This document shows, piece by piece, positions 1 to 64,000 of a stretch of 64,000 nt of DNA; positions within the stretch are counted from its first letter, which is position 1, and every line of letters starts with the position of its first letter. The notes under the pieces were generated by a model. The model had not been told where the DNA came from. It did not search any database and saw nothing but the letters and a program-made list of their open reading frames with translations. Position numbers and translations under genes: made by a program. Source of the stretch: Verrucomicrobiales bacterium (GTDB lineage: Bacteria; Verrucomicrobiota; Verrucomicrobiia; Limisphaerales; UBA1100); the NCBI GenBank assembly GCA_005809105.1, contig SYLI01000006.1:1-64000 (forward strand), given 5' to 3'.

Positions 1-238
1 ACCCACGCGCGGCATTGACGTGGGCGCGCGTCAGGAAATCTATCACCTCATCAACCAGCTGGCGGCGCAGGGCAAAGCCATCCTGCTCATCAGCTCAGAT
101 TTGCCCGAGGTGCTGGGGATGAGCGACCGCGTGCTGGTGATGCGCGAAGGGCGCGTGATGGGCGAGATTGCCGACGCGTCGCGCGCCACGCAGCAGGACG
201 TCATGGCGTTGGCCACGGCCGACGCCGCAGCCGCATGA
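1..238 (+). CDS. Sugar ABC transporter ATP-binding protein, C-terminal fragment
   Basis: This is the last ~78 codons of an ATPase that energises sugar uptake; its start lies upstream of the window. The frame is open from base 2 and reads [14 protein letters not shown], the segment that follows the second Walker B in RbsA/MglA-type double ATPases, then an H-loop-region sequence [20 protein letters not shown]. RbsA-type proteins carry serine (SSDLPE) instead of the usual catalytic His here, as seen. The stop codon overlaps the next gene (ATGA at 235-238), so it is translationally coupled to the permease. The ORF track starts it at an internal GTG (20), which is only an artefact of the window edge. 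The substrate cannot be told from this fragment. Confidence 0.9.
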
Positions 239-1617
239 GCACCAAGTGGCACACCCGTCTATTGACCGAGCACGGCTCGCTGCTGGTGCTGCTACTGCTC
301 TGCGTTTACTACAGTGTGGTCACGTGGGCCGAGCAGCATCCCGTTACACCGCAATCGGGCCGTCAGCTGGCGCGCGCCATTTCCACCGCGCCGGATCAGC
401 GCGTGCTGATTGTGATTCGGCCGACGGACGCCGACCGCGTTTTCGCCCTCGCACTCAAGCAGGAGCTCTCGGCCCGCGGCGCGCAGCTGGTGGAGCCCAT
501 CGTCGAAGGCGCCCCGGCCGACGTGCGCGTGGCGCTAGAGCGCATTGGGGCCGAGGGTGGACGCGTGGATGCCATCGCCACCCACCAGCCTGCGTCGGAA
601 TGGGGCCCCTTGCAGCCGGAGCGGCTGGTGGAGATGGCGGCCCATTTCCCGGGGCTCAAAGATATCCGCGTCCACCGGCCAGCGAGTCACTGGTGGCCCA
701 CCTTTCTCACCCGCGGCAACTTGCTCAACGTCATCAACCAGAATGCCGACATCGCTATCATCGCCATCGGCATGACCTTGGTGATCATCGCCGGGGGCAT
801 CGACCTGTCGGTGGGCAGCCTGCTGGCGTTGGCGGGAGTGACGGCCGCCGTGTCCATCCATCATGCCGCCGCCGGCGCGAACGCTTCGCTGGCGGGGCTG
901 CTGGGGTGCGGGCTGCTGGCGGTCGTGTTGGGCGCGGCTGCGGGGGCGTTTTCGGGCGTGATGGTGACGCGCTTTGGGGTGCCTGCGTTTGTCGTGACGC
1001 TGGGGGTGATGATGGTGGCGCGCGGCGTGGCGCTCATCGTGGCAGTGCAACACCAGCGCGTGTTGTCCGGCGGCGCGACGGAGGGAACGCCCGAGGCCGT
1101 CAAGATTGCCGCGAGGGCGTTTGGCGCGCTGGGCAACGGCGCCTTGCTGGGCATCCCCAATCCTGTGTGGCTGATGGCGACTCTCTACGTGCTGGCGCAC
1201 GTGGTGATGACGCGCACCACGCTGGGCAGGCGCATCTACGCGGTAGGGGGCAACCCCGAGGCGGCGCGACTTTCGGGCGTGCCGGTGCGCGCGGTGCTGG
1301 TGGGGGTGTTTGCGCTGTGCGGTGCCTTGGCGGGTTTGGCGGGTCTGGTGGACGCGTCGCGCTTTGAGGGCGGCCGGCCCAACGCGGGCGAACTCTACGA
1401 GCTGCAGGTGATCGCCGCGGTGGTGGTGGGTGGCACGAGTCTGGCGGGCGGGCAGGGGAGAATTTTTGGCACGCTGGTGGGCTCGCTCATCATCGCCGTG
1501 ATTCAGAACGGGCTCAACATGGCCGGCGTTAAAAGCTACGAGCAGAAGGTGGTGTTTGGCCTGCTCATCCTCGCGGCGGTGCTGCTGGATCGGTGGAAGA
1601 AACACCGGCCGGCCTGA
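235..1617 (+). CDS. RbsC-type sugar ABC transporter permease with a soluble insert after TM1
   Basis: Inner-membrane permease of a ribose/xylose/galactose-class importer, 460 aa. The segment [20 protein letters not shown] is the BPD_transp_2 signature, and the C-terminal [21 protein letters not shown] is equally typical. Family members are usually about 320-350 aa. The extra ~120 residues (about 35-155) lie between the first membrane helix ([16 protein letters not shown]) and the conserved core, and contain a Rossmann-like stretch ([20 protein letters not shown]) that resembles part of a periplasmic sugar-binding lobe. The ATG overlaps the stop of the ATPase gene. The insert is probably extracytoplasmic; its role as a fused binding or docking element is inference. 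Confidence 0.92.
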
Positions 1618-1629
1618 CGGAGCGTACGG

Positions 1630-2883
1630 CTACATCTCCGGTTCGGCTTCGATCACCGCCGCACGACCCGCTTGGATTTTTCCAATGGTCTCCACGGCGG
1701 CCTTCACTGGCGCGGCGCCGCTCAGAATTCCAAACTTGAGGCTAAACTCGCGCGCCTCGCCGGGCTTGAGCTTTGCCACCCGCCCACGTTCGCGCTCCCA
1801 GCTGCGGTTGTGCGGAAAGCTTGTGCCCGGCTCCAGCCCGGTGACGTAGCCATCGGCCCGCGCGGCCGTGTTCTTCCACTGCGTGAGATAGGGCAGCTCC
1901 TTGACGCTCCAGCTCATGGTCATGCCGCGGTCAGCACCCGCGTTGTGCAGCAAAACGGTGGTGCGCCCGGCGGCGTCGGCCAGGGGCGCAAGTTGATACA
2001 CCTCTTCAATAAATCCCGTGGCGGGAGCCGCGTAGATATTCCATCGCGCGGCCGACTTGGCGGCGTGCGCGTTAAAGGGTACCACGCGGGCCACCGGTGC
2101 CACGACGCGCGCACCGGCATCGAGCAGCGGCGCGCCGAAGTTGGCGTGATAGATCAGCATGAACTCCTGATCGGTGGCGCCATGGTTGGTGAGCCGGTCG
2201 CGCAGGGAGAATTCCGCAGAGCCCGGTGCCGTGCTGACTTCCGTCCACAACTCCAGCTTGGGGCCAAAGAACACGCGCTCGTCCACGCGCCCGCGCACGC
2301 GCAACGTGTGAGGCGGCTCGCGGTCCACCTCCACCACCACCTCCGCCGCCGGCACGTTGGCAATCTTCCCGTGCAGCGTGAGGTCCATCTCGCCCGTGGC
2401 GCCGGTGTTGGTGATGAACTTGTCGCGTCCGGGGTGGCCTGCAAACTCAAGGCCGCACCGAGCCATCCACTCGTTAAAACCCTCAATCCAGCCCAGCCCT
2501 CCGCGGCTTTCCAGATTGATATGGCGAGGATGCACCACCTCCTTGATGGGCGAATCCCAGCCCAGCCGAACGTCGCCCATCGTGACATCCAGCACGCCCA
2601 TGCCGCGCGTGGGGATGATGCGAATCTTGAGCCGGCCGTTGTCGAGCGTCACCAGTTCCACGCCTTCCTGCTTTCCCCCGTGCAGGGTGGTCTTTGTGAT
2701 GTGCCATCGCGCATCGGCGGGGCTTCCGGGCAGGTCCTGGGCGCTTAAGCGCCATTCAGAGGTGTGCAGGTTTTGCCCGGTGCTGGTGAGCGTCTTCTGG
2801 AAGGGTTGTGCGGCGTGGGCGGGAACTGCGGCGCACATGGCGCACGCCGCGGCTGCGGCGGCCCAAGGCAGGAGGGATTTCAT
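1630..2883 (-). CDS. Exported DUF4432 (aldose 1-epimerase-like) protein
   Basis: The protein is 417 aa from ATG at 2883. This start is chosen because it gives a clean signal peptide (MKSLLPWAAAAAACAMCAAVPAHA); the ORF track's 545-aa version runs back through the neighbouring gene. The body matches the DUF4432 galactose-mutarotase-like beta-sandwich: IRIIPTRGMGVLDVTMGDVRLGW near the N-terminus, GWIEGFNEWMARCGLEF in the middle, and an EFMLIYHANFGAP stretch. Related proteins are thought to bind or epimerise sugars. It lies convergent to the sugar permease, and a role in periplasmic sugar handling is inferred from that. No enzymatic activity is proven by the sequence. Confidence 0.85.
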   Translation of the reverse strand: MKSLLPWAAAAAACAMCAAVPAHAAQPFQKTLTSTGQNLHTSEWRLSAQDLPGSPADARWHITKTTLHGGKQEGVELVTLDNGRLKIRIIPTRGMGVLDVTMGDVRLGWDSPIKEVVHPRHINLESRGGLGWIEGFNEWMARCGLEFAGHPGRDKFITNTGATGEMDLTLHGKIANVPAAEVVVEVDREPPHTLRVRGRVDERVFFGPKLELWTEVSTAPGSAEFSLRDRLTNHGATDQEFMLIYHANFGAPLLDAGARVVAPVARVVPFNAHAAKSAARWNIYAAPATGFIEEVYQLAPLADAAGRTTVLLHNAGADRGMTMSWSVKELPYLTQWKNTAARADGYVTGLEPGTSFPHNRSWERERGRVAKLKPGEAREFSLKFGILSGAAPVKAAVETIGKIQAGRAAVIEAEPEM

Positions 2884-2938
2884 GTGCGCATGACGCCGTG
2901 CCGGAGGCGCTTCGACAACAAAAAACGGTTTCTTGTGT

Positions 2939-4420
2939 CTACTCGTAGCGCAGGGCCTCCACCGGGTCCAGACGCGCGGCGCGCATGGCCGGATACACAC
3001 CGGCGAGCAATCCAAAAAGCGTGGTGAACACCAGCAGCCCCCCAAAGAGCCAGGAGGGCGGCAGGAAGAGGTCGGTGTTGCCCAGCACGTCGGGCCAGCG
3101 ATGAGCCGCCCACACATTGCCGAGGCTGCAGAGCAGCCAGCCGCCGCAGCCGCCGGCGATGCCGCCAAGGAACCCGATGGCCGCGGCCTCAACGGCAAAC
3201 ATCCACGCCACCAGCCGCCGCGTGGCGCCCAGTGCCTGCAGCACGCCGATTTCACGGCGCCGCTCAAACACCGCCATCAACAGCGTGTTCACGATGGAGA
3301 ACGCCGCCACGACGAAGGCGATGCCGCCAAAGATGAGCAGGAGCTTCTGCAGGGTGACAAAGAGGCTGTGCAACTCGCCCAGCAAGTCCTCCACCGACCG
3401 CGGCACCAGCCCGAGAGCGCGTACGGCCTGCTTGACGGCAGGCACATCCGCCGCCTCGTTGACGCGCAGCAGCGCGCCCAGCCCGAACGCCCGCTCGGTG
3501 TAGAGGTCGGGGTTGCGGAGCAGGATGCGGCCCATCTCGCGTGCGTATTCGTCGGGGACATAGACCAGATTTGAGAGCAGCCCTTTGCGGGCGACACCCA
3601 CGACCTTGGCCGGAAACGTCCGTGCGTCCGTGCCGTTGCCTTCGCGCTCAAAGGCCTGGAGCGTGTCGGCCATTTCCCCCAGCTGCATGAAGAGTGCGAG
3701 CATGGCCTCATCGGGGTCCGCCGGAGGTTTGCGCACCAAATCAAAGAGGCGGCGCAGTTCGGCGGGCGTGTCGCCGGCCAGCCGCGGCTGGCCGGTGATG
3801 TTGAGCAGCGGATGCTCGCTGATGTTAAGCAGCACCGTTTGGCCAAGGAGCGCGTCGGCCGACGCCAGGCCCAGCGACTGCAGATAGGCCTCGGACACGA
3901 TACATTCATGCGCCGAGTCGCTGCTAAACCCGCGGCCTTTTAGCAGCAGCTCCGGCCCGGCCTGGATCCACGGCACCACGATGGTGTCAAACTCGCGCGG
4001 ATCGCCGCGCACCTGCAGCGACCGGGCCAGGATGAACACCATGGGTTGCACGGCGCTCACTCCAGGGATGCGCCGCAGTCCCTCCACCTGCGCGGGCTCA
4101 AGGTACTTGATCTGGAAGGCGCCGATGAACTCGTCCTCCTTTTCCGAGGTGATCTCACGCGGCGCGCGGCCCAGCCCGGTGACCATCGACTGCGCCAGCC
4201 GCGCCGGATTGATGCCGCTCTTGGGCCACGCCTCCACCAGGCGGGGGTTGGCCAGGGCGCGCACCTGATGGTCGAGAAATTGCGAGAGGCCGTGGCCCAG
4301 CGAGACGATGAGCACCACCGCCAGCGCACCGATGACGACGCCTGCCATGGTGAGCGCCGCGCGCGTCTTCTTGCGCGTGAGATTGCGCGCCACCTCGGCG
4401 ATGAGATCGGGCGGCGTCAT
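2939..4420 (-). CDS. MacB/LolC-type ABC transporter permease
   Basis: Integral membrane subunit (493 aa) of a type VII (MacB/Lol) ABC system, which uses ATP to drive events on the periplasmic side rather than classical substrate passage. It has one N-terminal helix (LTMAGVVIGALAVVLIVSLG), a large periplasmic MacB_PCD domain (about residues 45-350) and three C-terminal FtsX-domain helices, with the RRREIGVLQALGATRR motif in the cytoplasmic loop. The start codon overlaps the stop of the upstream ATPase gene (ATGA), so the two form one operon read from about 5106. No adaptor (MacA-like) gene is adjacent. Substrate unknown. Confidence 0.9.
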   Translation of the reverse strand: MTPPDLIAEVARNLTRKKTRAALTMAGVVIGALAVVLIVSLGHGLSQFLDHQVRALANPRLVEAWPKSGINPARLAQSMVTGLGRAPREITSEKEDEFIGAFQIKYLEPAQVEGLRRIPGVSAVQPMVFILARSLQVRGDPREFDTIVVPWIQAGPELLLKGRGFSSDSAHECIVSEAYLQSLGLASADALLGQTVLLNISEHPLLNITGQPRLAGDTPAELRRLFDLVRKPPADPDEAMLALFMQLGEMADTLQAFEREGNGTDARTFPAKVVGVARKGLLSNLVYVPDEYAREMGRILLRNPDLYTERAFGLGALLRVNEAADVPAVKQAVRALGLVPRSVEDLLGELHSLFVTLQKLLLIFGGIAFVVAAFSIVNTLLMAVFERRREIGVLQALGATRRLVAWMFAVEAAAIGFLGGIAGGCGGWLLCSLGNVWAAHRWPDVLGNTDLFLPPSWLFGGLLVFTTLFGLLAGVYPAMRAARLDPVEALRYE

Positions 4421-5106
4421 GAGGCGGCGGGATGGGCGGGATGAAGCGCGCCGTCGGTCATGTTAAAGCGCACCGGTGCGCGGCGGGCCACATCCAGGTT
4501 GTGGGTGACGAGCAGCATCGTGATGCGCTGCCTGGCGTTGAGTTCCACGAGCAAGTCGGCAATCTGCCGGCCCGTGTGGACGTCGAGGTTCCCCGTGGGC
4601 TCATCGGCCAGCAGCAGGCGCGGCTGATTGGCCAGCGCCCGGGCGAGGGCCACCCGCTGGCGTTCGCCGCCCGAGAGCTGCCGAGGCAGGTGCGCGGCGC
4701 GTTGCGTGAGCCCCACCTGCGTGATGAGGCCCTCGGCGCGCTCCCGCCGTGCGGCGCGCGGCATGCCCGAGAGTTTGAGCGGCAGCTCCACATTCTCCAG
4801 CGCCGTCAGGTGGCTGAGCAGGAAGAAATCCTGGAAGACAAACCCCACCGAGGTGCGTCGATAGGCCGCCAGATCGTCGGCGGCCAGTTGGTGCAGCGGC
4901 CTGCCGTCCACCGTGATGGCACCCGAGGTGGGCGTGTCCAGTCCTCCCAGCAGTGCCAGCAGAGTGGATTTGCCCGAGCCGCTGGGCCCGACGATGGACG
5001 CCAAAGCACCCGTGTCCAGCGTGAGCGCAAGATTGTCGACGGCGCGCACTTCGCTGTCCCCCACGCGAAAGACGCGTGTCAACCTGTCGATGCGGATGGT
5101 GGCCAT
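4417..5106 (-). CDS. LolD/MacB-type ABC transporter ATP-binding protein
   Basis: ATPase partner of the downstream permease, 229 aa. Visible motifs are Walker A GPSGSGKST, Q-loop FVFQDFFLL, signature LSGGERQRVALARAL, Walker B LLLADEPTGNLD and an H-loop in LLVTHNLDVA. The length and the EPTGNLD sequence are typical of the LolD/FtsE/MacB ATPase group. ATG at 5106 (MATIRIDRLTRVF) is chosen because the longer ORF (to 5487) adds sequence unlike any ABC ATPase and overlaps the sigma-factor gene. It may be cotranscribed with the sigma factor 86 bp upstream. Confidence 0.93.
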   Translation of the reverse strand: MATIRIDRLTRVFRVGDSEVRAVDNLALTLDTGALASIVGPSGSGKSTLLALLGGLDTPTSGAITVDGRPLHQLAADDLAAYRRTSVGFVFQDFFLLSHLTALENVELPLKLSGMPRAARRERAEGLITQVGLTQRAAHLPRQLSGGERQRVALARALANQPRLLLADEPTGNLDVHTGRQIADLLVELNARQRITMLLVTHNLDVARRAPVRFNMTDGALHPAHPAAS

Positions 5107-5192
5107 GGCCCGCGAAAGGCGCTTCGCGCCCAAGGGCTGTGTCGCCCCTTTGCGAGGCGCTTGGCAACTAGAAAAACGGCCGGGAAGGCCCC

Positions 5193-5918
5193 TTAGGCCG
5201 CCAGCGGGATGGCGGTTGCGGGCCGGATCGGCAAGGCTGCGGGGGCCTCGTTGCGCGCGGCCCTGGCGCGGCGCGTCGCATGCCGTTCGCGATCCATGAG
5301 GCGCAGGAGAATGGCGCGCATGCGGTGACGGGCGCGGTGGGCGCGCACGCGAACCGACGTCGACGACCACCCGGTGCACCGGCAGATTTCCTCGATGCTG
5401 TGGCCTTCGATGGACTGCATGGTGACCACCAGCCGGTCGCCCGCGGACATCTCGGCAAAGACAAGGTCGAGAATCTCCCTCGCGCAACGCTGATTCTGGG
5501 CCGGGTGGTCCGGGCCGGTGTTGAGCCAGTCCAGCGCGTCCTCGCCCAGTTCGGCAAAGCCGACAGCCTTGATGCGGCGCACCTGATAGCGGACATGATC
5601 CAGCGCCACGTTCACCGTGATGCGCGAGAGCCAGTGCTCGAAGGGCGCCTCACCCACGTACTGTCCGAGATTGCGCCAGGCCTTGAGAAAGGTCTCCTGG
5701 GCCAGATCCTCCACGAGGTGCGCGTCGCGCTCGTACTTGCCCAGAATGGCAAACACCTGCCGTTGGTGGCGGCGGACGAGCGTGGCGAAAACCCCGGTGT
5801 CGCCGGCGCGCACGCGCTCGACCATCTCCAGGTCCTCTTGGGCGCGGGTGGCTACAGAAACCTCTGGGATGCCCGCGGCGAGCGGAGCTTCCAAGGCGGG
5901 CAAGGTGTTTGTCATCAT
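5193..5918 (-). CDS. RNA polymerase ECF-type sigma factor
   Basis: A 241-aa group 4 sigma factor that directs RNA polymerase to a stress or envelope regulon. Region 2 is about residues 30-100 (FATLVRRHQRQVFAIL, then DLAQETFLKAWRNL) and region 4 about 135-190 (HSIEEICRCTGWSSTSVRVRAHRAR, the helix-turn-helix). An Arg/Ala-rich tail of ~45 residues follows. Start choice: two adjacent ATGs at 5918 and 5915 preceded by AAGG at good spacing; the longer ORF to 6074 lacks support. It is transcribed divergently from a two-component system. No anti-sigma factor gene is visible next to it, unusual for ECF factors. Confidence 0.88.
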   Translation of the reverse strand: MMTNTLPALEAPLAAGIPEVSVATRAQEDLEMVERVRAGDTGVFATLVRRHQRQVFAILGKYERDAHLVEDLAQETFLKAWRNLGQYVGEAPFEHWLSRITVNVALDHVRYQVRRIKAVGFAELGEDALDWLNTGPDHPAQNQRCAREILDLVFAEMSAGDRLVVTMQSIEGHSIEEICRCTGWSSTSVRVRAHRARHRMRAILLRLMDRERHATRRARAARNEAPAALPIRPATAIPLAA

Positions 5919-5978
5919 GTTTGCCTTCGTAACATCCGTGCTGGCACGGGTGTCTTGGGAGTGGATTGAAGCGGGCCC

Positions 5979-6019
5979 ATGTAAAGTTTTTGTGTCGCCG
6001 GCCGTCCTGAAATGTAAAG
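5979..6019. promoter_or_regulatory. Direct repeat ATGTAAAG x2 between divergent regulator genes
   Basis: The octamer ATGTAAAG, followed by a T-rich stretch ending in TTTGT, occurs at 5979-5986 and 6012-6019, exactly 33 bp apart (about three helical turns). It sits in the 148-bp gap between the divergent sigma-factor and response-regulator genes. CpxR-type regulators are known to bind GTAAA half-sites. Autoregulatory binding here is inference. Confidence 0.3.
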
Positions 6020-6066
6020 ATTTGTCAACGGACCCGGACGGTTGTACCCGGGCCCCCGAATCGACC

Positions 6067-6825
6067 ATGCCCAAGACCCCGCGCAGCGCCTCCAGTCAGC
6101 CTGGCAGCGCGGCGCGCGCGGCCCTCCCAGCCGAGGTCGTGCGCGTGCTGCTGATTGACGACGACACCAAGCTCTGCCGGCTCATCCGCGATTATCTCGC
6201 GCCGCTGGGTTACGCCGTGGACGCGGTGCACCACGGCGCCGACGGGCTGGCGCGGGTGCAGTCGGGATCCTACCGCGCGGTGATTCTGGATGTGATGCTG
6301 CCGGGCATGGACGGTTTTGCCGTGCTCAAGGGCATCCGCCAGCACAGCAATGTGCCCGTGTTGATGCTCACCGGCCGCGGCGAGGAGGCCGACCGCGTGA
6401 TGGGGCTTGAGCTGGGTGCCGACGACTACCTCCCCAAGACGTTCTCAACGCGCGAACTTTTGGCGCGCCTGCGCGCCGTCACCCGGCGTGCCGAGCGCAA
6501 GGCCACCTCGGAGGCCGAGGAGGAGACCCTTTCCAACGGCGGGCTTTCGCTCTCGCCAGGGGCCCGCACCGCCCTGCTGGAGGGCGAGCCCCTGCGGCTG
6601 ACGGCACTGGAGTATGACCTGCTGCTCTGCCTCTTGCGCAGCGCGGGACGCGCGCTCAACCGCGAGCAGATTCTCGACGCCGTGGCAGGCCGCAATTACG
6701 AGGTCTTTGATCGCAGCATTGACGTGCACATCAGTTCATTGCGGCAGAAGCTGGGCGACAACCCCCGCACCCCGCGCTATCTCCAGACCATCCGGTCGGT
6801 GGGATACATGATGGCCAAATTCTGA
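6067..6825 (+). CDS. OmpR/CpxR-family response regulator
   Basis: Cytoplasmic DNA-binding regulator, 252 aa. The receiver domain spans about residues 26-140 with acidic pocket D31-D33, phosphoacceptor D75 (VILDVMLPGMDG), T102 and K124. The winged-helix effector spans about 160-250 (LTALEYDLLLCLLRSAGRALNREQIL, ending YLQTIRSVGYMM). The conserved Lys is followed by Thr (LPKTF), where nearly all family members have Pro (KPF), a small change at a usually strict cis-peptide site. ATG 6067 gives a normal-length protein; the ORF track's 5617 start runs through the divergent sigma gene. The kinase gene follows after 10 bp, so the two form a two-component operon. Confidence 0.93.
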   Translation: MPKTPRSASSQPGSAARAALPAEVVRVLLIDDDTKLCRLIRDYLAPLGYAVDAVHHGADGLARVQSGSYRAVILDVMLPGMDGFAVLKGIRQHSNVPVLMLTGRGEEADRVMGLELGADDYLPKTFSTRELLARLRAVTRRAERKATSEAEEETLSNGGLSLSPGARTALLEGEPLRLTALEYDLLLCLLRSAGRALNREQILDAVAGRNYEVFDRSIDVHISSLRQKLGDNPRTPRYLQTIRSVGYMMAKF

Positions 6826-6835
6826 GGCATTCTTT

Positions 6836-8803
6836 GTGAACCTGCGCCCCACACTCTTCACCAAGATCCTGTTGTGGTTCTTCCTCAATCTCGTACTCAT
6901 CGGGGCAGCCGTGGGGTTGTTTGTCCGCCATCACGCCAGCCCGCTCTCGCCCTTCGCGGGGCCCTTTGAGCAGCGGCTCCGGCAGGTGGGCGAGGTGGTG
7001 TCGCATACACTGAGCCAGGAGCCGCGCGAGACGTGGACGGCGTCTTTGCGCAAGTACTCGGACATCTACCGGATGAACTTCTACTTGGTCGGCACCGAGG
7101 AAAAGGTGCTGGCGGGGGATCTGGTGCAACCGCCGCCGCCGGTGCTGGCGAAGCTCAAGGAATCGGCCCCGCACGCCGTGCCGCTCATGCGTGGTCTTGG
7201 CTCCGGCCGCGACAATCCCGGTTTTCCCCAAGGCGTCCGGCGCGAGGGCAACCGCTCCTATGCCGAGCAGCTCACCTTGCTGCCAGCGCAACGCGAACCC
7301 TTTGAAGCGGCCCGGCGCGAATACGAATCGCGCCAGCGCCGGCTGGGCACCAACACCGCGCTGGTGGGACTGACCCGCGAGGCCTGGTTCGGGAAGTTTC
7401 GAGAATTGCGGTCGGAACTAAAGCAGGAACATCTGAAACTCTCGGCGGGCTTCCTCACCGCGGAGCAGCAGACGCGGTATGAAGGGCTGCTTTCGCGCAA
7501 CGAACGCGACGAGGCGTTGGGGTTCCTCTTCCGACGCCCACTGCCGATGCCGCCGGGCTCCGTCGAGCGCTGGCTGGCGCAGGCCGACACCAACAACGAC
7601 GGGCAGTTGAACCTGGAGGAAATTCAGCAATGGATGGTCGGGCGTGCGCCCGGTGCCACCGAACCCCGTCCGGAACCCGATGCCTTGCAGTCGGCGGCCC
7701 CTCCCGCGCCGGTGTTCTTGGTGTCCACCGCCAATCCGCAGCTCTACTGGGCGGGCACCCCCATCACCGTGCGGGTGCGCGAGGGCGCCGATGAATTGCC
7801 TCAGGATGAGGTTGCAGGACTGCGGCCGGTGCGGCGGGGAGGGGCGCGGCCGGTGCAGTACACGGCCACGCTGCTCACCATGTCCGATTCGATGCACGGC
7901 CACGGGCTCTTCTCTGACCCCGCCCCGTGGCTGGTGCTGCTGGGGGGCGCGGCAGGGTTGTCGGTGCTTTTCTGGATTCCCATGGTGCGGACCATCACCC
8001 GTCCCATGGCGGAGGTGACGGCCGCCACCGAGCGCATCGCCGAGGGCAAGTTTGACACCCGCGTCGGCATCGCGCGCACGGATGAAATCGGCCGCGTGAG
8101 CCAGGCGGTGGATCAGCTGGCGCAGCGGCTCGATGGCTCCATCAAGGGCCAGAAACGGTTTCTAGGCGACATCGCCCATGAGCTGAGCTCACCCATCGCG
8201 CGGCTGCAGGCGGCGCTGGCCGTGCTTGATCAGCGGGCCGAAGCCGCCTCCCGCGATTACGTGGCCGACGCGCAGGAGGAGGTGCAGCACATGTCCGAAC
8301 TGGTGGACGAGCTGCTGATGTTTTCAAAAACAGGCATTCGCCTGCCCGACGCCAAGCTGCAGCCGGTGGAGCTGCGGGCGCTGGCGCAGAGGGTCATTGA
8401 CCGCGAGGCGGCGGCCTCCGTCGAGGTGAGGATGGATCTCGCCGAGAGCCTCCGCGCCAGCGCCGATCCCACGCTGCTCGCGCGCGCGCTGGGCAACCTG
8501 GTGCGCAACGCCGTGCGCTACGCGGGCAAAGGCGGCCCCATCACGCTGCAGGGACGTGTTCATCACGGGCGCGTCGTGCTCACGCTCTCCGACTGTGGTC
8601 CTGGGCTGGCACCCTCGCTGCTTCCCAAGGTGTTCGAGCCGTTGTTCCGGCCGGAATCCGACCGCGGTCGCGAAACAGGCGGTGCCGGGCTGGGGCTGGC
8701 GATTGTGAAGAGTTGCGTGGACGCCTGCCACGGCACCATCACCTGCCGCAATCGCACGCCGAACGGATTGGAATTTGAGATCATCCTCAAGCCCGCAGCC
8801 TGA
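6836..8803 (+). CDS. CpxA-like sensor histidine kinase with a periplasmic EF-hand
   Basis: Inner-membrane sensor kinase, 655 aa, GTG start 10 bp after the regulator gene. Order: TM1 (~8-28), a periplasmic region of ~330 aa, TM2 (~364-384), HAMP, HisKA with phosphoacceptor H448 (DIAHELSSP), and HATPase with N-box LGNLVRNAVRYA, G1 DCGPGLAP and G2 GGAGLGLAIV. CpxA-type periplasmic domains are usually ~140 aa. Here the domain is more than twice that and includes a Glu/Arg-rich helical segment that looks like LTXXQ/Spy-type helices, then a canonical EF-hand loop at D250-E261 (DTNNDGQLNLEE). Calcium or envelope-stress sensing through this region is inferred. Confidence 0.92.
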   Translation: MNLRPTLFTKILLWFFLNLVLIGAAVGLFVRHHASPLSPFAGPFEQRLRQVGEVVSHTLSQEPRETWTASLRKYSDIYRMNFYLVGTEEKVLAGDLVQPPPPVLAKLKESAPHAVPLMRGLGSGRDNPGFPQGVRREGNRSYAEQLTLLPAQREPFEAARREYESRQRRLGTNTALVGLTREAWFGKFRELRSELKQEHLKLSAGFLTAEQQTRYEGLLSRNERDEALGFLFRRPLPMPPGSVERWLAQADTNNDGQLNLEEIQQWMVGRAPGATEPRPEPDALQSAAPPAPVFLVSTANPQLYWAGTPITVRVREGADELPQDEVAGLRPVRRGGARPVQYTATLLTMSDSMHGHGLFSDPAPWLVLLGGAAGLSVLFWIPMVRTITRPMAEVTAATERIAEGKFDTRVGIARTDEIGRVSQAVDQLAQRLDGSIKGQKRFLGDIAHELSSPIARLQAALAVLDQRAEAASRDYVADAQEEVQHMSELVDELLMFSKTGIRLPDAKLQPVELRALAQRVIDREAAASVEVRMDLAESLRASADPTLLARALGNLVRNAVRYAGKGGPITLQGRVHHGRVVLTLSDCGPGLAPSLLPKVFEPLFRPESDRGRETGGAGLGLAIVKSCVDACHGTITCRNRTPNGLEFEIILKPAA

Positions 8804-8905
8804 CGCGCCTGCCTCCGCCTCAGGGCCACTGGGGCATTGCCATCACAGCCCAAACCCTGTTAGATTTTTTCCAGAACCTAGGTTGCCGCAGCGGGGCCCA
8901 ATGCC

Positions 8906-9127
8906 ATGATGATTCATGCCGCAAGCTTCAGCATCCACGACCTCTACCGGGGGACGGCGATGGATCGCATGGTGGCGCAGGCCAAGGTGTCCGCGGGCCC
9001 GCTCAATGACTATTTCTACGGGCGAGGCCAAGGCGCGCCACAGATGGTGTTCGAGGGGCTCCCGCCGTATTTCGTAATGAACCTGGATGAGTACCAGCCC
9101 GGCATCTTCTTTAATGCCACCGCCTGA
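8906..9127 (+). CDS. Small hypothetical protein
   Basis: A 73-aa ORF in the gap between the kinase gene and the isomerase gene. I do not recognise it. It has no signal peptide or membrane segment and is rich in aromatic residues (DYFYGRGQG, PPYFVMNLDEY). Third codon positions are strongly G/C-biased, as in neighbouring real genes, which favours coding. Its end overlaps the start of the next gene by 14 or 41 bp depending on the start chosen there. The ribosome-binding site is weak. It could be a chance ORF. Confidence 0.4.
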   Translation: MMIHAASFSIHDLYRGTAMDRMVAQAKVSAGPLNDYFYGRGQGAPQMVFEGLPPYFVMNLDEYQPGIFFNATA

Positions 9128-10079
9128 GGCGGTGCCCGCGGCAGTCCCGACGGGCGCGCTATCCCGGCGAGCGTGGCTGGGAGGGGCGGCCGCCGCCGCC
9201 GCATGGTCGGCCCTGCCCGCGGCCGCTGTGGCAGTCCCCGCCAAGGCGCCGCCGCTTAAGCTAGCCATCGCGACCTACAGCTACTGGCACTTCAAGCCGC
9301 CCAAGGTGAGCGTTCAAACCGTCATCGACAAGGCGGGCGATTTGGGCGCCGAAGGCGTGGACATCCTTCATCGGCAGCTCGACAGCGAGGAGCCGGCCTA
9401 CCTGCAGGAGCTCAAGCGGCGCGCTCTCTCCCGCGGCGTGGCCCTCGTGTGCCTGTCCATCCATCAGGACTTCGTCGACCCCGACCCCGCGGAGCGGCAG
9501 CGCAACATCGACCACACCCTCCACTGCATCAAGCTGGCGCATGCGCTGGGCATCCCGTGCATCCGCCTCAACTCCGGCCGCTGGAACACCATCAAGTCGT
9601 TTGATGAGCTGATGAAAGCCCGCGGCGAGGAACCCGTGTTGCCCGGCCACACCGAGGACGAGGGATTCAAGTGGTGCATCGACTGCATCGAGAAGTGCCT
9701 GCCCTCGGCTGCGAAGCACGGGGTGGTGCTGGCGCTGGAAAACCACTGGGGACTCACCCGCACACCCGCGGGCCTGCTGCGCATCGCGCGCGCCATCGAC
9801 TCGCCGTGGCTGGGCGTGCTCATGGACACGGGCAATTTTCTGGAGGATCCCTATCCCAAACTGGAGGCGATTGCGCCCCGCACGGTGTTCGTGCAGGCCA
9901 AGACCTATTTCGGGGGCGGGGAATGGTACACGCTCGATCTGGACTACCGGCGCGTCGCCCGGATTCTGCGCGCGGCCAACTATCGCGGCTATGTCTCGCT
10001 GGAATTTGAAGGCAAGGAAAACCCCGACACCGCCGTCCCCAAGAGTCTGCAGTTGCTCAGGGAGTCCTTGGCCGGGTAA
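9087..10079 (+). CDS. Tat-exported sugar phosphate isomerase/epimerase (AP_endonuc_2 TIM barrel)
   Basis: A 330-aa protein of the xylose-isomerase-like TIM-barrel family, which isomerises or epimerises keto-sugars. It carries a twin-arginine signal (LSRRAWLGGAAAAAAWSALP), so it probably acts outside the cytoplasm. Barrel motifs are visible: GAEGVDILHRQL, IPCIRLNSG, a metal-site Glu in VVLALENHWGLT, the Asp in LGVLMDTGNF, and GYVSLEFEGKE. A second ATG at 9114 (MPPPEAVP) also leaves the Tat signal intact and would shorten the overlap with the small upstream ORF. Tat-exported versions of this family are common in Verrucomicrobiota and Planctomycetota. The substrate is unknown. Confidence 0.88.
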   Translation: MSTSPASSLMPPPEAVPAAVPTGALSRRAWLGGAAAAAAWSALPAAAVAVPAKAPPLKLAIATYSYWHFKPPKVSVQTVIDKAGDLGAEGVDILHRQLDSEEPAYLQELKRRALSRGVALVCLSIHQDFVDPDPAERQRNIDHTLHCIKLAHALGIPCIRLNSGRWNTIKSFDELMKARGEEPVLPGHTEDEGFKWCIDCIEKCLPSAAKHGVVLALENHWGLTRTPAGLLRIARAIDSPWLGVLMDTGNFLEDPYPKLEAIAPRTVFVQAKTYFGGGEWYTLDLDYRRVARILRAANYRGYVSLEFEGKENPDTAVPKSLQLLRESLAG

Positions 10080-10143
10080 GGGGCACAATTCGCGGTGGCG
10101 GGAAGGCTTGCGTGTGCGGGCGCGGCGCGTTACATCTCACCCC

Positions 10144-11586
10144 GTGAAAACACCCTTCTTTCCGATGGGCGCGTTGCTGTTGGCGGGCGCGCTTCTCTCC
10201 GGCGCCGCCGAGGCCAACAAGTCCGACGACAAGCCCGCCACGCACAAGCTGGAGCTCTCACCCTTTCGCGTGGAACTGAAATGGGAGGCCACGGTCGAGC
10301 CGGCGGGCGTGCATCCGGTCAAGGTTTCACCCAAAGTCTGGACGGAACTCACCGTGAAGGAGGCGGCCGCGCACGGCCAGAGCGTCAAGAAGGGCGACGT
10401 GCTGCTCCAGTTGGAACCGGAGAAAATCCAGCAGCGCATCCGCGACTCGGAGATCGGGCTGGACTTGGCGCGGCTCGATTTGGAGCTGGCCAAAGGCGAC
10501 CTGGAATTCGCGGAGAAGGTCTCCCCGCTGGAGTTGGCGACGGTGGAACGCGCCTACCGCGTGGTGCAACAGGATTTGGAGCGGTACCTCAAGGTGACGC
10601 AGCCATTCGACATCAAGACGGCGCAGGTGAATCTCAAGAGCGCGGCTGACTATCTGGCCTACGCCGAGGAGGAGCTCAAGCAGCTCAAGAAAATGTACAA
10701 GGCCGACGACCTCACCGAGGAGACCGAGGAGATCATCCTTAAACGCGCGCAGGATTCGGTGGATCGCGCGCGCCACTCTCTGGTGGGAAGCGAAATCAGC
10801 ACGCGCACCCAGCTGGACCTCTCCATCCCCCGCGCCGAGGAGCAGAAGCGCGAGGACGAGGTGCGCCAGCGCCATGTGCTCGTGCGCAGCAAGGCCGCGC
10901 AGGCGCGCGAGCTTGCGAAGAAACGGCTGGCGTACGAACGGCAGCAATTGCAGCACCAGAAAACGCAGGAATCGCTGGCCGAACTCAAGGCCGACGCCGA
11001 GGGCATGGTGGTGCGCGCCCCCGCTGCGGGCGTGGTCTATCACGGATCCTTCACCCAAGGCCAATGGTCTGGCACTGGCGGCCTGTCGGCGCGGCTGGTG
11101 CCCGGAGGCAAACTCCTTGCGGGCGACACCGTGATGTCCATCGTCGAACCCCGCCCCCTGTTGCTGCGCGCCCTTGCGGCTGAAAAGGAAATCCGCCTCA
11201 TTAAGACAGGCGCGGCCGCCAGCGCCATCCCGACGGCGGATCCCTCCGTTCGGCTGGTCTTGAAAGCCCTCGCGGTGCCGGCCATTCCCACCGGCGTGGA
11301 CAAGTTTGAGCTGCGCTTCCAGGCCGAGGCTGCGGCGGGGGCGGAGTTTCTCATGCCCGGCATGACCTGCGCCGTCCGGATGCTTGCCTACGAAGCCAAA
11401 CAGGCGCTGGCGGCACCCTCGGCCGCCGTGTTTGAAGAGGGTGGCAAGCCCGTTGTGTTTGTGAAAACCGGGAAAGGCCACCGTGTCGCCGCGGTCACGT
11501 TGGGGCGTTCGACGGGCGGCAGGACGGAAATCCTGGGCGGGGTGAAGGCGGGCGATGTGCTCCTTCTGGAAAGGCCCCTTGAATAG
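10144..11586 (+). CDS. HlyD/RND-type periplasmic adaptor protein
   Basis: Membrane-fusion (adaptor) protein, 480 aa, of the kind that bridges an inner-membrane pump and an outer-membrane channel. The GTG at 10144 is chosen because a signal peptide follows directly (FFPMGALLLAGALLSGAAEA). The biotin/lipoyl-like half KVWTELTVKEAAAHGQSVKKGDVLLQL is followed by a long alpha-helical hairpin (about 85-285, rich in Glu/Lys/Arg/Gln), the second lipoyl half MVVRAPAAGVVYHG, and beta-barrel and membrane-proximal domains ending TEILGGVKAGDVLLL. No pump or channel gene is next to it. It overlaps the following gene by 8 bp instead, an unusual pairing. Confidence 0.87.
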   Translation: MKTPFFPMGALLLAGALLSGAAEANKSDDKPATHKLELSPFRVELKWEATVEPAGVHPVKVSPKVWTELTVKEAAAHGQSVKKGDVLLQLEPEKIQQRIRDSEIGLDLARLDLELAKGDLEFAEKVSPLELATVERAYRVVQQDLERYLKVTQPFDIKTAQVNLKSAADYLAYAEEELKQLKKMYKADDLTEETEEIILKRAQDSVDRARHSLVGSEISTRTQLDLSIPRAEEQKREDEVRQRHVLVRSKAAQARELAKKRLAYERQQLQHQKTQESLAELKADAEGMVVRAPAAGVVYHGSFTQGQWSGTGGLSARLVPGGKLLAGDTVMSIVEPRPLLLRALAAEKEIRLIKTGAAASAIPTADPSVRLVLKALAVPAIPTGVDKFELRFQAEAAAGAEFLMPGMTCAVRMLAYEAKQALAAPSAAVFEEGGKPVVFVKTGKGHRVAAVTLGRSTGGRTEILGGVKAGDVLLLERPLE

Positions 11587-12790
11587 GGCGGCGTCAGCAG
11601 CTTGGGCTCTCGCGCTGGCGTTGTCATTGCACGCGGCCCACGCGCAGGAGGAACCCGACTTTCTTAAAACACCGCGCTTGCCAGACATCGCACCGCCGGG
11701 CGATGCGGTCGTGGCCAAGTCCATCGAGCGGGGCGTGTATTTCCTTTTGGAAATCCAGAACAAGGATGGCTCGTGGGGATCGCCCCGGAACACCAAGGGG
11801 CTCAACATCTACGCGCCCACGTTCCAGAGCCACATGGCGTTCCAGCTCGCCATCACGGCCCTCTGCACCACGGCACTCATCGAGGCGGGGGGCGATAGTC
11901 CACGCACCCTTGCCGCCATCGCGGATGGGGAGAAGCACCTGCTTGCCAATCTACCCAAGCTGCGCCGCGACACCGCCGACGCCCTGTACAACGTGTGGGC
12001 GCACGGCTACGCCATCCAGACCTTCGTGCGCCTGCGCGCACGCGCCACGGCGGCCAAGGATCCCGAGAAGGCGGCGCGCATCGAGGCGGCCATCCGCGAT
12101 CAGTTCAACTGGCTGGGCCGCTACGAGTCGGTGGACGGCGGCTGGGGCTACTACGATTTTCGCGTGGGCTCGCAGAAGCCGGCGTCCAGCTCCATCTCCT
12201 TTGTCAACGGCACGGTGCTGGTGGCGTTTCACGAGGCTAAGAAGGCGGGCATCGAGCCGCCCAAGATTCTGGTGAAACGCGCGCTGGACGCGCTGCGCCG
12301 CCAGCACCTGCCCGACGGCAGCTTTCTCTACGGCGAATACCTCAACATGCAGCCGCGCCGCGGCATCAACCGGCCCGCGGGCAGCCTGGGGCGCTCGCAG
12401 GTGGGCAACCTTGCGCTGCGGATCTGGGGCGACGCCAAGATCACCGACGAGGTCATCGTGACCTGGCTGGATCGCCTCTTCGCCCGCAACGACTGGCTGG
12501 GGATTGGCCGCAAGCGTCCCATTCCCCACGAGGCCTGGTTCCAAATCGCCGGCTATTTCTATTACTACGGCCACTACTACGCGGGGCTGCTCATGGAGCA
12601 CGTGCCTGCGGCCGACCGGCCCCGCCTGCAGGATCACCTGGCTTCCACCCTCATGAAGCTTCAGGAGAAGGACGGAGACTGGTGGGACTTCCCCCTCTAC
12701 GACTACCACCGCCAGTACGGCACGGCGCTGGCCGTGCTGGCGCTGCAGCGCTGTCTGCGCAATCCACCGGCCAAACCGGCGGACAAATAG
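11579..12790 (+). CDS. Exported terpene-cyclase-fold (prenyltransferase/squalene oxidase-like) repeat protein
   Basis: A protein of about 403 aa with alpha/alpha-toroid repeats like those of squalene/hopene cyclases and prenyltransferases: YFLLEIQNKDGSWG, YESVDGGWGYYDF and LMKLQEKDGDWWDFPLYDYH. Exported Verrucomicrobiota/Planctomycetota members of this superfamily lack the DXDD cyclase motif, and none is visible here, so terpene cyclisation is unlikely. The TTG at 11579 is preferred: it has GGAAAGG upstream and yields a signal peptide (RAASAAWALALALSLHAAHAQ). The ATG at 11555 would prepend eight residues. It overlaps the adaptor gene's 3' end, so the two are probably translated together. Function unknown. 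Confidence 0.82.
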   Translation: MNRAASAAWALALALSLHAAHAQEEPDFLKTPRLPDIAPPGDAVVAKSIERGVYFLLEIQNKDGSWGSPRNTKGLNIYAPTFQSHMAFQLAITALCTTALIEAGGDSPRTLAAIADGEKHLLANLPKLRRDTADALYNVWAHGYAIQTFVRLRARATAAKDPEKAARIEAAIRDQFNWLGRYESVDGGWGYYDFRVGSQKPASSSISFVNGTVLVAFHEAKKAGIEPPKILVKRALDALRRQHLPDGSFLYGEYLNMQPRRGINRPAGSLGRSQVGNLALRIWGDAKITDEVIVTWLDRLFARNDWLGIGRKRPIPHEAWFQIAGYFYYYGHYYAGLLMEHVPAADRPRLQDHLASTLMKLQEKDGDWWDFPLYDYHRQYGTALAVLALQRCLRNPPAKPADK

Positions 12791-12824
12791 CCCCATCCCA
12801 TCCTCCAAAGACGGATGAATTCCC

Positions 12825-12852
12825 TTGACGGTTGGCTCGTCAGCAATACAAC
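12825..12852 (+). promoter_or_regulatory. Sigma-70-like promoter for the small Cys protein
   Basis: TTGACG at 12825 and TACAAC at 12847 are separated by 16 bp, in the 125-bp gap upstream of the gene at 12916. The -35 matches five of six consensus bases and the -10 matches four of six. Confidence 0.45.
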
Positions 12853-12915
12853 TAGGCGCAGTCACCATTGAAACAATCGAGTAAGAGACTCAGAAAACAA
12901 CCCCAAGAAATCATT

Positions 12916-13221
12916 ATGAAGTACATCACAACATTCGCACTCGCGTTCGGGCTTCTCGGTTCAGCGGCGTTCGCCGCGGATGAGGCAACGACGGTTGAAG
13001 GCAAGGTCCAGTGCGCCAAGTGCACGCTCAAGACGCAGGACAAGTGCCAGGCCGCCGTGGTGGTCACCAAGGAAGGCAAGGAAATCACCTACCTGTTGAC
13101 GGGCAAGGATGCGGCGGGCCTGCACAAGGACGTCTGCAAGCCGGGCACCACGCTGGACGTCAAGATCACCGGCAAGATTGCCAAGGGTGTTCTGGCGATC
13201 TCCAAGGTTGAGAAGAAGTAA
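12916..13221 (+). CDS. Small exported cysteine-motif protein (DUF6370-like)
   Basis: A 101-aa protein with a signal peptide (MKYITTFALAFGLLGSAAFA). The mature part has a CxxC pair plus a third Cys (VQCAKCTLKTQDKCQ), a KEITYLL strand and a late Cys in HKDVCKPG. It resembles small Verrucomicrobiota/Planctomycetota proteins of the DUF6370 type; I recognise the pattern only loosely. The Cys spacing suggests metal binding or a structural disulfide in the periplasm (inference). It stands alone as a transcription unit: a promoter-like sequence lies upstream and a strong terminator-like hairpin lies 17 bp after the stop. Start at 12916 is chosen over 12868 because the signal peptide begins there. Confidence 0.8.
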   Translation: MKYITTFALAFGLLGSAAFAADEATTVEGKVQCAKCTLKTQDKCQAAVVVTKEGKEITYLLTGKDAAGLHKDVCKPGTTLDVKITGKIAKGVLAISKVEKK

Positions 13222-13237
13222 CCTTAAGGCATTTATC

Positions 13238-13269
13238 AAAACCCCGTGGCTATCGCCGCGGGGTTTTTT
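13238..13269 (+). terminator. Rho-independent terminator
   Basis: ACCCCGTGGC-TATC-GCCGCGGGGT forms a ten-bp stem with one G-U pair and a four-base loop, followed by a run of six T. It lies just after the stop at 13221. Confidence 0.85.
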
Positions 13270-13359
13270 GCTTTCCCAGCGAAGGGGCCACGTGGCGAGG
13301 GCCGGCGTGAGGGGGTTTAGAGGTTGACGACCGGGCTTTGCATCGGGAGCATCGCGGGC

Positions 13360-14829
13360 ATGGACAATCCTCAATCAAGCACGCGTCGTGACTTCATCAA
13401 GGCCACCGGCAAGATTACGGCGGCGTCCGCACTAGCGGGGGTCGCCCTGCCGTACGTGCATGGCGCGGTGGATGACACCGTGAAGGTGGCGCTCGTGGGC
13501 GCCGGGGGGCGCGGCACGGGCGCGGCTGACAATGCGCTCTCGGTGTCGGCGGCGCATGGACCCACCAAGCTCGTGGCCGTGGCCGACATCTTTGAGGACA
13601 AGCTCAAGGGCAGCCTCAATGCGCTGCAAAAGAAGCATGGCGACAAGGTGGACGTGCCCGCGAACCGCCAGTTCATCGGGTTCGAGGGTTTCAAGAACGC
13701 GATCGACAGCCTGCGCAAGGGCGACATCGCCATCTTCACCACGCCGCCGGCGTTTCGCTGGGTGTTCTTCCAATATGCGGTGCAGAAGGGCGTCAACGTC
13801 TTCATGGAGAAGCCGGTGACCGCCGATGGCTTTGGCACCAAGAAAATCCTGGAGATCAATCGCGAGGCCAAGAAGAAGAACCTCAAGGTGGGCGTGGGCC
13901 TCATGTGCCGCCACAGCCGGGCGCGCGGCGCCATGGCCGAGCAGATTCAGAACGGTGCCTTGGGCGACATCGTGCTCATGCGTTCCTATCGCATGCACGG
14001 GCCGGTGGCTTCCGCCCGCTCCATCCCGCGCGCCATGAGTCCGGAGTACAAGGACATGGAGGAGATTCGCTGGCAGATCCGGCGCTTCCACAGCTTCATC
14101 TGGGCCAGCGGCGGCTGCTTCAACGACTATTACATCCACAACATTGACGAGTGCTGCTGGATGAAGGGTGCCGCCATGGGCGACCCCACCAACGCCGGGG
14201 GCGATCCCTTGAATGTGGACGCCGCGCGCGATAAATTCCCCTGGCCCATCATGGCGCAGGCCACCGGCGGCAAGCACTACACCAAGGACGATCAGGGCCG
14301 TCCCTTCATCGACCAGAACTTCGACAGTTACTCGGTGGAATACACCTACGGCGATGGCACCAAACTCATGCACCAAGGCCGCACCATCGAGGGCTGCCAC
14401 AACGAGTTTGCCAGCTACGTGCATGGCACCAAGGGATTCGGCGTCTTTTCCGCCAATGGCCATTTCCCCGCGCCCTCGGCCATCTACTCAGGCCTGACTC
14501 CCAATCCCAAGAATCAGACTTGGAAGTTCCCCGTCACCGAGACCAACCCTTATCAGGACGAGTGGGACGATCTTCTGGACGCCATCCGCAACGATAAGCC
14601 CTACAACGAAGCCGATCGCGGCGCGCTCGCCAGTCAGGTCTGCAACATGGGGCGCATGGCCGCGCACACCGGTCAGCGCGTCACCTGGGACATGGCACTC
14701 AATGCTCCGCCGCTGGCCAAAGATCTCGATAAGCTGCTGGGCTTTGATAGCAAGGCGCCGGTGCTGGCCGATGCTCAGGGTTTCTATCCCATGCCCCAGC
14801 CGGGCCTCAAGAAAGACCGCGAATACTAG
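13360..14829 (+). CDS. Tat-exported Gfo/Idh/MocA family oxidoreductase
   Basis: NAD(P)-dependent sugar oxidoreductase, 489 aa, with a Tat-type signal (STRRDFIKATGKITAASALAG). The Rossmann domain starts at VKVALVGAGGRGTGAADNAL, and the family motif that contacts the nicotinamide is seen as VNVFMEKPVTAD. The C-terminal GFO_IDH_MocA_C domain contains a long Cys-containing stretch (YIHNIDECCWMKG). Exported members in this phylum typically carry the cofactor bound and act on glycoside-derived sugars (established for characterised relatives; the substrate here is unknown). ATG 13360 is preferred to 13324 because the signal peptide starts there. The stop codon sits at the edge of an intergenic repeat. 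Confidence 0.9.
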   Translation: MDNPQSSTRRDFIKATGKITAASALAGVALPYVHGAVDDTVKVALVGAGGRGTGAADNALSVSAAHGPTKLVAVADIFEDKLKGSLNALQKKHGDKVDVPANRQFIGFEGFKNAIDSLRKGDIAIFTTPPAFRWVFFQYAVQKGVNVFMEKPVTADGFGTKKILEINREAKKKNLKVGVGLMCRHSRARGAMAEQIQNGALGDIVLMRSYRMHGPVASARSIPRAMSPEYKDMEEIRWQIRRFHSFIWASGGCFNDYYIHNIDECCWMKGAAMGDPTNAGGDPLNVDAARDKFPWPIMAQATGGKHYTKDDQGRPFIDQNFDSYSVEYTYGDGTKLMHQGRTIEGCHNEFASYVHGTKGFGVFSANGHFPAPSAIYSGLTPNPKNQTWKFPVTETNPYQDEWDDLLDAIRNDKPYNEADRGALASQVCNMGRMAAHTGQRVTWDMALNAPPLAKDLDKLLGFDSKAPVLADAQGFYPMPQPGLKKDREY

Positions 14830-15005
14830 CCGGCTGCGCCGGAGCAATACCCCCTGCGGAGGGGCGCCTGCGGCAGGCACTCCTGCGGAGGGCGATAAGG
14901 GGCTTCGCCCCTATGGCCGCACCGCAGGTGCCGCAGGGGCGCCTGCGGCGGGCGATGGGGGATTATTGCCCCACCGCAGGTGGCTGCACCGCAGGTGCCG
15001 CAGGG
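14830..15005. repeat. GC-rich intergenic repeat, copy A
   Basis: A TGCGG-rich module containing the hairpin AGGGGCTTCGCCCCT. Bases 14878-14931 match 17444-17497 with one mismatch, and the match extends upstream with one more. The element runs into the 3' end of the minus-strand RCC1-like gene, encoding its Pro/Ala/Val-rich tail. Confidence 0.8.
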
Positions 15006-16450
15006 GGCAGCTTCAAGGCCACGGTGTGCTCGTGTCCCGCCGCAATCGCCACCACGCCACTCAAGGCCACGGGCACCTTGCACTGACCATCGTCGTTCCT
15101 TCCCCACGCGACCACGGTGCCTCCTTGCGTGAGGGTCTGCTTTATCTTCTCCTCCTTGAACCCTGCCCGCCGCATGGCCGCCCAAGTCTTCGCCATCGGA
15201 TGCTTGGCAGCGTCGGCGGCAGCAGTGGCTTTGGCTGTGCCCTTGGCATCGGCAGTGGGCTTGGCATCGGCAGTGGGCTTGGCATCGGCAGTGGGCTTGT
15301 CTTTGGCGGTGATTTTGACGTAGGAAAACCACGCGACCGGGACCAGCACCATGGCGATGGCGGCCAGCGCGCCGCTCTTGATCCACATCGACTTCCTCTT
15401 CGCCTTCCCCGCGGCGGCCATGGAATCGAGTTCTGCTTCGGCCCTGCTCAACTCTGAATAGGCGCTTTCCAGTGGCGGCCGGCATTGCGCTTCCAGTTCA
15501 GAGCCGGGCAACACCGTTGCCATCCAATGGGCATTCAATGCTTCACGGATGGCGGCCAGTTCCTGCCTCGCTTGGCTGTGGTGGGCAACGCGGTCGGCCG
15601 AGGCGGCGACTCCCCGGAAGCGTTCCAATACATCCCACACGTTGGCGGGGAGTTTCCTGGCAAAGCCAACCGCTTTGGCAGCGGCCCCTTGCAGCGCGGT
15701 GAGGCTGGATTGGACTGCTGCATAATCCAGGTCGCTGAAGTGGTTGGATGATCCCAAGAGGCCGGCAGCCTCAAGCAGTTGTCTGGCCGTAAGGTGGTTG
15801 CCAAGCGCAATCTGGGCGGCGGCCTGCTGCAGGGCTTCACGATGCCGGGCATGGCGCTCGGCTAGCTCGGCCAAGCGTGAGCACTCCTTCTTGAAATGGG
15901 CCTTAATTTCTTGAAAGAGTCGCCCACCCCCCAACGCCAACAGGCGGAAGGCGGGGCGGTCGTCGGTCTCTTCGGGCAAGTCCACGTCCAGCCACTGGGC
16001 GCAGAGGAGCAGCTCGGGGTGCAGGTCGGCGTCGTCGTCGCTGCCATTCCAGTCCAACGGGGAAAGCAGCGTAGCAAGCGCCTGCAACCGGGCCGGCAAC
16101 TGGGCGGCAGCCTCTTCCAGACTGGCCTTGGCAGTCTGCAAGTCTGCGAGGGAGAAGGAGGAGGAGCGCAGCTTTAGCTCCAATGAGGTGCGGTGCAGGC
16201 TGGCGGCCGTGTCAAAGAACTCCGAAAGCTCCCACAGGCGTGGATCTAGCGTGGCGAGAGGGTCGGCCGGGAGGGTGCCGGCCCGGGCATGGGCGGCGAT
16301 GTAATCGGCCAGGTCGGACCTGATCGCGCGGTGGGCCTGCATGTCGGCCAGATCGGTCAACTCATCGGCCTGCCGATCCAGCAAGTTGCGCTGCGTCTGC
16401 AACACCGCCACGGAGCGGAGGAGCGGTTCATCCCAACGGGTGTTCGACAT
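14963..16450 (-). CDS. Membrane-anchored protein with a C-terminal RCC1-like repeat
   Basis: A 495-aa protein of unknown function. Residues 1-~340 are predicted helical and probably cytoplasmic (many Ala/Leu/Glu heptad-like stretches). One membrane helix follows a basic stretch (GKAKRKSMWIKSGALAAIAMVLVPVAWF). Then comes a linker with three perfect KPTADA units and a single RCC1-type repeat (VVAWGRNDDGQCKVPVALSGVVAIAAGHEHTVALK). RCC1 repeats normally occur in sevens as a propeller; one copy is too few for that. The last ~12 residues come from the intergenic repeat. It heads a minus-strand group of odd genes (16466-17368). Type II topology is inferred from the basic flank. Confidence 0.75.
   Translation of the reverse strand: MSNTRWDEPLLRSVAVLQTQRNLLDRQADELTDLADMQAHRAIRSDLADYIAAHARAGTLPADPLATLDPRLWELSEFFDTAASLHRTSLELKLRSSSFSLADLQTAKASLEEAAAQLPARLQALATLLSPLDWNGSDDDADLHPELLLCAQWLDVDLPEETDDRPAFRLLALGGGRLFQEIKAHFKKECSRLAELAERHARHREALQQAAAQIALGNHLTARQLLEAAGLLGSSNHFSDLDYAAVQSSLTALQGAAAKAVGFARKLPANVWDVLERFRGVAASADRVAHHSQARQELAAIREALNAHWMATVLPGSELEAQCRPPLESAYSELSRAEAELDSMAAAGKAKRKSMWIKSGALAAIAMVLVPVAWFSYVKITAKDKPTADAKPTADAKPTADAKGTAKATAAADAAKHPMAKTWAAMRRAGFKEEKIKQTLTQGGTVVAWGRNDDGQCKVPVALSGVVAIAAGHEHTVALKLPPAAPAVQPPAVGQ
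15243..15300. repeat. 18-bp tandem repeat inside the RCC1-like gene
   Basis: Three head-to-tail copies of an 18-bp unit (GGCATCGGCAGTGGGCTT on the plus strand) encode the KPTADA hexapeptides of the extracytoplasmic linker. The near-identity of the copies suggests recent slippage expansion. Confidence 0.85.
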
Positions 16451-16465
16451 AGGAATGGAGGAAGG

Positions 16466-16750
16466 TCAGGGGGCGGGGCGGATCTTTTTGAGCCGGGCGA
16501 GGGAATCCATGGTGTCGGCCATAAGGACGCGGAGCTGCTTGATTTGATCGGCCTGAAGGCGGCGCTGCTCGCGTTCGGCGTTCTCGGCAGCGAACCGTTG
16601 GGCTTCGATATTCAAACGTCCTCGTTCCGTCTCCGACCGGGACTGCTCGATGCGGTTTTGTTCCCCCAAGACGCGGGCCTGTTCTCGGGTGGCTTCGGCT
16701 TGCGCCCGCGCCGCCTCCCTTTGCTGCTCCATCAGCCTGTTGCGCTGCAT
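16466..16750 (-). CDS. Coiled-coil hypothetical protein
   Basis: A 94-aa, highly charged protein dominated by Arg, Glu, Gln and Ala (AARAQAEATREQARVLGEQNRIEQ), which predicts one long coiled coil. I see no signal peptide or recognised domain. It ends 15 bp before the RCC1-like gene on the same strand, so they are likely cotranscribed. In the same reading frame, 9 bp upstream of its ATG, a short acidic ORF ends at a TGA (16760-16846). The two may once have been a single gene, or the annotated ATG may be the true start. Function unknown. Confidence 0.55.
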   Translation of the reverse strand: MQRNRLMEQQREAARAQAEATREQARVLGEQNRIEQSRSETERGRLNIEAQRFAAENAEREQRRLQADQIKQLRVLMADTMDSLARLKKIRPAP

Positions 16751-16759
16751 CGCGCCGGT

Positions 16760-16846
16760 TCACTGGCCGTAGACGTTCACAAACGGCTCCGCATCCTTGA
16801 GCTGATCGAGGGGGCTATGAGAGTTGTCGTCGTCTTCTTCTGACAT
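16760..16846 (-). CDS. Possible 28-aa acidic leader peptide or broken 5' end
   Basis: ATG at 16846 begins MSEEDDDNSHSPLDQLKD and ends at a TGA, in frame with the coiled-coil gene that restarts 9 bp later. It could be a separate small protein or the original N-terminus of that gene cut by a nonsense change. There is no clear ribosome-binding site. It is too short for the ORF track. Confidence 0.3.
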   Translation of the reverse strand: MSEEDDDNSHSPLDQLKDAEPFVNVYGQ

Positions 16847-16867
16847 AAGCGGAATGGGGTTGAGGGG

Positions 16868-17368
16868 TTAGCGTCTGAACTTGGAGGGCAGGCTCAAGGG
16901 GGTGGCGCCCTTGACGGTGGTCTTGGTCTCGCCAAAGAAGTTGGGCTTGGTCTGCGTGAAGGCCTCGCCAATCACCTTGCCTGAGCGATCCTTGAAGGTC
17001 GTCTTGGTCTCGCCCAAGTAGTTGGGCTTCGTCTGCGTGACACCCTCGCCCACGGTCCGGCCGTTGGCATCCTTGAACACGGTCTTGGTCTCGCCGAAAT
17101 AATTGGGCTTGGTCTGGGTCACCGCCTCGCCAAGCGCCTTGCCGGAACCATCCTTGATCACCGTCCTGGTCTCCCCAAAGAAGTTGGGCTTGGTCTGGGT
17201 CAGTGCCTCGCCCACGATCTTGCCACCTGGATCTTTGACCACGGTCTTGGTCTCGCCGAAGTAGTTGGGCTTGGTCTGGGTGGTGGCGGTGGCGTTCACC
17301 CTGCCAGACTGGGCCGGGAGCAACGGCGCCAGCAGCAGTCCGGCCAGGAGGAGCAGGTGGGTTTTCAT
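16868..17368 (-). CDS. Exported protein of 26-residue tandem repeats
   Basis: A 166-aa protein with a signal peptide (MKTHLLLLAGLLLAPLLPAQ) and then about five and a half copies of a 26-residue unit of the form TQTKPN(Y/F)(F/L)GETKT-x2-KD-x-(G/S)G(K/R)-x2-GE. The repeat reads like short beta-hairpins (GETKT / G-K-x-x-GE), so a repetitive beta-solenoid or adhesive filament is plausible. I do not recognise a named family. ATG 17368 is chosen for the signal peptide; the longer ORF (17446) runs into the intergenic repeat. It is the first gene of the minus-strand cluster that ends with the RCC1-like protein. Confidence 0.7.
   Translation of the reverse strand: MKTHLLLLAGLLLAPLLPAQSGRVNATATTQTKPNYFGETKTVVKDPGGKIVGEALTQTKPNFFGETRTVIKDGSGKALGEAVTQTKPNYFGETKTVFKDANGRTVGEGVTQTKPNYLGETKTTFKDRSGKVIGEAFTQTKPNFFGETKTTVKGATPLSLPSKFRR
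16905..17285. repeat. 78-bp coding tandem repeat
   Basis: Five imperfect 78-bp units (26 codons each) are marked by the recurring plus-strand string GTTGGGCTTGGTCTG or GTTGGGCTTCGTCTG. The units differ by scattered substitutions but never in length, which argues for selection on the protein repeat. Confidence 0.8.
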
Positions 17369-17407
17369 GTGGTTTAAGAGTGTTGCCACAGGCCCGTGCC
17401 GTTGTCC

Positions 17408-17505
17408 AGAGGCAACCCCTTGCAGGGGGGCGCCTGCGGCGGGCACTCCTGCGGAGGGCGATAAGGGGCTTCGCCCCTATGGCTGCACCGCAGGTGCGGG
17501 GAATA
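17408..17505. repeat. GC-rich intergenic repeat, copy B
   Basis: Nearly identical to copy A over about 70 bp (GGGGCGCCTGCGGCGGGCAC and onward), with the same AGGGGCTTCGCCCCT hairpin. It fills the gap between the divergent tandem-repeat and thioredoxin genes, so it could also affect their promoters. Confidence 0.8.
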
Positions 17506-17545
17506 GCGCTTGCCGGCGCTTGCGCCATGGCGTAGAAAATCCAGC

Positions 17546-18502
17546 ATGAAAGCCAATCGCACACTTCTTCCCGCTGCCATCGCGCTCTTCGTCACCTGTC
17601 TCCCGCTGCCTGCCGCCGAAGAGGGCTGGCTCGTGAGCTTTGAAAAGGCCAAGGCCGCCGCCGCCAAAGAGGGCAAGGCCATCTTCATGGAGTTCACGGG
17701 ATCGGACTGGTGCCCGCCGTGCATCGCCTTGCAGAAAAACGTGCTCTCCAAGGACGTGTTCAAGGAGCAAATGCCCAGGCACTTCATCCTGCTCAAGCTC
17801 GATTCACCCCGCGACAAGTCCAAGCAATCGCCGGAGGAAATCGAGCAGTATAAGACGCTGAGCAAGGAGTATGCGGTGAGCGGCGTGCCCACCATCTATC
17901 TGGCCGACGCCACCGGCAAACCCTTCGCGCGCCGCGTGGGCTATGGCAGCAGCGTGTCAGCGGAGGATTACATCAAGGACATGGTGACCAAGGCCGCACT
18001 GCTCAAGGAGCGCGACGAGGCCATTGCGCAGGCGTCGGCCGCCAAGGGCGTCGCGCGCGCCAGACTGCTCGACGCCGCCCTGTCCAAGCTGGATGCCGAC
18101 CTTGTGCAGAAGCACTACGGGGAATGGGTTTCCGAAATCATCAAGCTTGATGAGAAGGACGAGGCCGGACTCAAGACCAAGTACGAAGGCGCTGCCAAGG
18201 CCGCGAACACCAAGGCCGCCCTGCAGGCCATCGTGCGCACGCCGCGCGCCGCCAATGCCGCGCCGCCCAAGCCCGCGGAATACGTGGCCAGGATTGCCAA
18301 GCTCATCGAGACCGACAAGCCCGAGGGTGAAACGCTGCAGGAGGCGCTCTATTACAAGGCCATGTACCTCATGCGCGACAACAAGCCTGCCGAAGCACGC
18401 AAGGCCGCGCAGGACGCCAAGCGCGCCGCGCCCGATTCGCCCATGGTGCCGCGCATTGACCTGCTCTTGAAGCAGGCGGTGGATCCCAAGGCCATTCTCT
18501 AG
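17546..18502 (+). CDS. Exported thioredoxin-family protein
   Basis: A 318-aa protein with a signal peptide (LLPAAIALFVTCLPLPAAE). A thioredoxin-like domain covers about residues 25-150: KAIFMEFTGSDWCPPC has the redox pair C56-C59 and SGVPTIYLAD has the cis-Pro. The DWCPPC form is the Thioredoxin_7/DsbD-gamma-like subgroup. The C-terminal ~170 residues are helical, with a TPR-like stretch near the end (EALYYKAMYLMRDNKPAEARKAAQDAKRAAPDS). It is likely a periplasmic thiol-disulfide protein. It stands alone between intergenic repeats B and C. ATG 17546 is chosen over 17510 because the signal peptide starts there. Confidence 0.87.
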   Translation: MKANRTLLPAAIALFVTCLPLPAAEEGWLVSFEKAKAAAAKEGKAIFMEFTGSDWCPPCIALQKNVLSKDVFKEQMPRHFILLKLDSPRDKSKQSPEEIEQYKTLSKEYAVSGVPTIYLADATGKPFARRVGYGSSVSAEDYIKDMVTKAALLKERDEAIAQASAAKGVARARLLDAALSKLDADLVQKHYGEWVSEIIKLDEKDEAGLKTKYEGAAKAANTKAALQAIVRTPRAANAAPPKPAEYVARIAKLIETDKPEGETLQEALYYKAMYLMRDNKPAEARKAAQDAKRAAPDSPMVPRIDLLLKQAVDPKAIL

Positions 18503-18582
18503 GGCGCCTGCGGCACCTGCGGGGGGCACAATTGCTCAATGCAATTGCCCTCCGCAGGAGTCCCTTGCAGGGGGGGCAGCCC
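18503..18582. repeat. GC-rich intergenic repeat, copy C (diverged)
   Basis: Shares the GGCGCCTGCGGCACCTGCGG and TTGCCCTCCGCAGGAG modules with the other copies but lacks the AGGGGCTTC hairpin; a GCAATTGCTCAATGCAATTGC-like palindromic core replaces it. It fills the gap between the convergent thioredoxin and PII genes. Confidence 0.6.
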
Positions 18583-18921
<339 letters not shown>

Positions 18922-18978
18922 GAACCAGTGCAGGGGGGTGTCCGTGGAGGAAAAAAGCCGTGGCAGCGTTAGGGGCTC

Positions 18979-20151
18979 TCAGGCGACGGCGAGCCGGCCT
19001 TCCAAGGCGCGGTGCGCGGCGTCCCATTGGCGGATGGCGTCGCGCAGTTCGGCCAGCGCCTCCTCCAGTTGCGCGCACAGCCCCGCGATGTGGTCGCGGG
19101 CCGTGGCGGCCATCTGGCCGGTGGCGCGCACATATTCGCGGCGGCAGCGTTCCCACGCGGCGGCGGCGGCGGCCAGGCGCTCCTGGGCGGCCTGATACCT
19201 CGCCTCGGTTTGCAAGCACACCGGGCGCGAAACGACTGCAAGCCGGGTGTCCAGCATGCGCGTCTTCTCGGCGATTTCCGACAGTTGAATCTGTTCGTCG
19301 GGCACGCGGCGCAGTTCGGTCGCCAGCCCCAGCTTGTTGAGCACCCACACCGCCCACTTGGTGGGGTCGAACTGCCACGCCTTCACGCCGTTGCGGTAAT
19401 CGTGCTGAAACTCGTGGTGAAAATTGTGGTAGCCTTCGCCAAAGGTCAGCAGAGCCATGATCCAGCTATCGCGCGCCGTGCAGCGGGTGGAGTAGGGCTG
19501 CTTGCCCAGGGTGTGGCATAGGCTGTTGATGAAGAAGGTGGTGTGATGCACCGCCACCAGCCGCGCCACGCCGCCCACGAGCAGGCCCGCCGCCGCGCCC
19601 ACGGGGCCGTCAAGGAGGTATCCCACCAAAGTCGGGATGCCAAAGCCCACCAGCAGGCCAATCTGCGACCACCAACGGTGCTGCCACATCACCATGCGGT
19701 CGGCCTGCAAGTCGCGCGCGTTGTCCAGGTCGCAGCCAAACCGAATCTTGAACATGATCCAGCCAATGTGCGCGTGCCAGAAGCCCTTTGTGATGTTGTA
19801 GGGGTCGTCGGTGTCATCCACGTGCTTGTGATGCCGGCGATGGTCGGCCACCCACGTCAGCGCCGAGGCCTGCATGGCCGCCGCGCCAAAGAGCAATGTG
19901 GCCAGTCGCACGGGCCAGCTGGTCTTGAAGGACAGGTGCGCAAAGTGCCGATGGTAGCCTAGCGTGATGCTCATCCCGCAGGCGATGAAGAGAAAGAGGG
20001 CCAGCGACCCATGAACCCACCAATGGTTGATTTCGCCGCCGTGCCTCCACAAGAACCAGGGCAGCACGGTCAGGGTGATGACCACCGTCAGGATGAGGAA
20101 GCTGCTGTTAAGCCAGTGGACCTGGTTCCATGGAATGCGCCAATTGTTCAT
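18979..20151 (-). CDS. Acyl-CoA/fatty acid desaturase with a C-terminal coiled coil
   Basis: Membrane di-iron desaturase, 390 aa, that introduces a double bond (delta-9 type by similarity) into acyl chains. All three His boxes are present: GYHRHFAH, DHRRHHKHVDD and GEGYHNFHHEF, set among four hydrophobic stretches. Typical bacterial enzymes end soon after the third box (~300 aa). Here ~100 further residues follow, rich in Ala/Glu/Arg (QAAQERLAAAAAAWERCRREY) and predicted to be a coiled coil. ATG 20151 (MNNWRIPWNQVHW) is preferred to the much longer ORF. The next minus-strand gene is the broken PII gene 57 bp downstream. Confidence 0.92.
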   Translation of the reverse strand: MNNWRIPWNQVHWLNSSFLILTVVITLTVLPWFLWRHGGEINHWWVHGSLALFLFIACGMSITLGYHRHFAHLSFKTSWPVRLATLLFGAAAMQASALTWVADHRRHHKHVDDTDDPYNITKGFWHAHIGWIMFKIRFGCDLDNARDLQADRMVMWQHRWWSQIGLLVGFGIPTLVGYLLDGPVGAAAGLLVGGVARLVAVHHTTFFINSLCHTLGKQPYSTRCTARDSWIMALLTFGEGYHNFHHEFQHDYRNGVKAWQFDPTKWAVWVLNKLGLATELRRVPDEQIQLSEIAEKTRMLDTRLAVVSRPVCLQTEARYQAAQERLAAAAAAWERCRREYVRATGQMAATARDHIAGLCAQLEEALAELRDAIRQWDAAHRALEGRLAVA

Positions 20152-20310
20152 GAAAAACTCGCCCGGGGTTCCCCGAACAAACCGCGAAACGATGCCCGAG
20201 CCCAACGGGGTTGTAAATAAAAACATACTGGCCGCAGCCTGCTGTACGCCAAAGCGCGACCGGGGAATGACTTGCCATGCATGGGGAAGGCGGTAGCTTT
20301 TTTGCAAACG

Positions 20311-21489
20311 ATGTCCTTGAATGGGTTTGAGCGCGTTGGATGGGCCTGCCGGCTCCTGTGCGCCGTGGCTTTGAGCGGGTTGGAATGGGGCGCGAAAGGC
20401 GCTCCGGTCGGCGGCGGATGGCGCAAGCACGTCGTCGCGTCGGGATTCCACAGTGCCACGGTGGTGGCGGCTGATTTTAACGGCGACAAGAAGCCCGATA
20501 TCGTTGCCGCTGCCGATGGCAGGGTGCTGCTCTTTGCCGCGCCCGGATGGGAGCGCGCCGTCCTGAGCGATGCCGCCTTGGCCTTGAGCTGCATTCACAG
20601 CGAGGTCATGGATGTCAACCGCGACGGCCGGCCCGACTGGATTGGCGCGCAGTACGACAAGCCCGGGCGCATCGTCTGGCTGGAAAACACCGGCAAGCCC
20701 GGCGTCTGGCCGATGCGCGCGGTGGACGAGCAAGTGAACGGCATCCACGGGTTGCTCGTGGCGGACGTGGATGGTGATGGCATTGCCGATCTGGCCGCGA
20801 ACAGCGGGCAGCCCAAAGACACACCCTTTCCCAACAGCCTTGTCTGGTATCGCACCCCCGCGAAGGGCGGCACGGCTTGGAGGCGCACGGTGTTTGCGCG
20901 GGGCGACGCGCCCGGATTGAGCCATTATCTGGGCGTGGGGGATGTCAATGGCGACGGGCGTCCCGATGCCGCCACCGGCGCCAAGGGCGGGCCGCAGGAT
21001 GAGACGGGCTCTGGCGAATGGTTTGCGTGGTGGGAAGCCCCGAAGGATCCGGCGACGGCCCCATGGAAGAAGCATCTGCTGCCCGGCAAACATCCCGGTG
21101 CCACCAACATCCTCATGGCCGACGTGGATGGCGACGGCCGCAACGACTTTGTCGCCAGCCGGGGGCACGGCAAGGGGGTGCTCTGGTTCCATGCGCCCGA
21201 CTGGAAGCCCCGTGATATCAACCCGGATCTCGCCGGGCCGCATTGTCTGGCAATCGGTGACCTCGACCGCGACGGCGATATCGACGCCGTCACCTGCGCC
21301 AAGGACGATCTCGTTGCCGCGTGGTTTGAGAATGATGGCAAGGGCCGGTTCACCACGCACATCCTCGGGCGCAACCAGGCGGCTTACGACATCCGCCTGC
21401 ATGATCTGGACGCCGATGGCGATCTGGATGTGCTGATTGCCGGTCAGGTCAGCAAAAACATCGTGTGGTACGAGAACCCGCTGAAATGA
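20311..21489 (+). CDS. Exported seven-bladed FG-GAP/VCBS repeat protein
   Basis: A 392-aa secreted protein. Seven Asp-rich calcium-loop motifs occur at regular spacing (DFNGDKKPD, DVNRDGRPD, DVDGDGIAD, DVNGDGRPD, DVDGDGRND, DLDRDGDID, DLDADGDLD), the count for an integrin-like seven-bladed beta-propeller. ATG 20311 is chosen because a hydrophobic signal-like segment follows (WACRLLCAVALSGLEWG); 20272 and 20281 are alternatives. The stop overlaps the next gene's start (ATGA), so it is cotranslated with a TIM-barrel isomerase, suggesting a carbohydrate-related role (inference). Confidence 0.87.
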   Translation: MSLNGFERVGWACRLLCAVALSGLEWGAKGAPVGGGWRKHVVASGFHSATVVAADFNGDKKPDIVAAADGRVLLFAAPGWERAVLSDAALALSCIHSEVMDVNRDGRPDWIGAQYDKPGRIVWLENTGKPGVWPMRAVDEQVNGIHGLLVADVDGDGIADLAANSGQPKDTPFPNSLVWYRTPAKGGTAWRRTVFARGDAPGLSHYLGVGDVNGDGRPDAATGAKGGPQDETGSGEWFAWWEAPKDPATAPWKKHLLPGKHPGATNILMADVDGDGRNDFVASRGHGKGVLWFHAPDWKPRDINPDLAGPHCLAIGDLDRDGDIDAVTCAKDDLVAAWFENDGKGRFTTHILGRNQAAYDIRLHDLDADGDLDVLIAGQVSKNIVWYENPLK

Positions 21490-22433
21490 CATTGGATCGC
21501 CGGGAATTCATGGTTCAGGCCGCCGCGGGCCTGCTGGTTTCCAAGGCTGTGCTCGCGGCCGCCCCCCTGAAGCCCGGCGCGGCGGCGTCGGCACCGGCCA
21601 GGGCGTTTGGGCTGCGCTACACGCTGGCCTCGTGCCTCTATGGCACGCTGCCACTGGCACAGATCGTCCCCGAAGCGCCCAAGACGGGCGCCGACACGGT
21701 GGATTTGTGGCCGCGCATCCACGGCAATCAGCGCGAGCAGTTGGACGAGATGGGCCACGACGCGTTCCGGGCGTTGCTGGAGAAACACAAGGTGCGGCTG
21801 GGCATCCTGACCCGTTACGACTTGGGGCCCCTCAAACTGAAGGACGAACTGGCCGTTGCCCAGAAGCTACAGTGCCCGCTCATCGTCACGGGCGCGGGCG
21901 GCAAGAACGGGCTGGCGGGCGCAGACTTGAAGGCCGCGGTGCTGGCGTTGGGCGAGAGCCTGAAACCGACGCTGGCGCAGGCCGAGCAGTGTGGCGTCAC
22001 GGTCGCGATTGAAAACCACAGCGGTCAGTTGCTGCATTCGGCCGACGGCGTGCGCTGGCTGCTCGAGGCCGTGCCCTCGCCGCGGCTGGGGCTGGCACTG
22101 GCACCCTATCACCTGCCGCAGCAGCCCGACGAACTGGCGCGGCTCATCCGCGACGCGGGCGCGCGCCTCGCGCATTTCTACGCGTGGGAACATGGCAAGG
22201 GCTGCATGGTGAAGATGCCCAAGCAGGAGGAGCTGCAGCAATTGCCCGGCCGCGGGCGGCTGGATTTTTCGCCCCTGCTGGCGGCGTTGAAGGCGACATC
22301 CTATCGCGGGGCGGTGTCGGTGTTCATGCACCCGGTGCCGCGCGGCGTGCCCATCCTGGGAACCGTCGCGGAGGTGACGGCCGAGGTCAACCGGGCGCGG
22401 AAATATCTGGAAGCCTGCCTTGCCAGGTCGTAA
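21486..22433 (+). CDS. Tat-exported sugar phosphate isomerase/epimerase (TIM barrel)
   Basis: A 315-aa xylose-isomerase-like TIM-barrel protein with a Tat-type signal (LDRREFMVQAAAGLLVSKAVLA). Barrel landmarks are LIVTGAGGKNGLAG, a Glu in VTVAIENHSGQLLH, LGLALAPYHL and YRGAVSVFMHP. The usual Asp after LGL (xDTGH/xDPxH) is replaced by APYHL, so the metal site may be altered. It is the second gene of a tight group: it overlaps the FG-GAP gene by 4 bp and is followed by the DJ-1-like gene after 10 bp. Substrate unknown. Confidence 0.83.
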   Translation: MTLDRREFMVQAAAGLLVSKAVLAAAPLKPGAAASAPARAFGLRYTLASCLYGTLPLAQIVPEAPKTGADTVDLWPRIHGNQREQLDEMGHDAFRALLEKHKVRLGILTRYDLGPLKLKDELAVAQKLQCPLIVTGAGGKNGLAGADLKAAVLALGESLKPTLAQAEQCGVTVAIENHSGQLLHSADGVRWLLEAVPSPRLGLALAPYHLPQQPDELARLIRDAGARLAHFYAWEHGKGCMVKMPKQEELQQLPGRGRLDFSPLLAALKATSYRGAVSVFMHPVPRGVPILGTVAEVTAEVNRARKYLEACLARS

Positions 22434-22443
22434 TCAGAAGGGG

Positions 22444-23022
22444 ATGCAACCATCGCGCGGCAAGGTGCTCATCATCGTGGGAGACGCCACGGAAACCGTG
22501 GACACGCTCTACCCCTATTACCGGCTGATTGAGGGTGGCTATCAGCCGGTGGTCGCCGCGCCGGAAAAGCGACGCTACCAGATGGTGCTGCACGAGGTGA
22601 AGCCGGGCTGGACGATCACCAAGGAATGGGAGGGCTACAGCATCCAGGCCGACATCGCCTTTGCCGACATCAAGCCCGAGGAGTATGTGGGCATCTTCTT
22701 TAGCGGCGGCCGCGCGCCCGAGTACATCCGCGAGGACGAGGCGCTGCTGCGCCTCACGCGCCATTTCTTTGAGCAGAACAAGCCCGTGGCCAGCGTGTGC
22801 CACGGCGTGGAAATTCCCGCGCGCGCCGGATGCGTGCGCGGGCGCAAGATGGCCACGGTGGCCAAGTGCCAGTTCGACCTTGAGGTCTGTGGCGGCACGT
22901 ACGTGAACGAGCCCTGCGTGATTGACGGCAATCTCGTGAGCGGTCGCACCTACCACGACCACGGCCACTACATGGGCGCGTGGATGCGCCTGCTCGACCA
23001 AGCCACCGGCAATTCCCGCTAG
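22444..23022 (+). CDS. DJ-1/PfpI (class I glutamine amidotransferase-like) family protein
   Basis: A 192-aa cytoplasmic protein of the DJ-1/ThiJ/PfpI superfamily, whose members act as glyoxalases, chaperones, amidases or hydratases. The nucleophile elbow is VASVCHGVE with C119-H120, and the partner acidic residue is probably E17 or E93 (GRAPEYIREDEALL). ATG 22444 has AGAAGGGG just upstream, although the spacing is short; a TTG at 22420 is possible. It is the third gene of the FG-GAP/isomerase operon. The exact reaction cannot be assigned. Confidence 0.87.
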   Translation: MQPSRGKVLIIVGDATETVDTLYPYYRLIEGGYQPVVAAPEKRRYQMVLHEVKPGWTITKEWEGYSIQADIAFADIKPEEYVGIFFSGGRAPEYIREDEALLRLTRHFFEQNKPVASVCHGVEIPARAGCVRGRKMATVAKCQFDLEVCGGTYVNEPCVIDGNLVSGRTYHDHGHYMGAWMRLLDQATGNSR

Positions 23023-23052
23023 GAGCGCGCGGTTAGCGCGCCGCCTTATTCC

Positions 23053-24081
23053 CTACGCCACGCGCGCGATGTTCACAAAACAGTGAACATGATCCAGCAC
23101 CCGGTAGTTCCACACGAACCCCGGGCCTTCGAGCCGCCAGAAGTGCCAGGGCTCCTTGGGGTCGGTCGAATCCTTGTCCTTGTAGAAGGCCAGATTGATC
23201 TTGGCCGTCCCCCCGTTGGCCCGCACGATTTCCATCACCTCGTCGGCGTCCTCCTTGCGGTAGGGCGAGAGCACGGCGCGCATCACCGATTCGACCAGTT
23301 TCTGCTGGTCCTTGGAGAGTTCGGCCAGGCCGATTCCCGGATAGGGCCGCGCCCGGTGCCGCACCGACCCCGCCTGTTCGCCCGGCGATCCCTCGACCAC
23401 CGCGGCCGTCTGCTGCTTGCCATCCAGCGCCGCAAACAAGCCTTGCACCGCGCGCGTCTGGTACTGGAACACATTGCGCTCGCTGTAGCCGGGGGCGCTG
23501 TGGCCGTAATAAAGGGGGCCGCCAAAGGCGGTGCCTGGCACCGAATTGCCATCACAGCGCACGGTGAGGTGATGGCCGGTGAACACCCAAGCGAAGGGGT
23601 TTTTCCCTGATGGATCGCCAAAGATGTGGGCCCCGCAGCCCGCGAGCGAGCCGCTGCCATCAAACTTGCCGTTGCGCGAGAGCCTCCGGTAGCCCTCGTC
23701 GTCCGAGCACATGGCGCGGAAGATGCGTTCCACCAGCTCCTGCTGGGGCTTCGTGTACTCCGTGCCAATCGCGGCCTTGAAGAGGGGGCTGTTGTACATG
23801 CCCATGCGCGTTGGGATTTTCCCCGGGCCACCGCCCTCATCCCAGGGGCGCACCAGCTTGGCGCGCTGTTCGGGCGAGAGCGCCGCGTGCAATTCGCGAA
23901 CCATGTCCTCCGCCGGCTTGGACTTGGCGGGTGCCGTGTCCGCCCGCAAGGCCGACACGCCCGCAGCCGCCAGCGCCGCGCCCTGGCCCAGCGAGAAAAG
24001 AAAGTCGCGGCGCGCGAGGGTGGAGTCTTCAAGGAACCGGCAGTCGGGGCATCCGGGCCGGAGGTGCAATTCGGTATTCAT
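23053..24081 (-). CDS. Exported DUF3500 protein
   Basis: A 342-aa Tat-signal protein (LARRDFLFSLGQGAALAAAG). The family core is visible as NPFAWVFTGHHLTVRCDG followed by GTAFGGPLYYGHSAPG and a late HFWRLEGPGFVWNYRV. DUF3500 proteins are widespread in Verrucomicrobiota and Planctomycetota; their activity is not established. The conserved His/Arg/Trp residues could line a ligand site (inference). It is convergent with the DJ-1-like gene and 63 bp downstream of the G8 beta-helix gene on the same strand, so the two may be cotranscribed. Confidence 0.8.
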   Translation of the reverse strand: MNTELHLRPGCPDCRFLEDSTLARRDFLFSLGQGAALAAAGVSALRADTAPAKSKPAEDMVRELHAALSPEQRAKLVRPWDEGGGPGKIPTRMGMYNSPLFKAAIGTEYTKPQQELVERIFRAMCSDDEGYRRLSRNGKFDGSGSLAGCGAHIFGDPSGKNPFAWVFTGHHLTVRCDGNSVPGTAFGGPLYYGHSAPGYSERNVFQYQTRAVQGLFAALDGKQQTAAVVEGSPGEQAGSVRHRARPYPGIGLAELSKDQQKLVESVMRAVLSPYRKEDADEVMEIVRANGGTAKINLAFYKDKDSTDPKEPWHFWRLEGPGFVWNYRVLDHVHCFVNIARVA

Positions 24082-24144
24082 GGATGGTTGCTGGTTTTGT
24101 TTGGGTTGATGGTGATGCGCCCTTTTGGGGCTTGGGTGGGAAAG

Positions 24145-26571
24145 TTATCGTGCGGGCTTGGAGTCACCGACATTGAGGTGGTGCGCCGTCAGTTCTTGAT
24201 TGCCCGAATCGTCCAGCGCCATGGCGCTGAGCCTGCCATCCTTCGGGTGCGGTACCGTCGCCTGCCAGTCGCACACTCCCGCGTGCTGGCGCACGAGTGT
24301 GGCGCGGGCACCGTTGACGCGGACTTCCTTCACCACGCCATTGTCGTGGGTGATGCCGGTGAGCATCCAGCCACCTTGCGCGCTACGGGCGGTCGTGATG
24401 ACGGTCGCCGGCGGCAGGTCGTCCACCGGATTTAGAAGCTGCGGCCAAGCCAGCTCGCGCACTTCCGCCACGCGCGAACCATCGCCAGTCAGTGGGCGCT
24501 CCTCGCGGTAGGTGTTGCCGTCGCTCAGGAGATGCTTGGCCTTGGTGCTGACAATCTTTGCGTGCCGCCCCGGCCCGAAATGGTCGTGAACGTAGTAAGG
24601 CACGCCCTCATCCACGATGGGGTCGGCCCGCACGCTGCCTCCGCGGTTAAACAGCGGACGCCGACCTTCCTTGGATTGCAGCACCACATTGCGAAAGTGG
24701 CACTCGGCGCCCGGGGCGAGCGCGTTGTCGGTCATGTGAACCACCGGATGAACATCGTCGCCGCGCTTGAGGTCGTCCACCGTGAGCCCATCGACGGTGA
24801 TGCTGCCGTTCTGCGCGCTGGCGTCATCCATGCCGCGATTAAAAGGCTCGGGCCCGAGGCCAGAGAGGTGCACGCGCCGGTACACATGGCGGTCAAACGC
24901 GGGCCGGTACACGCCGTAGGGCGCGTTGTGAATGCGCAGGCCGTCCATCAGCATGGCCGGGCTGTGTGGCCGGATGGCGTAGTGCGACTGCCAGATGGTG
25001 AAGTTGCGCAGGATGTGCGGGTGGCGCGCGTCGGGCCCGGTCCAGTCAACCTTGCGGATGTGCGCGAGAAAGGGCAGGTCGCGGATGGGCGCGTCGGGCT
25101 GGTGATCGCCGTTGGCGGCCACCACCATGCCGGCAAAATTACCATGGGCCTCGTTGTCCTCAAAGCGCCAGATGGGCAGCGTGCGCACGTCCACCTCCTT
25201 GCGCGAACCATCCGGCTGGACGATGGGCAGGCGGCTGTCGAACTGCGAGGTCTTCTGCATGTCATAGCGAAAACCGTACTCGTCGCTCTCCACGCCCACG
25301 TTGCGTGTGAGCGTATTGAGCCCGTTGGCCCACCAGAACGCCGCGCCTTCATTGCGGTCGAAGGGCAGCGCCTGCCCCTTGAGCGCCTTGCCTTGAAAGG
25401 CCTGCACTCCCAGGTTTCGATCCAAGAGATTAAACACCTCCATGCCGTCTTCGAGGAAGAACCCGTGGCCCACCGACTGGTAGCCCACGCAGTCGCGCAC
25501 CACCAGATAGCGCGTGCCGTGGACGGTGACCCACCGGTTGTGCGAATCCACGATCGCCGCGCCCACCACGCCACTGCCGCGCATCGTGTCGCCCACCAGA
25601 TGGAAGTGGATGGCGTAGCGGCCCAACACGCCTTCCTTGCCCAAGTGGGCGAAGCGCGCGTGGCTGATGCCGCCCTGGCTGTAGCGGTGGTACATGGTGT
25701 GGCCGCGCACACCGGCCGGATCGGCGCTCTCCACCACCACATTGCGGGAGAGATTGGCGGCCTCGCTGCGAAATTCACCGGCGCCCGCATGACGGTTGGC
25801 CAGCGGGCGGTCCAGCGTCAGCACCGCGCCGGCGACCTTGGTGAGGGTGCGTTTTTCGGTCTGCGGCTCGCGCGCGTTTTTCGCGCCCGCACGAAACGAG
25901 CCGTACCCCTTGGGGGCCTCGGATGCCGTGAGGATCACTTCATCGCCCGCCCGCCATCCGGCCACCGCCTCGGAGAGGGTCACGGTGGAGTCGCCCGCGG
26001 CGGCGTCCGCGCCGAGTTTGAGCCACGTCCGGTTTAGGGGTGCGCCGTGAATCTCCATCCTGCCCGCACAACACACCAGCGCGGGCGCATCCTCCTTGGG
26101 CAGTCCCTCGAGGTAATGCAGCCGGATGCGCGCCGTGTGCGCCGCCGGGATGGGTTCTTCAAGCGTGCCCACTTCCAGGGTAGGCATGGCGGCAGAGGGC
26201 TGCGCACTGGGTTCGCCCACCTTGTTGACCTCGAGAAAATCACAGGCGAACCCGCGTTCGGTGCAGCGGTCGCCGGCCTGCACTTTGAGCAGGGCGACAT
26301 TGAGCTCGGTGCTTCGGTCGCGGGCGAAATGAAGTTTTCCCGCCACCTGCACGATGCGCAAGACCGGCGTGGTGCGGGCGTCAAAGCGCACCGTGGTGCC
26401 CGGGCTAACCAGCACGCGGTCGCCGGCTTGTGGGAGGCGGGCCGGCTGCCACGTTTTGGCGTCGGACCAATCCCCGTTGCGCGCCGAGCGCACGGAAAAC
26501 TCGACATGGCCGGTTTGCGCAGCCAAGGGCGTCGCCAGCACAATGCCGAGTACGGGGAGCAATCGATTCAT
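24145..26571 (-). CDS. Exported G8-domain, right-handed beta-helix protein
   Basis: An 808-aa secreted protein. After the signal peptide (LLPVLGIVLATPLAAQ) a G8 domain spans about residues 22-150 (NGDWSDAKTWQPARLPQAGDRVLVSPGTTV), followed by a long parallel beta-helix region rich in short strands and turns. The layout is like the N-terminal part of eukaryotic CEMIP/TMEM2 proteins, which act in hyaluronan degradation, and of bacterial homologues of unknown substrate. Binding or cleavage of a glycosaminoglycan-like polysaccharide is inferred. ATG 26571 is chosen; 26619 would put 16 polar, Pro-rich residues before the signal peptide. Confidence 0.84.
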   Translation of the reverse strand: MNRLLPVLGIVLATPLAAQTGHVEFSVRSARNGDWSDAKTWQPARLPQAGDRVLVSPGTTVRFDARTTPVLRIVQVAGKLHFARDRSTELNVALLKVQAGDRCTERGFACDFLEVNKVGEPSAQPSAAMPTLEVGTLEEPIPAAHTARIRLHYLEGLPKEDAPALVCCAGRMEIHGAPLNRTWLKLGADAAAGDSTVTLSEAVAGWRAGDEVILTASEAPKGYGSFRAGAKNAREPQTEKRTLTKVAGAVLTLDRPLANRHAGAGEFRSEAANLSRNVVVESADPAGVRGHTMYHRYSQGGISHARFAHLGKEGVLGRYAIHFHLVGDTMRGSGVVGAAIVDSHNRWVTVHGTRYLVVRDCVGYQSVGHGFFLEDGMEVFNLLDRNLGVQAFQGKALKGQALPFDRNEGAAFWWANGLNTLTRNVGVESDEYGFRYDMQKTSQFDSRLPIVQPDGSRKEVDVRTLPIWRFEDNEAHGNFAGMVVAANGDHQPDAPIRDLPFLAHIRKVDWTGPDARHPHILRNFTIWQSHYAIRPHSPAMLMDGLRIHNAPYGVYRPAFDRHVYRRVHLSGLGPEPFNRGMDDASAQNGSITVDGLTVDDLKRGDDVHPVVHMTDNALAPGAECHFRNVVLQSKEGRRPLFNRGGSVRADPIVDEGVPYYVHDHFGPGRHAKIVSTKAKHLLSDGNTYREERPLTGDGSRVAEVRELAWPQLLNPVDDLPPATVITTARSAQGGWMLTGITHDNGVVKEVRVNGARATLVRQHAGVCDWQATVPHPKDGRLSAMALDDSGNQELTAHHLNVGDSKPAR

Positions 26572-26668
26572 GACAGGTGGCTTTGGCTTCGACGGCGGCG
26601 GGTTTGTGGAATTCAGCACCGCGCTACTTCAGGGAAACCACACGGCGCCCGGTTGCGGCAGTTTTTTT

Positions 26669-27793
26669 CTAGGGCATGTAGCCTTGAATCCAGCCGCGAG
26701 AAGCCTGCGGGGGGATGGCATCGGCCGCGTCCTTGCCGTCAGCCAGGGTGAAAGAGATGCCCAGCGGGAATTTGCCCTTGGGGGCGTTGCCCGTATAGGT
26801 GCCTTCGCCAAAGAACTCGCCCTTGGCGACCCAGTCCATCCGCGTGACCTTGCCGCCCTTGGTTTCGACCACGCCGTAAAGCTCGGCATCAAAGCCGCGG
26901 TCGCCTTTGGCGGACTGAAGCTTGACGGTGGCGCGCAACACGCCCCCGCGCAGGGCGCCTTGCACCGCGCGCACTTCACCGGCCTCCCACATGGGGGGTT
27001 CGCCGCGCGTGTTGTCCACGAGGTGAAAGCGCGCGATGCGCCGCAGCAGTGCCTCGGGCAATTCCCCTTTGGCGAGCGCGGCGTGCTCGGCGGCGCTGAT
27101 CCACAGGTTGTCGCGCCCGAGGGACTCCTGAAAGATGCGGCGCGTGGCGTCCTCGGTGTCTTCGTAGCCGCCAAGCACCTTGCTGTGGACTCGCACGATG
27201 AGCCCGCCCGGCGGCGGCTGCGGGCTAAAGCGTGCCTCGGGCTTGCCCCGGTCGAGAGCCGCGGCTTGGGCCGGCGGGCGGAACTTGGCCAGCGCCGACT
27301 TCATCATCGCTTGAACGCGGTCCACCCCCCGGTTGTTTGTGAAACCCAGCAGCATGCCGCCGGCGTCGGCGGCATAGAGCCCCTGCGTGGTGCCCTGGCC
27401 GACCTTGCGCGGGCCTTGATTGGCGATCTTCTGGTAGAACTTGCCTTCGTTGTCCTGCTGCCGGCGCTGGTACCACTGGTCGATGGCCACGGGCACGAAG
27501 CGCGTCTTGAGCAGGGTGACGATTTCCGGATTGGAGAAGATCGACGCACGGTCGATCACGCCGTTGTTTCAAGTACAACCCAAGGGATGGCCGTCCATCG
27601 CCCAGATGAAGATGGGCTTGCCCTCGCGCGCGGCGATGGCCTGCGCCTCCAGCACGGAGGTCTTCCAGGGGATGCTGCGCCACACGGCATGGGGATCGGG
27701 CTGCAGCTCGCGGTGCAGTTTTTGAAATTCGGCCTCGGTGATGGCCATGCCGGCATTCGCGGCGCAAACGAAGGCGCAGAGAAGCATTCGCAT
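26669..27793 (-). CDS. Thioredoxin-like protein, candidate selenoprotein (in-frame UGA)
   Basis: Read through one TGA (27569-27571), this is a 374-aa protein. It starts with a signal peptide (MRMLLCAFVCAANAGMA, ATG 27793), then a thioredoxin-like domain KPIFIWAMDGHPLGCT-U-NNGVIDRASIFSNPEIVTLL. The UGA falls two residues after Cys, at the place where thioredoxin-fold proteins carry the active-site CxxC. The frame stays open and clearly homologous on both sides (compare KAIFMEFTGSDWCPPC in the gene at 17546). A seven-bp stem with loop CGUGC lies 18 nt after the UGA, fitting the bacterial SECIS pattern. The ORF track shows two pieces; the second has no convincing start. Selenocysteine is inferred; a nonsense mutation is the alternative. 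Confidence 0.75.
27539..27557 (-). promoter_or_regulatory. bSECIS-like hairpin downstream of UGA
   Basis: On the minus strand GATCGAC-CGTGC-GTCGATC forms a perfect seven-bp stem with a five-base loop. Eighteen nt separate the UGA from the loop, and the second loop base is G, as required by the published bacterial SECIS consensus (loop 16-37 nt from the UGA, G in the first two loop bases). Confidence 0.6.
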
Positions 27794-27862
27794 GGGGCAT
27801 CTTTTTCGGCCGTGCCGATTTGTCAATGGACAAGTGCGACGCGCCCGCTAGCATCCCCCATC

Positions 27863-28780
27863 ATGATCCCGCTCCAATGCCTTCGGGCTGCCGTGATGTT
27901 CGGGCTGGCGGGTGCGTCCATGTGCGCTGCGGCAGATCTCTCCCTCCACTTGCAGCAGAGGGTTGCGGCGGGCGAGAGTTTCAAGTTGGCTGCCACGCCG
28001 GAGCGGTGGGAGGCGCAAAAGACCGCCCTCATCGTCTGCGACATGTGGGACCTGCACGATTGCTACAACGCCGTGCAGCGGGTGAACGAGATGACCCCGC
28101 GCATGAACGAGGTCGTGGGTGCGCTGCGCGGCAAGGGCGTGCTCGTCATTCATGCGCCCAGCAGTTGTATGAAGTTCTACGACGCGCACCCGGCACGCGC
28201 CCGCGCGCAAGCCGCACCCAAGGCCGCAAACCTGCCCGTGGGAATCGGCGACTGGTGCAAACAGATTCCTGCGGAGGAGAAGGGCAAGTATCCCATTGAT
28301 CAATCCGACGGCGGCGAGGATGACGAGCCGCAGGTGCACGCGCGTTGGGCGGACGAACTCAAGGCCCGGGGCCTTAATCCGCGCGCGCCGTGGACGCGCC
28401 AGACGGCCGGACTGACCATCGACGGCGGCCGCGACGCCATCAGCGATTCGGGTGTGGAAATCTGGAACCTCCTTGAGTCGCGCGGCATTCGCAACGTGAT
28501 CCTGCTGGGGGTACATGTGAACATGTGCGTTTCGGGCCGGCCCTTTGGCCTTCGGCAGATGGCCAAGAACGGCAAGCACGTCGTGCTGATGCGCGACCTC
28601 ACCGATTCCATGTACAACCCCGCTCGCTGGCCGCACGTGGATCACATTGCCGGCACGGCATTGTACATCGAGCACGTCGAGAAGTACATTTGCCCGACCA
28701 TCACCTCCGATCAGATTCTCGGCGGCAAACCTTTCGCCTTCCGCACCGCACCGGCTGCGGCACCTGCGGTGCGGCCATAG
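27863..28780 (+). CDS. Exported isochorismatase-like (cysteine hydrolase) protein
   Basis: A 305-aa protein with a signal peptide (QCLRAAVMFGLAGASMCAAA). The cysteine hydrolase triad is recognisable: Asp in TALIVCDMWDLHD, Lys/Arg in the middle region, and the Cys in LLGVHVNMCVSGRPFGLRQM. Family members cleave C-N or vinyl-ether bonds; those secreted in this phylum have no assigned substrate. The last ten residues (APAAAPAVRP) are encoded by intergenic repeat D, so the original stop may have been displaced by the repeat. ATG 27863; the 808-aa ORF of the track is an upstream artefact. Confidence 0.83.
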   Translation: MIPLQCLRAAVMFGLAGASMCAAADLSLHLQQRVAAGESFKLAATPERWEAQKTALIVCDMWDLHDCYNAVQRVNEMTPRMNEVVGALRGKGVLVIHAPSSCMKFYDAHPARARAQAAPKAANLPVGIGDWCKQIPAEEKGKYPIDQSDGGEDDEPQVHARWADELKARGLNPRAPWTRQTAGLTIDGGRDAISDSGVEIWNLLESRGIRNVILLGVHVNMCVSGRPFGLRQMAKNGKHVVLMRDLTDSMYNPARWPHVDHIAGTALYIEHVEKYICPTITSDQILGGKPFAFRTAPAAAPAVRP

Positions 28781-28975
28781 GCTCCTGCGGTGCGGCCATA
28801 GGGGCGAAGCCGTATTGCCCTCCGCAGGAGGGTCTGTGCCCACATCATAAGGGGCTATTCCCCATGATGGCCGTGCGCAGCACCCCACCGCAGGTGTATT
28901 GCCGTGCGCAGCACCCCTGCGCACAGGGGTCTTTTATGATTGCTCCCCGCAGGGGCTTTACCAAATGCTGCCCGC
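28745..28975. repeat. GC-rich intergenic repeat, copy D (inverted, expanded)
   Basis: Bases 28785-28830 are the reverse complement of the core of copies A and B (GCGGCCATAGGGGCGAAGCC, then GCCCTCCGCAGGAG). The flanks add a duplicated CCGTGCGCAGCACCCC and a hairpin CCCCTGCGCACAGGGG. It overlaps the 3' end of the hydrolase gene and reaches the glyQS start. Confidence 0.75.
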
Positions 28976-28978
28976 CCT

Positions 28979-30571
28979 ATGGCCGAGTCCAAGCAGCCCG
29001 ACAGGATGGAAAAGGTCGTCTCGCTCTGCAAGCGGCGCGGCTTTGTATTCCCGTCGTCGGAAATCTACGGCGGTATCAACGGTTTCTGGGATTACGGCCC
29101 GCTGGGCGCGGAGTTGAAGCGCAACGTGAAGGAGCTGTGGTGGTCGGAGATGACGCGGCTGCGCGACGATGTGGCCGGGCTGGAGGCCACCATCATCATG
29201 CACCCGCAGATTTGGAAGGCCAGCGGGCACGTGGACACGTTTAGCGATCCCATGATTGATTGCAAGACGTGCAAGGGCCGGTTCCGCGCCGATCAGACAG
29301 GGGAGATTCCCTGCCCGCAACGCCCCAGCAAGATGGTGACCGAGTGCGCCGGGGAAAAGACGCAGCCGCGCCCCTTCAATCTGATGTTCAAGACGCACTG
29401 CGGGCCGGTGGAGTCGGAGGACAACGTGTGTTATCTGCGGCCCGAGACGGCCCAGGCCATCTTTGCGCAGTTTAAGAACGTGCTGGAGACCAGTCGGCAG
29501 AAGGTTCCCTTCGGCATCGCGCAGGTCGGCAAGGCATTTCGCAATGAAGTGACGCCGCGCAATTTCACCTTTCGCAGCCGCGAGTTTGAGCAGATGGAGC
29601 TGGAGTACTTCATCAAGCCCGACGAGGCGGTCGAGGCCATCAGCGGGAGTGTTGCAGAGGCCACGGGTGAGGGGCATCCGGGCGAGCCGCAGCCTTCGTG
29701 GGGCTGGCAGCTCTGGCACAAGTATTGGGTGGAAGAACGCCTGCGCTTTTACGAGGGCATCGGCCTGCCGCGCACGTCGCTCGAGGAGTATTGGCAGAAG
29801 CCGGAGGAACTGGCGCATTACGCGCGGGCCACGGTGGATATTCTCTTCAAGTTTCCCTTTGGCACGCAGGAACTCGAAGGCATCGCCGCCCGCAGCGACT
29901 TTGATTTGAGTCAGCACGAACGGCACGCCGGCAAACCCATGGGCGTGTTTGACGACGACCTGCGCGCGGCATGGACGCGCTTGCCTAAGGAGACACAGGA
30001 CGCCCTGTGGAAGCGTTACCACGACGCGAGGCACAAGTACCTCATCAAGTCTGGGGTGGACGCCGAGAGTGCGGCCGCCACCGCGCGCAACGACGCCGAT
30101 AATCTGGCGAAGGGCAAGTACATCCCCCACGTCATCGAGCCCTCCGCCGGCGTGGATCGCCTCATCCTGGCACTGATCACGCACGCTTTCAGCGAGGTGA
30201 CCGAGACCGACGACAAAGGCAAATCGGAGACGCGCGTCATCCTGCGTTTTCATCCGCGCGTGGCGCCCATCAAGGTGGCGGTGCTGCCGCTGCTCAAGAA
30301 CAAGCCCGAACTGGTGGCCAAGGCGCGTGGGGTTTTCGAGCTGCTGCGCGGGCAGGTGAACACCTACTACGACGACTCCGGTTCCATCGGCCGGCGCTAC
30401 GCCAGACAGGACGAGGCCGGCACACCCTTTTGCGTCACGGTGGATTTTGAGACGCTCGGCGAGAAGCCCGAGCTCTTGGACACCGTGACCATCCGCCACC
30501 GCGACGACGCCCGGCAGGAACGATTGCCCATCACCGGGCTTGCCGCGTGGTTGCTGGAGCGGGTGCGATAA
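28979..30571 (+). CDS. glyQS: Glycyl-tRNA synthetase, homodimeric type
   Basis: Charges tRNA-Gly with glycine; 530 aa, class II. The start of the alpha2-type enzyme is plain: FVFPSSEIYGGINGFWDYGPLG, then the motif-2 region GIAQVGKAFRNEVTPRNFTFRSREFEQMELEYF, motif 3 VIEPSAGVDRLILALI, and the anticodon-binding domain (VAVLPLLKNKPELVAKA, SGSIGRRYARQDEAGTPFCVTVD). A CxxC pair (CKTCKGRF) marks the usual zinc-like insertion. ATG 28979 lies just after repeat D. larB begins 5 bp after the stop, so glyQS probably heads the operon. Confidence 0.96.
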   Translation: MAESKQPDRMEKVVSLCKRRGFVFPSSEIYGGINGFWDYGPLGAELKRNVKELWWSEMTRLRDDVAGLEATIIMHPQIWKASGHVDTFSDPMIDCKTCKGRFRADQTGEIPCPQRPSKMVTECAGEKTQPRPFNLMFKTHCGPVESEDNVCYLRPETAQAIFAQFKNVLETSRQKVPFGIAQVGKAFRNEVTPRNFTFRSREFEQMELEYFIKPDEAVEAISGSVAEATGEGHPGEPQPSWGWQLWHKYWVEERLRFYEGIGLPRTSLEEYWQKPEELAHYARATVDILFKFPFGTQELEGIAARSDFDLSQHERHAGKPMGVFDDDLRAAWTRLPKETQDALWKRYHDARHKYLIKSGVDAESAAATARNDADNLAKGKYIPHVIEPSAGVDRLILALITHAFSEVTETDDKGKSETRVILRFHPRVAPIKVAVLPLLKNKPELVAKARGVFELLRGQVNTYYDDSGSIGRRYARQDEAGTPFCVTVDFETLGEKPELLDTVTIRHRDDARQERLPITGLAAWLLERVR

Positions 30572-30576
30572 AGCGA

Positions 30577-31329
30577 ATGACTTCCGACAAAGCCATCGCG
30601 TTGTTGGAGAAGTTCCGTGCGGGGAAAGTTTCGCGCGACGCGGTGCTCCGCGCCTTTCAAGCGGCGCCTTTTGATGATCTGGGCTTTGCCAAGGTGGACA
30701 CCCACCGCGCGCTGCGAAAAGGATTCCCGGAAGTCATCTTTGGAAGCGGCAAAACGCCGGCGCAGGTGGTGACGATCGCCGCGCAGATCATGAAGCGCGA
30801 AGAGCGCGTCCTCATCACGCGCATCACGCAGGCTCACGCCCGCGCGCTGAAACGCAAATTCAAGAGTGCCGTTCACCACGAAGCCGCCCGCTGCGTTACC
30901 TTGGGGACGATGCCCGCGCCGCTTCGCCCCGGTGTCATTGCTGTGATCACCGCTGGCACCAGCGACCTGCCCATTGCCGAGGAAGCGGCCATCACCGCTC
31001 AGATCATGGGAAACCGCGTCGAGCGAATCAGTGACGTCGGGGTCGCGGGGTTGCACCGGCTGATGGCGCGGCTGGAACAAATCCAGAGGGCGAATGTGCT
31101 CGTGGTGGTCGCCGGCATGGAAGGGGCGCTGCCCAGCGTCGTCGCGGGGCTTGTCGCAAGGCCGGTCATCGCCGTCCCCACAAGCGTCGGCTACGGTGCC
31201 AGCTTTGGCGGTGTCGCCGCGCTCTTGGGAATGCTGACCAGCTGCGGCAGCGGTGTCACGGTCGTCAACATCGACAATGGATTTGGCGCCGGCTACGCCG
31301 CCAGCCAGATCAACTCGCTTCTGGAATAA
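30577..31329 (+). CDS. larB: LarB, nickel-pincer nucleotide cofactor biosynthesis protein
   Basis: LarB carboxylates and hydrolyses NaAD, the first step in making the nickel pincer cofactor of lactate racemase and related racemases/epimerases (established for Lactobacillus). This 250-aa protein has the PurE-like AIR-carboxylase domain in its second half: VIAVITAGTSDLPIAEEAAITAQIMG, VLVVVAGMEGALPSVVAGL and VIAVPTSVGYGASFGG. The N-terminal helical part (~1-95) ends in AQIMKREERVLITRIT. It lies in an operon-like row with larC, separated by two cytochrome-family genes; larA and larE are not in this window. Confidence 0.94.
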   Translation: MTSDKAIALLEKFRAGKVSRDAVLRAFQAAPFDDLGFAKVDTHRALRKGFPEVIFGSGKTPAQVVTIAAQIMKREERVLITRITQAHARALKRKFKSAVHHEAARCVTLGTMPAPLRPGVIAVITAGTSDLPIAEEAAITAQIMGNRVERISDVGVAGLHRLMARLEQIQRANVLVVVAGMEGALPSVVAGLVARPVIAVPTSVGYGASFGGVAALLGMLTSCGSGVTVVNIDNGFGAGYAASQINSLLE

Positions 31330-31332
31330 CGC

Positions 31333-33762
31333 ATGGTGGCAGGGCGTCCCTCTCTCAACATCCTTGCCGCCATCGCGTGCGTGCTGGGTTGGAAAGCGGG
31401 CCTTGTGGACGCGGCAGCTGCGGCGGCAGCCCAACGCGCCCCCAACCCGGCGCCGGCGTTTTTTGAGCGCCATTGCGTGGGCTGTCACGGCGGGGAGAAG
31501 CCCAAGGGCGAGGTGCGCCTGGGCGGGTTGTCGGTGGATTTTGCCGACCGCGCCAATCGCCAGATCTGGGATCGCGTGCTGCGGCAGTTGAGCGAGGGGG
31601 CGATGCCACCCAAGGAGAAGCCGCGGCCCAGCGCCGCCGAGCTGGCAGCCATGAGCGGGTGGATCGTGGAGCGGGGCAGGGCCGCCGACACGGCGCGCCG
31701 CCTTGAGGGCCGCGTGGTGCTGCGGCGGCTCAACCGCACCGAATACGAAAACACCGTGCGCGACCTGCTCGGGGTGCAGACGCCGCTCAAGGATTTGCTG
31801 CCGCCCGACTCCTCCTCCGACGGATTCGACAACATCGGTGAGGCGCTCCACACGTCCTCGTTTCTGCTCGAGAAGTATCTCGAAGCTGCGGACACGGCGC
31901 TGGATCAGGCCATCGCCAACGGGCCGCAGCCCCGGTCGGCCAAGGTGCGCTACCTGCTCACCGAGTCGCATCAAGTGCGCTCGACCACGGAGAAGGTGTT
32001 TCGCAAGTCCGAAGAAGGCCGCGTCGTGGCGTTCAGCTCGTCGGCGTGGCAGCAGGTGGGGCTGACCAAATTCTACCCTGCCGAACGGGGGCGCTACCGC
32101 TTCCGCCTGTCGGTGTCGGCGGTGCAAAGCGGCGGGCAGCCGGTGGTGTTCCGTGTTTGGTCGGGCGCAGGAGGCATGGGCGGCGCGCGCGGACATCTGG
32201 TGAGCTACTTCGACGCGCCGCCCGACAAGCCGGCCGTCATCGAGTTTGAGGAATTCATGGAGCCGCGCACCACCATTTCGATCCTCCCTTACGGTCTGGC
32301 CTCCGCGCAGACCGTGAACAAGGTGGGCGCGGAGGATTGGAAGGAACCCGGTCTGGCGGTGGACTGGGTGGACGTGGAAGGACCGCTCAATGAGGCGTGG
32401 CCGCCGGAAAGTCATCGCCGGCTTTTGGGCGATTTGAAGCAAGGGCCCGCGCCCGGCTTTAATCAGCGCGACCGCGTCGAAGTCGTCTCCAGCGATCCCT
32501 CGGCCGATGCCGGGAACCTCTTGCGACCGTTCATGCGCCGCGCCTTCCGCCGCGCCGTGACGGAGGCCGACGTGAAACCCTTCGTCGCGCTGGTTGAGGC
32601 CAAGCTCGCGCAGCAGCGCACCTTCGAGCAGGCGATGCGAGCCGCGCTCTCCGCCGTGATGGTCTCGCCGGAGTTCCTGTTTCTGCGCGAGAACCGGGGC
32701 AGGCTGGACGACTTTGCGCTCGCCAGCCGCCTGTCCTATTTCTTTTGGAGCACGATGCCCGACTCGGAATTGATCGCGCTCGCCGAGCAGCAGAAGCTCT
32801 CGCAGCCCGCGACGCTTCGCGCACAAGTCGAGCGCTTGCTCAATCATCCCAAGGCCACGGCCTTTGCTGAAAACTTCACCGGCCAGTGGCTGGGGCTGCG
32901 GGACATTGATTTTACGATGCCCAGCCACATCCACTACCCGGAATACGACGACATGCTCAAGGTCTCCATGGTGCAGGAGACGGAGCGGTTCTTCCGTGAA
33001 GTGCTGAGGCACGACCTGAGCCTCACCAACTTCATCGCCTCGGACTTCACCATGCTCAACGGCCGGCTCGCCAGGCACTACGGCATCCCCGGCGTGAGCG
33101 GGTTTGGATTTCAGAAAGTGAAGCTGCCGCCCGGAAGCCATCGGGGTGGCGTGATCACGATGGCCAGCGTGCTCAAGGTGACGGCCAACGGCACCACCAC
33201 CTCGCCCGTGCTGCGGGGCGCGTGGGTGCTCGACCGCATCCTCGGCACCCCGCCACCCAAGCCGCCCGACAACGTCGGCACGCTGGAGCCTGACACGCGC
33301 GGCGCCAAGACCATCCGCGAGCAGCTCGCCAAACATCGTCAGCTTGAATCCTGTGCGAGCTGCCACGTAAAGATGGATCCGCCCGGCTTTGCGCTGGAGA
33401 GCTTCGATGTCATTGGCGGCTGGCGCGAGTTCTACCGGGTGAGTGGCAATGGCAAGGCCGTGATGATTGACGGTCGGCGGATGCCCTATCTCCACGGCCC
33501 GAAGGTGGATCCCTCCGACGTGCTCTCCGACGGGCGCGCATTCAAAGACATTGATGAACTCAAGGGGCTGCTGCTGGCCGATCTTGATCCCATTGCCCGC
33601 TCGCTGACGCGAAGATTGCTGACCTATGCGACCGGGCAGGGTGTCGACGCCGGCGACACCGCCGTCATCGAGGACATCGTCGCCAGGGCGAAGGCGAAAA
33701 ACTACGGCTTCCGGTCACTCCTTCACGAGGTGGTCGCCAGCACGATTTTCCAAACCAAATAG
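31333..33762 (+). CDS. Planctomycete-type cytochrome c, DUF1592-family protein
   Basis: An 809-aa exported protein. After a hydrophobic N-terminus comes a PSCyt1 heme domain with CVGCH at 48-52, then DUF1587 (RRLNRTEYENTVRDLLGV, ~130), DUF1595, DUF1592 (LASRLSYFFWSTMPDSELIALA), DUF1588 with a second heme-like CASCH (residues ~676-680) and DUF1585 at the C-terminus. This set is a hallmark of Verrucomicrobiota/Planctomycetota and always pairs with a DUF1552 protein, as here 8 bp downstream. A periplasmic redox role, possibly in carbohydrate oxidation, is suggested in the literature but not proven. It starts 3 bp after larB. Confidence 0.94.
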   Translation: MVAGRPSLNILAAIACVLGWKAGLVDAAAAAAAQRAPNPAPAFFERHCVGCHGGEKPKGEVRLGGLSVDFADRANRQIWDRVLRQLSEGAMPPKEKPRPSAAELAAMSGWIVERGRAADTARRLEGRVVLRRLNRTEYENTVRDLLGVQTPLKDLLPPDSSSDGFDNIGEALHTSSFLLEKYLEAADTALDQAIANGPQPRSAKVRYLLTESHQVRSTTEKVFRKSEEGRVVAFSSSAWQQVGLTKFYPAERGRYRFRLSVSAVQSGGQPVVFRVWSGAGGMGGARGHLVSYFDAPPDKPAVIEFEEFMEPRTTISILPYGLASAQTVNKVGAEDWKEPGLAVDWVDVEGPLNEAWPPESHRRLLGDLKQGPAPGFNQRDRVEVVSSDPSADAGNLLRPFMRRAFRRAVTEADVKPFVALVEAKLAQQRTFEQAMRAALSAVMVSPEFLFLRENRGRLDDFALASRLSYFFWSTMPDSELIALAEQQKLSQPATLRAQVERLLNHPKATAFAENFTGQWLGLRDIDFTMPSHIHYPEYDDMLKVSMVQETERFFREVLRHDLSLTNFIASDFTMLNGRLARHYGIPGVSGFGFQKVKLPPGSHRGGVITMASVLKVTANGTTTSPVLRGAWVLDRILGTPPPKPPDNVGTLEPDTRGAKTIREQLAKHRQLESCASCHVKMDPPGFALESFDVIGGWREFYRVSGNGKAVMIDGRRMPYLHGPKVDPSDVLSDGRAFKDIDELKGLLLADLDPIARSLTRRLLTYATGQGVDAGDTAVIEDIVARAKAKNYGFRSLLHEVVASTIFQTK

Positions 33763-33770
33763 GCCAAGCC

Positions 33771-35036
33771 ATGAACACACTCACCCGCCGCACCTTCCTC
33801 CGCGCCGCCGGCGTTTCGCTCGCGCTGCCGGTGCTTGAATCGCTCCAGCCGCGCGCCTTCGCCGCCGGGAACACCGCACCCATCCGCCGGATGCTCTTCG
33901 TCTGCACGCCGCTGGGGCTTCATCCCCAACACTTTTTCCCCGCCGAGGCGGGCCGCGATTACGCATCCACGCCGTATCTGGACGTGCTCAAAGACTTTCG
34001 CAACGACTTCACCGTGATGTCGGGACTGGCGCATCCGCAAGTGGGATCCAGCCACGATTCGCTCTTCAGCTTTCTCACCGGCGCGCCTCATCCGGAGCTG
34101 CGCGCGGGCTTCCGAAACAGCATCTCGGTGGATCAGTTTGCAGCCGAGCACATCGGCCGGCAGACCCGATTCCCCAGCCTGTCGCTCTCGGCGGAGGGTT
34201 TTGGTCTTTCGTGGACGCGCAGCGGCGCGCTCGTGCCGCCCGACCTGTACCCGGCCCGGATCTTTGCGAGGCTCTTTCTCGAAGGCCGGCCCGACGAAGT
34301 CGCGGCACAGGCGCGCCGTTTGCGTGACGGGCAGAGCATCCTCGACGCCGTGCGTGGGCAGGCTCGCAGCCTTGCGCCCTCGCTCGGCGCGCGCGACCGA
34401 GAGAAGTTGGACGAGTATTTTTCGAGCGTCCGTGAACTCGAGGAGCGCTTGGCGTCGGACGAGGCGTGGTCGAAGAAGCCCAAGCCCAGGGTGGATGCAC
34501 CGGCACCCCAGAACAACCTGAACCCCGCCGACCTCATCGGCAAAAACCGGAGCATGTTCGACCTCATCCATCTGGCGATCCAGACCGACTCGACGCGGCT
34601 CATCACCCTGCTGCTCTTGGGCACCAGCCTCGTGCCGCCAATTCCCGGCGTATCCCAGGGCCACCACGACCTCTCGCATCACGGTCAGGACCCCGCAAAG
34701 CTCGCGCAGCTCAAGACGCTCGAGTTGGAAAAGATGAAGACCCTCCGCGACCTGTTGGAAAAGTTGAAGCGGACGGAGGAGCAGGGCGCAAGTCTGCTCG
34801 ACCGCACCATGGTGTTCTTCAGCAGCAACCTGGGCAATGCCAGCAACCACTCCACGCGCAACCTGCCCGTGCTGCTGGCTGGCGGCGGTTTCAAGCACGG
34901 CCAGCATCTCGTCTTCGATCCAAAGAATCCGCCGCCCCTCTGCAACCTTTACGTGTCGATGCTCCAGCGCATGGGCATCGCAGCCGGGAACTTTAGCTCG
35001 GGCACCGGGCCGTTGAAAGGCTTGGAGATGGCGTGA
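33771..35036 (+). CDS. DUF1552 protein, partner of the DUF1592 cytochrome
   Basis: A 421-aa protein with a Tat signal (LTRRTFLRAAGVSLALPVLESL). Family sequence is clear: IRRMLFVCTPLGLHPQHFFP, then VMSGLAHPQVGSSHDS, TRFPSLSLSAEG, a middle LDEYFSSVRELEERL and the end FFSSNLGNASNHSTRNLPVLLAGGGFKHG. The fold resembles DUF1501/alkaline-phosphatase-like proteins, so metal-dependent hydrolysis is possible (inference). It always accompanies DUF1592 genes and probably forms a periplasmic complex with that product. Confidence 0.93.
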   Translation: MNTLTRRTFLRAAGVSLALPVLESLQPRAFAAGNTAPIRRMLFVCTPLGLHPQHFFPAEAGRDYASTPYLDVLKDFRNDFTVMSGLAHPQVGSSHDSLFSFLTGAPHPELRAGFRNSISVDQFAAEHIGRQTRFPSLSLSAEGFGLSWTRSGALVPPDLYPARIFARLFLEGRPDEVAAQARRLRDGQSILDAVRGQARSLAPSLGARDREKLDEYFSSVRELEERLASDEAWSKKPKPRVDAPAPQNNLNPADLIGKNRSMFDLIHLAIQTDSTRLITLLLLGTSLVPPIPGVSQGHHDLSHHGQDPAKLAQLKTLELEKMKTLRDLLEKLKRTEEQGASLLDRTMVFFSSNLGNASNHSTRNLPVLLAGGGFKHGQHLVFDPKNPPPLCNLYVSMLQRMGIAAGNFSSGTGPLKGLEMA

Positions 35037-35100
35037 GTTTGGCGCGGGTGCGTTTCTTTGCTGCACACCTGCCCACGCAGCCGATAGAGTCCGGGCCTGC

Positions 35101-36399
35101 GTGAGGACGTTGTACCTGGACATCTTTAGCGGCATCAGCGGGGACATGTTCCTTGGCGCGATGCTGGACTTGGGCGTGGACTTCACCGCGCTGGAGCGTG
35201 AGCTTAAAAAGCTGCGGCTTGAGGGCTACACCCTCACGGCAAGCCGCCGACAAAAGTGCGCCATCGAAGGCGTCAAGTTTGATGTGCATCTGGCATGCGG
35301 CGGCGCAGTGGACGACTCCCACTCCCACGCGCACAGCCATGAGCATACGCACACGCACGGGCATTCCCACGACCACTCACACGAGCATAGTCACGGCACA
35401 GGCGGCACGCACACCCGCAACTTCGCGCAAATCTCAGAATTGATTCACGCCAGCGGGCTTGGCGAGTGGGTGAAACAAAAGGCCGTGGCGGTGTTCCTGC
35501 GCGTGGCGCGCGCCGAAGGCAGGATTCATGGCATGGCGCCCTACGAGGTTCACTTTCACGAAGTGGGCGCGGTCGATTCCATCGTGGACATCGTGGGTGC
35601 GTGCGTGGCGCTGGATTTGCTGGGTCGGCCGCGTGTGCTGGCCGGGCCGCTGGTGGAGGGGACGGGCTTCATCCAATGCGCGCACGGCAGGTTTCCCATT
35701 CCCGCGCCGGCGACGCTCAACATCTTGGCCGAGCGGGGCGTTGTCATCACCCAATGCGAGGAGCCCCATGAACTCGTGACGCCCACCGGCGCGGCGATTG
35801 TGGCGGAGTTCGCCGAGAGCTTTGGCCCGATGCAGGGATTGCGGTTGGAGAAAGTGGGTTTTGGCTTGGGCACCCGCGACCATCACACGCGGCCCAATGT
35901 GCTGCGCGCCGTGCTGGGCGTGAGCGGGGAAGCCGCCGCCGCAACCCTCACGCACGATTGGGACACCGACACGGTGACCGTGCTGGAAACTAATCTCGAC
36001 GATATCAACGCCGAGGTGCTGGGGCATTTTGTAGAACGCGCGCTGGCCGAGGGGGCGCTCGACGTGTTTCACACGCCCATCCAGATGAAGAAGAACCGGC
36101 CGGGCGTGCTTCTGAGCGTGCTGTGTGCCGAGGCCGACGCGGACAAGTTTTGCGCGCTCATGCTTCGCGAGACGAGCGCCTTTGGTGTGCGTCGCACGGT
36201 GGCAACCCGGCGCAAGTTGCAGCGCGAATTTACGGTGGCCCAAACCGCGTACGGCGAAGTGCGCGTGAAACTTGGAATGCTTGATGGCAAGCGGGTTCAG
36301 GCCGCGCCGGAATTTGAAAGCTGCCGCGCTTTGGCGGGCAAAGCCGGCGTGCCCATCAAGGCGGTGTACGACGCCGCGTTGCGCGCGGTGCAGGGTTGA
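35101..36399 (+). CDS. larC: LarC, nickel insertion protein for the pincer cofactor
   Basis: LarC uses CTP and nickel to insert the metal into the pincer cofactor. The 432-aa protein has the family start LYLDIFSGISGDMFLGAMLDLGVD, a His-rich nickel-binding stretch at about 75-105 (HSHAHSHEHTHTHGHSHDHSH), HFHEVGAVDSIVDIVG and the C-terminal domain (VTVLETNLDDINAEVLGH, then KKNRPGVLLSVLC). In Lactobacillus larC needs a programmed frameshift; here it is one intact frame. GTG start at 35101, 64 bp after DUF1552. Probably in the same operon as larB, despite the two intervening genes. Confidence 0.94.
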   Translation: MRTLYLDIFSGISGDMFLGAMLDLGVDFTALERELKKLRLEGYTLTASRRQKCAIEGVKFDVHLACGGAVDDSHSHAHSHEHTHTHGHSHDHSHEHSHGTGGTHTRNFAQISELIHASGLGEWVKQKAVAVFLRVARAEGRIHGMAPYEVHFHEVGAVDSIVDIVGACVALDLLGRPRVLAGPLVEGTGFIQCAHGRFPIPAPATLNILAERGVVITQCEEPHELVTPTGAAIVAEFAESFGPMQGLRLEKVGFGLGTRDHHTRPNVLRAVLGVSGEAAAATLTHDWDTDTVTVLETNLDDINAEVLGHFVERALAEGALDVFHTPIQMKKNRPGVLLSVLCAEADADKFCALMLRETSAFGVRRTVATRRKLQREFTVAQTAYGEVRVKLGMLDGKRVQAAPEFESCRALAGKAGVPIKAVYDAALRAVQG

Positions 36400-36413
36400 C
36401 TTGGGTTTTCCTG

Positions 36414-37004
36414 CTACGGCGTCAGTTCCTTGATGCGGATGCGGCGATATTCCATCGTGCCGCGGTCGGCCTCCAGCCCGATGGGGCCGGTGGCGGGAAG
36501 TTTGAGTGCGGCTTCCAGCACCTCGCCGTTGCAGGTGCAGCGTGCGACACCGTCCTTCACGACGACTTCAATTTGGTTCCAATCCTGCGCCTTGTATTTC
36601 TTGAGCTCCTTGTACGGCCCGGCCACGAGGTAGTCGCGGCACTGGAGCTGCGGCTTGCGAACATAGATGCCGCTGTCGGCATTGACGGCGGCGCGAAATT
36701 CCAGCTTGAGATGAAAGTTCTTGGGGAACTCCTCTACGGTGTAGAGCTGCCGGAAGCGCGCCTTGCCTTCCACGTGCGGGTTCACGGTGAGGATGCCGGG
36801 CTTGGCGGTGTAGCGGCCGTCGCTGGCTTCGGCTTTGCCATCGAAAGTCTCGGCGGGCTTGTAGTCCTTGTCGCGATAGCCCCAGCCGGAAAGGTCCTTG
36901 CCGTTGTAAAGGCTCTTGAAGCCGGGCTCGTTCTTAAAATCGTCGGCCAGCACACCGGTGGCCGTCAGCGCGAACACCGCGGCAGCAATGATGAATCGTT
37001 TCAT
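36414..37004 (-). CDS. Exported DUF1080 (3-keto-disaccharide hydrolase-type) protein
   Basis: A 196-aa protein with a signal peptide (FIIAAAVFALTATGVLA). The concanavalin-like DUF1080 fold is recognised by FKSLYNGKDLSGWGYRD, FHLKLEFRAAVNADSGIYVRKP, DWNQIEVVVKDGVARCTCNGEVL and IGLEADRGTMEYRRIRIKEL. Some members hydrolyse 3-keto-glycosides made by Gfo/Idh/MocA oxidoreductases, two of which flank this window's ends. This protein is at the short end for the family. It ends 14 bp from the convergent larC stop and follows the SGNH hydrolase gene on the same strand (59 bp). Confidence 0.9.
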   Translation of the reverse strand: MKRFIIAAAVFALTATGVLADDFKNEPGFKSLYNGKDLSGWGYRDKDYKPAETFDGKAEASDGRYTAKPGILTVNPHVEGKARFRQLYTVEEFPKNFHLKLEFRAAVNADSGIYVRKPQLQCRDYLVAGPYKELKKYKAQDWNQIEVVVKDGVARCTCNGEVLEAALKLPATGPIGLEADRGTMEYRRIRIKELTP

Positions 37005-37063
37005 GATGGGAAAAATCCGGCCACCGACGCTCCCGCCGGTGGCCGGGTTTTTAGATTGGCGGC

Positions 37064-37864
37064 TTACTGGGTCAGCTCGTCCAGCTTGGCGGTGATCGCG
37101 TCAGCCCAGATCTGGTAGCCCTTGGAGGAGAGGTGCAAGAAGTCGGGCATGATTTCCTTGGTCAACACGCCGTCGGCCTGCAGGAATTTTTCGCCGATGT
37201 CCATGTAGTGCACGCTCTTGCCATCATGGAGCTTGGCGATGATGGCGTTCACCGCCTTGAGCTTGTCACGGCCCGGATTGGGGCTGGCCTTCTCGCCGCG
37301 CGGGAACACCGCCAGCAGCAGGATTTTCGCGTCGGGCTGCTTGGCGCGCACCGTCTCGACAATCTTGGTGACGCCCTTGGCGATGCCCTCGGCGGAGTCG
37401 CTGCCGGAGTTGTTCGTGCCGATCATGATGACCACGGCCTTGGGCTTGATGCCTTCAAGCTCGCCATTTTGGATGCGCCAGAGCACGTGCTGGGTGCGGT
37501 CGCCGCCGATGCCAAAGTTGGCCGGCTTGTACTTGCCAAAGGCCTTTTCCCAAATCGCCTTCTGGCCGCCCCATCCTTGAGTGATGGAATCGCCCAAGAA
37601 CACGACCTGTGCCTTGCCCTCCTTGGCAATCTTGAGAAAGCTGTTGTGCATGCCGACGAATCCAGCCTGAGGCTGGCCGGTGCCGTCGACTTTCGGGGCC
37701 GCCACGTCGGGCGCTTGCGGCGCCGCTTTGATGGCGGGTTTCTTGTCGGCGCCCTTTTTATCGCCGGCCTTGGGCGCGTCGGGCTTTTTGTCCTGAGCGG
37801 TCAGGGGTGTCGTCAGCAGGGCCACGGTGGTGACCAGTGCGGTAAGCAGATGGGTTGATTTCAT
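37064..37864 (-). CDS. Exported SGNH/GDSL hydrolase
   Basis: A 266-aa secreted esterase/lipase-type protein. After the signal peptide (THLLTALVTTVALLTTPLTAQ) a Lys/Ala/Pro-rich linker (DKKPDAPKAGDKKGADKKP) leads into the domain. Blocks: VVFLGDSITQGW with the nucleophile Ser, FGIGGDRTQHVLWR (Gly block), VVIMIGTNNSG (Asn block) and MPDFLHLSSKGYQIW with the Asp-x-x-His pair. Homologues in this phylum resemble platelet-activating-factor acetylhydrolase-type and carbohydrate esterases. ATG 37864 is chosen for the signal peptide. It is cotranscribed with the DUF1080 gene (inferred from spacing), which fits deacylation of glycans. Confidence 0.9.
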   Translation of the reverse strand: MKSTHLLTALVTTVALLTTPLTAQDKKPDAPKAGDKKGADKKPAIKAAPQAPDVAAPKVDGTGQPQAGFVGMHNSFLKIAKEGKAQVVFLGDSITQGWGGQKAIWEKAFGKYKPANFGIGGDRTQHVLWRIQNGELEGIKPKAVVIMIGTNNSGSDSAEGIAKGVTKIVETVRAKQPDAKILLLAVFPRGEKASPNPGRDKLKAVNAIIAKLHDGKSVHYMDIGEKFLQADGVLTKEIMPDFLHLSSKGYQIWADAITAKLDELTQ

Positions 37865-37942
37865 GGTGAATGAGGGTTCGGCGGAATTGGACGACGATGG
37901 CCCCGCTCTGTTCAAGCCAAATTAGGGGGCGTGAGAGGGCAC

Positions 37943-38710
37943 TCAGCCTCGCAACAGGTCCCAGCCCAAGCGCAGGATGAGCAGGCACGTGACCGCAAGA
38001 AAGAGGCGCCGCACAAACACACTCCCTTTGGCCACGGCCAGCTCGGCGCCGAGCAGCCCCCCGGCGATGTTGCACGCGGCCATCGGAAGCCCGTACTTCC
38101 AGCTCACCTTTCCAGCCAGCGCAAAACACAGCAGCGCGCCCAGGTTGGTGGCTAGGTTGATGGCCTTGGTTCGGGCCGATGCGTTCAGAAAATCGCAGCC
38201 CATCCACACGATGAATCCGGCCGTGAGAAAGCTGCCCGTGCCGGGCCCAAAGAAGCCGTCGTAGAACCCCATCGCGGCGGCAAAGAGCGGCGCGGCCCAC
38301 ACGGCGCGTTTTTTGGGCGCGGCGGGACTTGCGCCCCAGTCCCTGTTCCACGCCGTCCACGCCGCCACGACCAAAAGCAAGACCAGCACGAGCGGACGCA
38401 TCACCCCCGTGGGAACCCACGCCACCATGCGCGCACCCAGCCATGCGCAGAGGAAACCTGTGGCCATGGCCGGAGCGAGTTCGCGCCAGGGCAGTTGCAG
38501 GTGCCGGTTGTAGCGATGCACGGCGACGGCGGTGCCGCAGGTGGAAGACACCTTGTTGGTGCCCAGCACCAGCGCCACGCTCGACGCCAGCTCAGGCGGC
38601 AACAGCAGCAACAGAGCGGGAATCTGGATGAGCCCACCGCCGCCGGCGATGGCATCCACGAAGCCGGCAGCAAACCCGGCCAGCGCCAGCGCCGCCATTT
38701 CGAGGGTCAT
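37943..38710 (-). CDS. TauE/SafE-family (TSUP) membrane permease
   Basis: A 255-aa inner-membrane protein of the sulfite/organosulfur exporter superfamily. About seven or eight hydrophobic segments are visible, with the two characteristic repeat motifs LAGFAAGFVDAIAGGGGLIQIPAL and MGFYDGFFGPGTGSFL. E. coli YfcA-like members share this form. The ATG overlaps the stop of pabB (4 bp), so it is translated from the pabB transcript. Substrate unknown; a link between pabB and this transporter is not evident. Confidence 0.9.
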   Translation of the reverse strand: MTLEMAALALAGFAAGFVDAIAGGGGLIQIPALLLLLPPELASSVALVLGTNKVSSTCGTAVAVHRYNRHLQLPWRELAPAMATGFLCAWLGARMVAWVPTGVMRPLVLVLLLVVAAWTAWNRDWGASPAAPKKRAVWAAPLFAAAMGFYDGFFGPGTGSFLTAGFIVWMGCDFLNASARTKAINLATNLGALLCFALAGKVSWKYGLPMAACNIAGGLLGAELAVAKGSVFVRRLFLAVTCLLILRLGWDLLRG

Positions 38711-40143
38711 GGCTTGGGAGAGGGCGTGGTGAGGGTGTGGGTCGGCTGAACCGCTGCAAAGAAGCCGCCGGCCTTGGCGAGAGTCTCGTTGTGTTCGGCC
38801 TCCGGATCGGAATCGGCGACGATGCCGGCCCCGGTCTGAAACCACGCCATTCTCTCGCGCACCAGCGCCGTGCGGATGGCAATGGAGAACTGGCTCTCGC
38901 GGTTAAATCCAAGGTAGCCGATGGCGCCGGTGTAAGGCCCGCGCGTGACGGGCTCGAGTTCATCGATGATGTCCATGGCGCGAATCTTGGGGGCGCCGGT
39001 GATGCTGCCGCCCGGAAAACATTCGCGCAGCGCCTGCAAATGCGAGGTGCCCGGACGCAGCCGGCCTTCGACCGTGGCCACCAGATGCTGCACCTGCGGG
39101 AAACGCTCCAGCCGCGCCAGTTCGGGCACGGCGACGCTTCCAAATTCACAGATCCTCCCCAGATCGTTGCGCAGCAGGTCGGTGATCATCACGAGCTCTG
39201 CATTTTCTTTTGCGCTGGTTTGAAGCTCATGTGCGAGGCGCGCGTCGCTGTCGGCGTCCGGGCCGCGCGGGCGGGTGCCCTTGATGGGGCGCGTCTGCGC
39301 GTGCGCGCCGCTCAGCCTGAAAAAACGCTCGGGCGAGGACGAGGCGATCTCCAGTCCGCCGCAGTTGAGGTAGGCGGCGAAGGGAGCGGCGCTGTGCCGA
39401 CACAGCGCATCAAAAAGCTCCCAGCCCGTGCGCCGCCACGGTGTGGAAAACCGCTGCGAGAGGTTCACCTGATAGATGTCGCCGGCTCGGATGTACGCCA
39501 GCGCGCGGACGACCGCACCGAGAAACTCCTCGCGGCGCAAGTTGGAAACGACCTCGGCCGCGACGGATTCTTCCGGGGCTTGGGCGGGTGCAGGGGCGGC
39601 GGCGATGGCGTCCATCTGCGTGCGCCAGAAGTCCACCGCGGCCGAGGCGGCGGCGCGGCTGCGCGAGCCGTCCACGCGCAGGCCGGTGGAAAGGATCCAC
39701 GTCTTCTGAAGCAAGCGATCCTGGATGACGAGGCTGTCATGGAAACCCAGCTGCGCATCGGCCAGTTCGAGATCATCCACGGCCCGGCGCGGCAGGCGCG
39801 GCTCGGAAAAGTTTTTGAGCTCGTAGCCAAAGTAGCCAAAGCAGCCGCCGGCAGGGAAAGGCAGGTCGCGCCCATCGAGCATTTCGTAGCGCGAGAGGAG
39901 ATGGTCAAGCAGCGCCCACGGGTTGCCAAATTGCGTGTGCCGCCGGCTGCCTGCGCGCAGCTCGCAGCGCGTGCCCCGCGTGCGCACGGTGAGAAAGGGG
40001 CGCGCGGTAAGCAGCGAGTAGCGCGACTGCGCATCGGCCACTCCCAAACTATGCAGCCACACCAGGCCGGGCTGGTGCGCGAGCCGGGCGGCGAGCCGGT
40101 GCAGCTCCGGCGCGTGGGGGATTTCCCTCAGTTCAAGTTGCAT
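38707..40143 (-). CDS. pabB: Aminodeoxychorismate synthase component I
   Basis: Makes 4-amino-4-deoxychorismate from chorismate for folate synthesis; 478 aa. The chorismate-binding domain (~220-475) contains TRPIKGTRPRG, in which the Lys is the mark of PabB as opposed to TrpE (PIAGT). Other blocks are RAGDIYQVNLSQRF, CGGLEIASSSPERFF, ELVMITDLLRNDLGRI, FPGGSITGAPKIRAMDIIDELEP and GAGIVADSDPEAEHNETL. The N-terminal ~200 residues form the usual less-conserved lid domain. ATG 40143 (MQLELREIPHAP) is preferred to 40206. No pabA or pabC is adjacent. Confidence 0.92.
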   Translation of the reverse strand: MQLELREIPHAPELHRLAARLAHQPGLVWLHSLGVADAQSRYSLLTARPFLTVRTRGTRCELRAGSRRHTQFGNPWALLDHLLSRYEMLDGRDLPFPAGGCFGYFGYELKNFSEPRLPRRAVDDLELADAQLGFHDSLVIQDRLLQKTWILSTGLRVDGSRSRAAASAAVDFWRTQMDAIAAAPAPAQAPEESVAAEVVSNLRREEFLGAVVRALAYIRAGDIYQVNLSQRFSTPWRRTGWELFDALCRHSAAPFAAYLNCGGLEIASSSPERFFRLSGAHAQTRPIKGTRPRGPDADSDARLAHELQTSAKENAELVMITDLLRNDLGRICEFGSVAVPELARLERFPQVQHLVATVEGRLRPGTSHLQALRECFPGGSITGAPKIRAMDIIDELEPVTRGPYTGAIGYLGFNRESQFSIAIRTALVRERMAWFQTGAGIVADSDPEAEHNETLAKAGGFFAAVQPTHTLTTPSPKP

Positions 40144-40226
40144 GGCGTGGCGCTGGGACGGTCGGCTCTTAAGGCCAAACGTAGGCAGGCCCGCAGCGTC
40201 AGGCAATGATGTTCGAAAGCGCGGGG

Positions 40227-41657
40227 CTACTTCTCCTTGGCAGGCTGGGGACGTGGGCGGGCATTGAGGACGATGGGGCAGCCTTCGAAGCCAAACGCGG
40301 TGCGCAGGCAGTCGCAGAGGTATTTGGAGTACTGCTCGTTGAAGAGGCCGGTCGAGTTCACAAACAGCAGGAAGGTGGGCGGGGCCTGCGCCGTCTGGGT
40401 GGCGTAGTAAAACTTGAGATGCCGCCCGCTCTTGCTGGGGGGCTGGCGTCGGGCGACGGCGTCGGAGAGGGTGCGATTAAGCAGCGGGGTGGGGACGGTC
40501 TGCTGGCACTGGGCAGCCACATAGCGGATGGCTTCGAGTAGGCGCTCGAGCTGGAATCCGTCGGTGGCGCTGGTGAAGATGACCGGCGCGTAGTCGAGGA
40601 AGAAGAGTTGTTCGTGCACCCAGTCGCCAAACTCGGCGAGGGTGACGAGCGGGCGTTTTTCCGTCGAGCCGCTTCGCCTGCGGCTGCGATGGCGCTGGCG
40701 CACCTGGCGCACCTCCGCCGTGGCCAGATCCCATTTGTTGACCACCACGACACAGGCGCGTCGCTCGGCATTGATGAGGTCGGCAACCTTCTTGTCCTGC
40801 TCCAGAATGCCCGACTCGGCGTCGAGCACCAGTACCGCCACGTCGCACCGGCCGATGGCCGCGTGCGTGCGCTGGACGCTGAAAAACTCCACGGAATCAT
40901 CCACGCGCCGGGTCTTGCGCAGGCCGGCGGTATCGATGAGCAGGCAGGGCTGCGGCGGGCCGCCGGTGAGGACGGTGAAGGGCACGTCCACCGCGTCGCG
41001 CGTGGTGCCGGGAATGGGGCTGACGATGACGCGCTGGGATTGGGTGATGGCGTTGATGATCGACGACTTTCCCACGTTGGGCCGGCCGACAATGGCGATC
41101 TTGAGCGGATCGGCAGCGGGTGCGTCCGCACCGGGTTCCGGCGCGGGGGGCAGCTTGGCCAGGGCGGCGCTCATCAACGCGCTGAGCCCGCGGTCGTGCA
41201 GGGCGGACACGGCGAATTGTGCGCCAAAGCCCAGCGGCGAGAAGTCGTCCGACGAGTCGGCAAAGTCCTCATTGTCGGCCTTGTTGGCGGCGACCAGCAC
41301 GGGCTTGCCCGAGGCGTGCAGGCGTCGGGCCACCTCGCGGTCGAGCATCATCACGCCGTCGCGGATGTCGGTGATGAGGAGGATGACGTGCGCCGACTCG
41401 ATGGCCGTGAGAGCCTGATCGAGGGTGGCGCGGGTGATGACGTCCTCCACGCTTTCGCCGTGAGCCAGACCGATGCCGCCGGTGTCCACGAGCGTGAACG
41501 GGCGGCCCTCCCATTCCACCTCGGCGCTCACGCGGTCGCGCGTCACCCCGGGGCGGTCATGGACAATGGCAATGCGCCGACCGGCGATGCGGTTGAACAG
41601 GGCCGACTTGCCCACATTGGGTCGGCCCACAATGGCGATGACTGCCCTTTGGCTCAC
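40227..41657 (-). CDS. der: Ribosome-associated GTPase Der (EngA)
   Basis: Essential double-GTPase for 50S subunit assembly, 476 aa. GTPase 1 has GRPNVGKSALFN, DRPGVTRDRV, DTGG and NKAD. GTPase 2 has GRPNVGKSSIIN, PGTTRDAVDVPF, DTAGLRKTRRVDDSVEFFS and VNKWD. The C-terminal KH-like domain ends the protein (RQPPSKSGRHLKFYYATQTAQAPPTFLLFVN). The loop between the domains and the segment VRQVRQRHRSRRRSGSTEKR (longer and more basic than usual) are the variable parts. A GTG at 41657 is chosen as start because the ORF extension to 41747 runs into the tRNA-Glu gene. Confidence 0.95.
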   Translation of the reverse strand: MSQRAVIAIVGRPNVGKSALFNRIAGRRIAIVHDRPGVTRDRVSAEVEWEGRPFTLVDTGGIGLAHGESVEDVITRATLDQALTAIESAHVILLITDIRDGVMMLDREVARRLHASGKPVLVAANKADNEDFADSSDDFSPLGFGAQFAVSALHDRGLSALMSAALAKLPPAPEPGADAPAADPLKIAIVGRPNVGKSSIINAITQSQRVIVSPIPGTTRDAVDVPFTVLTGGPPQPCLLIDTAGLRKTRRVDDSVEFFSVQRTHAAIGRCDVAVLVLDAESGILEQDKKVADLINAERRACVVVVNKWDLATAEVRQVRQRHRSRRRSGSTEKRPLVTLAEFGDWVHEQLFFLDYAPVIFTSATDGFQLERLLEAIRYVAAQCQQTVPTPLLNRTLSDAVARRQPPSKSGRHLKFYYATQTAQAPPTFLLFVNSTGLFNEQYSKYLCDCLRTAFGFEGCPIVLNARPRPQPAKEK

Positions 41658-41711
41658 GGTTGACGTGTCACGGAGACGAGGCGACGCCGCAGTTTGTGCG
41701 CGGCGAAATAA

Positions 41712-41786
41712 TGGCGACCCCAACGGGAATCGAACCCGTGTTACCAACGTGAAAGGCTGGTGTCCTAACCGCTAGACGATGGGGTC
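41712..41786 (-). tRNA. tRNA-Glu (anticodon TTC)
   Basis: The reverse strand folds as a cloverleaf: acceptor GACCCCA/TGGGGTC, D-arm GTCTAGCGGTTAGGAC, anticodon arm CCAGC-CTTTCAC-GTTGG with anticodon TTC, T-arm ACGGGTTCGAATCCCGT, discriminator G and an encoded CCA (41712-41714). Confidence 0.96.
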
Positions 41787-41803
41787 AACCCACGGGGCCG
41801 CGC

Positions 41804-41831
41804 ATTATGCGGATGGCGAAGGGGATGTCAC
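41804..41831 (-). promoter_or_regulatory. Promoter of tRNA-Glu
   Basis: On the minus strand GTGACA (-35, five of six consensus) and CATAAT (-10, five of six) are separated by 16 bp. The predicted start lies about 10 nt before the mature tRNA 5' end. Confidence 0.55.
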
Positions 41832-42010
41832 GGGGAAAATCCTCCAGCCAGGGGAGGCCTCCCAGAATCGTGGTTGACATTGCCCGCCAGGCCCGCCATA
41901 TTCCGCCAACACTAAATTTTGATTCGGGCGACAGAACGTTTCTTCAGAGGGGTTCTCCACCCCCACCTCCTTGGCGTCTGTTGCCCGAATCACTTTTATG
42001 GATTCGCCCG

Positions 42011-42039
42011 TTGACGGTCGTGGCGGGTTCTTCTAGGTT
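42011..42039 (+). promoter_or_regulatory. Possible promoter of tRNA-Asp
   Basis: TTGACG at 42011 and TAGGTT at 42034 are separated by 17 bp, placing the start a few bases before the tRNA at 42051. The -10 is weak (three of six). I saw nothing else in the 264-bp gap between the two tRNAs. Confidence 0.35.
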
Positions 42040-42050
42040 CGCAACCCCGC

Positions 42051-42127
42051 GGGGGTGTAGCTCAATTGGTTAGATCGCTGCACTGTCACGGCAGAGGTTG
42101 CGGGTTCGAGCCCCGTCACTCCCGCCA
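42051..42127 (+). tRNA. tRNA-Asp (anticodon GTC)
   Basis: Cloverleaf with acceptor GGGGGTG/CACTCCC (one G-U pair), D-arm GCTCAATTGGTTAGATCGC, anticodon loop CTGTCAC (GTC), T-arm GCGGGTTCGAGCCCCGT, discriminator G and an encoded CCA. The anticodon stem CTGCA/GGCAG has an A-G mismatch at its inner pair (31:39), which is unusual. Confidence 0.95.
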
Positions 42128-42294
42128 GTTTGGCCCCCGCCTTTTGGCTCGGGGCTTGCCCCCATCCTCGGCTGTAACTCTGGAACCCGCGGCCGAGTCT
42201 ATGAAGCAGATGGTGCCTTTCCCCGGAGGCAAGATGGCGCGACTTACTCACACGCACGGGTTTTGAGTTCAAACTTATTGCCATCGGAAGGAGC

Positions 42295-45200
42295 ATGGCC
42301 CTAAGGTTTTCTGTCCAATATGGGACTTTGTCTGATGTTGTGCCTGTAAAGCGCAAGCAACTCTACCTGACGCTCCTCGCAGCCGCACTCGTGATTGGCG
42401 GGGCGGTGGGGCTTTACCTCCAAAAGAAGCAGCGGCGGCTGCCTTTGCTCTTCACCGATTTGGCCGCGGCGCAGGCCCCGGCCAGCTTTCCCGAACAAGG
42501 CATCGCCAAGCGGTGGCGCTGGGTGACGCTGGACAACGTGGGCTTGGGACAGCTTTCCATTCTTCCGCAGAAACCCAAACGCGTTCGCTTAAACCTGTTT
42601 CCTGATCTTGAGGTTTCGGCGGTGATCACCGCGAACAAGACGCACTGGAACACGGACCAGTCCGCGCTGGGCATCATCAACGACGATCCCGATTCGCTCT
42701 TCGTCATGTCGCGGCACAAAGACATCATGATGGGGATGGTGGTGCTGCCCGACGCCCGGCAGGTGCTCATCAGCCATGTGAAGGATGGCAAGTATGTGAT
42801 TGTCGAGGTGGACCCGCGCAAAGGTGGCGGCTGCGGCACTTGCGTGGATGACGCTGCACCCGCAGCGGCTGGTGATCATCCAAGCCATGGCACCAAACCC
42901 TCGGCGGCCGCTCCATCGGGCGACGCGGCGGCGTTTGCGCGGCGCATGGCAAAAGCCGATGGCGCCGTGGGCCATTCGTTGGCGAGAGAATGCGTGCATC
43001 CGCCCTTGCCGCCCGTTTCGCCCGTGATGCAGCAGGGTGATGGCAGTGTCCAGCCGCTGCCTCCCGAATCACCGCTGCCGCGGCCGCGCACGGCGTCGGT
43101 GCAGGTGCGGCCGATGCTGGCGGCAATTAATCTAAAGAATCTGCAGCCGCTCTTGGCGCAGGGGGCGTACACGTTGCAGGGGCAGGGCGGTTCCGCGCGC
43201 CAGACCATGGGGCCCACCACGCCTCATTCATTGACCTACCAGCGGCCCGGTTACACCGAGTACATTGACATCCTCTTCATCTACGACTTGCGCACCCTGG
43301 CGCAGGAGGGCAACTTCACGCAATTGCAGGGCAAGGTGACGCTGATGCTTGACGTGGTGAACAGCATCTATGCCGCCTGCGCCATCAGTCTGGAAGTGCG
43401 ACAGGCCGGCGCGTTGACGCCGGCCATTCGGCGCGCAATGGCCGGGAGTCCGGCGGATCTGACAAGCTCAGGCTACTCGGCGACGGGGCCGGCATGGCAG
43501 GAGGTTCAGGCGCCGGTGCGGCCCAACCGCACCAACACCGATCCTACGCAGTGGACCGTGTGGACTCCGGTGGGCACTCAGAAGCAGGCCAAGCCAGGCG
43601 TGTACCAGCCGCTCTTTGAGGACAGCAACAGCACGGTTGATTTGAACGAGGCACTCACCTGGCTCACCACCCGCAGCAACTCGCTCCTCTATGGCGACCA
43701 ACACTGGGGGGAGGCAATGTTTAGGTCTTCTACTGGCGTCAACACTCAGGAGCCCTACGTCAACCTCCCCGCCGGCACCTTGTGGCGCTTGGAGCCCAGA
43801 GCGGTGCCCGCCGCCCCCATTTACACCGACACCGTCCATCCCAACCTGCGCACGGGGCCCGTGGATCACGTGGACTCGCCCTGGGCCATCCAGTCAGACC
43901 CCGGCACGCCGCCCATCACCCACGACACCTACGTTTACCGTTACGATGTGGACGGCATCAACGACACCTACGGCACCCAATTCAACCCCCTTTACTCCGG
44001 GATGATTGGGCTGCGGATGGATGTCAATGGCTCCAACTACAACAACGTGGCCTTCACGGGCAACCCGAATGGTGGGGCTACCGCCCGCTATACGACGTTG
44101 CATGGCCAGACCGGGAATTTCGACCCCACCTACCAGATCAACACCACCCCCTACCGGATGGATGCGAGGGCCGACATCGTGTGCATGCTTTCCCCAGACG
44201 CATTTGCACTTGGTGGCGCTGGCGCGGTGGGGCTGGCACAGAAGTACTCGAACCTGAAACCGGTGGCAAACCCAGCCGGCGCGGTGGGCCGGGGGCCTTA
44301 TCCGCAGCCCAATCTGGTGCATGAGCAGCAGTACAGCCGCCACGATGGCGACATCTCGTTGGCTGCCGGAACGCCGTACTTGGGCACCTTCTCAACACTG
44401 CGCCCCACCCAGTTGGCCAACACCGCTGCATCGGGCCTGGTGGGCTACTGGCCGTTTTTGGGCAACGCCAACGACCTGAGCGGGCTTAACAACCACGGCG
44501 TTCTTGTGGGCAACGCGGCGCTGGGCAATGACCGGTTCGGCAACGCCAGCGCGGCGGTGAGCCTGGATGGCTCAGGCGACCATGTGAGCATCCCCGTCAC
44601 CGCTTCCTTGAACATCGCCAGCAAGTTCACCGTGTGCGCCTGGGTGCGCCCCACGCAGTTCACCCACCTCACCTCTCCGCATATCTTCGCCGCAGTGCAG
44701 GGCGCCACCCGCCGCATCACGCTGACGGGCGACGGCACGGCTGCCAACAATGGCACGGTGGTGTTTTATCCCCAAAGCGACAGCGCCAATCAGGTGAGCA
44801 CGCCGCAGCCCAACATCGCAGGCGTGGCTCAGCCGGCCCTCGCGCTCAACCAGTGGCATTTCATCGCGGCGGTTTATGATGGCTCGCAGTCCAAGATTTT
44901 CCGCAATGGCATGCTGGTGGCCGTGGACACGTCGGTGGCCGGAGGCAGCATCGGCACCATCTCCAATCTCTACATCGGCGACAGCACCGCAGGCACGCCG
45001 GCGCAGAACCAATGGCAGGGGCAGATTGATGACGTGCGGCTCTACAACCGCGCGATGGGCGACGACGAGGTGGCCGGCATCTACATTTCAGAACGACGCC
45101 CGCAGACGATGCCCTCGGCTGCCAACCTCGTGTTGCACATGCCCTTTAATGGCGGCAGCCTGGCGGATTTGAGCGGTCAGGGGAACGACGCCAACGCCAC

Positions 45201-48200
45201 CCCCACCGTGGCGCTGGGGCCCACCAAGGTCATGGATCGTCACGGCGCCGCCTTGAGCAGCTACCAGTTCGATGGCGCGGATGACGGAATTCGCACCGTG
45301 AGTGCCAATGGCCTGCCCGTGGCCGCCAGCGATTTCACCATGTCTCTTTGGGTGAGCCCGGGTGCCTTGCAAGGCCCTGACGGCGCGGCCGATCTCGTGG
45401 TGGTCAACCGCGGCCAGGCCAACCGCGTGTACCAGAACATCGGGGGCGGGCAATTCGCGCTCAAGGCGGGGGTTCTCCCTGCGGATGTTCGCAGTGGATC
45501 CTCGGTGGTGAGTGGCGACATCAACAAGGACGGCTTCCTTGATCTTATTGTCGGCAACGGGCAGACGGGCGTGAACGATGAGACCCGGCTCTACATCAGC
45601 AACGGCGATGGGACTTTCCAAGCCGCGCAAACCTTCGGCGGAGGCAGTCAGCGCACCATGGCGCTGGCGCTGGCGGACTTGGACGGCGACAGCTACCTCG
45701 ACTTGGTTCAGGGAAACTACGGTCAGCCCAACCGGTTTTACATCAACAACCAGTCGCGCACCGGCGGGTTCAAGGCGCCCATCAATGTGGATGCCATTTC
45801 CTACAACACCCGCGCGCTGGCATTGCAAGAGGTGAACGGTTCCTTCGCGTTTCTTCCGCCCGCATTTGGAGCTCCCGTGGAGAACATGGCGGCCGTGCCC
45901 GCCACGTTGCCCCGGGCATTGGAGAGCGCGCCGCCGTATTTCGTGGGGTTGGACGCCGCCGGCCCGGATGGAGACTTTGACCCGCAACTGCTGCTGGCGC
46001 AGGCTGCCGCGGGCGTGGCGACGCCACCCATTGCGCCGGTGCGCCCGCTCACCAATGCCGTGCCCGTGGCGCCGGTGTTCCCTCCCGAACTGGCGGCCAT
46101 CCCCGCCGTTCAGCAGTATCCCTTGATGCGGATCGGTTCCCGCGCGGTGATCCCCACCATCCACGGCCGGCAGGCCTCGTATCGCAACATTCATTTTCCC
46201 GGCAACCGCCTGCAGGCCGAGGCCACCGCGCGCCGCTTTCTGGACACCATGTCCGCCACGCTGGGGGTTCGTGCCGGGGAGAAAGATTTGGGCCTGCTCA
46301 AAGTGCAGCACGGTCTGGCGGGCAGCACGGTGTTTTTAGAGCCCAAGCTCCACGGGCGGCGCATCTACAACGCCAGCATCTCCGTCCACTTGGGCGCGCA
46401 GGGGCAGGTGGAAACCCTGCACCTCACGTACTACGCGGGGGTGAAGGTCGAGGATCAGCAACCGGTGATTGACGTGCGCGTGGCCGAGACCATCGCGGAG
46501 CGCCGGCTGGGCGCCAAGTCGGTGCGCCGGCGTTTTGCCGACCGAGCCGAGCAGGTGTGGTACATCAAACCCGACGGCAGCGCGGCACTGGCATGGAAAC
46601 TCCTGGTGGCGCCCTCAAACACGCTGGCGCTGTACGAGGTGCTGGTGGATTCCCGGCTGGCGGGCGTGCTGTCGGTTCGCGACACCAACCTGCATGCGCC
46701 CACCACGGGCAGCGGGCTGGCCTTCACGCCCAATCCCATCCAGACGCAGGGGAGCACCTTTGGTTTGTTCAATGCAAACCCGGGCAACGACGGCACCTCG
46801 GCGGCGCTGAACTTGCAGCGGCAAACCGTGACGTTGCTTGACCTCAATGGTTCTGGGTTTCTGGATGGCAAGTATTTGCACATGAGCACGGTGGCGCCCA
46901 TGAACGCCACCGTGGCGCAGGTTCATGCCTTCAGCCTCACCTCCACCTTCAACTACGATCGCAGCGATGGGCGCTTCGAGGAGGTTTGCATTTATCACAC
47001 CATTGATTCGGTCCAGCGCTATTTTCAGTCGCTGGGATTCAGCGGCTCCAACATTCCCGCCAACGGGCTGCGTGATCAGGTGATGCGCGCTTGCGCGCAT
47101 TCCTTCGAGGGCGTGGGCTCCGGCCTCAACGCCTTTTATAGCCCGGCGCTGAACGAGATCCATTTTGGTCAGGGTGACATGGGGCACGCTAGCGGCGACA
47201 CGGTGGACTTGGCGGAGGATGGCGATGTCATCGCGCACGAATACGGCCACGCGGTGCTCTTTGCCGTGAACCCCGGGCTGGCGATGGGGGGATGCATGTC
47301 CGGCATAAAAGGGGTCAATGAGGTGGACGCCATCCACGAGGGGTTTGGCGACTATCTGGCCTATGCGTTCTGGAGCGAGACGGGCAACGCCGGCTATCTG
47401 AGCGTGGCCGCGCAGCGCGCCCGCGGCGGCGAGTGGGCGATGGAGCAGTACCCCACGGCGATTCGCAGTGTGAACAATACCACCTATGGCTACGCCAATT
47501 GGAATGGCGAATGCCATCATGACGGCGAGATTTGGGCGAACGCGTTGTGGGACTTGCGTGTCAGCCTCGAGACCAAGCACGGCAAGCCGCTGGGCAGCCA
47601 GATGGCTGACAAGCTCGTGTTCGAGTCGCTGCGAAACTACCCGAACATCTGCACCTTCAAGATGGCGGCCATCGAGATTTACAAGGCTGACCAGGCTCTC
47701 AATGGCGGCATCAATGCCGGGCACATCATCAAGGCATTTAATGGCCGCGGTTTCACCACGACGCCCGACTTCCCCAGCCCCCCCGATTTCCCGGATTTGG
47801 TGGCGGGGAATTATCTCGGTGGCGGCAGCGTGGGCTACAGCAATCTCATCGGAGGCTTTGGGCCGCCGATTGCGGTTACTGCGTCCATGTCCACCACCGC
47901 CTTGGCGCTGGGCGACATCAACGGCGACGGCCGCGCCGATCTCATCGTGGGCAACGACGCCACCTTCAACTACCTCTACGTTAATAACGGCACGGGCGGT
48001 TTTCCCGTTGGCCTGCGCCAGCAAATGACCAGCGACAATCTCGCCACTCGCGCCCTTGCGGTGGGGGATGTGGATGGCGATGGCGATCTGGATGTGGTGG
48101 CCGGCAACTACGGCCAGCGCAACAAGCTCTACCGAAACAACGGCACGCCCACACCGTTTTTGGGACTCACGGGCGAGGACATCCACACCGATGCCGACAA

Positions 48201-51200
48201 CACCACGGGCATCGCGCTCAACGACGTGGATGGCGACGGAGATCTGGATGTGCTGGTTTCCAACGACGGCGCCATTCCCAAGCTCTACCTCAACAGCGGC
48301 GTGGGCGTGTTCAGCGCGGGCAGCCCCATCACGGGCGCGCTGGCGGAAAATTCCCAGGCCATACTGGTGGCCGACGTTGCCGGGCCGGGCCGACGCGTGC
48401 TGCTGGCCAACCAGTCCGCCGGCCAGTTCGAGGTGCATCTGGTGGCCGCGACGGGCCGCAATGCGGGTCTGGAGTTCTTCATGGGCGACCCCTCCGCCCC
48501 CAAGGTCACCACCTCCGCCATGAACTGGTCGCTCAACCAGTGGTACAACGTGGTGGTGCGGCGATCGGGCAACACGGTGACCGTGTGGCGCGACGGAATG
48601 TTGCTGGCACAGAACGACAATGTCGTGGCAGGAAACGCGGCCTCACCGGCCAACCAGAGGGTGAGCATGGGCCGGCGCACGCCCTTCCCCAGCTACTTGA
48701 TGCAGGGCACGATGGATGACATGCGAATCTACAACCGCGCGCTGACCGATGCGGAGATTGAGGAACTCTTCGTCTCCGAATGGGCTCAGCCCATGGCGAC
48801 TCCATTTGATTCGATCACCTCGCTGCGGGCGCATTATCCCATCCGCTCCACCGATTCGCCCTTTGCCGTCACCGAAATCGTGGGCACGGGCCCCGACGGC
48901 GTGCCCAACGCCGGTGCCTTGCGCGTCAGCGGCCGTTACGGTGCGGCCGATGTGCAGGGCGCCTACGAGCTGGCTGGCACGGTGGGCGGCTACATCAACC
49001 TGGGGGCGAACACCTCGTTTGGCACCGGCGCCTTCACCGTCTCGATTTGGGTCAGCAACGCCAGCGTGCCCAACGCCGTCAGCGCCGACATCATCGGCAA
49101 CCGCGTCTTCTCCTCGGGGAACGAGTGGTGGCTGGCGTTGCAGCCCAGTGGCCGCGTGGTCTTTCGCGGCGGCGGCACCACGCTGCAGTCCAATACCGGT
49201 GCCGTGTTGATGGATTCCTCCGCATGGACGCATCTGGTGGTCTCGCGCGAGGCCAACGGCAGCGCCACGCTGTACGTGGACAAGACCCCCGTGGCCACGA
49301 CCACATCCATGTCCGCGAACCTGAACACCCTCAACGAACTCTGGATGGGCAGGGCCGGCGGCGGGGGGACCGACTACTACAAGGGGCGCGTGGATGAACT
49401 CCGGCTCTTTCAGGGCCGCGCCTTGCAGGGGTGGGAAGTGTCCGCGCTCTATGATCTGGAACGCCCCGCGTCGGTCGGCACGGCGAGCATCACGGTGAAC
49501 TTCACCCCCGACGCGGTGGATGCGGGGGACAGCGTGCGCCTGCAGCTCTACTCCAACAGCGCGGCCACCGAGGCGGCGTTTTACACCACCGATCTCAACG
49601 CGACGGGCAAGACTTTCACCTACACCTTCAACAGTGCGGCGGCGGCCAATGCGTGGCAGGACTTGCAGGGGCAGTTCCGGTTCACGCCGCAGGGGGGACG
49701 GGTGACCATTGACAACGTGGTGATCACCGTCAACGGGGCCTCCTTCACCTACAGCGGCACGGACGTTCCCGTGCGGATTTCCTCCGGGGACAAGCTGGCC
49801 AAGAACATCCAGATGAACCGCGACAGCACCTTTGCGATGGCGATGCTTTTGAATGCCGGCGGTGCCTACACGCTGGCCCACGAGCTGGGTCATCTCTTGG
49901 GATGCCACCATGGCATTGGGGACACATGGCTGCGTCCGGATAGTCCCAGCATCACCTTCAACCCCTACGGTTCCGAGACCATCGCCGGCGGGGTTACCGC
50001 GGGGGTGGGCAATTACGTGCGCGACGAATTCCTGGCGATGGGCAATCACTTCACGACCTGGGGCACCCCCACCGGCCAGCCGGGCTCCGGCACGTGGGGG
50101 AAATACTGCACCCTCATGGCGTACAGCTTTCCCGGCAACGCGTCCAGCAACCCGCTCTGGACCAGAATCCCCCGCTTCTCAAGCCCGTATGTCTATTGGA
50201 AAGGCAAGGCGACGGGGGATAGCCACGGCTTTAATCTTCCGCCTCCCTTTGGGAACTACAACAAACCGCTCTACTTCGACAACGTGAGGGTGCATCAGGT
50301 GGTTGGTCCCATTGTGGGTTTCTACCGCGACGACAATGGATCAGACCGGCTGCCTTCCGAATTCCAAACGCCCTTGCGCGGGCCGCAGGGCGTGCCCGAT
50401 ATGGACACCAACTTTGCCTCGGGCAATCCCCAGCAAGTGGCCCAGGCAGGAGGCGGCGCCGGTGGCAGCAGTGGTGCGGGTGCCCCCAAGCGCAACACGG
50501 GATTGGGCGCGGGTGTCTCCGGCGGCAATGGGGGCAATGGGGGCAATGGGGGCAATGGGGGCAATAGCGGCAGCACGCCGGGCACCACCAATCCTGCTCC
50601 CGCCACGGGGGGCAATCCCTCCGGCACACCGCCTGCCACCGGTTCAAAGGGTGGCACCACGGCCAACCCTACATCTCCACCGAATCCGGGCGGATCGAAC
50701 CCACGGCCCACGGTGACGCCCGGTGTTGTCGTGTCCGGCCCCGGTGTGCCCAACGACCGCAAGGCGGGAAGCCTGAACATTGCCTTGCGGCGCCAGGCCG
50801 ACACGAGCTGGTCGGGCATTGCCGATGGACACAACCGGGGTGCGACGGCGGACGCGGGCGACAACGCCCTGGCTCAGACCGACGACCGCCGCCCGGCGTT
50901 TCACGGCCGTTCGGTCTGGTGGCACGCCGTGGTGCCGGAGGATGGAACCTATCAGGTGCAGGGCACCACGGCGGGAAGCACCTTTGACACCACGCTCACC
51001 CTGCTGCTGCCCGAGGAGGGCGGCGCGCTCTCCAACGACAACGACCCCGGCCAGTCCGGCCCGTCCAGCCGCGTGCAGACCGGCGAGAGGGTGTTGAAGG
51101 CCGGACAACGGATTTACTTCGCCGTGGACGGCGTGGATGGGGCGCAGGGGCAGGTGCGGCTTAACGTGCGCCTCTCGCCGCTCAAGCGTGGCGGCAACTG

Positions 51201-51201
51201 A
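42295..51201 (+). CDS. Giant membrane-anchored metallopeptidase with nested LamG, FG-GAP and M36-like domains (protein 1)
   Basis: 2968 aa. Order (residues): TM anchor 23-42; pro-like region with GGGCGTC (Cys180, Cys183); metzincin first part ~320-640 (EYIDILFIYD; DARADIVCML); LamG1 ~714-931; LamG2 first half 944-1026; FG-GAP blades 1-3 1027-1182; M36-like peptidase ~1183-1829 (H1648-EYG-H1652, E1682 in DAIHEGFGDYL); blades 4-7 ~1830-2030; LamG2 second half ~2030-2162; LamG3 ~2177-2392; beta domain; metzincin second part ~2490-2680 with HELGHLLGCHH (H2529) and Met-turn M2608; Gly/Asn and Pro/Thr-rich linker; PPC-like domain ~2815-2965. Probably surface-exposed from the membrane, degrading protein or glycoprotein (inference). 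GGAAGGAG lies just before ATG 42295; a GTG at 42340 would start right before the anchor. Paralogue of the next gene, 15 bp away. Confidence 0.85.
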   Translation: MALRFSVQYGTLSDVVPVKRKQLYLTLLAAALVIGGAVGLYLQKKQRRLPLLFTDLAAAQAPASFPEQGIAKRWRWVTLDNVGLGQLSILPQKPKRVRLNLFPDLEVSAVITANKTHWNTDQSALGIINDDPDSLFVMSRHKDIMMGMVVLPDARQVLISHVKDGKYVIVEVDPRKGGGCGTCVDDAAPAAAGDHPSHGTKPSAAAPSGDAAAFARRMAKADGAVGHSLARECVHPPLPPVSPVMQQGDGSVQPLPPESPLPRPRTASVQVRPMLAAINLKNLQPLLAQGAYTLQGQGGSARQTMGPTTPHSLTYQRPGYTEYIDILFIYDLRTLAQEGNFTQLQGKVTLMLDVVNSIYAACAISLEVRQAGALTPAIRRAMAGSPADLTSSGYSATGPAWQEVQAPVRPNRTNTDPTQWTVWTPVGTQKQAKPGVYQPLFEDSNSTVDLNEALTWLTTRSNSLLYGDQHWGEAMFRSSTGVNTQEPYVNLPAGTLWRLEPRAVPAAPIYTDTVHPNLRTGPVDHVDSPWAIQSDPGTPPITHDTYVYRYDVDGINDTYGTQFNPLYSGMIGLRMDVNGSNYNNVAFTGNPNGGATARYTTLHGQTGNFDPTYQINTTPYRMDARADIVCMLSPDAFALGGAGAVGLAQKYSNLKPVANPAGAVGRGPYPQPNLVHEQQYSRHDGDISLAAGTPYLGTFSTLRPTQLANTAASGLVGYWPFLGNANDLSGLNNHGVLVGNAALGNDRFGNASAAVSLDGSGDHVSIPVTASLNIASKFTVCAWVRPTQFTHLTSPHIFAAVQGATRRITLTGDGTAANNGTVVFYPQSDSANQVSTPQPNIAGVAQPALALNQWHFIAAVYDGSQSKIFRNGMLVAVDTSVAGGSIGTISNLYIGDSTAGTPAQNQWQGQIDDVRLYNRAMGDDEVAGIYISERRPQTMPSAANLVLHMPFNGGSLADLSGQGNDANATPTVALGPTKVMDRHGAALSSYQFDGADDGIRTVSANGLPVAASDFTMSLWVSPGALQGPDGAADLVVVNRGQANRVYQNIGGGQFALKAGVLPADVRSGSSVVSGDINKDGFLDLIVGNGQTGVNDETRLYISNGDGTFQAAQTFGGGSQRTMALALADLDGDSYLDLVQGNYGQPNRFYINNQSRTGGFKAPINVDAISYNTRALALQEVNGSFAFLPPAFGAPVENMAAVPATLPRALESAPPYFVGLDAAGPDGDFDPQLLLAQAAAGVATPPIAPVRPLTNAVPVAPVFPPELAAIPAVQQYPLMRIGSRAVIPTIHGRQASYRNIHFPGNRLQAEATARRFLDTMSATLGVRAGEKDLGLLKVQHGLAGSTVFLEPKLHGRRIYNASISVHLGAQGQVETLHLTYYAGVKVEDQQPVIDVRVAETIAERRLGAKSVRRRFADRAEQVWYIKPDGSAALAWKLLVAPSNTLALYEVLVDSRLAGVLSVRDTNLHAPTTGSGLAFTPNPIQTQGSTFGLFNANPGNDGTSAALNLQRQTVTLLDLNGSGFLDGKYLHMSTVAPMNATVAQVHAFSLTSTFNYDRSDGRFEEVCIYHTIDSVQRYFQSLGFSGSNIPANGLRDQVMRACAHSFEGVGSGLNAFYSPALNEIHFGQGDMGHASGDTVDLAEDGDVIAHEYGHAVLFAVNPGLAMGGCMSGIKGVNEVDAIHEGFGDYLAYAFWSETGNAGYLSVAAQRARGGEWAMEQYPTAIRSVNNTTYGYANWNGECHHDGEIWANALWDLRVSLETKHGKPLGSQMADKLVFESLRNYPNICTFKMAAIEIYKADQALNGGINAGHIIKAFNGRGFTTTPDFPSPPDFPDLVAGNYLGGGSVGYSNLIGGFGPPIAVTASMSTTALALGDINGDGRADLIVGNDATFNYLYVNNGTGGFPVGLRQQMTSDNLATRALAVGDVDGDGDLDVVAGNYGQRNKLYRNNGTPTPFLGLTGEDIHTDADNTTGIALNDVDGDGDLDVLVSNDGAIPKLYLNSGVGVFSAGSPITGALAENSQAILVADVAGPGRRVLLANQSAGQFEVHLVAATGRNAGLEFFMGDPSAPKVTTSAMNWSLNQWYNVVVRRSGNTVTVWRDGMLLAQNDNVVAGNAASPANQRVSMGRRTPFPSYLMQGTMDDMRIYNRALTDAEIEELFVSEWAQPMATPFDSITSLRAHYPIRSTDSPFAVTEIVGTGPDGVPNAGALRVSGRYGAADVQGAYELAGTVGGYINLGANTSFGTGAFTVSIWVSNASVPNAVSADIIGNRVFSSGNEWWLALQPSGRVVFRGGGTTLQSNTGAVLMDSSAWTHLVVSREANGSATLYVDKTPVATTTSMSANLNTLNELWMGRAGGGGTDYYKGRVDELRLFQGRALQGWEVSALYDLERPASVGTASITVNFTPDAVDAGDSVRLQLYSNSAATEAAFYTTDLNATGKTFTYTFNSAAAANAWQDLQGQFRFTPQGGRVTIDNVVITVNGASFTYSGTDVPVRISSGDKLAKNIQMNRDSTFAMAMLLNAGGAYTLAHELGHLLGCHHGIGDTWLRPDSPSITFNPYGSETIAGGVTAGVGNYVRDEFLAMGNHFTTWGTPTGQPGSGTWGKYCTLMAYSFPGNASSNPLWTRIPRFSSPYVYWKGKATGDSHGFNLPPPFGNYNKPLYFDNVRVHQVVGPIVGFYRDDNGSDRLPSEFQTPLRGPQGVPDMDTNFASGNPQQVAQAGGGAGGSSGAGAPKRNTGLGAGVSGGNGGNGGNGGNGGNSGSTPGTTNPAPATGGNPSGTPPATGSKGGTTANPTSPPNPGGSNPRPTVTPGVVVSGPGVPNDRKAGSLNIALRRQADTSWSGIADGHNRGATADAGDNALAQTDDRRPAFHGRSVWWHAVVPEDGTYQVQGTTAGSTFDTTLTLLLPEEGGALSNDNDPGQSGPSSRVQTGERVLKAGQRIYFAVDGVDGAQGQVRLNVRLSPLKRGGN
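50521..50570. repeat. 9-bp tandem repeat encoding (GGN)n
   Basis: About five copies of GGGGGCAAT within the giant gene encode a Gly-Gly-Asn linker between the catalytic part and the C-terminal PPC-like domain. Such an array can change length by slippage without shifting the frame. Confidence 0.85.
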
Positions 51202-51216
51202 CCTCGAGACCTCGAC

Positions 51217-54200
51217 ATGAATCGCAGGGCCAAATGGATTCGCGCGGGCTGGGTGACGCTCGTCATCGCCTGCGGGATTGCCGGCCTTTGGTGGCGGCAG
51301 GCCAGTCGGTTTGCGCCGCCGCTCTTCGTGGACTTGCCCGCGCATCTCAAGCCCGAGTCCTTCCCCCAAAGCGTCATCGCCAAGCGGCACCGGTGGGTTT
51401 ATCTGGACACGGCGGCGCTCCAGCGCCTCACCAAGATCGGGGGGCGCCTCAAGCTCAATCTTTTCCCCGACATGGAGGAGGTGGCGGTGGTGGGCGCGCA
51501 CCGTTCGCACCCGCACGGCGACCAGTCGGTTCTGGGCCACCTTGAGAGCGGGCCTTACGAATCGCTCTTCGTGTTCTCGCGCAGTGAACAGGTGATGATG
51601 GGATCGGTGGGCATGGCCGATGGCAGGCAGGTGCTCTTAAGCCACGTCCGTGGCGGCGCCTATGTGATTCTGGAGGTGGACACGCGCAAGGTGGGGGGCT
51701 GTGGCACCTGCGAGCCTGAGCGCACCGCGAGCAAAGAAGCCGCGCCGCCACGCCCGTCATCCAAGGCGTCGGCACCGCCGTCCGGGTCGGCCGAGGGTTC
51801 GGCCTTTGCGCGGCAGCTTTCGCGGCGGTCGGGTGCAGGGCCTTGGAGTGGGATTTGCGAGGCGTGCAATGGCGAGCGGACGGCGCGGCCGGTGGCCGGC
51901 ACCCCGGACATCGCCCCGCTGCATTCTCATACGGCCCTTCCTGAGCCCACGGCGCGGCGGCAGGTTCTGCCCAAGCCAACGCTGGCGCAGCGCCAACTGC
52001 CCCTGCTGGCGGCGATGGGGTTGCCCACACACGTGCTGGCCGCCACCGGCCCTTACGGCATTCATAATGCGGGGACAGGCAAGAAGGGGGGCGCCGGTTC
52101 CAGCCCGGTCTCTGCCAGCAGCCGCTACCTTATGTCGGTCGGCACCAGCGAGTTTCTCGATGTGTTGTTCCTTTACACCGACGCGCTGAACACTCAGTTG
52201 GGGGGAGGGGCGACAGGGCTGCTCAATCTACAGGCCTCGGTCACGCTGATGGTTGATCAGGCCAATCAAATCTTTCTGGAAAGCGGTGTGCCCTTCCAAA
52301 TCCGGCAGGCCAGTCTGTGGAAGGCGACTCACCGGGCGATGACGGCGATGGACGGCGGGATTAGCGTCACGGCTCCCAATCTTCTGGGCGCGGGCTATCC
52401 CACCGATGCGCCGGCATGGACGGAGACGCAGGCACCCGTGCGCCCCGACTATTCCAACGGCGACAACAAGCTCTGGACGGTCTGGAATCCGTGGAAAGGC
52501 ACGGTGGGCGTGACGACGTGGAATCAAAAACAGGCGATGGAAGGCGTGTACCAGCCCACGATGGTGAACGTCAAGAAAACGGAGGTGGCGGACTACCTCA
52601 AGTGGATCACCAACCGCAGCAACAGCCTGCTCTACGGCGACCAGTACTGGAAATCAGGAAAACTCTTCACCGGCGCCGTGATTGAATACGTTGAGGCCAA
52701 CAACACCAAGCAGTATTTCCAGCAGCACCGCACCGCCAGCAACCTCGCCACCCGCGCCATCGTGCCCTTGCCCACCAACGGCGCGCCGATGAAGTTTGTT
52801 GGCAATTCCGACTATGCCACCCTCAGCACCATCGTGCAGCACGATCCAGGCTCGGGCGTGGCCGGGTTCATCACGGCCAACACCAGGTTGTATTTTAGAA
52901 ATGGCAATGCGACGGGCCGGTTTTCGTTGCACTCCAAGTCGGCGCACGCCTCCAACGGCAGTTTTCCGGTGCAAATCGGCGCGGACGATCCGCCCTTGGA
53001 TCCGCTCCCGGTGGGGTACTCGCTGGAGCTGGTTGAGCAGGACAACTACAGGGTTAATCCCTTCATCAATCTTCCCGCGGGCTTCACATGGCGGCTGGAA
53101 CCTGATAAGGCGGGAAAATCGCGCATGTACAAGGAGAGTGTCAATCGCGCCGTGGCGGTGGGGCCGGTGGACGATCCGCTCTCCAGCACCGCGATCAAGG
53201 CCTTTGGCCCTGGCGATGCCACGCCGCCCACGAGCATCAAGGACGATAATGCCACCAACCACACGCCGGTGCAGCGCTACGAGCTGGACACCAGCGACCT
53301 CGTCCCCGGCATCGCCAACGGGACCTATTATGGCAATGTGTACAACCCGCTCTATTCGGGTGTGCTGGGGCTGCGGATGGACCTCAACGGGTCCGACTAC
53401 GCCTCGATTGATTTCAATGGAACGCCGCTGGCCTCCGCGCTGCTGCCGGTGCGCTATCCCAACCTGCACCGGTTTCAGGAGACGCCCTTTGTGCCCACCG
53501 CCTTGGCCGCCGACCCCCGGGCCGATCTGGTCATCCTGCTCACCGAAAACCTGGCGGGCAGCGCAGGCATCGCCACCAAGTACATGAACATCACCCCGGC
53601 CGATCCGGCCCGAACCATCGGGCGGGGGATGTCGCCCGAGCCCAACAAGGTTCAGGAAAAGACCGCCGACTATCACGAGGGCGACCTGTTGGGCGGCAGC
53701 AGCCGCATGTTGGAGCGATCCTTCACGTCGCTGCCGGTGACCGGCACCATCAACACTTCCACGACCTCGCTGGGGAGCAGCGGGTTGGTGGCGTACTATC
53801 CCTTTGACGGCAATCTGACCGACTCCAGCGGCAATGCCCACCACGGCGTGCTCTCCTTGGGAACGGCCGCCTACACCACCGACCGCCTTGGCGTGGCGGC
53901 AAAGGCGCTCAGTCTGGATGGCACCCAGCGCGTGGAGGTGACGGCGGGCGCGTCCGTTTTCAATTTCAACAGCACCACCAGCTGGGCGGTGAGCGCGTGG
54001 ATCAAGCCCAACGATATCGCGGCCGAAGGCGGCATCTTGAGCCAGGCCGATTCGGCGACGGGCGTGGTGAACTACCAGATGGGCCTGCGCAATTCCAGGT
54101 TGAGCAGCGAGAGTCCGCCGCTCAGTCCGGTCACGGGCGGCAACTCGGGCGCGGTGCTGGGTGGCACGGGCGAATGGAAGCACCTCATGTATGTGTATGA

Positions 54201-57200
54201 CCGCACCGCGCGCGGCGGCACCGGCGGGTCCTCCTCGTGGACGGGCTTCGGGAAAGTCCAGCGTTACATCAACGGCATGCTCTTTGATGAGATTGGCATG
54301 AATGCGCCCTCGGGCGTGGGCGCAGGCGACCGGCTGTTGCTGGGCGACAACGCGGCGGGGACGGCGCCCTTTGCCGGTGCGCTGGATGAGGTGCGCGTGT
54401 ACAGCCGCTCCTTCACGGGCACGGAGGTTCGCCAGCTTTACGGCAGCGAGAAGAACGCCACCGCGTTTGATGCCCTCACGGGCCTCGCCTTCCACTACCC
54501 CTTTAATGGCGCCTCCACCGCCGACTTGAGCGGCAACACCAACACGGGCGTGGTTTACAACGGTGCGTCGCACCCGCGGCCCGACCGCTACGGCAACGCC
54601 AATGGTACGCTCTCACTCGATGGCGTGAATGATTACATGCGCTCCACCAAGACCACCAACTTCCCGCGCGGGCCCGGCGCCTTCACCTATTCGGTGTGGC
54701 TCAAGCCCGGCAGCCTGCTTTCCCCGGACAGCCGGCTGGACTTGCTGACGGGCCACGGCGCGGGGGTGCCCTCGCAGGTGTTTGTCAACGAAGGCAACGG
54801 CTCGTTGCGCCCCTTCGTGGGCGATCACCAGGTGTCGGGCACCTCGGGCAACGCCACCACCAGCGTGGCGGTGGGCGATCTCAACAACGACGGCTACAAC
54901 GATTTCGTGCTGGGCAACTGGCGCCAGCCCAGCGTGGCCTTCCTCAACAACGGCAACGGCGACTTTGGCGCGGGCATCATGGTCTCCGCCGACGCCAATG
55001 ACACCCGCGACATCAAGCTGGGCGACATCAACCGCGACGGCAACCTCGACCTCGTGGTGGCGCGCGACAACGGCCAGTTCAACCTCATCTACATGGGCCG
55101 CGGTGATGGCACCTTCCAGCCGGCCGTTGAAATCGAGCCTTCCTCGCAGCTGCTCTTCGACGACAAGATTGGGCTGGTGGTCCACTACCACTTTAGCAAT
55201 GGCACGCTGCTGGACGCCAGCACGTCGGCCAACCACGCCAACGCCACCGGATTGCCCGCGCTGGCACCGGGCGTGGGGCCCTTGCCGGTTCCCAACAGCG
55301 CCTACCGGTTTAATCCCGTCACGGGCGCGGGCGCGATGCAGCGGCAATACATCACGAGCAAAACGGCCAATGGGTTTCCGTCAGGCACGGGCAATTTCAC
55401 CGTTCTGGGCTGGGTGAATCCCAAGTCCTTTTTCGGCATGGACGGGCTGCCCGATGTCATCACCGGCGTGGGCGGCGGCCCCTTGCGCATCCACCCGGGC
55501 TACGGCAACGGCTCGTTCGCCTCGCCCCGCACTTTTGGCGGCGTGAGCGACACGACGGCGCTTTTGGTGCGCGATGTGGACGGCGACGGCGATCCGGACG
55601 TGGTGCAGGGTGCCTACAACCAGCTTAACCGCGTGCATCTGCTGCACGGCAACGGCACCTTTTTGGCCAGGGACATTGGCACGGCGCCGGGCGAAGCCAA
55701 TCGCACCCTGTCGCTGGCGATGGCCGATTTGAATTTGTTGCCGGCGGTTGGCCTGCCCGATCTGGTGGTGGGCAACGCCCATCCCGACCGTGACGTGGTG
55801 TACAAGAACATGGGCAACGGCTCGTTTGTGAAGGTCGAGGAAATCATCGGGATGCAGCCCATGAACCCCATCCCGACAGGCGCCATCTGCCATTTCAAGA
55901 TGGACGGCTCGCTGGCGGCCGACGTCGTGCGCGACTTTGCCGTCAATGAGTGCAACGGAACCGTGACGGGCTGGGGTGTGAGCGTCAATGCCACCACCAG
56001 CCGGCACGGGCGTCTCAATAACGCCGTGGTGGTGGACGGCTACAACGGCGGTCGCATCTCCTGGCCGGCCAGCAACGCCACCACGTGGTTTGGCGACATC
56101 CCTGCGCTGAGCATGTCGCTGTGGGTGAAACCCATGGGAACCCAAGCCACCGCGCGAACCGTGCTCAGCTGGACCTCGGTGGCGTACGCCACGGTGGATG
56201 GCTTTGCGTTGCTGTTGCCGGAGAACGCGTATGGCGGCCGGTTTCAATATTTCTCGAGGTCGGTCAACTGCTTAGGCGGCGCGTGGCCCGCCGGCTGGGC
56301 CAACACCGGCTGGCAGCACATCGTGGTCATCCGCAAGCTGGTCACGGCGTTTAACAACGAGTCGCTCGAGATTTATCTCAACGGTAGCCTCAATAATGTG
56401 CAGGTCTCCACCGGGCCGCCGGGGGTCAACGTAAATCCTTCAGGGGCGTTCGCGCTGGGCGCGTGGGCCAGCGGCGGCGGGCAGCCCTCCCACTTTGGCG
56501 TGGACGACATGCGCGGCTACCGGCGCGTGCTGAGCGCGACGGAGATTCTGGAGTTGTACAACGAAAGCGCGCCGGTCTTTCAGGAGTCCAAGGGCCACAG
56601 CCGGTCTGTGGCGCTGGCTGATCTCAACAACGACGGCAAGATGGAGCTCATCGTGGGCTCGGATGGAAACGGCACGATGGTGTACCAGAAGAACCTGGAT
56701 GGCGCCATCACCGATCCCCAATTGTTGGCCCGGCGCTTTGGCGTGGTGCGCTATCTGAGCAGCGGCGCGGCCTTTAATCGCACGAGCTCCGTGTGGGTGG
56801 GCAACGCCACCGGAGGAACCATGCCCGACATCATCGAGGGCAACGACAACGCCTCCACCATGCTCTACCGCACGCTGGGGTATCCTTTCATCAACTTCAC
56901 ACCTCCCTACAACGACTGGCGATATCAAAAACCGGTGATGAGCGGCGCCACGCCCATCCCGCCGCCGGGCGAGACTTGGGTTGCACGGGATTCCAACCGC
57001 AATTGGTCGGCCGTGGCGTCGTCATCCAATGGCTCAAAGTTGGTCGCCACGGTGATGGGCGGCCAGATCTACACGTCCACTGACCTGGGCGCCACGTGGG
57101 GAGTGGGCGGGAGTGCCGTCGGCAACTGGAGCGCGGTCGCTTCTTCTGCTGACGGGGTGAAACTGGTCGCAGCCCGATCCGGCGCAGGCGTCGGCCAGAT

Positions 57201-60200
57201 TTACACCTCACCGGATGCAGGCGCCACGTGGGCTTTGCAGGGTTTAAGCCCGACGCGCGATTGGACGGCGCTGGCCTCGTCCGCGGACGGCACCAAGCTT
57301 GTGGGGGTGGGCAATGCTTCCGAGCTTTTCACCTCCACCGATTCGGGAGCGAACTGGACCCCGCGGAGTTCCGCGCGGGTGTGGGCCGACGTGGCAGGCA
57401 CTCCCGACGGGGTTCGTCTGGTGGCCTGCGAGGCGGGAGCGGCAGGGCGAATCTACGTGTCCATCGATTCGGGGGTGACTTGGGCGCTGGGCGGCAATGC
57501 CACCTATCCGGTGGGCAACTGGGCGGGAGTGGCCTGTTCTGACGACGGCTTCCGGATGGTGGCGGTGATGAATGGCGGCCAGGTCTACACCTCGGTTGAT
57601 GTGGGCACCACATGGACGCCGCAGGTGGCCAGCCCCACCGCGGCATGGAAGGCCATCGGCGCCAACCTGACGGCGCAGTGGCTGGTGGGGGTGACGACCG
57701 GGGGCAACATTTACACCTCTACCGACTCGGGCGCGACTTGGAGGGCGAGTGACAGCGCCCGCGCATGGACCTGCGTTGCCTCGTCGAGCAATGGCATGGA
57801 CCTGGTGGCGGGCGTGAATGGCGGCCAGATCTACACCTCCAACGCGCTGGTGTCGGGCACCCGCGCCATCCGGCTCATGCAAGTGATGGGCCCCATCGCC
57901 ACGCAGCACGATGTGGTGAGCGGCAGGCATGGCAATGCCAGCCAGATCTACGCGGGGAATGGCACGGGCTTCTTCGCATCGGGGCTGGTGTACAGCGGGC
58001 TGGATGACAACACCACGGCGATCGAGATCGCCGACATGAACCGCGATGGCATCGCCGACATCCTGGCCGCCAACGAGGATGGCCCGGACAAGGTGTATCT
58101 GGGCGATGGAGCTGGCAACTTTCAGACAATGCTGCTGCCCGGTTCGGCCGGCAACTCGACGTGCATCGGCGCGGGGGACTTCACCGGGCCGGGGCGCCAG
58201 ACCATTTTTGCCAACCGCAGGCTGGGGGCGTTTGAACTGCACCTCAATGCGGGCGATTCCACCCGGCCCACCGAGGCGGCGATGGAGTTTTACACGGCCG
58301 GCGACGACGTCACGCCCCTGCTCACCAGCGCCAACATGACGTGGGATCCCAACCAATGGTACTTCGTGGCCGTCCGGCGCGAGGGCGATGTCCTGACACT
58401 CTTCCGCGACGGCGTGGCCATGGCGAACGCCACCGATGCATCGGGCCTGGGCAACACGGCCACGCTGGCCGAACGAATCCTCGATCTGGGCTACCGGCCT
58501 GCTTTGCAGGGCGGCCACTTCCCCTTGAACGGCAATGTGGACGATTTTCGCATCTACACGAAGCCCCTGTCCGACTCGGAGATTGCCCAGCTCTACAACA
58601 TGAACGCGCCCACGCTGGCGGCGTCAACGGAGTTGGTGGGGCATTATTCCTTCGACTACGTGGCCACCGACAATCCCGTGGGCACGGTGCTGCGCGATGA
58701 AAGCGGGCGCAACAACAACGGCACGCTGGGAGGCGCCACGGCGCCGCTGCCCACCTTCGACAAACTGGGGAGAGCGGCCTCGGCGCTGCTCTTTGACGGA
58801 GTGGATGACGTGGTGACCATCGCACCGGCCACCGCCGCCAACTTTGGCGACTTTAACATCAACGCCACACAGAACCTCACGGTGGCGTTGTGGGCGCTGC
58901 CCAACACGCTTTCCAAGCCCAACAACCCCATCCTCACGCTGCGGGATGGCTCCGGCAACGCCTACTATCAGATGGAGTTTAACAGCAGCATCTTTGCCAC
59001 GGCGATGCCGCCCGTGGGCCCGGCTGGCAATGGCACCTTTGCGGTGAACCCCGGCTGGCGCTTCTTGGTCTTGGTGCTTGATCGCACCGCTTCGGAAATC
59101 CGCCGCTACGTGGACACGCGGCTCTGCGATGTCATCCCGATCAGCCTGCCGGCGGGGACGCTGACGGGCACGCAGCTGGTGCTGGGGGCCAACGACGCCA
59201 GCGACGCGTTCTTTGAGGGCGTGCTCGATGATCTGCGCATCTACAACCGGGCGCTCTCACCGGGCGAGGTGGCGCAGCTTTACCAGAAGATGCCCTCGGA
59301 CATTCCCACCGACTCGCGGGGCGTGGCCATGGCGGATCTCAACAACGACGGCGATCTGGATCTGTTCTTTGCCAACTACAACCAAGAGAGCATCTGGTTT
59401 GAGAACAACGGCACGGGAGGATTCCCGTTGGCGCGGCGGATTTACACCGGCGACATTTTCCGGTCCACCTCCATCGCCGTGGGCTCCATCAACGGCGACG
59501 CGACTCCGGATCTGGTGCTGGGCAACGAAGGCCAGCCCTCGGTGTGGTACCGCTCCTTTGGTTCCGGCGACGCGTTCAATCCGAAGGTCAATGTCTCCAC
59601 CGACGCCAACCAAACCCAGGCCGTTCTGCTGGTGAACGTGGTGGGAACCGCGGCGCTGGACCTGGTCTCCATCAACCGCAACGAACCGAGCAAGATTTAC
59701 CAGAACCTTGGGGGGGCATGGTCGTTGCCGTCCTTCTTGGATCCCGCGCAGGCTTCGTATGATTCAACCTCGGTGGCCGCCGGCGATGTGGATGGCGACG
59801 GGCTTGTGGATCTGGTGGTGGGCAACAACGGTGTGGCCAATCGGGTTTACAAGAACAACTTAGGCACCTTTGCCAACGGCATCGCCATCACCAGCGCCAC
59901 CACCGGCAACTGCACTGCCGTGGCGCTGGCCGACTTCGCCGGCGACCGGCGCGTGCTGCTTTCCAACCAGAAGGACGCGGGCGGCCGCGCCGACGCCTTC
60001 TCCATCCATCTGCTGCCGCTGGACAAGAACAACACGGCGCACGTGCAGTACTACGCAGGCGGGCTGCTCATGACCGAGTCCACCACCGACTGGAACTTTG
60101 ATCCCGCAAGCTGGCATCATCTCGTGGTGACCCGGCGCGATCCGTTTGATGCGACCAACCCCAACGGCGTGCGCATGTACTTGAACGGTTCATCCATCGG

Positions 60201-62760
60201 CACCGGGACGGCGGCCATGGGCAACTCCGCCATCGGCGCGGCCGAGGTGATTGACACGGGTTATCGCAAGTGCACCGACCAGTTCCCGATGAAGGGAGAA
60301 CTGGACGACCTGCGCCTCTACAACCGCGCGCTCAATGATGCGGAGGTCGTGGAACTCAACTTGGCCGACCAACCCCCGCCGCCCAACGTCAACCCGTACC
60401 AGGGGCTCGTGGCGTGGTACCGGCTCGCGGCCAATGGGCTGGACTCGGCCGGGGTGTACAACCTGCACGGCACCATGAGCGGCCCGGTGCCCACCGTGGG
60501 TGTGGTCAACGATAGCAGCGGCGCACTGGAGTTTAACGGCAGCCGGCGCGACGTGGTGAATGTGGGCCACCATGCCGCGCTCAATGGCAATGCGTCGGCC
60601 GGCTTGAGTTTCACGGCCTGGGTGAAGACGTCGTCGGCCGGCACGCTCTCGGGCACGCTGGCGGCGAAGGACGGCACGATTGGCAGCTGCGGCTGGCGCG
60701 TGGAGGTGAATGCCACCACAGGCCGCGTGCAATTTCTGACCAGTCCCAACGGGACGACAGTCAACACGCTGGTCGGCGTGCAGCCGGTGAACGACGGCGC
60801 CTGGCACCATGTTGTGGTGACGATCGGTCCCGGCGGCCGGCGGATTTATGTGGATGGCTTTCTGGATGGCAGCTCGGGCGCAGGCACGGCGCTCTTTGCC
60901 ACCACGGCTGAATTCATGCTGGGCATGGACAGCATGACGCTGCCCACGGTGAACGGGCCGCTCACCGGGCGGCTGGATGAGGCGCGCGTGTATGACACCG
61001 AGATTTCGGCGGCGAGGGTGGCTGCCATCCACGCGGCGGAGAAGCCGGGAATCGAAGGCTATGCGACCATCAGGGTGCACTTTGTGGGCGACAGGCTGAC
61101 GGCCGGCGACAGTGTGCGCCTGGAGCTCTTCAATGATGTGGACACGAAGCAGGCGCCCTTCTTCAGCCAGATCTTTACCACGGGGGGCGATTCCATCACC
61201 CACACCTTCATGTCCAATGCCACGGGCAATGCGTGGCAGAACCTGCGCGGTGCGTGGCGCCTGAAGGGGATCGCCGGCTCGATAACGGCGGACTCAGTGG
61301 ATATCGAGGTGCGCAGCGGCCAGTTTGTGTTTGGCCTGACCCAGACCATGAACCAGGTGCCCGGTCAATCGCTCTACAATTTCAACGCGCAGATCAACCG
61401 CGATGTGTACTCCGCCGGCGTGGTGCAGCTCTCGCAAGCCACGGCGCAGTACAGCTTCTGCCACGAGATCGGGCATCTCTTGAGCGCCAGTCATGGCATG
61501 GGCGACGACGTGGCCGTCGGCATCCTCGACGCCAGCCACACCTTCAGCCCCTTTGGTTCGCACTTTAATTACGTGCGTGATGAGTACCTCTCCATGGGAA
61601 ACCACTTCACCGCCTTTGGAGGCACGTCGGGGGCCGCCGGAACCTTTGGCAAGTTCTGCACCATCATGGCCTACACGCGCAATGGCGTGTACAAGCGCAT
61701 TCCCTACTATTCCAGCCCGAGCGTCGTTTATTTGGGCGTGCAGACGGGCCACAGCCGCGATCACTACCTGCCTCCCCCCTTCGGCAATTTCAATCAGGCG
61801 CTCTACATGGACAACGTCCGGGCCATGGGGGTCGTCGGCAAGGTGGTGGTGCAGTATCGCGATGTGAACGGCACGGGCCGTCCGGTGGATCCCAGCACCG
61901 TTCCCGCCCCGTTCACGCCGCCACAGGGCGTGCCCTTGATCACCACGATGGCGACGGCCCCGGTGGGCGGCAATGCCACGCAGGTGGCCGTGCTAAACCC
62001 CGCGAACCCGACTACGCCGGCCGATGGACTAAAACCGCCTGCCACCACGCCCGGCACAAGCGGCGGCTCTCCGGCCAGCGGCACAAATCCCATCACCACA
62101 CCCAAGGCGTCGAGCCCAGGCTCACCGACCGGCCGCCAGCCCTCGACAGGCTTGGGTGGGGCCACCGGCTCCACCGGAACGAAACCCCCGGCGGGAGGGA
62201 CGATTGGCGGCACCACGCCGACGCCGCAACCGACACCCACCAACACCACGCCGCGTCCAACCGTGCCGGTCATCCCCACCACCCCTCGTGTGGCCACTGT
62301 GCCCAACGACCAGTTTGAAAACAGCATTCTCCTGCAGCCCAAACCGCTGGCCGATGCCAGCCTCTTGGCGTCGGACAACGGCCACAACATGGGGGCCACC
62401 GGAGGGGCCAATGAATCGGCGGGCCTGCGCTCGGACGACGGCCGTCAGGTGTTTTACGGCAAGTCGGTGTGGTGGGTGATGCAGGCGGCGCGCGAGGGCG
62501 AATACGAACTTGAGGCCTCCACACAGGGCAGCAACATTGACACGACGCTGAGCGTATTTCTGCCGGGCATGGGCGCTCCCCTGTCCAATGACAACGGCGC
62601 GGGCGTGGCGCCCGCCAGCCGCGTGGTGGTGCCGCGGGTGCGGCTCAAAGCGGGCGACCGCGTGTACTTCGCCGTGGACGGGGTGGACGGCGCCGAGGGC
62701 AGGCTGCGAATCTCGGTGCGCCTAAAGCCCGTCAACGCCGCGGGCGCTTCCAAGCCCTAG
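51217..62760 (+). CDS. Giant membrane-anchored metzincin with nested LamG, FG-GAP and Asp-box domains (protein 2)
   Basis: 3847 aa. Order (residues, approximate): TM anchor 7-26; pro-like region with GGCGTC (C162, C165); metzincin first part ~310-800 (FLDVLFLYTD; DPRADLVILL); LamG-0 856-1078; LamG-A first half 1090-1168; propeller A blades 1-3 1169-1313; LamG-B first half 1319-1407; propeller B blades 1-3 1408-1549; LamG-C 1557-1785; B blades 4-5; seven Asp-box (SxDxGxTW) repeats 1921-2212; B blades 6-7; LamG-B second half 2325-2464; LamG-D 2472-2692; A blades 4-7 2700-2910; LamG-A second half to 3052; LamG-E 3063-3277; beta domain; metzincin second part with HEIGHLLSASH (H3416) and Met-turn M3484; Pro/Thr/Gly linker; PPC-like domain 3694-3840. 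The HExxHxxGxxH Gly is Ser here. Likely cotranscribed with protein 1; substrate unknown. Confidence 0.85.
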   Translation: MNRRAKWIRAGWVTLVIACGIAGLWWRQASRFAPPLFVDLPAHLKPESFPQSVIAKRHRWVYLDTAALQRLTKIGGRLKLNLFPDMEEVAVVGAHRSHPHGDQSVLGHLESGPYESLFVFSRSEQVMMGSVGMADGRQVLLSHVRGGAYVILEVDTRKVGGCGTCEPERTASKEAAPPRPSSKASAPPSGSAEGSAFARQLSRRSGAGPWSGICEACNGERTARPVAGTPDIAPLHSHTALPEPTARRQVLPKPTLAQRQLPLLAAMGLPTHVLAATGPYGIHNAGTGKKGGAGSSPVSASSRYLMSVGTSEFLDVLFLYTDALNTQLGGGATGLLNLQASVTLMVDQANQIFLESGVPFQIRQASLWKATHRAMTAMDGGISVTAPNLLGAGYPTDAPAWTETQAPVRPDYSNGDNKLWTVWNPWKGTVGVTTWNQKQAMEGVYQPTMVNVKKTEVADYLKWITNRSNSLLYGDQYWKSGKLFTGAVIEYVEANNTKQYFQQHRTASNLATRAIVPLPTNGAPMKFVGNSDYATLSTIVQHDPGSGVAGFITANTRLYFRNGNATGRFSLHSKSAHASNGSFPVQIGADDPPLDPLPVGYSLELVEQDNYRVNPFINLPAGFTWRLEPDKAGKSRMYKESVNRAVAVGPVDDPLSSTAIKAFGPGDATPPTSIKDDNATNHTPVQRYELDTSDLVPGIANGTYYGNVYNPLYSGVLGLRMDLNGSDYASIDFNGTPLASALLPVRYPNLHRFQETPFVPTALAADPRADLVILLTENLAGSAGIATKYMNITPADPARTIGRGMSPEPNKVQEKTADYHEGDLLGGSSRMLERSFTSLPVTGTINTSTTSLGSSGLVAYYPFDGNLTDSSGNAHHGVLSLGTAAYTTDRLGVAAKALSLDGTQRVEVTAGASVFNFNSTTSWAVSAWIKPNDIAAEGGILSQADSATGVVNYQMGLRNSRLSSESPPLSPVTGGNSGAVLGGTGEWKHLMYVYDRTARGGTGGSSSWTGFGKVQRYINGMLFDEIGMNAPSGVGAGDRLLLGDNAAGTAPFAGALDEVRVYSRSFTGTEVRQLYGSEKNATAFDALTGLAFHYPFNGASTADLSGNTNTGVVYNGASHPRPDRYGNANGTLSLDGVNDYMRSTKTTNFPRGPGAFTYSVWLKPGSLLSPDSRLDLLTGHGAGVPSQVFVNEGNGSLRPFVGDHQVSGTSGNATTSVAVGDLNNDGYNDFVLGNWRQPSVAFLNNGNGDFGAGIMVSADANDTRDIKLGDINRDGNLDLVVARDNGQFNLIYMGRGDGTFQPAVEIEPSSQLLFDDKIGLVVHYHFSNGTLLDASTSANHANATGLPALAPGVGPLPVPNSAYRFNPVTGAGAMQRQYITSKTANGFPSGTGNFTVLGWVNPKSFFGMDGLPDVITGVGGGPLRIHPGYGNGSFASPRTFGGVSDTTALLVRDVDGDGDPDVVQGAYNQLNRVHLLHGNGTFLARDIGTAPGEANRTLSLAMADLNLLPAVGLPDLVVGNAHPDRDVVYKNMGNGSFVKVEEIIGMQPMNPIPTGAICHFKMDGSLAADVVRDFAVNECNGTVTGWGVSVNATTSRHGRLNNAVVVDGYNGGRISWPASNATTWFGDIPALSMSLWVKPMGTQATARTVLSWTSVAYATVDGFALLLPENAYGGRFQYFSRSVNCLGGAWPAGWANTGWQHIVVIRKLVTAFNNESLEIYLNGSLNNVQVSTGPPGVNVNPSGAFALGAWASGGGQPSHFGVDDMRGYRRVLSATEILELYNESAPVFQESKGHSRSVALADLNNDGKMELIVGSDGNGTMVYQKNLDGAITDPQLLARRFGVVRYLSSGAAFNRTSSVWVGNATGGTMPDIIEGNDNASTMLYRTLGYPFINFTPPYNDWRYQKPVMSGATPIPPPGETWVARDSNRNWSAVASSSNGSKLVATVMGGQIYTSTDLGATWGVGGSAVGNWSAVASSADGVKLVAARSGAGVGQIYTSPDAGATWALQGLSPTRDWTALASSADGTKLVGVGNASELFTSTDSGANWTPRSSARVWADVAGTPDGVRLVACEAGAAGRIYVSIDSGVTWALGGNATYPVGNWAGVACSDDGFRMVAVMNGGQVYTSVDVGTTWTPQVASPTAAWKAIGANLTAQWLVGVTTGGNIYTSTDSGATWRASDSARAWTCVASSSNGMDLVAGVNGGQIYTSNALVSGTRAIRLMQVMGPIATQHDVVSGRHGNASQIYAGNGTGFFASGLVYSGLDDNTTAIEIADMNRDGIADILAANEDGPDKVYLGDGAGNFQTMLLPGSAGNSTCIGAGDFTGPGRQTIFANRRLGAFELHLNAGDSTRPTEAAMEFYTAGDDVTPLLTSANMTWDPNQWYFVAVRREGDVLTLFRDGVAMANATDASGLGNTATLAERILDLGYRPALQGGHFPLNGNVDDFRIYTKPLSDSEIAQLYNMNAPTLAASTELVGHYSFDYVATDNPVGTVLRDESGRNNNGTLGGATAPLPTFDKLGRAASALLFDGVDDVVTIAPATAANFGDFNINATQNLTVALWALPNTLSKPNNPILTLRDGSGNAYYQMEFNSSIFATAMPPVGPAGNGTFAVNPGWRFLVLVLDRTASEIRRYVDTRLCDVIPISLPAGTLTGTQLVLGANDASDAFFEGVLDDLRIYNRALSPGEVAQLYQKMPSDIPTDSRGVAMADLNNDGDLDLFFANYNQESIWFENNGTGGFPLARRIYTGDIFRSTSIAVGSINGDATPDLVLGNEGQPSVWYRSFGSGDAFNPKVNVSTDANQTQAVLLVNVVGTAALDLVSINRNEPSKIYQNLGGAWSLPSFLDPAQASYDSTSVAAGDVDGDGLVDLVVGNNGVANRVYKNNLGTFANGIAITSATTGNCTAVALADFAGDRRVLLSNQKDAGGRADAFSIHLLPLDKNNTAHVQYYAGGLLMTESTTDWNFDPASWHHLVVTRRDPFDATNPNGVRMYLNGSSIGTGTAAMGNSAIGAAEVIDTGYRKCTDQFPMKGELDDLRLYNRALNDAEVVELNLADQPPPPNVNPYQGLVAWYRLAANGLDSAGVYNLHGTMSGPVPTVGVVNDSSGALEFNGSRRDVVNVGHHAALNGNASAGLSFTAWVKTSSAGTLSGTLAAKDGTIGSCGWRVEVNATTGRVQFLTSPNGTTVNTLVGVQPVNDGAWHHVVVTIGPGGRRIYVDGFLDGSSGAGTALFATTAEFMLGMDSMTLPTVNGPLTGRLDEARVYDTEISAARVAAIHAAEKPGIEGYATIRVHFVGDRLTAGDSVRLELFNDVDTKQAPFFSQIFTTGGDSITHTFMSNATGNAWQNLRGAWRLKGIAGSITADSVDIEVRSGQFVFGLTQTMNQVPGQSLYNFNAQINRDVYSAGVVQLSQATAQYSFCHEIGHLLSASHGMGDDVAVGILDASHTFSPFGSHFNYVRDEYLSMGNHFTAFGGTSGAAGTFGKFCTIMAYTRNGVYKRIPYYSSPSVVYLGVQTGHSRDHYLPPPFGNFNQALYMDNVRAMGVVGKVVVQYRDVNGTGRPVDPSTVPAPFTPPQGVPLITTMATAPVGGNATQVAVLNPANPTTPADGLKPPATTPGTSGGSPASGTNPITTPKASSPGSPTGRQPSTGLGGATGSTGTKPPAGGTIGGTTPTPQPTPTNTTPRPTVPVIPTTPRVATVPNDQFENSILLQPKPLADASLLASDNGHNMGATGGANESAGLRSDDGRQVFYGKSVWWVMQAAREGEYELEASTQGSNIDTTLSVFLPGMGAPLSNDNGAGVAPASRVVVPRVRLKAGDRVYFAVDGVDGAEGRLRISVRLKPVNAAGASKP

Positions 62761-62820
62761 TTTCAGAGCCCCGGGGCACGCACTTTCCAGAGCGTGCCAG
62801 AGCGGGTCTTTGCTACGCTG

Positions 62821-64000
62821 CTACGCCCACTTCCATTCGCCGCGCCCGGGACGCCCCAGCAGCCCATTGGCTTCCTTGTCATCGGCGAATTGGTACGACT
62901 TGGGATCCCACTTGAGCTTGCGGCGGAGTTGATAACCCAGGTTGCCCAGCGAACAGAGAATGGAGGTGTGCACGCCCGCCGTCACGTGGGCCACGGGGCG
63001 CCTGCGGCTGCGGATGCAGTCCAGCCAATGGCGGCGGTGGCTGGTGCCGATGTCAGGAAGGCGGAAGGCGGTCTTCTCCTGGGGATCGGTCAGGATTCCC
63101 ACGGGCTTGCTCTCCAGCTTGTTGCGGTCCACGTACAGGGTGCCTTCAGTGCCCTCAAACGTGCAGCCGCTGGGCCCGCCGTGGATGAGCTCGACCCCGT
63201 CGCCGTACACAAAGCGCAGTCCCTGCTGCGCGTCATCCTGCGGGGGGATGATTTCCGCGGGGCCAACCTCGTCGCGATCCAGCGCCCATTGCGCGATGTC
63301 AAAGTGGTGCGCGCCCATGTCGGCAAGTCCGCCGCCGGCGTACTCGCGGTACGTGCGCCAGGCGGGGAAGTGGCCGTGCACGTTGAGCGGGCAGAGCACC
63401 TGGTTAAACGCGCGCAGCGGCGCCGCGCCCAACCATAAATCCCATTCAAATCCCGCGGGTGTCGGTTCGGCGATGAGATCACATGGCCTGGCGGGCCCGC
63501 CGACGCCCACGCGCACGCGCAGGATCTTCCCCAGCCGCCCGTTGCGCACGCGCTCCACGGCCGTCCGGAATTTCCCTCCAAACTCGGTGCGCTGCTGGCT
63601 CCCCGTCTGAAACACAATCTCGTGTTTTCTCGCCGCCTGAAGGACGGCCAGGGCTGCGGCCACCGTCACCGTGAGGGGCTTCTCGCAGTACACGTCCTTC
63701 CGGGCCTCGGCGGCGGCGATGCAGGCATTGGCGTGCCCGTGATCGGGCGTGCCAATGACGACGGCGTCGATGTTCCGGTCGGCGATCAACTGGCGGAAAT
63801 CCAAGTGCGGTCGGCAGCCTTTGAGCCCGCCGTATTGCTTGTCCACCATGCCCAGCGCGTGGTCGCGGCGCGGCGCCGCAATTTCGGAAATGCCCAGCAC
63901 GCGACAGTCGGTCTGCCCGAAGAAGTAGCCCAGATGCCCGCGGCTCTGGATGCCCACGCCGATGAAGCCCAGATTGATCGCCCGGCTGGGTGGATCGGCC
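62821..64000 (-). CDS. Gfo/Idh/MocA family oxidoreductase, 5' end beyond window
   Basis: At least 392 codons lie in the window; the frame is open to base 64000 and its start is outside. The Rossmann fold begins with NLGFIGVGIQSRGHLGY at the very edge. Then come IDAVVIGTPDHGHANACIAA and DVYCEKPLTVTV (the EKP motif), and the catalytic-region sequence DMGAHHFDIAQWALDRDEVGPAEI. The C-terminal end PGRGEWKWA is typical of exported family members in Verrucomicrobiota. It probably carries a Tat signal upstream (not visible). It is convergent with giant protein 2. It likely oxidises or isomerises a sugar with NAD(H) bound. Confidence 0.92.
   Translation of the reverse strand, partial: ADPPSRAINLGFIGVGIQSRGHLGYFFGQTDCRVLGISEIAAPRRDHALGMVDKQYGGLKGCRPHLDFRQLIADRNIDAVVIGTPDHGHANACIAAAEARKDVYCEKPLTVTVAAALAVLQAARKHEIVFQTGSQQRTEFGGKFRTAVERVRNGRLGKILRVRVGVGGPARPCDLIAEPTPAGFEWDLWLGAAPLRAFNQVLCPLNVHGHFPAWRTYREYAGGGLADMGAHHFDIAQWALDRDEVGPAEIIPPQDDAQQGLRFVYGDGVELIHGGPSGCTFEGTEGTLYVDRNKLESKPVGILTDPQEKTAFRLPDIGTSHRRHWLDCIRSRRRPVAHVTAGVHTSILCSLGNLGYQLRRKLKWDPKSYQFADDKEANGLLGRPGRGEWKWA

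Follow-up and report, generated by a model that had tools for sequence, protein, structure and literature searches.

Two adjacent genes for giant metzincin-type proteins

The DNA analysed here, referred to as the window, is a stretch of 64,000 nucleotides (bases 1-64000 of contig C63) from a 2.99-Mb MAG whose close named relatives are Verrucomicrobiota MAGs, including 'Pedosphaera sp. isolate Baikal-deep-G217'. Its forward strand, on which all window features described below lie, carries at 51217-62760 a single ATG-initiated ORF encoding P0001, a protein of 3,847 aa. Separated from this ORF by a 15-base gap, and 5' of it, lies the gene for a tandem paralogue, P0002 (42295-51201; 2,968 aa), which was absent from the account in an earlier note on this DNA. 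P0001 comprises an N-terminal membrane anchor, a propeptide-like region, a split catalytic domain, a Pro/Ser/Thr-rich linker and a C-terminal domain, the anchor and the linker being read from the sequence, and is predicted to be a membrane-anchored, secreted metzincin protease.

Two lines of evidence bear on the catalytic domain. First, a metzincin profile of 248 positions, built from eight uninterrupted relatives, matches P0001 in two parts with complementary coverage, at aa 740-805 (53434-53631; model 22-84, E 4.9e-11) and at aa 3388-3539 (61378-61833; model 93-247, E 6.6e-40). The two parts are 2,582 residues apart, in line with the separation of about 2,600 residues first proposed for a stack inside a metzincin. 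The metzincin of P0002 is split likewise (575-658 and 2502-2666), as is that of the L017 orthologue, and the insert occupies the segment immediately N-terminal to the HExxH helix. Second, both proteins carry the HExxHxxGxxH motif and the Met-turn of reprolysin-like M12 peptidases, i.e., HEIGHLLSASH at aa 3416 and CTIMAY at aa 3481 in P0001, where the three His are retained and Ser replaces the usual Gly, and HELGHLLGCHH and CTLMAY in P0002. The Pfam Reprolysin_5 match (E 6e-4) is below the curated cut-off, and the PDB matches of the family profile, nearly all of which are metzincins (ADAMTS-5, serralysin, BaP1), are weak (E 0.002-0.75); metzincin membership, therefore, rests chiefly on the motifs and the family profile. 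A small beta-rich domain of ~100 aa lies N-terminal to the C-terminal metzincin part in P0001 (window 61054-61377), in P0002 (49462-49797) and in L015-L017.

Split LamG domains between the metzincin parts

We scanned both proteins with a LamG profile of 210 positions built from 10 intact LamGs of the family. With N-halves and C-halves written as opening and closing brackets, P0001 reads full,(,(,full,),full,),full. Its four intact LamGs (PF13385) are LamG-0 at aa 854-1075 (53776-54441; model 1-210), LamG-C at aa 1553-1781 (55873-56559), LamG-D at aa 2470-2689 (58624-59283) and LamG-E at aa 3062-3272 (60400-61032), while the split ones are fully covered only with their halves combined. LamG-A consists of an N-half at aa 1087-1168 (54475-54720; profile match 1088-1172, model 2-89) and a C-half at aa 2908-3048 (59938-60360; match 2926-3047, model 103-209), and LamG-B of an N-half at aa 1317-1406 (55165-55434; match 1319-1406, model 3-85) and a C-half at aa 2323-2460 (58183-58596; match 2355-2460, model 111-210). 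P0002 reads F ( ) F, with a full LamG, a match to model 2-93, a match to model 92-210 and a second full LamG; the halves of its LamG-M lie at aa 942-1026 (45118-45372) and aa 2029-2159 (48379-48771).

Both N-halves of P0001 end at one point of the fold, around model position 85, and the C-halves restart at around 103-111. This split point is common to the split LamGs of P0001 and P0002, and every N-half has a C-half partner. The halves score 13-46 bits (weakest 13.3) compared to a best score of 4.7 bits in 200 shuffled copies of P0001, and a profile made from four LamGs from outside the window gives the same picture in P0001, with only the N-half of LamG-B missed. Rejoined in silico, a check that the earlier note had asked for, the halves match the LamG profile over its full length (A, 115 bits; B, 72 bits; the paralogue, 102 bits). 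The idea that two half LamGs have their second halves far downstream is, thus, borne out by complementary profile coverage, and the residue numbers originally given for P0001 are correct to within ~10.

Blade counts and nesting order

FG-GAP repeats, found as 11 stretches of PF13517, lie between the LamG halves. In propeller A, blades 1b, 2 and 3 (aa 1169-1305; 54721-55131) precede the insert and blades 4, 5, 6 and 7 with the closing strand 1a (aa 2695-2907; 59299-59937) follow it, giving 3+4. In propeller B, blades 1b, 2 and 3 (aa 1407-1545; 55435-55851) are followed by LamG-C, then by blades 4 and 5 (aa 1790-1895; 56584-56901), an Asp-box (BNR-like) propeller (aa 1920-2213; 56974-57855), and finally blades 6 and 7 with the closing strand 1a (aa 2214-2322; 57856-58182), giving 3+2+2. 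LamG-D lies beside module B within propeller A. Blade 6 of A and blades 5 and 6 of B score weakly, and the 1a and 4a strands were assigned by eye. The Asp-box insert, identified by its repeat count, by weak Pfam BNR and Sortilin-Vps10 matches and by its relatives, has seven W-strand units at aa 1929, 1970, 2015, 2055, 2101, 2143 and 2183. Each FG-GAP propeller totals seven blades only under nested bracket pairing. These sums and the count of Asp-box repeats agree with the numbers put forward from the first reading of the sequence.

P0002 has the same kind of module with a different content. Blades 1b, 2, 3 and 4a of its propeller M precede an M36 peptidase with its propeptide (aa 1181-1829; 45835-47781), and 4b, 5, 6, 7 and 1a follow; the blade halves 4a and 4b place the peptidase in the D-x-N calcium loop of blade 4. 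The M36 fungalysin assignment is based on PF02128 (E 3.9e-17), HEYGH at aa 1648 and EGFGDY at aa 1682. P0002, as read from profiles, Pfam and blade analysis, is metzincin > LamG-M > propeller M > M36 peptidase, and so holds two proteases in one chain, the M36 nested within the metzincin, an arrangement kept in L017/L028 from another genus at 44% identity.

Alternatively, the protein could be a plain string of domains in which the half LamGs have decayed or been truncated, with blades that either follow the order of the sequence in closing or do not close. Some blades are indeed degenerate, and AlphaFold2 models do not show bridging of the halves, with a mean pLDDT of 38.9 for P0001 1317-2460 and 58.3 for P0002 960-2159, both from shallow alignments in which the halves were placed in separate rows, and not across the split, to avoid forcing a pairing. 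In the P0002 model, the blades and the LamG C-half are mostly at 70-90 pLDDT, whereas the N-half is mostly below 50 and its first 50 residues are at 27-44; a fold search with this model returned an M36 propeptide, FG-GAP propellers (KICSTOR subunit, CRTAC1) and trans-sialidases, all at low TM-score and low confidence. The P0001 model is uninformative, and the two models speak neither for nor against bridging. However, a plain string does not account for halves that all break at one point, cover the profile in complementary fashion and each have a partner, for blade groups of 3, 3, 2, 2 and 4 that add up to seven twice only when nested, or for the complementary partial blades 1b and 1a in each module. 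Moreover, the P0002 arrangement is conserved across genera. We, therefore, regard decay in a plain string as improbable.

Pairing of the halves

Mispaired N- and C-halves score about as high on the LamG profile as the proposed pairs. Because any N-half fits any C-half equally well, the profile alone cannot decide the pairing, and this leaves room for two alternatives to nested pairing within one chain. The first is a crossed pairing, in which the N-half of LamG-A joins the first C-half and the N-half of LamG-B the second, giving an interlocked protein. In a tree of joined halves, the four split LamGs fall into a single group (87/81) and the inner LamG-B groups with LamG-M of the paralogue (98/95). 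In separate trees, B groups with M in both the N-halves (84/88) and the C-halves (96/96), with A outside; in the C-half tree, the outer C-half of A groups with A16 from another genus. Since the N-half of B and the first C-half both group with M while the N-half of A and the second C-half both fall outside, the half trees favour nested over crossed pairing, and they also favour a single origin for the LamG[propeller] module. If each set of blades stays with its LamG half, a crossed pairing would also not give seven twice. Crossed pairing was rejected on the N-half and C-half trees, and we give it very little credence.

The second alternative is complementation between chains, in which halves of P0001 fold with P0002 or with a second copy of P0001. 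In its favour, the genes lie next to each other, both encode the split module, and mispaired halves fit the profile equally well. Against it, P0002 needs no outside partner for its own bracket pair, and the LamG scan of the proteins studied here found no chains with unpaired halves; we consider such complementation highly unlikely.

Altogether, profile coverage, blade arithmetic, half trees and uninterrupted relatives support the order that the earlier note had set out, and P0001 very probably has a six-tier nested architecture with the metzincin as tier 0, LamG-A as tier 1, propeller A as tier 2, LamG-B as tier 3, propeller B as tier 4 and, side by side as tier 5, LamG-C and the Asp-box propeller.

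Relatives with other stacks at the same locus

Some loci of relatives carry two labels in our data (L018 = L029, L019 = L031, L021 = L033 and L022 = L032). A Gfo/Idh-type gene is adjacent downstream of the family gene in L026, L027, L030, L031, L032 and L033, and PabB and Der genes lie upstream in L023. Among the relatives, this one locus carries different domain stacks, and some members lack the inserts of P0001 or have other nests, e.g., metzincin>M36>NHL>LamG. The metzincin stretch of L029, L031 and L033 runs through the P0001 site without a break. Their insert, an M36 peptidase, lies at a more upstream position and is in turn divided by an NHL propeller; in L029, Pfam gives the M36 as two stretches. 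In L033, a LamG (7640-8269) lies inside the NHL propeller at a position where L018, L019 and L023 have a loop of ~18 aa; comparison by eye with these three loci gave no clear duplication at the DNA flanks of this LamG. The pattern expected of nested insertion, i.e., A1-B-A2 together with uninterrupted homologues, was found for the metzincin and for LamG, and L033 provides a filled site with empty counterparts. Two compact members in L024, of 501 and 534 aa, have no inserts.

The junction between the LamG N-half and blades 1-3 is rare. Of 286 genomes of the order, only G003 and the genome that contains the window gave matches to at least 219 of the junction's 224 positions; in the other genomes, essentially the blades alone match, and a few matches begin at position 26-58. 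The P0001-like protein of G003 (L027:2-1175) seemingly has a different ConA-like domain in place of the N-terminal part of LamG-D.

A mis-joining of LamG and FG-GAP repeats during assembly of the MAG could also produce an apparent nest. The innermost tiers of P0001 are present on one contig of one assembly, and the contigs of relatives stop before these tiers, breaking in the same gene, a pattern that repeats would produce. However, the open frame runs through 11.5 kb with in-frame, domain-exact junctions and a uniform composition (GC content of 0.60-0.69 across segments), the P0002 nest is independently present in L028, and L027 from another genus matches P0001 in the succession of a LamG end, blades 4-7 of A, the C-half of LamG-A, LamG-E and the metzincin. 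An assembly artefact is, thus, a very improbable source of the architecture, and we retain the six-tier nest as the preferred reading.

Insertion history

We suggest that the stack was built by successive in-frame insertions at places where the two ends of the inserted domain lie close together. Because the ends are close, the host domain would still fold from two separated halves. The simplest history, offered as a reading, is that a propeller entered a LamG once, that the resulting module was duplicated, and that a P0002-type copy was inserted into propeller A between blades 3 and 4 to become the inner module. Because the trees contain few sequences, this history is a reading and no proof. 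The Asp-box insert (window 56974-57855) is ~55-70% identical to repeats in unrelated giant proteins of G021 and G031, which belong to other families of the order, while the match from its own family is partial, in G001; it may have been acquired from outside.

All three LamG[propeller] modules (3/3) have an insert near the boundary of blades 3 and 4. More speculatively, and in our estimate rather less probable than not, the locus would act as an insertion trap, in which the LamG[propeller] module repeatedly takes up domains near this boundary and has also entered its own paralogue; recursive in-frame insertion would then be an ongoing route for diversifying surface proteases and no freak event. 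Because relatives at the same locus carry different stacks, the stepwise build-up can be followed, and because they include empty, partly filled and differently filled forms, the order of insertions, the tolerant sites and the insertion of a self-copy are directly testable.

Comparison with known systems and possible function

To our knowledge, deep nesting is rare and mostly known from finished structures only. For LamG/propeller nesting and for giant proteases of Verrucomicrobia, our literature search found nothing relevant. Insertions occur in ~20% of multidomain proteins, with inserts smaller than their hosts, and the Si3 region of cyanobacterial RNA polymerase RpoC2 is a six-level recursive domain nest (Protein Sci. 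2026, PMC13114784). The initial statement that no described enzyme is nested this deeply was, therefore, too strong: the depth of P0001 equals and does not exceed the six levels of RpoC2, although here the nested domains are of full size. Both systems show repeated A1-B-A2 insertion over six levels in one chain, and both have insert-free lineages. They differ in that the RpoC2 stack consists of small hybrid-motif domains within a region of 545 residues, whereas the stack of P0001 comprises ~2,580 residues of LamGs and propellers. Contrary to the published rule (PMC13114784), the inserts in P0001 exceed their hosts, with propellers of ~350 aa and a payload of 1,739 aa in LamG-A, and P0001, thus, tests that rule. 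It is also a hard case for domain annotation and structure prediction because standard tools give the split LamGs as partial matches only.

Closer relatives offer further comparisons. The compact reprolysin-like metzincins of L024, from the same taxonomic family, share HExxHxxGxxH and similar N-terminal and Met-turn regions with P0001 but have no insert, and the syntenic neighbours were not found beside them. L029, L031 and L033, from another genus, have the same metzincin family and recursive nesting, and L031 and L033 also have the Gfo/Idh gene as their downstream neighbour, but their stack and its site are different; in L033, the order is metzincin > small domain > M36 > NHL propeller > LamG.

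In gelatinases, the insert is placed right before the active-site helix. MMP-2/9 carry fibronectin II modules in the catalytic domain (PMC3024946) and, like P0001, combine a metzincin catalytic domain with internal substrate-binding modules, substrate binding in P0001 being predicted; by contrast, MMP-2/9 have three small modules, and the exact loop may differ. By this comparison and from the domain types, the stack could serve as a substrate-capturing exosite beside the active site, built from lectin-like LamGs and calcium-binding propellers and used in the digestion of glycan-rich protein matter. We advance this role tentatively, as one that is quite conceivable but falls short of an even chance.

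Two observations concern glycosylation. P0001 (window 51217-62757) has 70 N-x-S/T sequons compared to 30 on average at other spacings, a ratio of 2.3; the ratio is 1.7-2.3 in L021, L022 and L023 and ~1.0-1.2 in large control proteins. The genome also encodes a 1,628-aa STT3/PglB-like protein (G000:C36:67075-71958; L110:2576-7459) with WWDYG and GYFDTD motifs, and STT3 matches were found in 12 of 20 genomes of this taxonomic family vs 1 of 20 outside it. Together, the sequon enrichment and the STT3-like protein suggest bacterial N-glycosylation of surface proteins.
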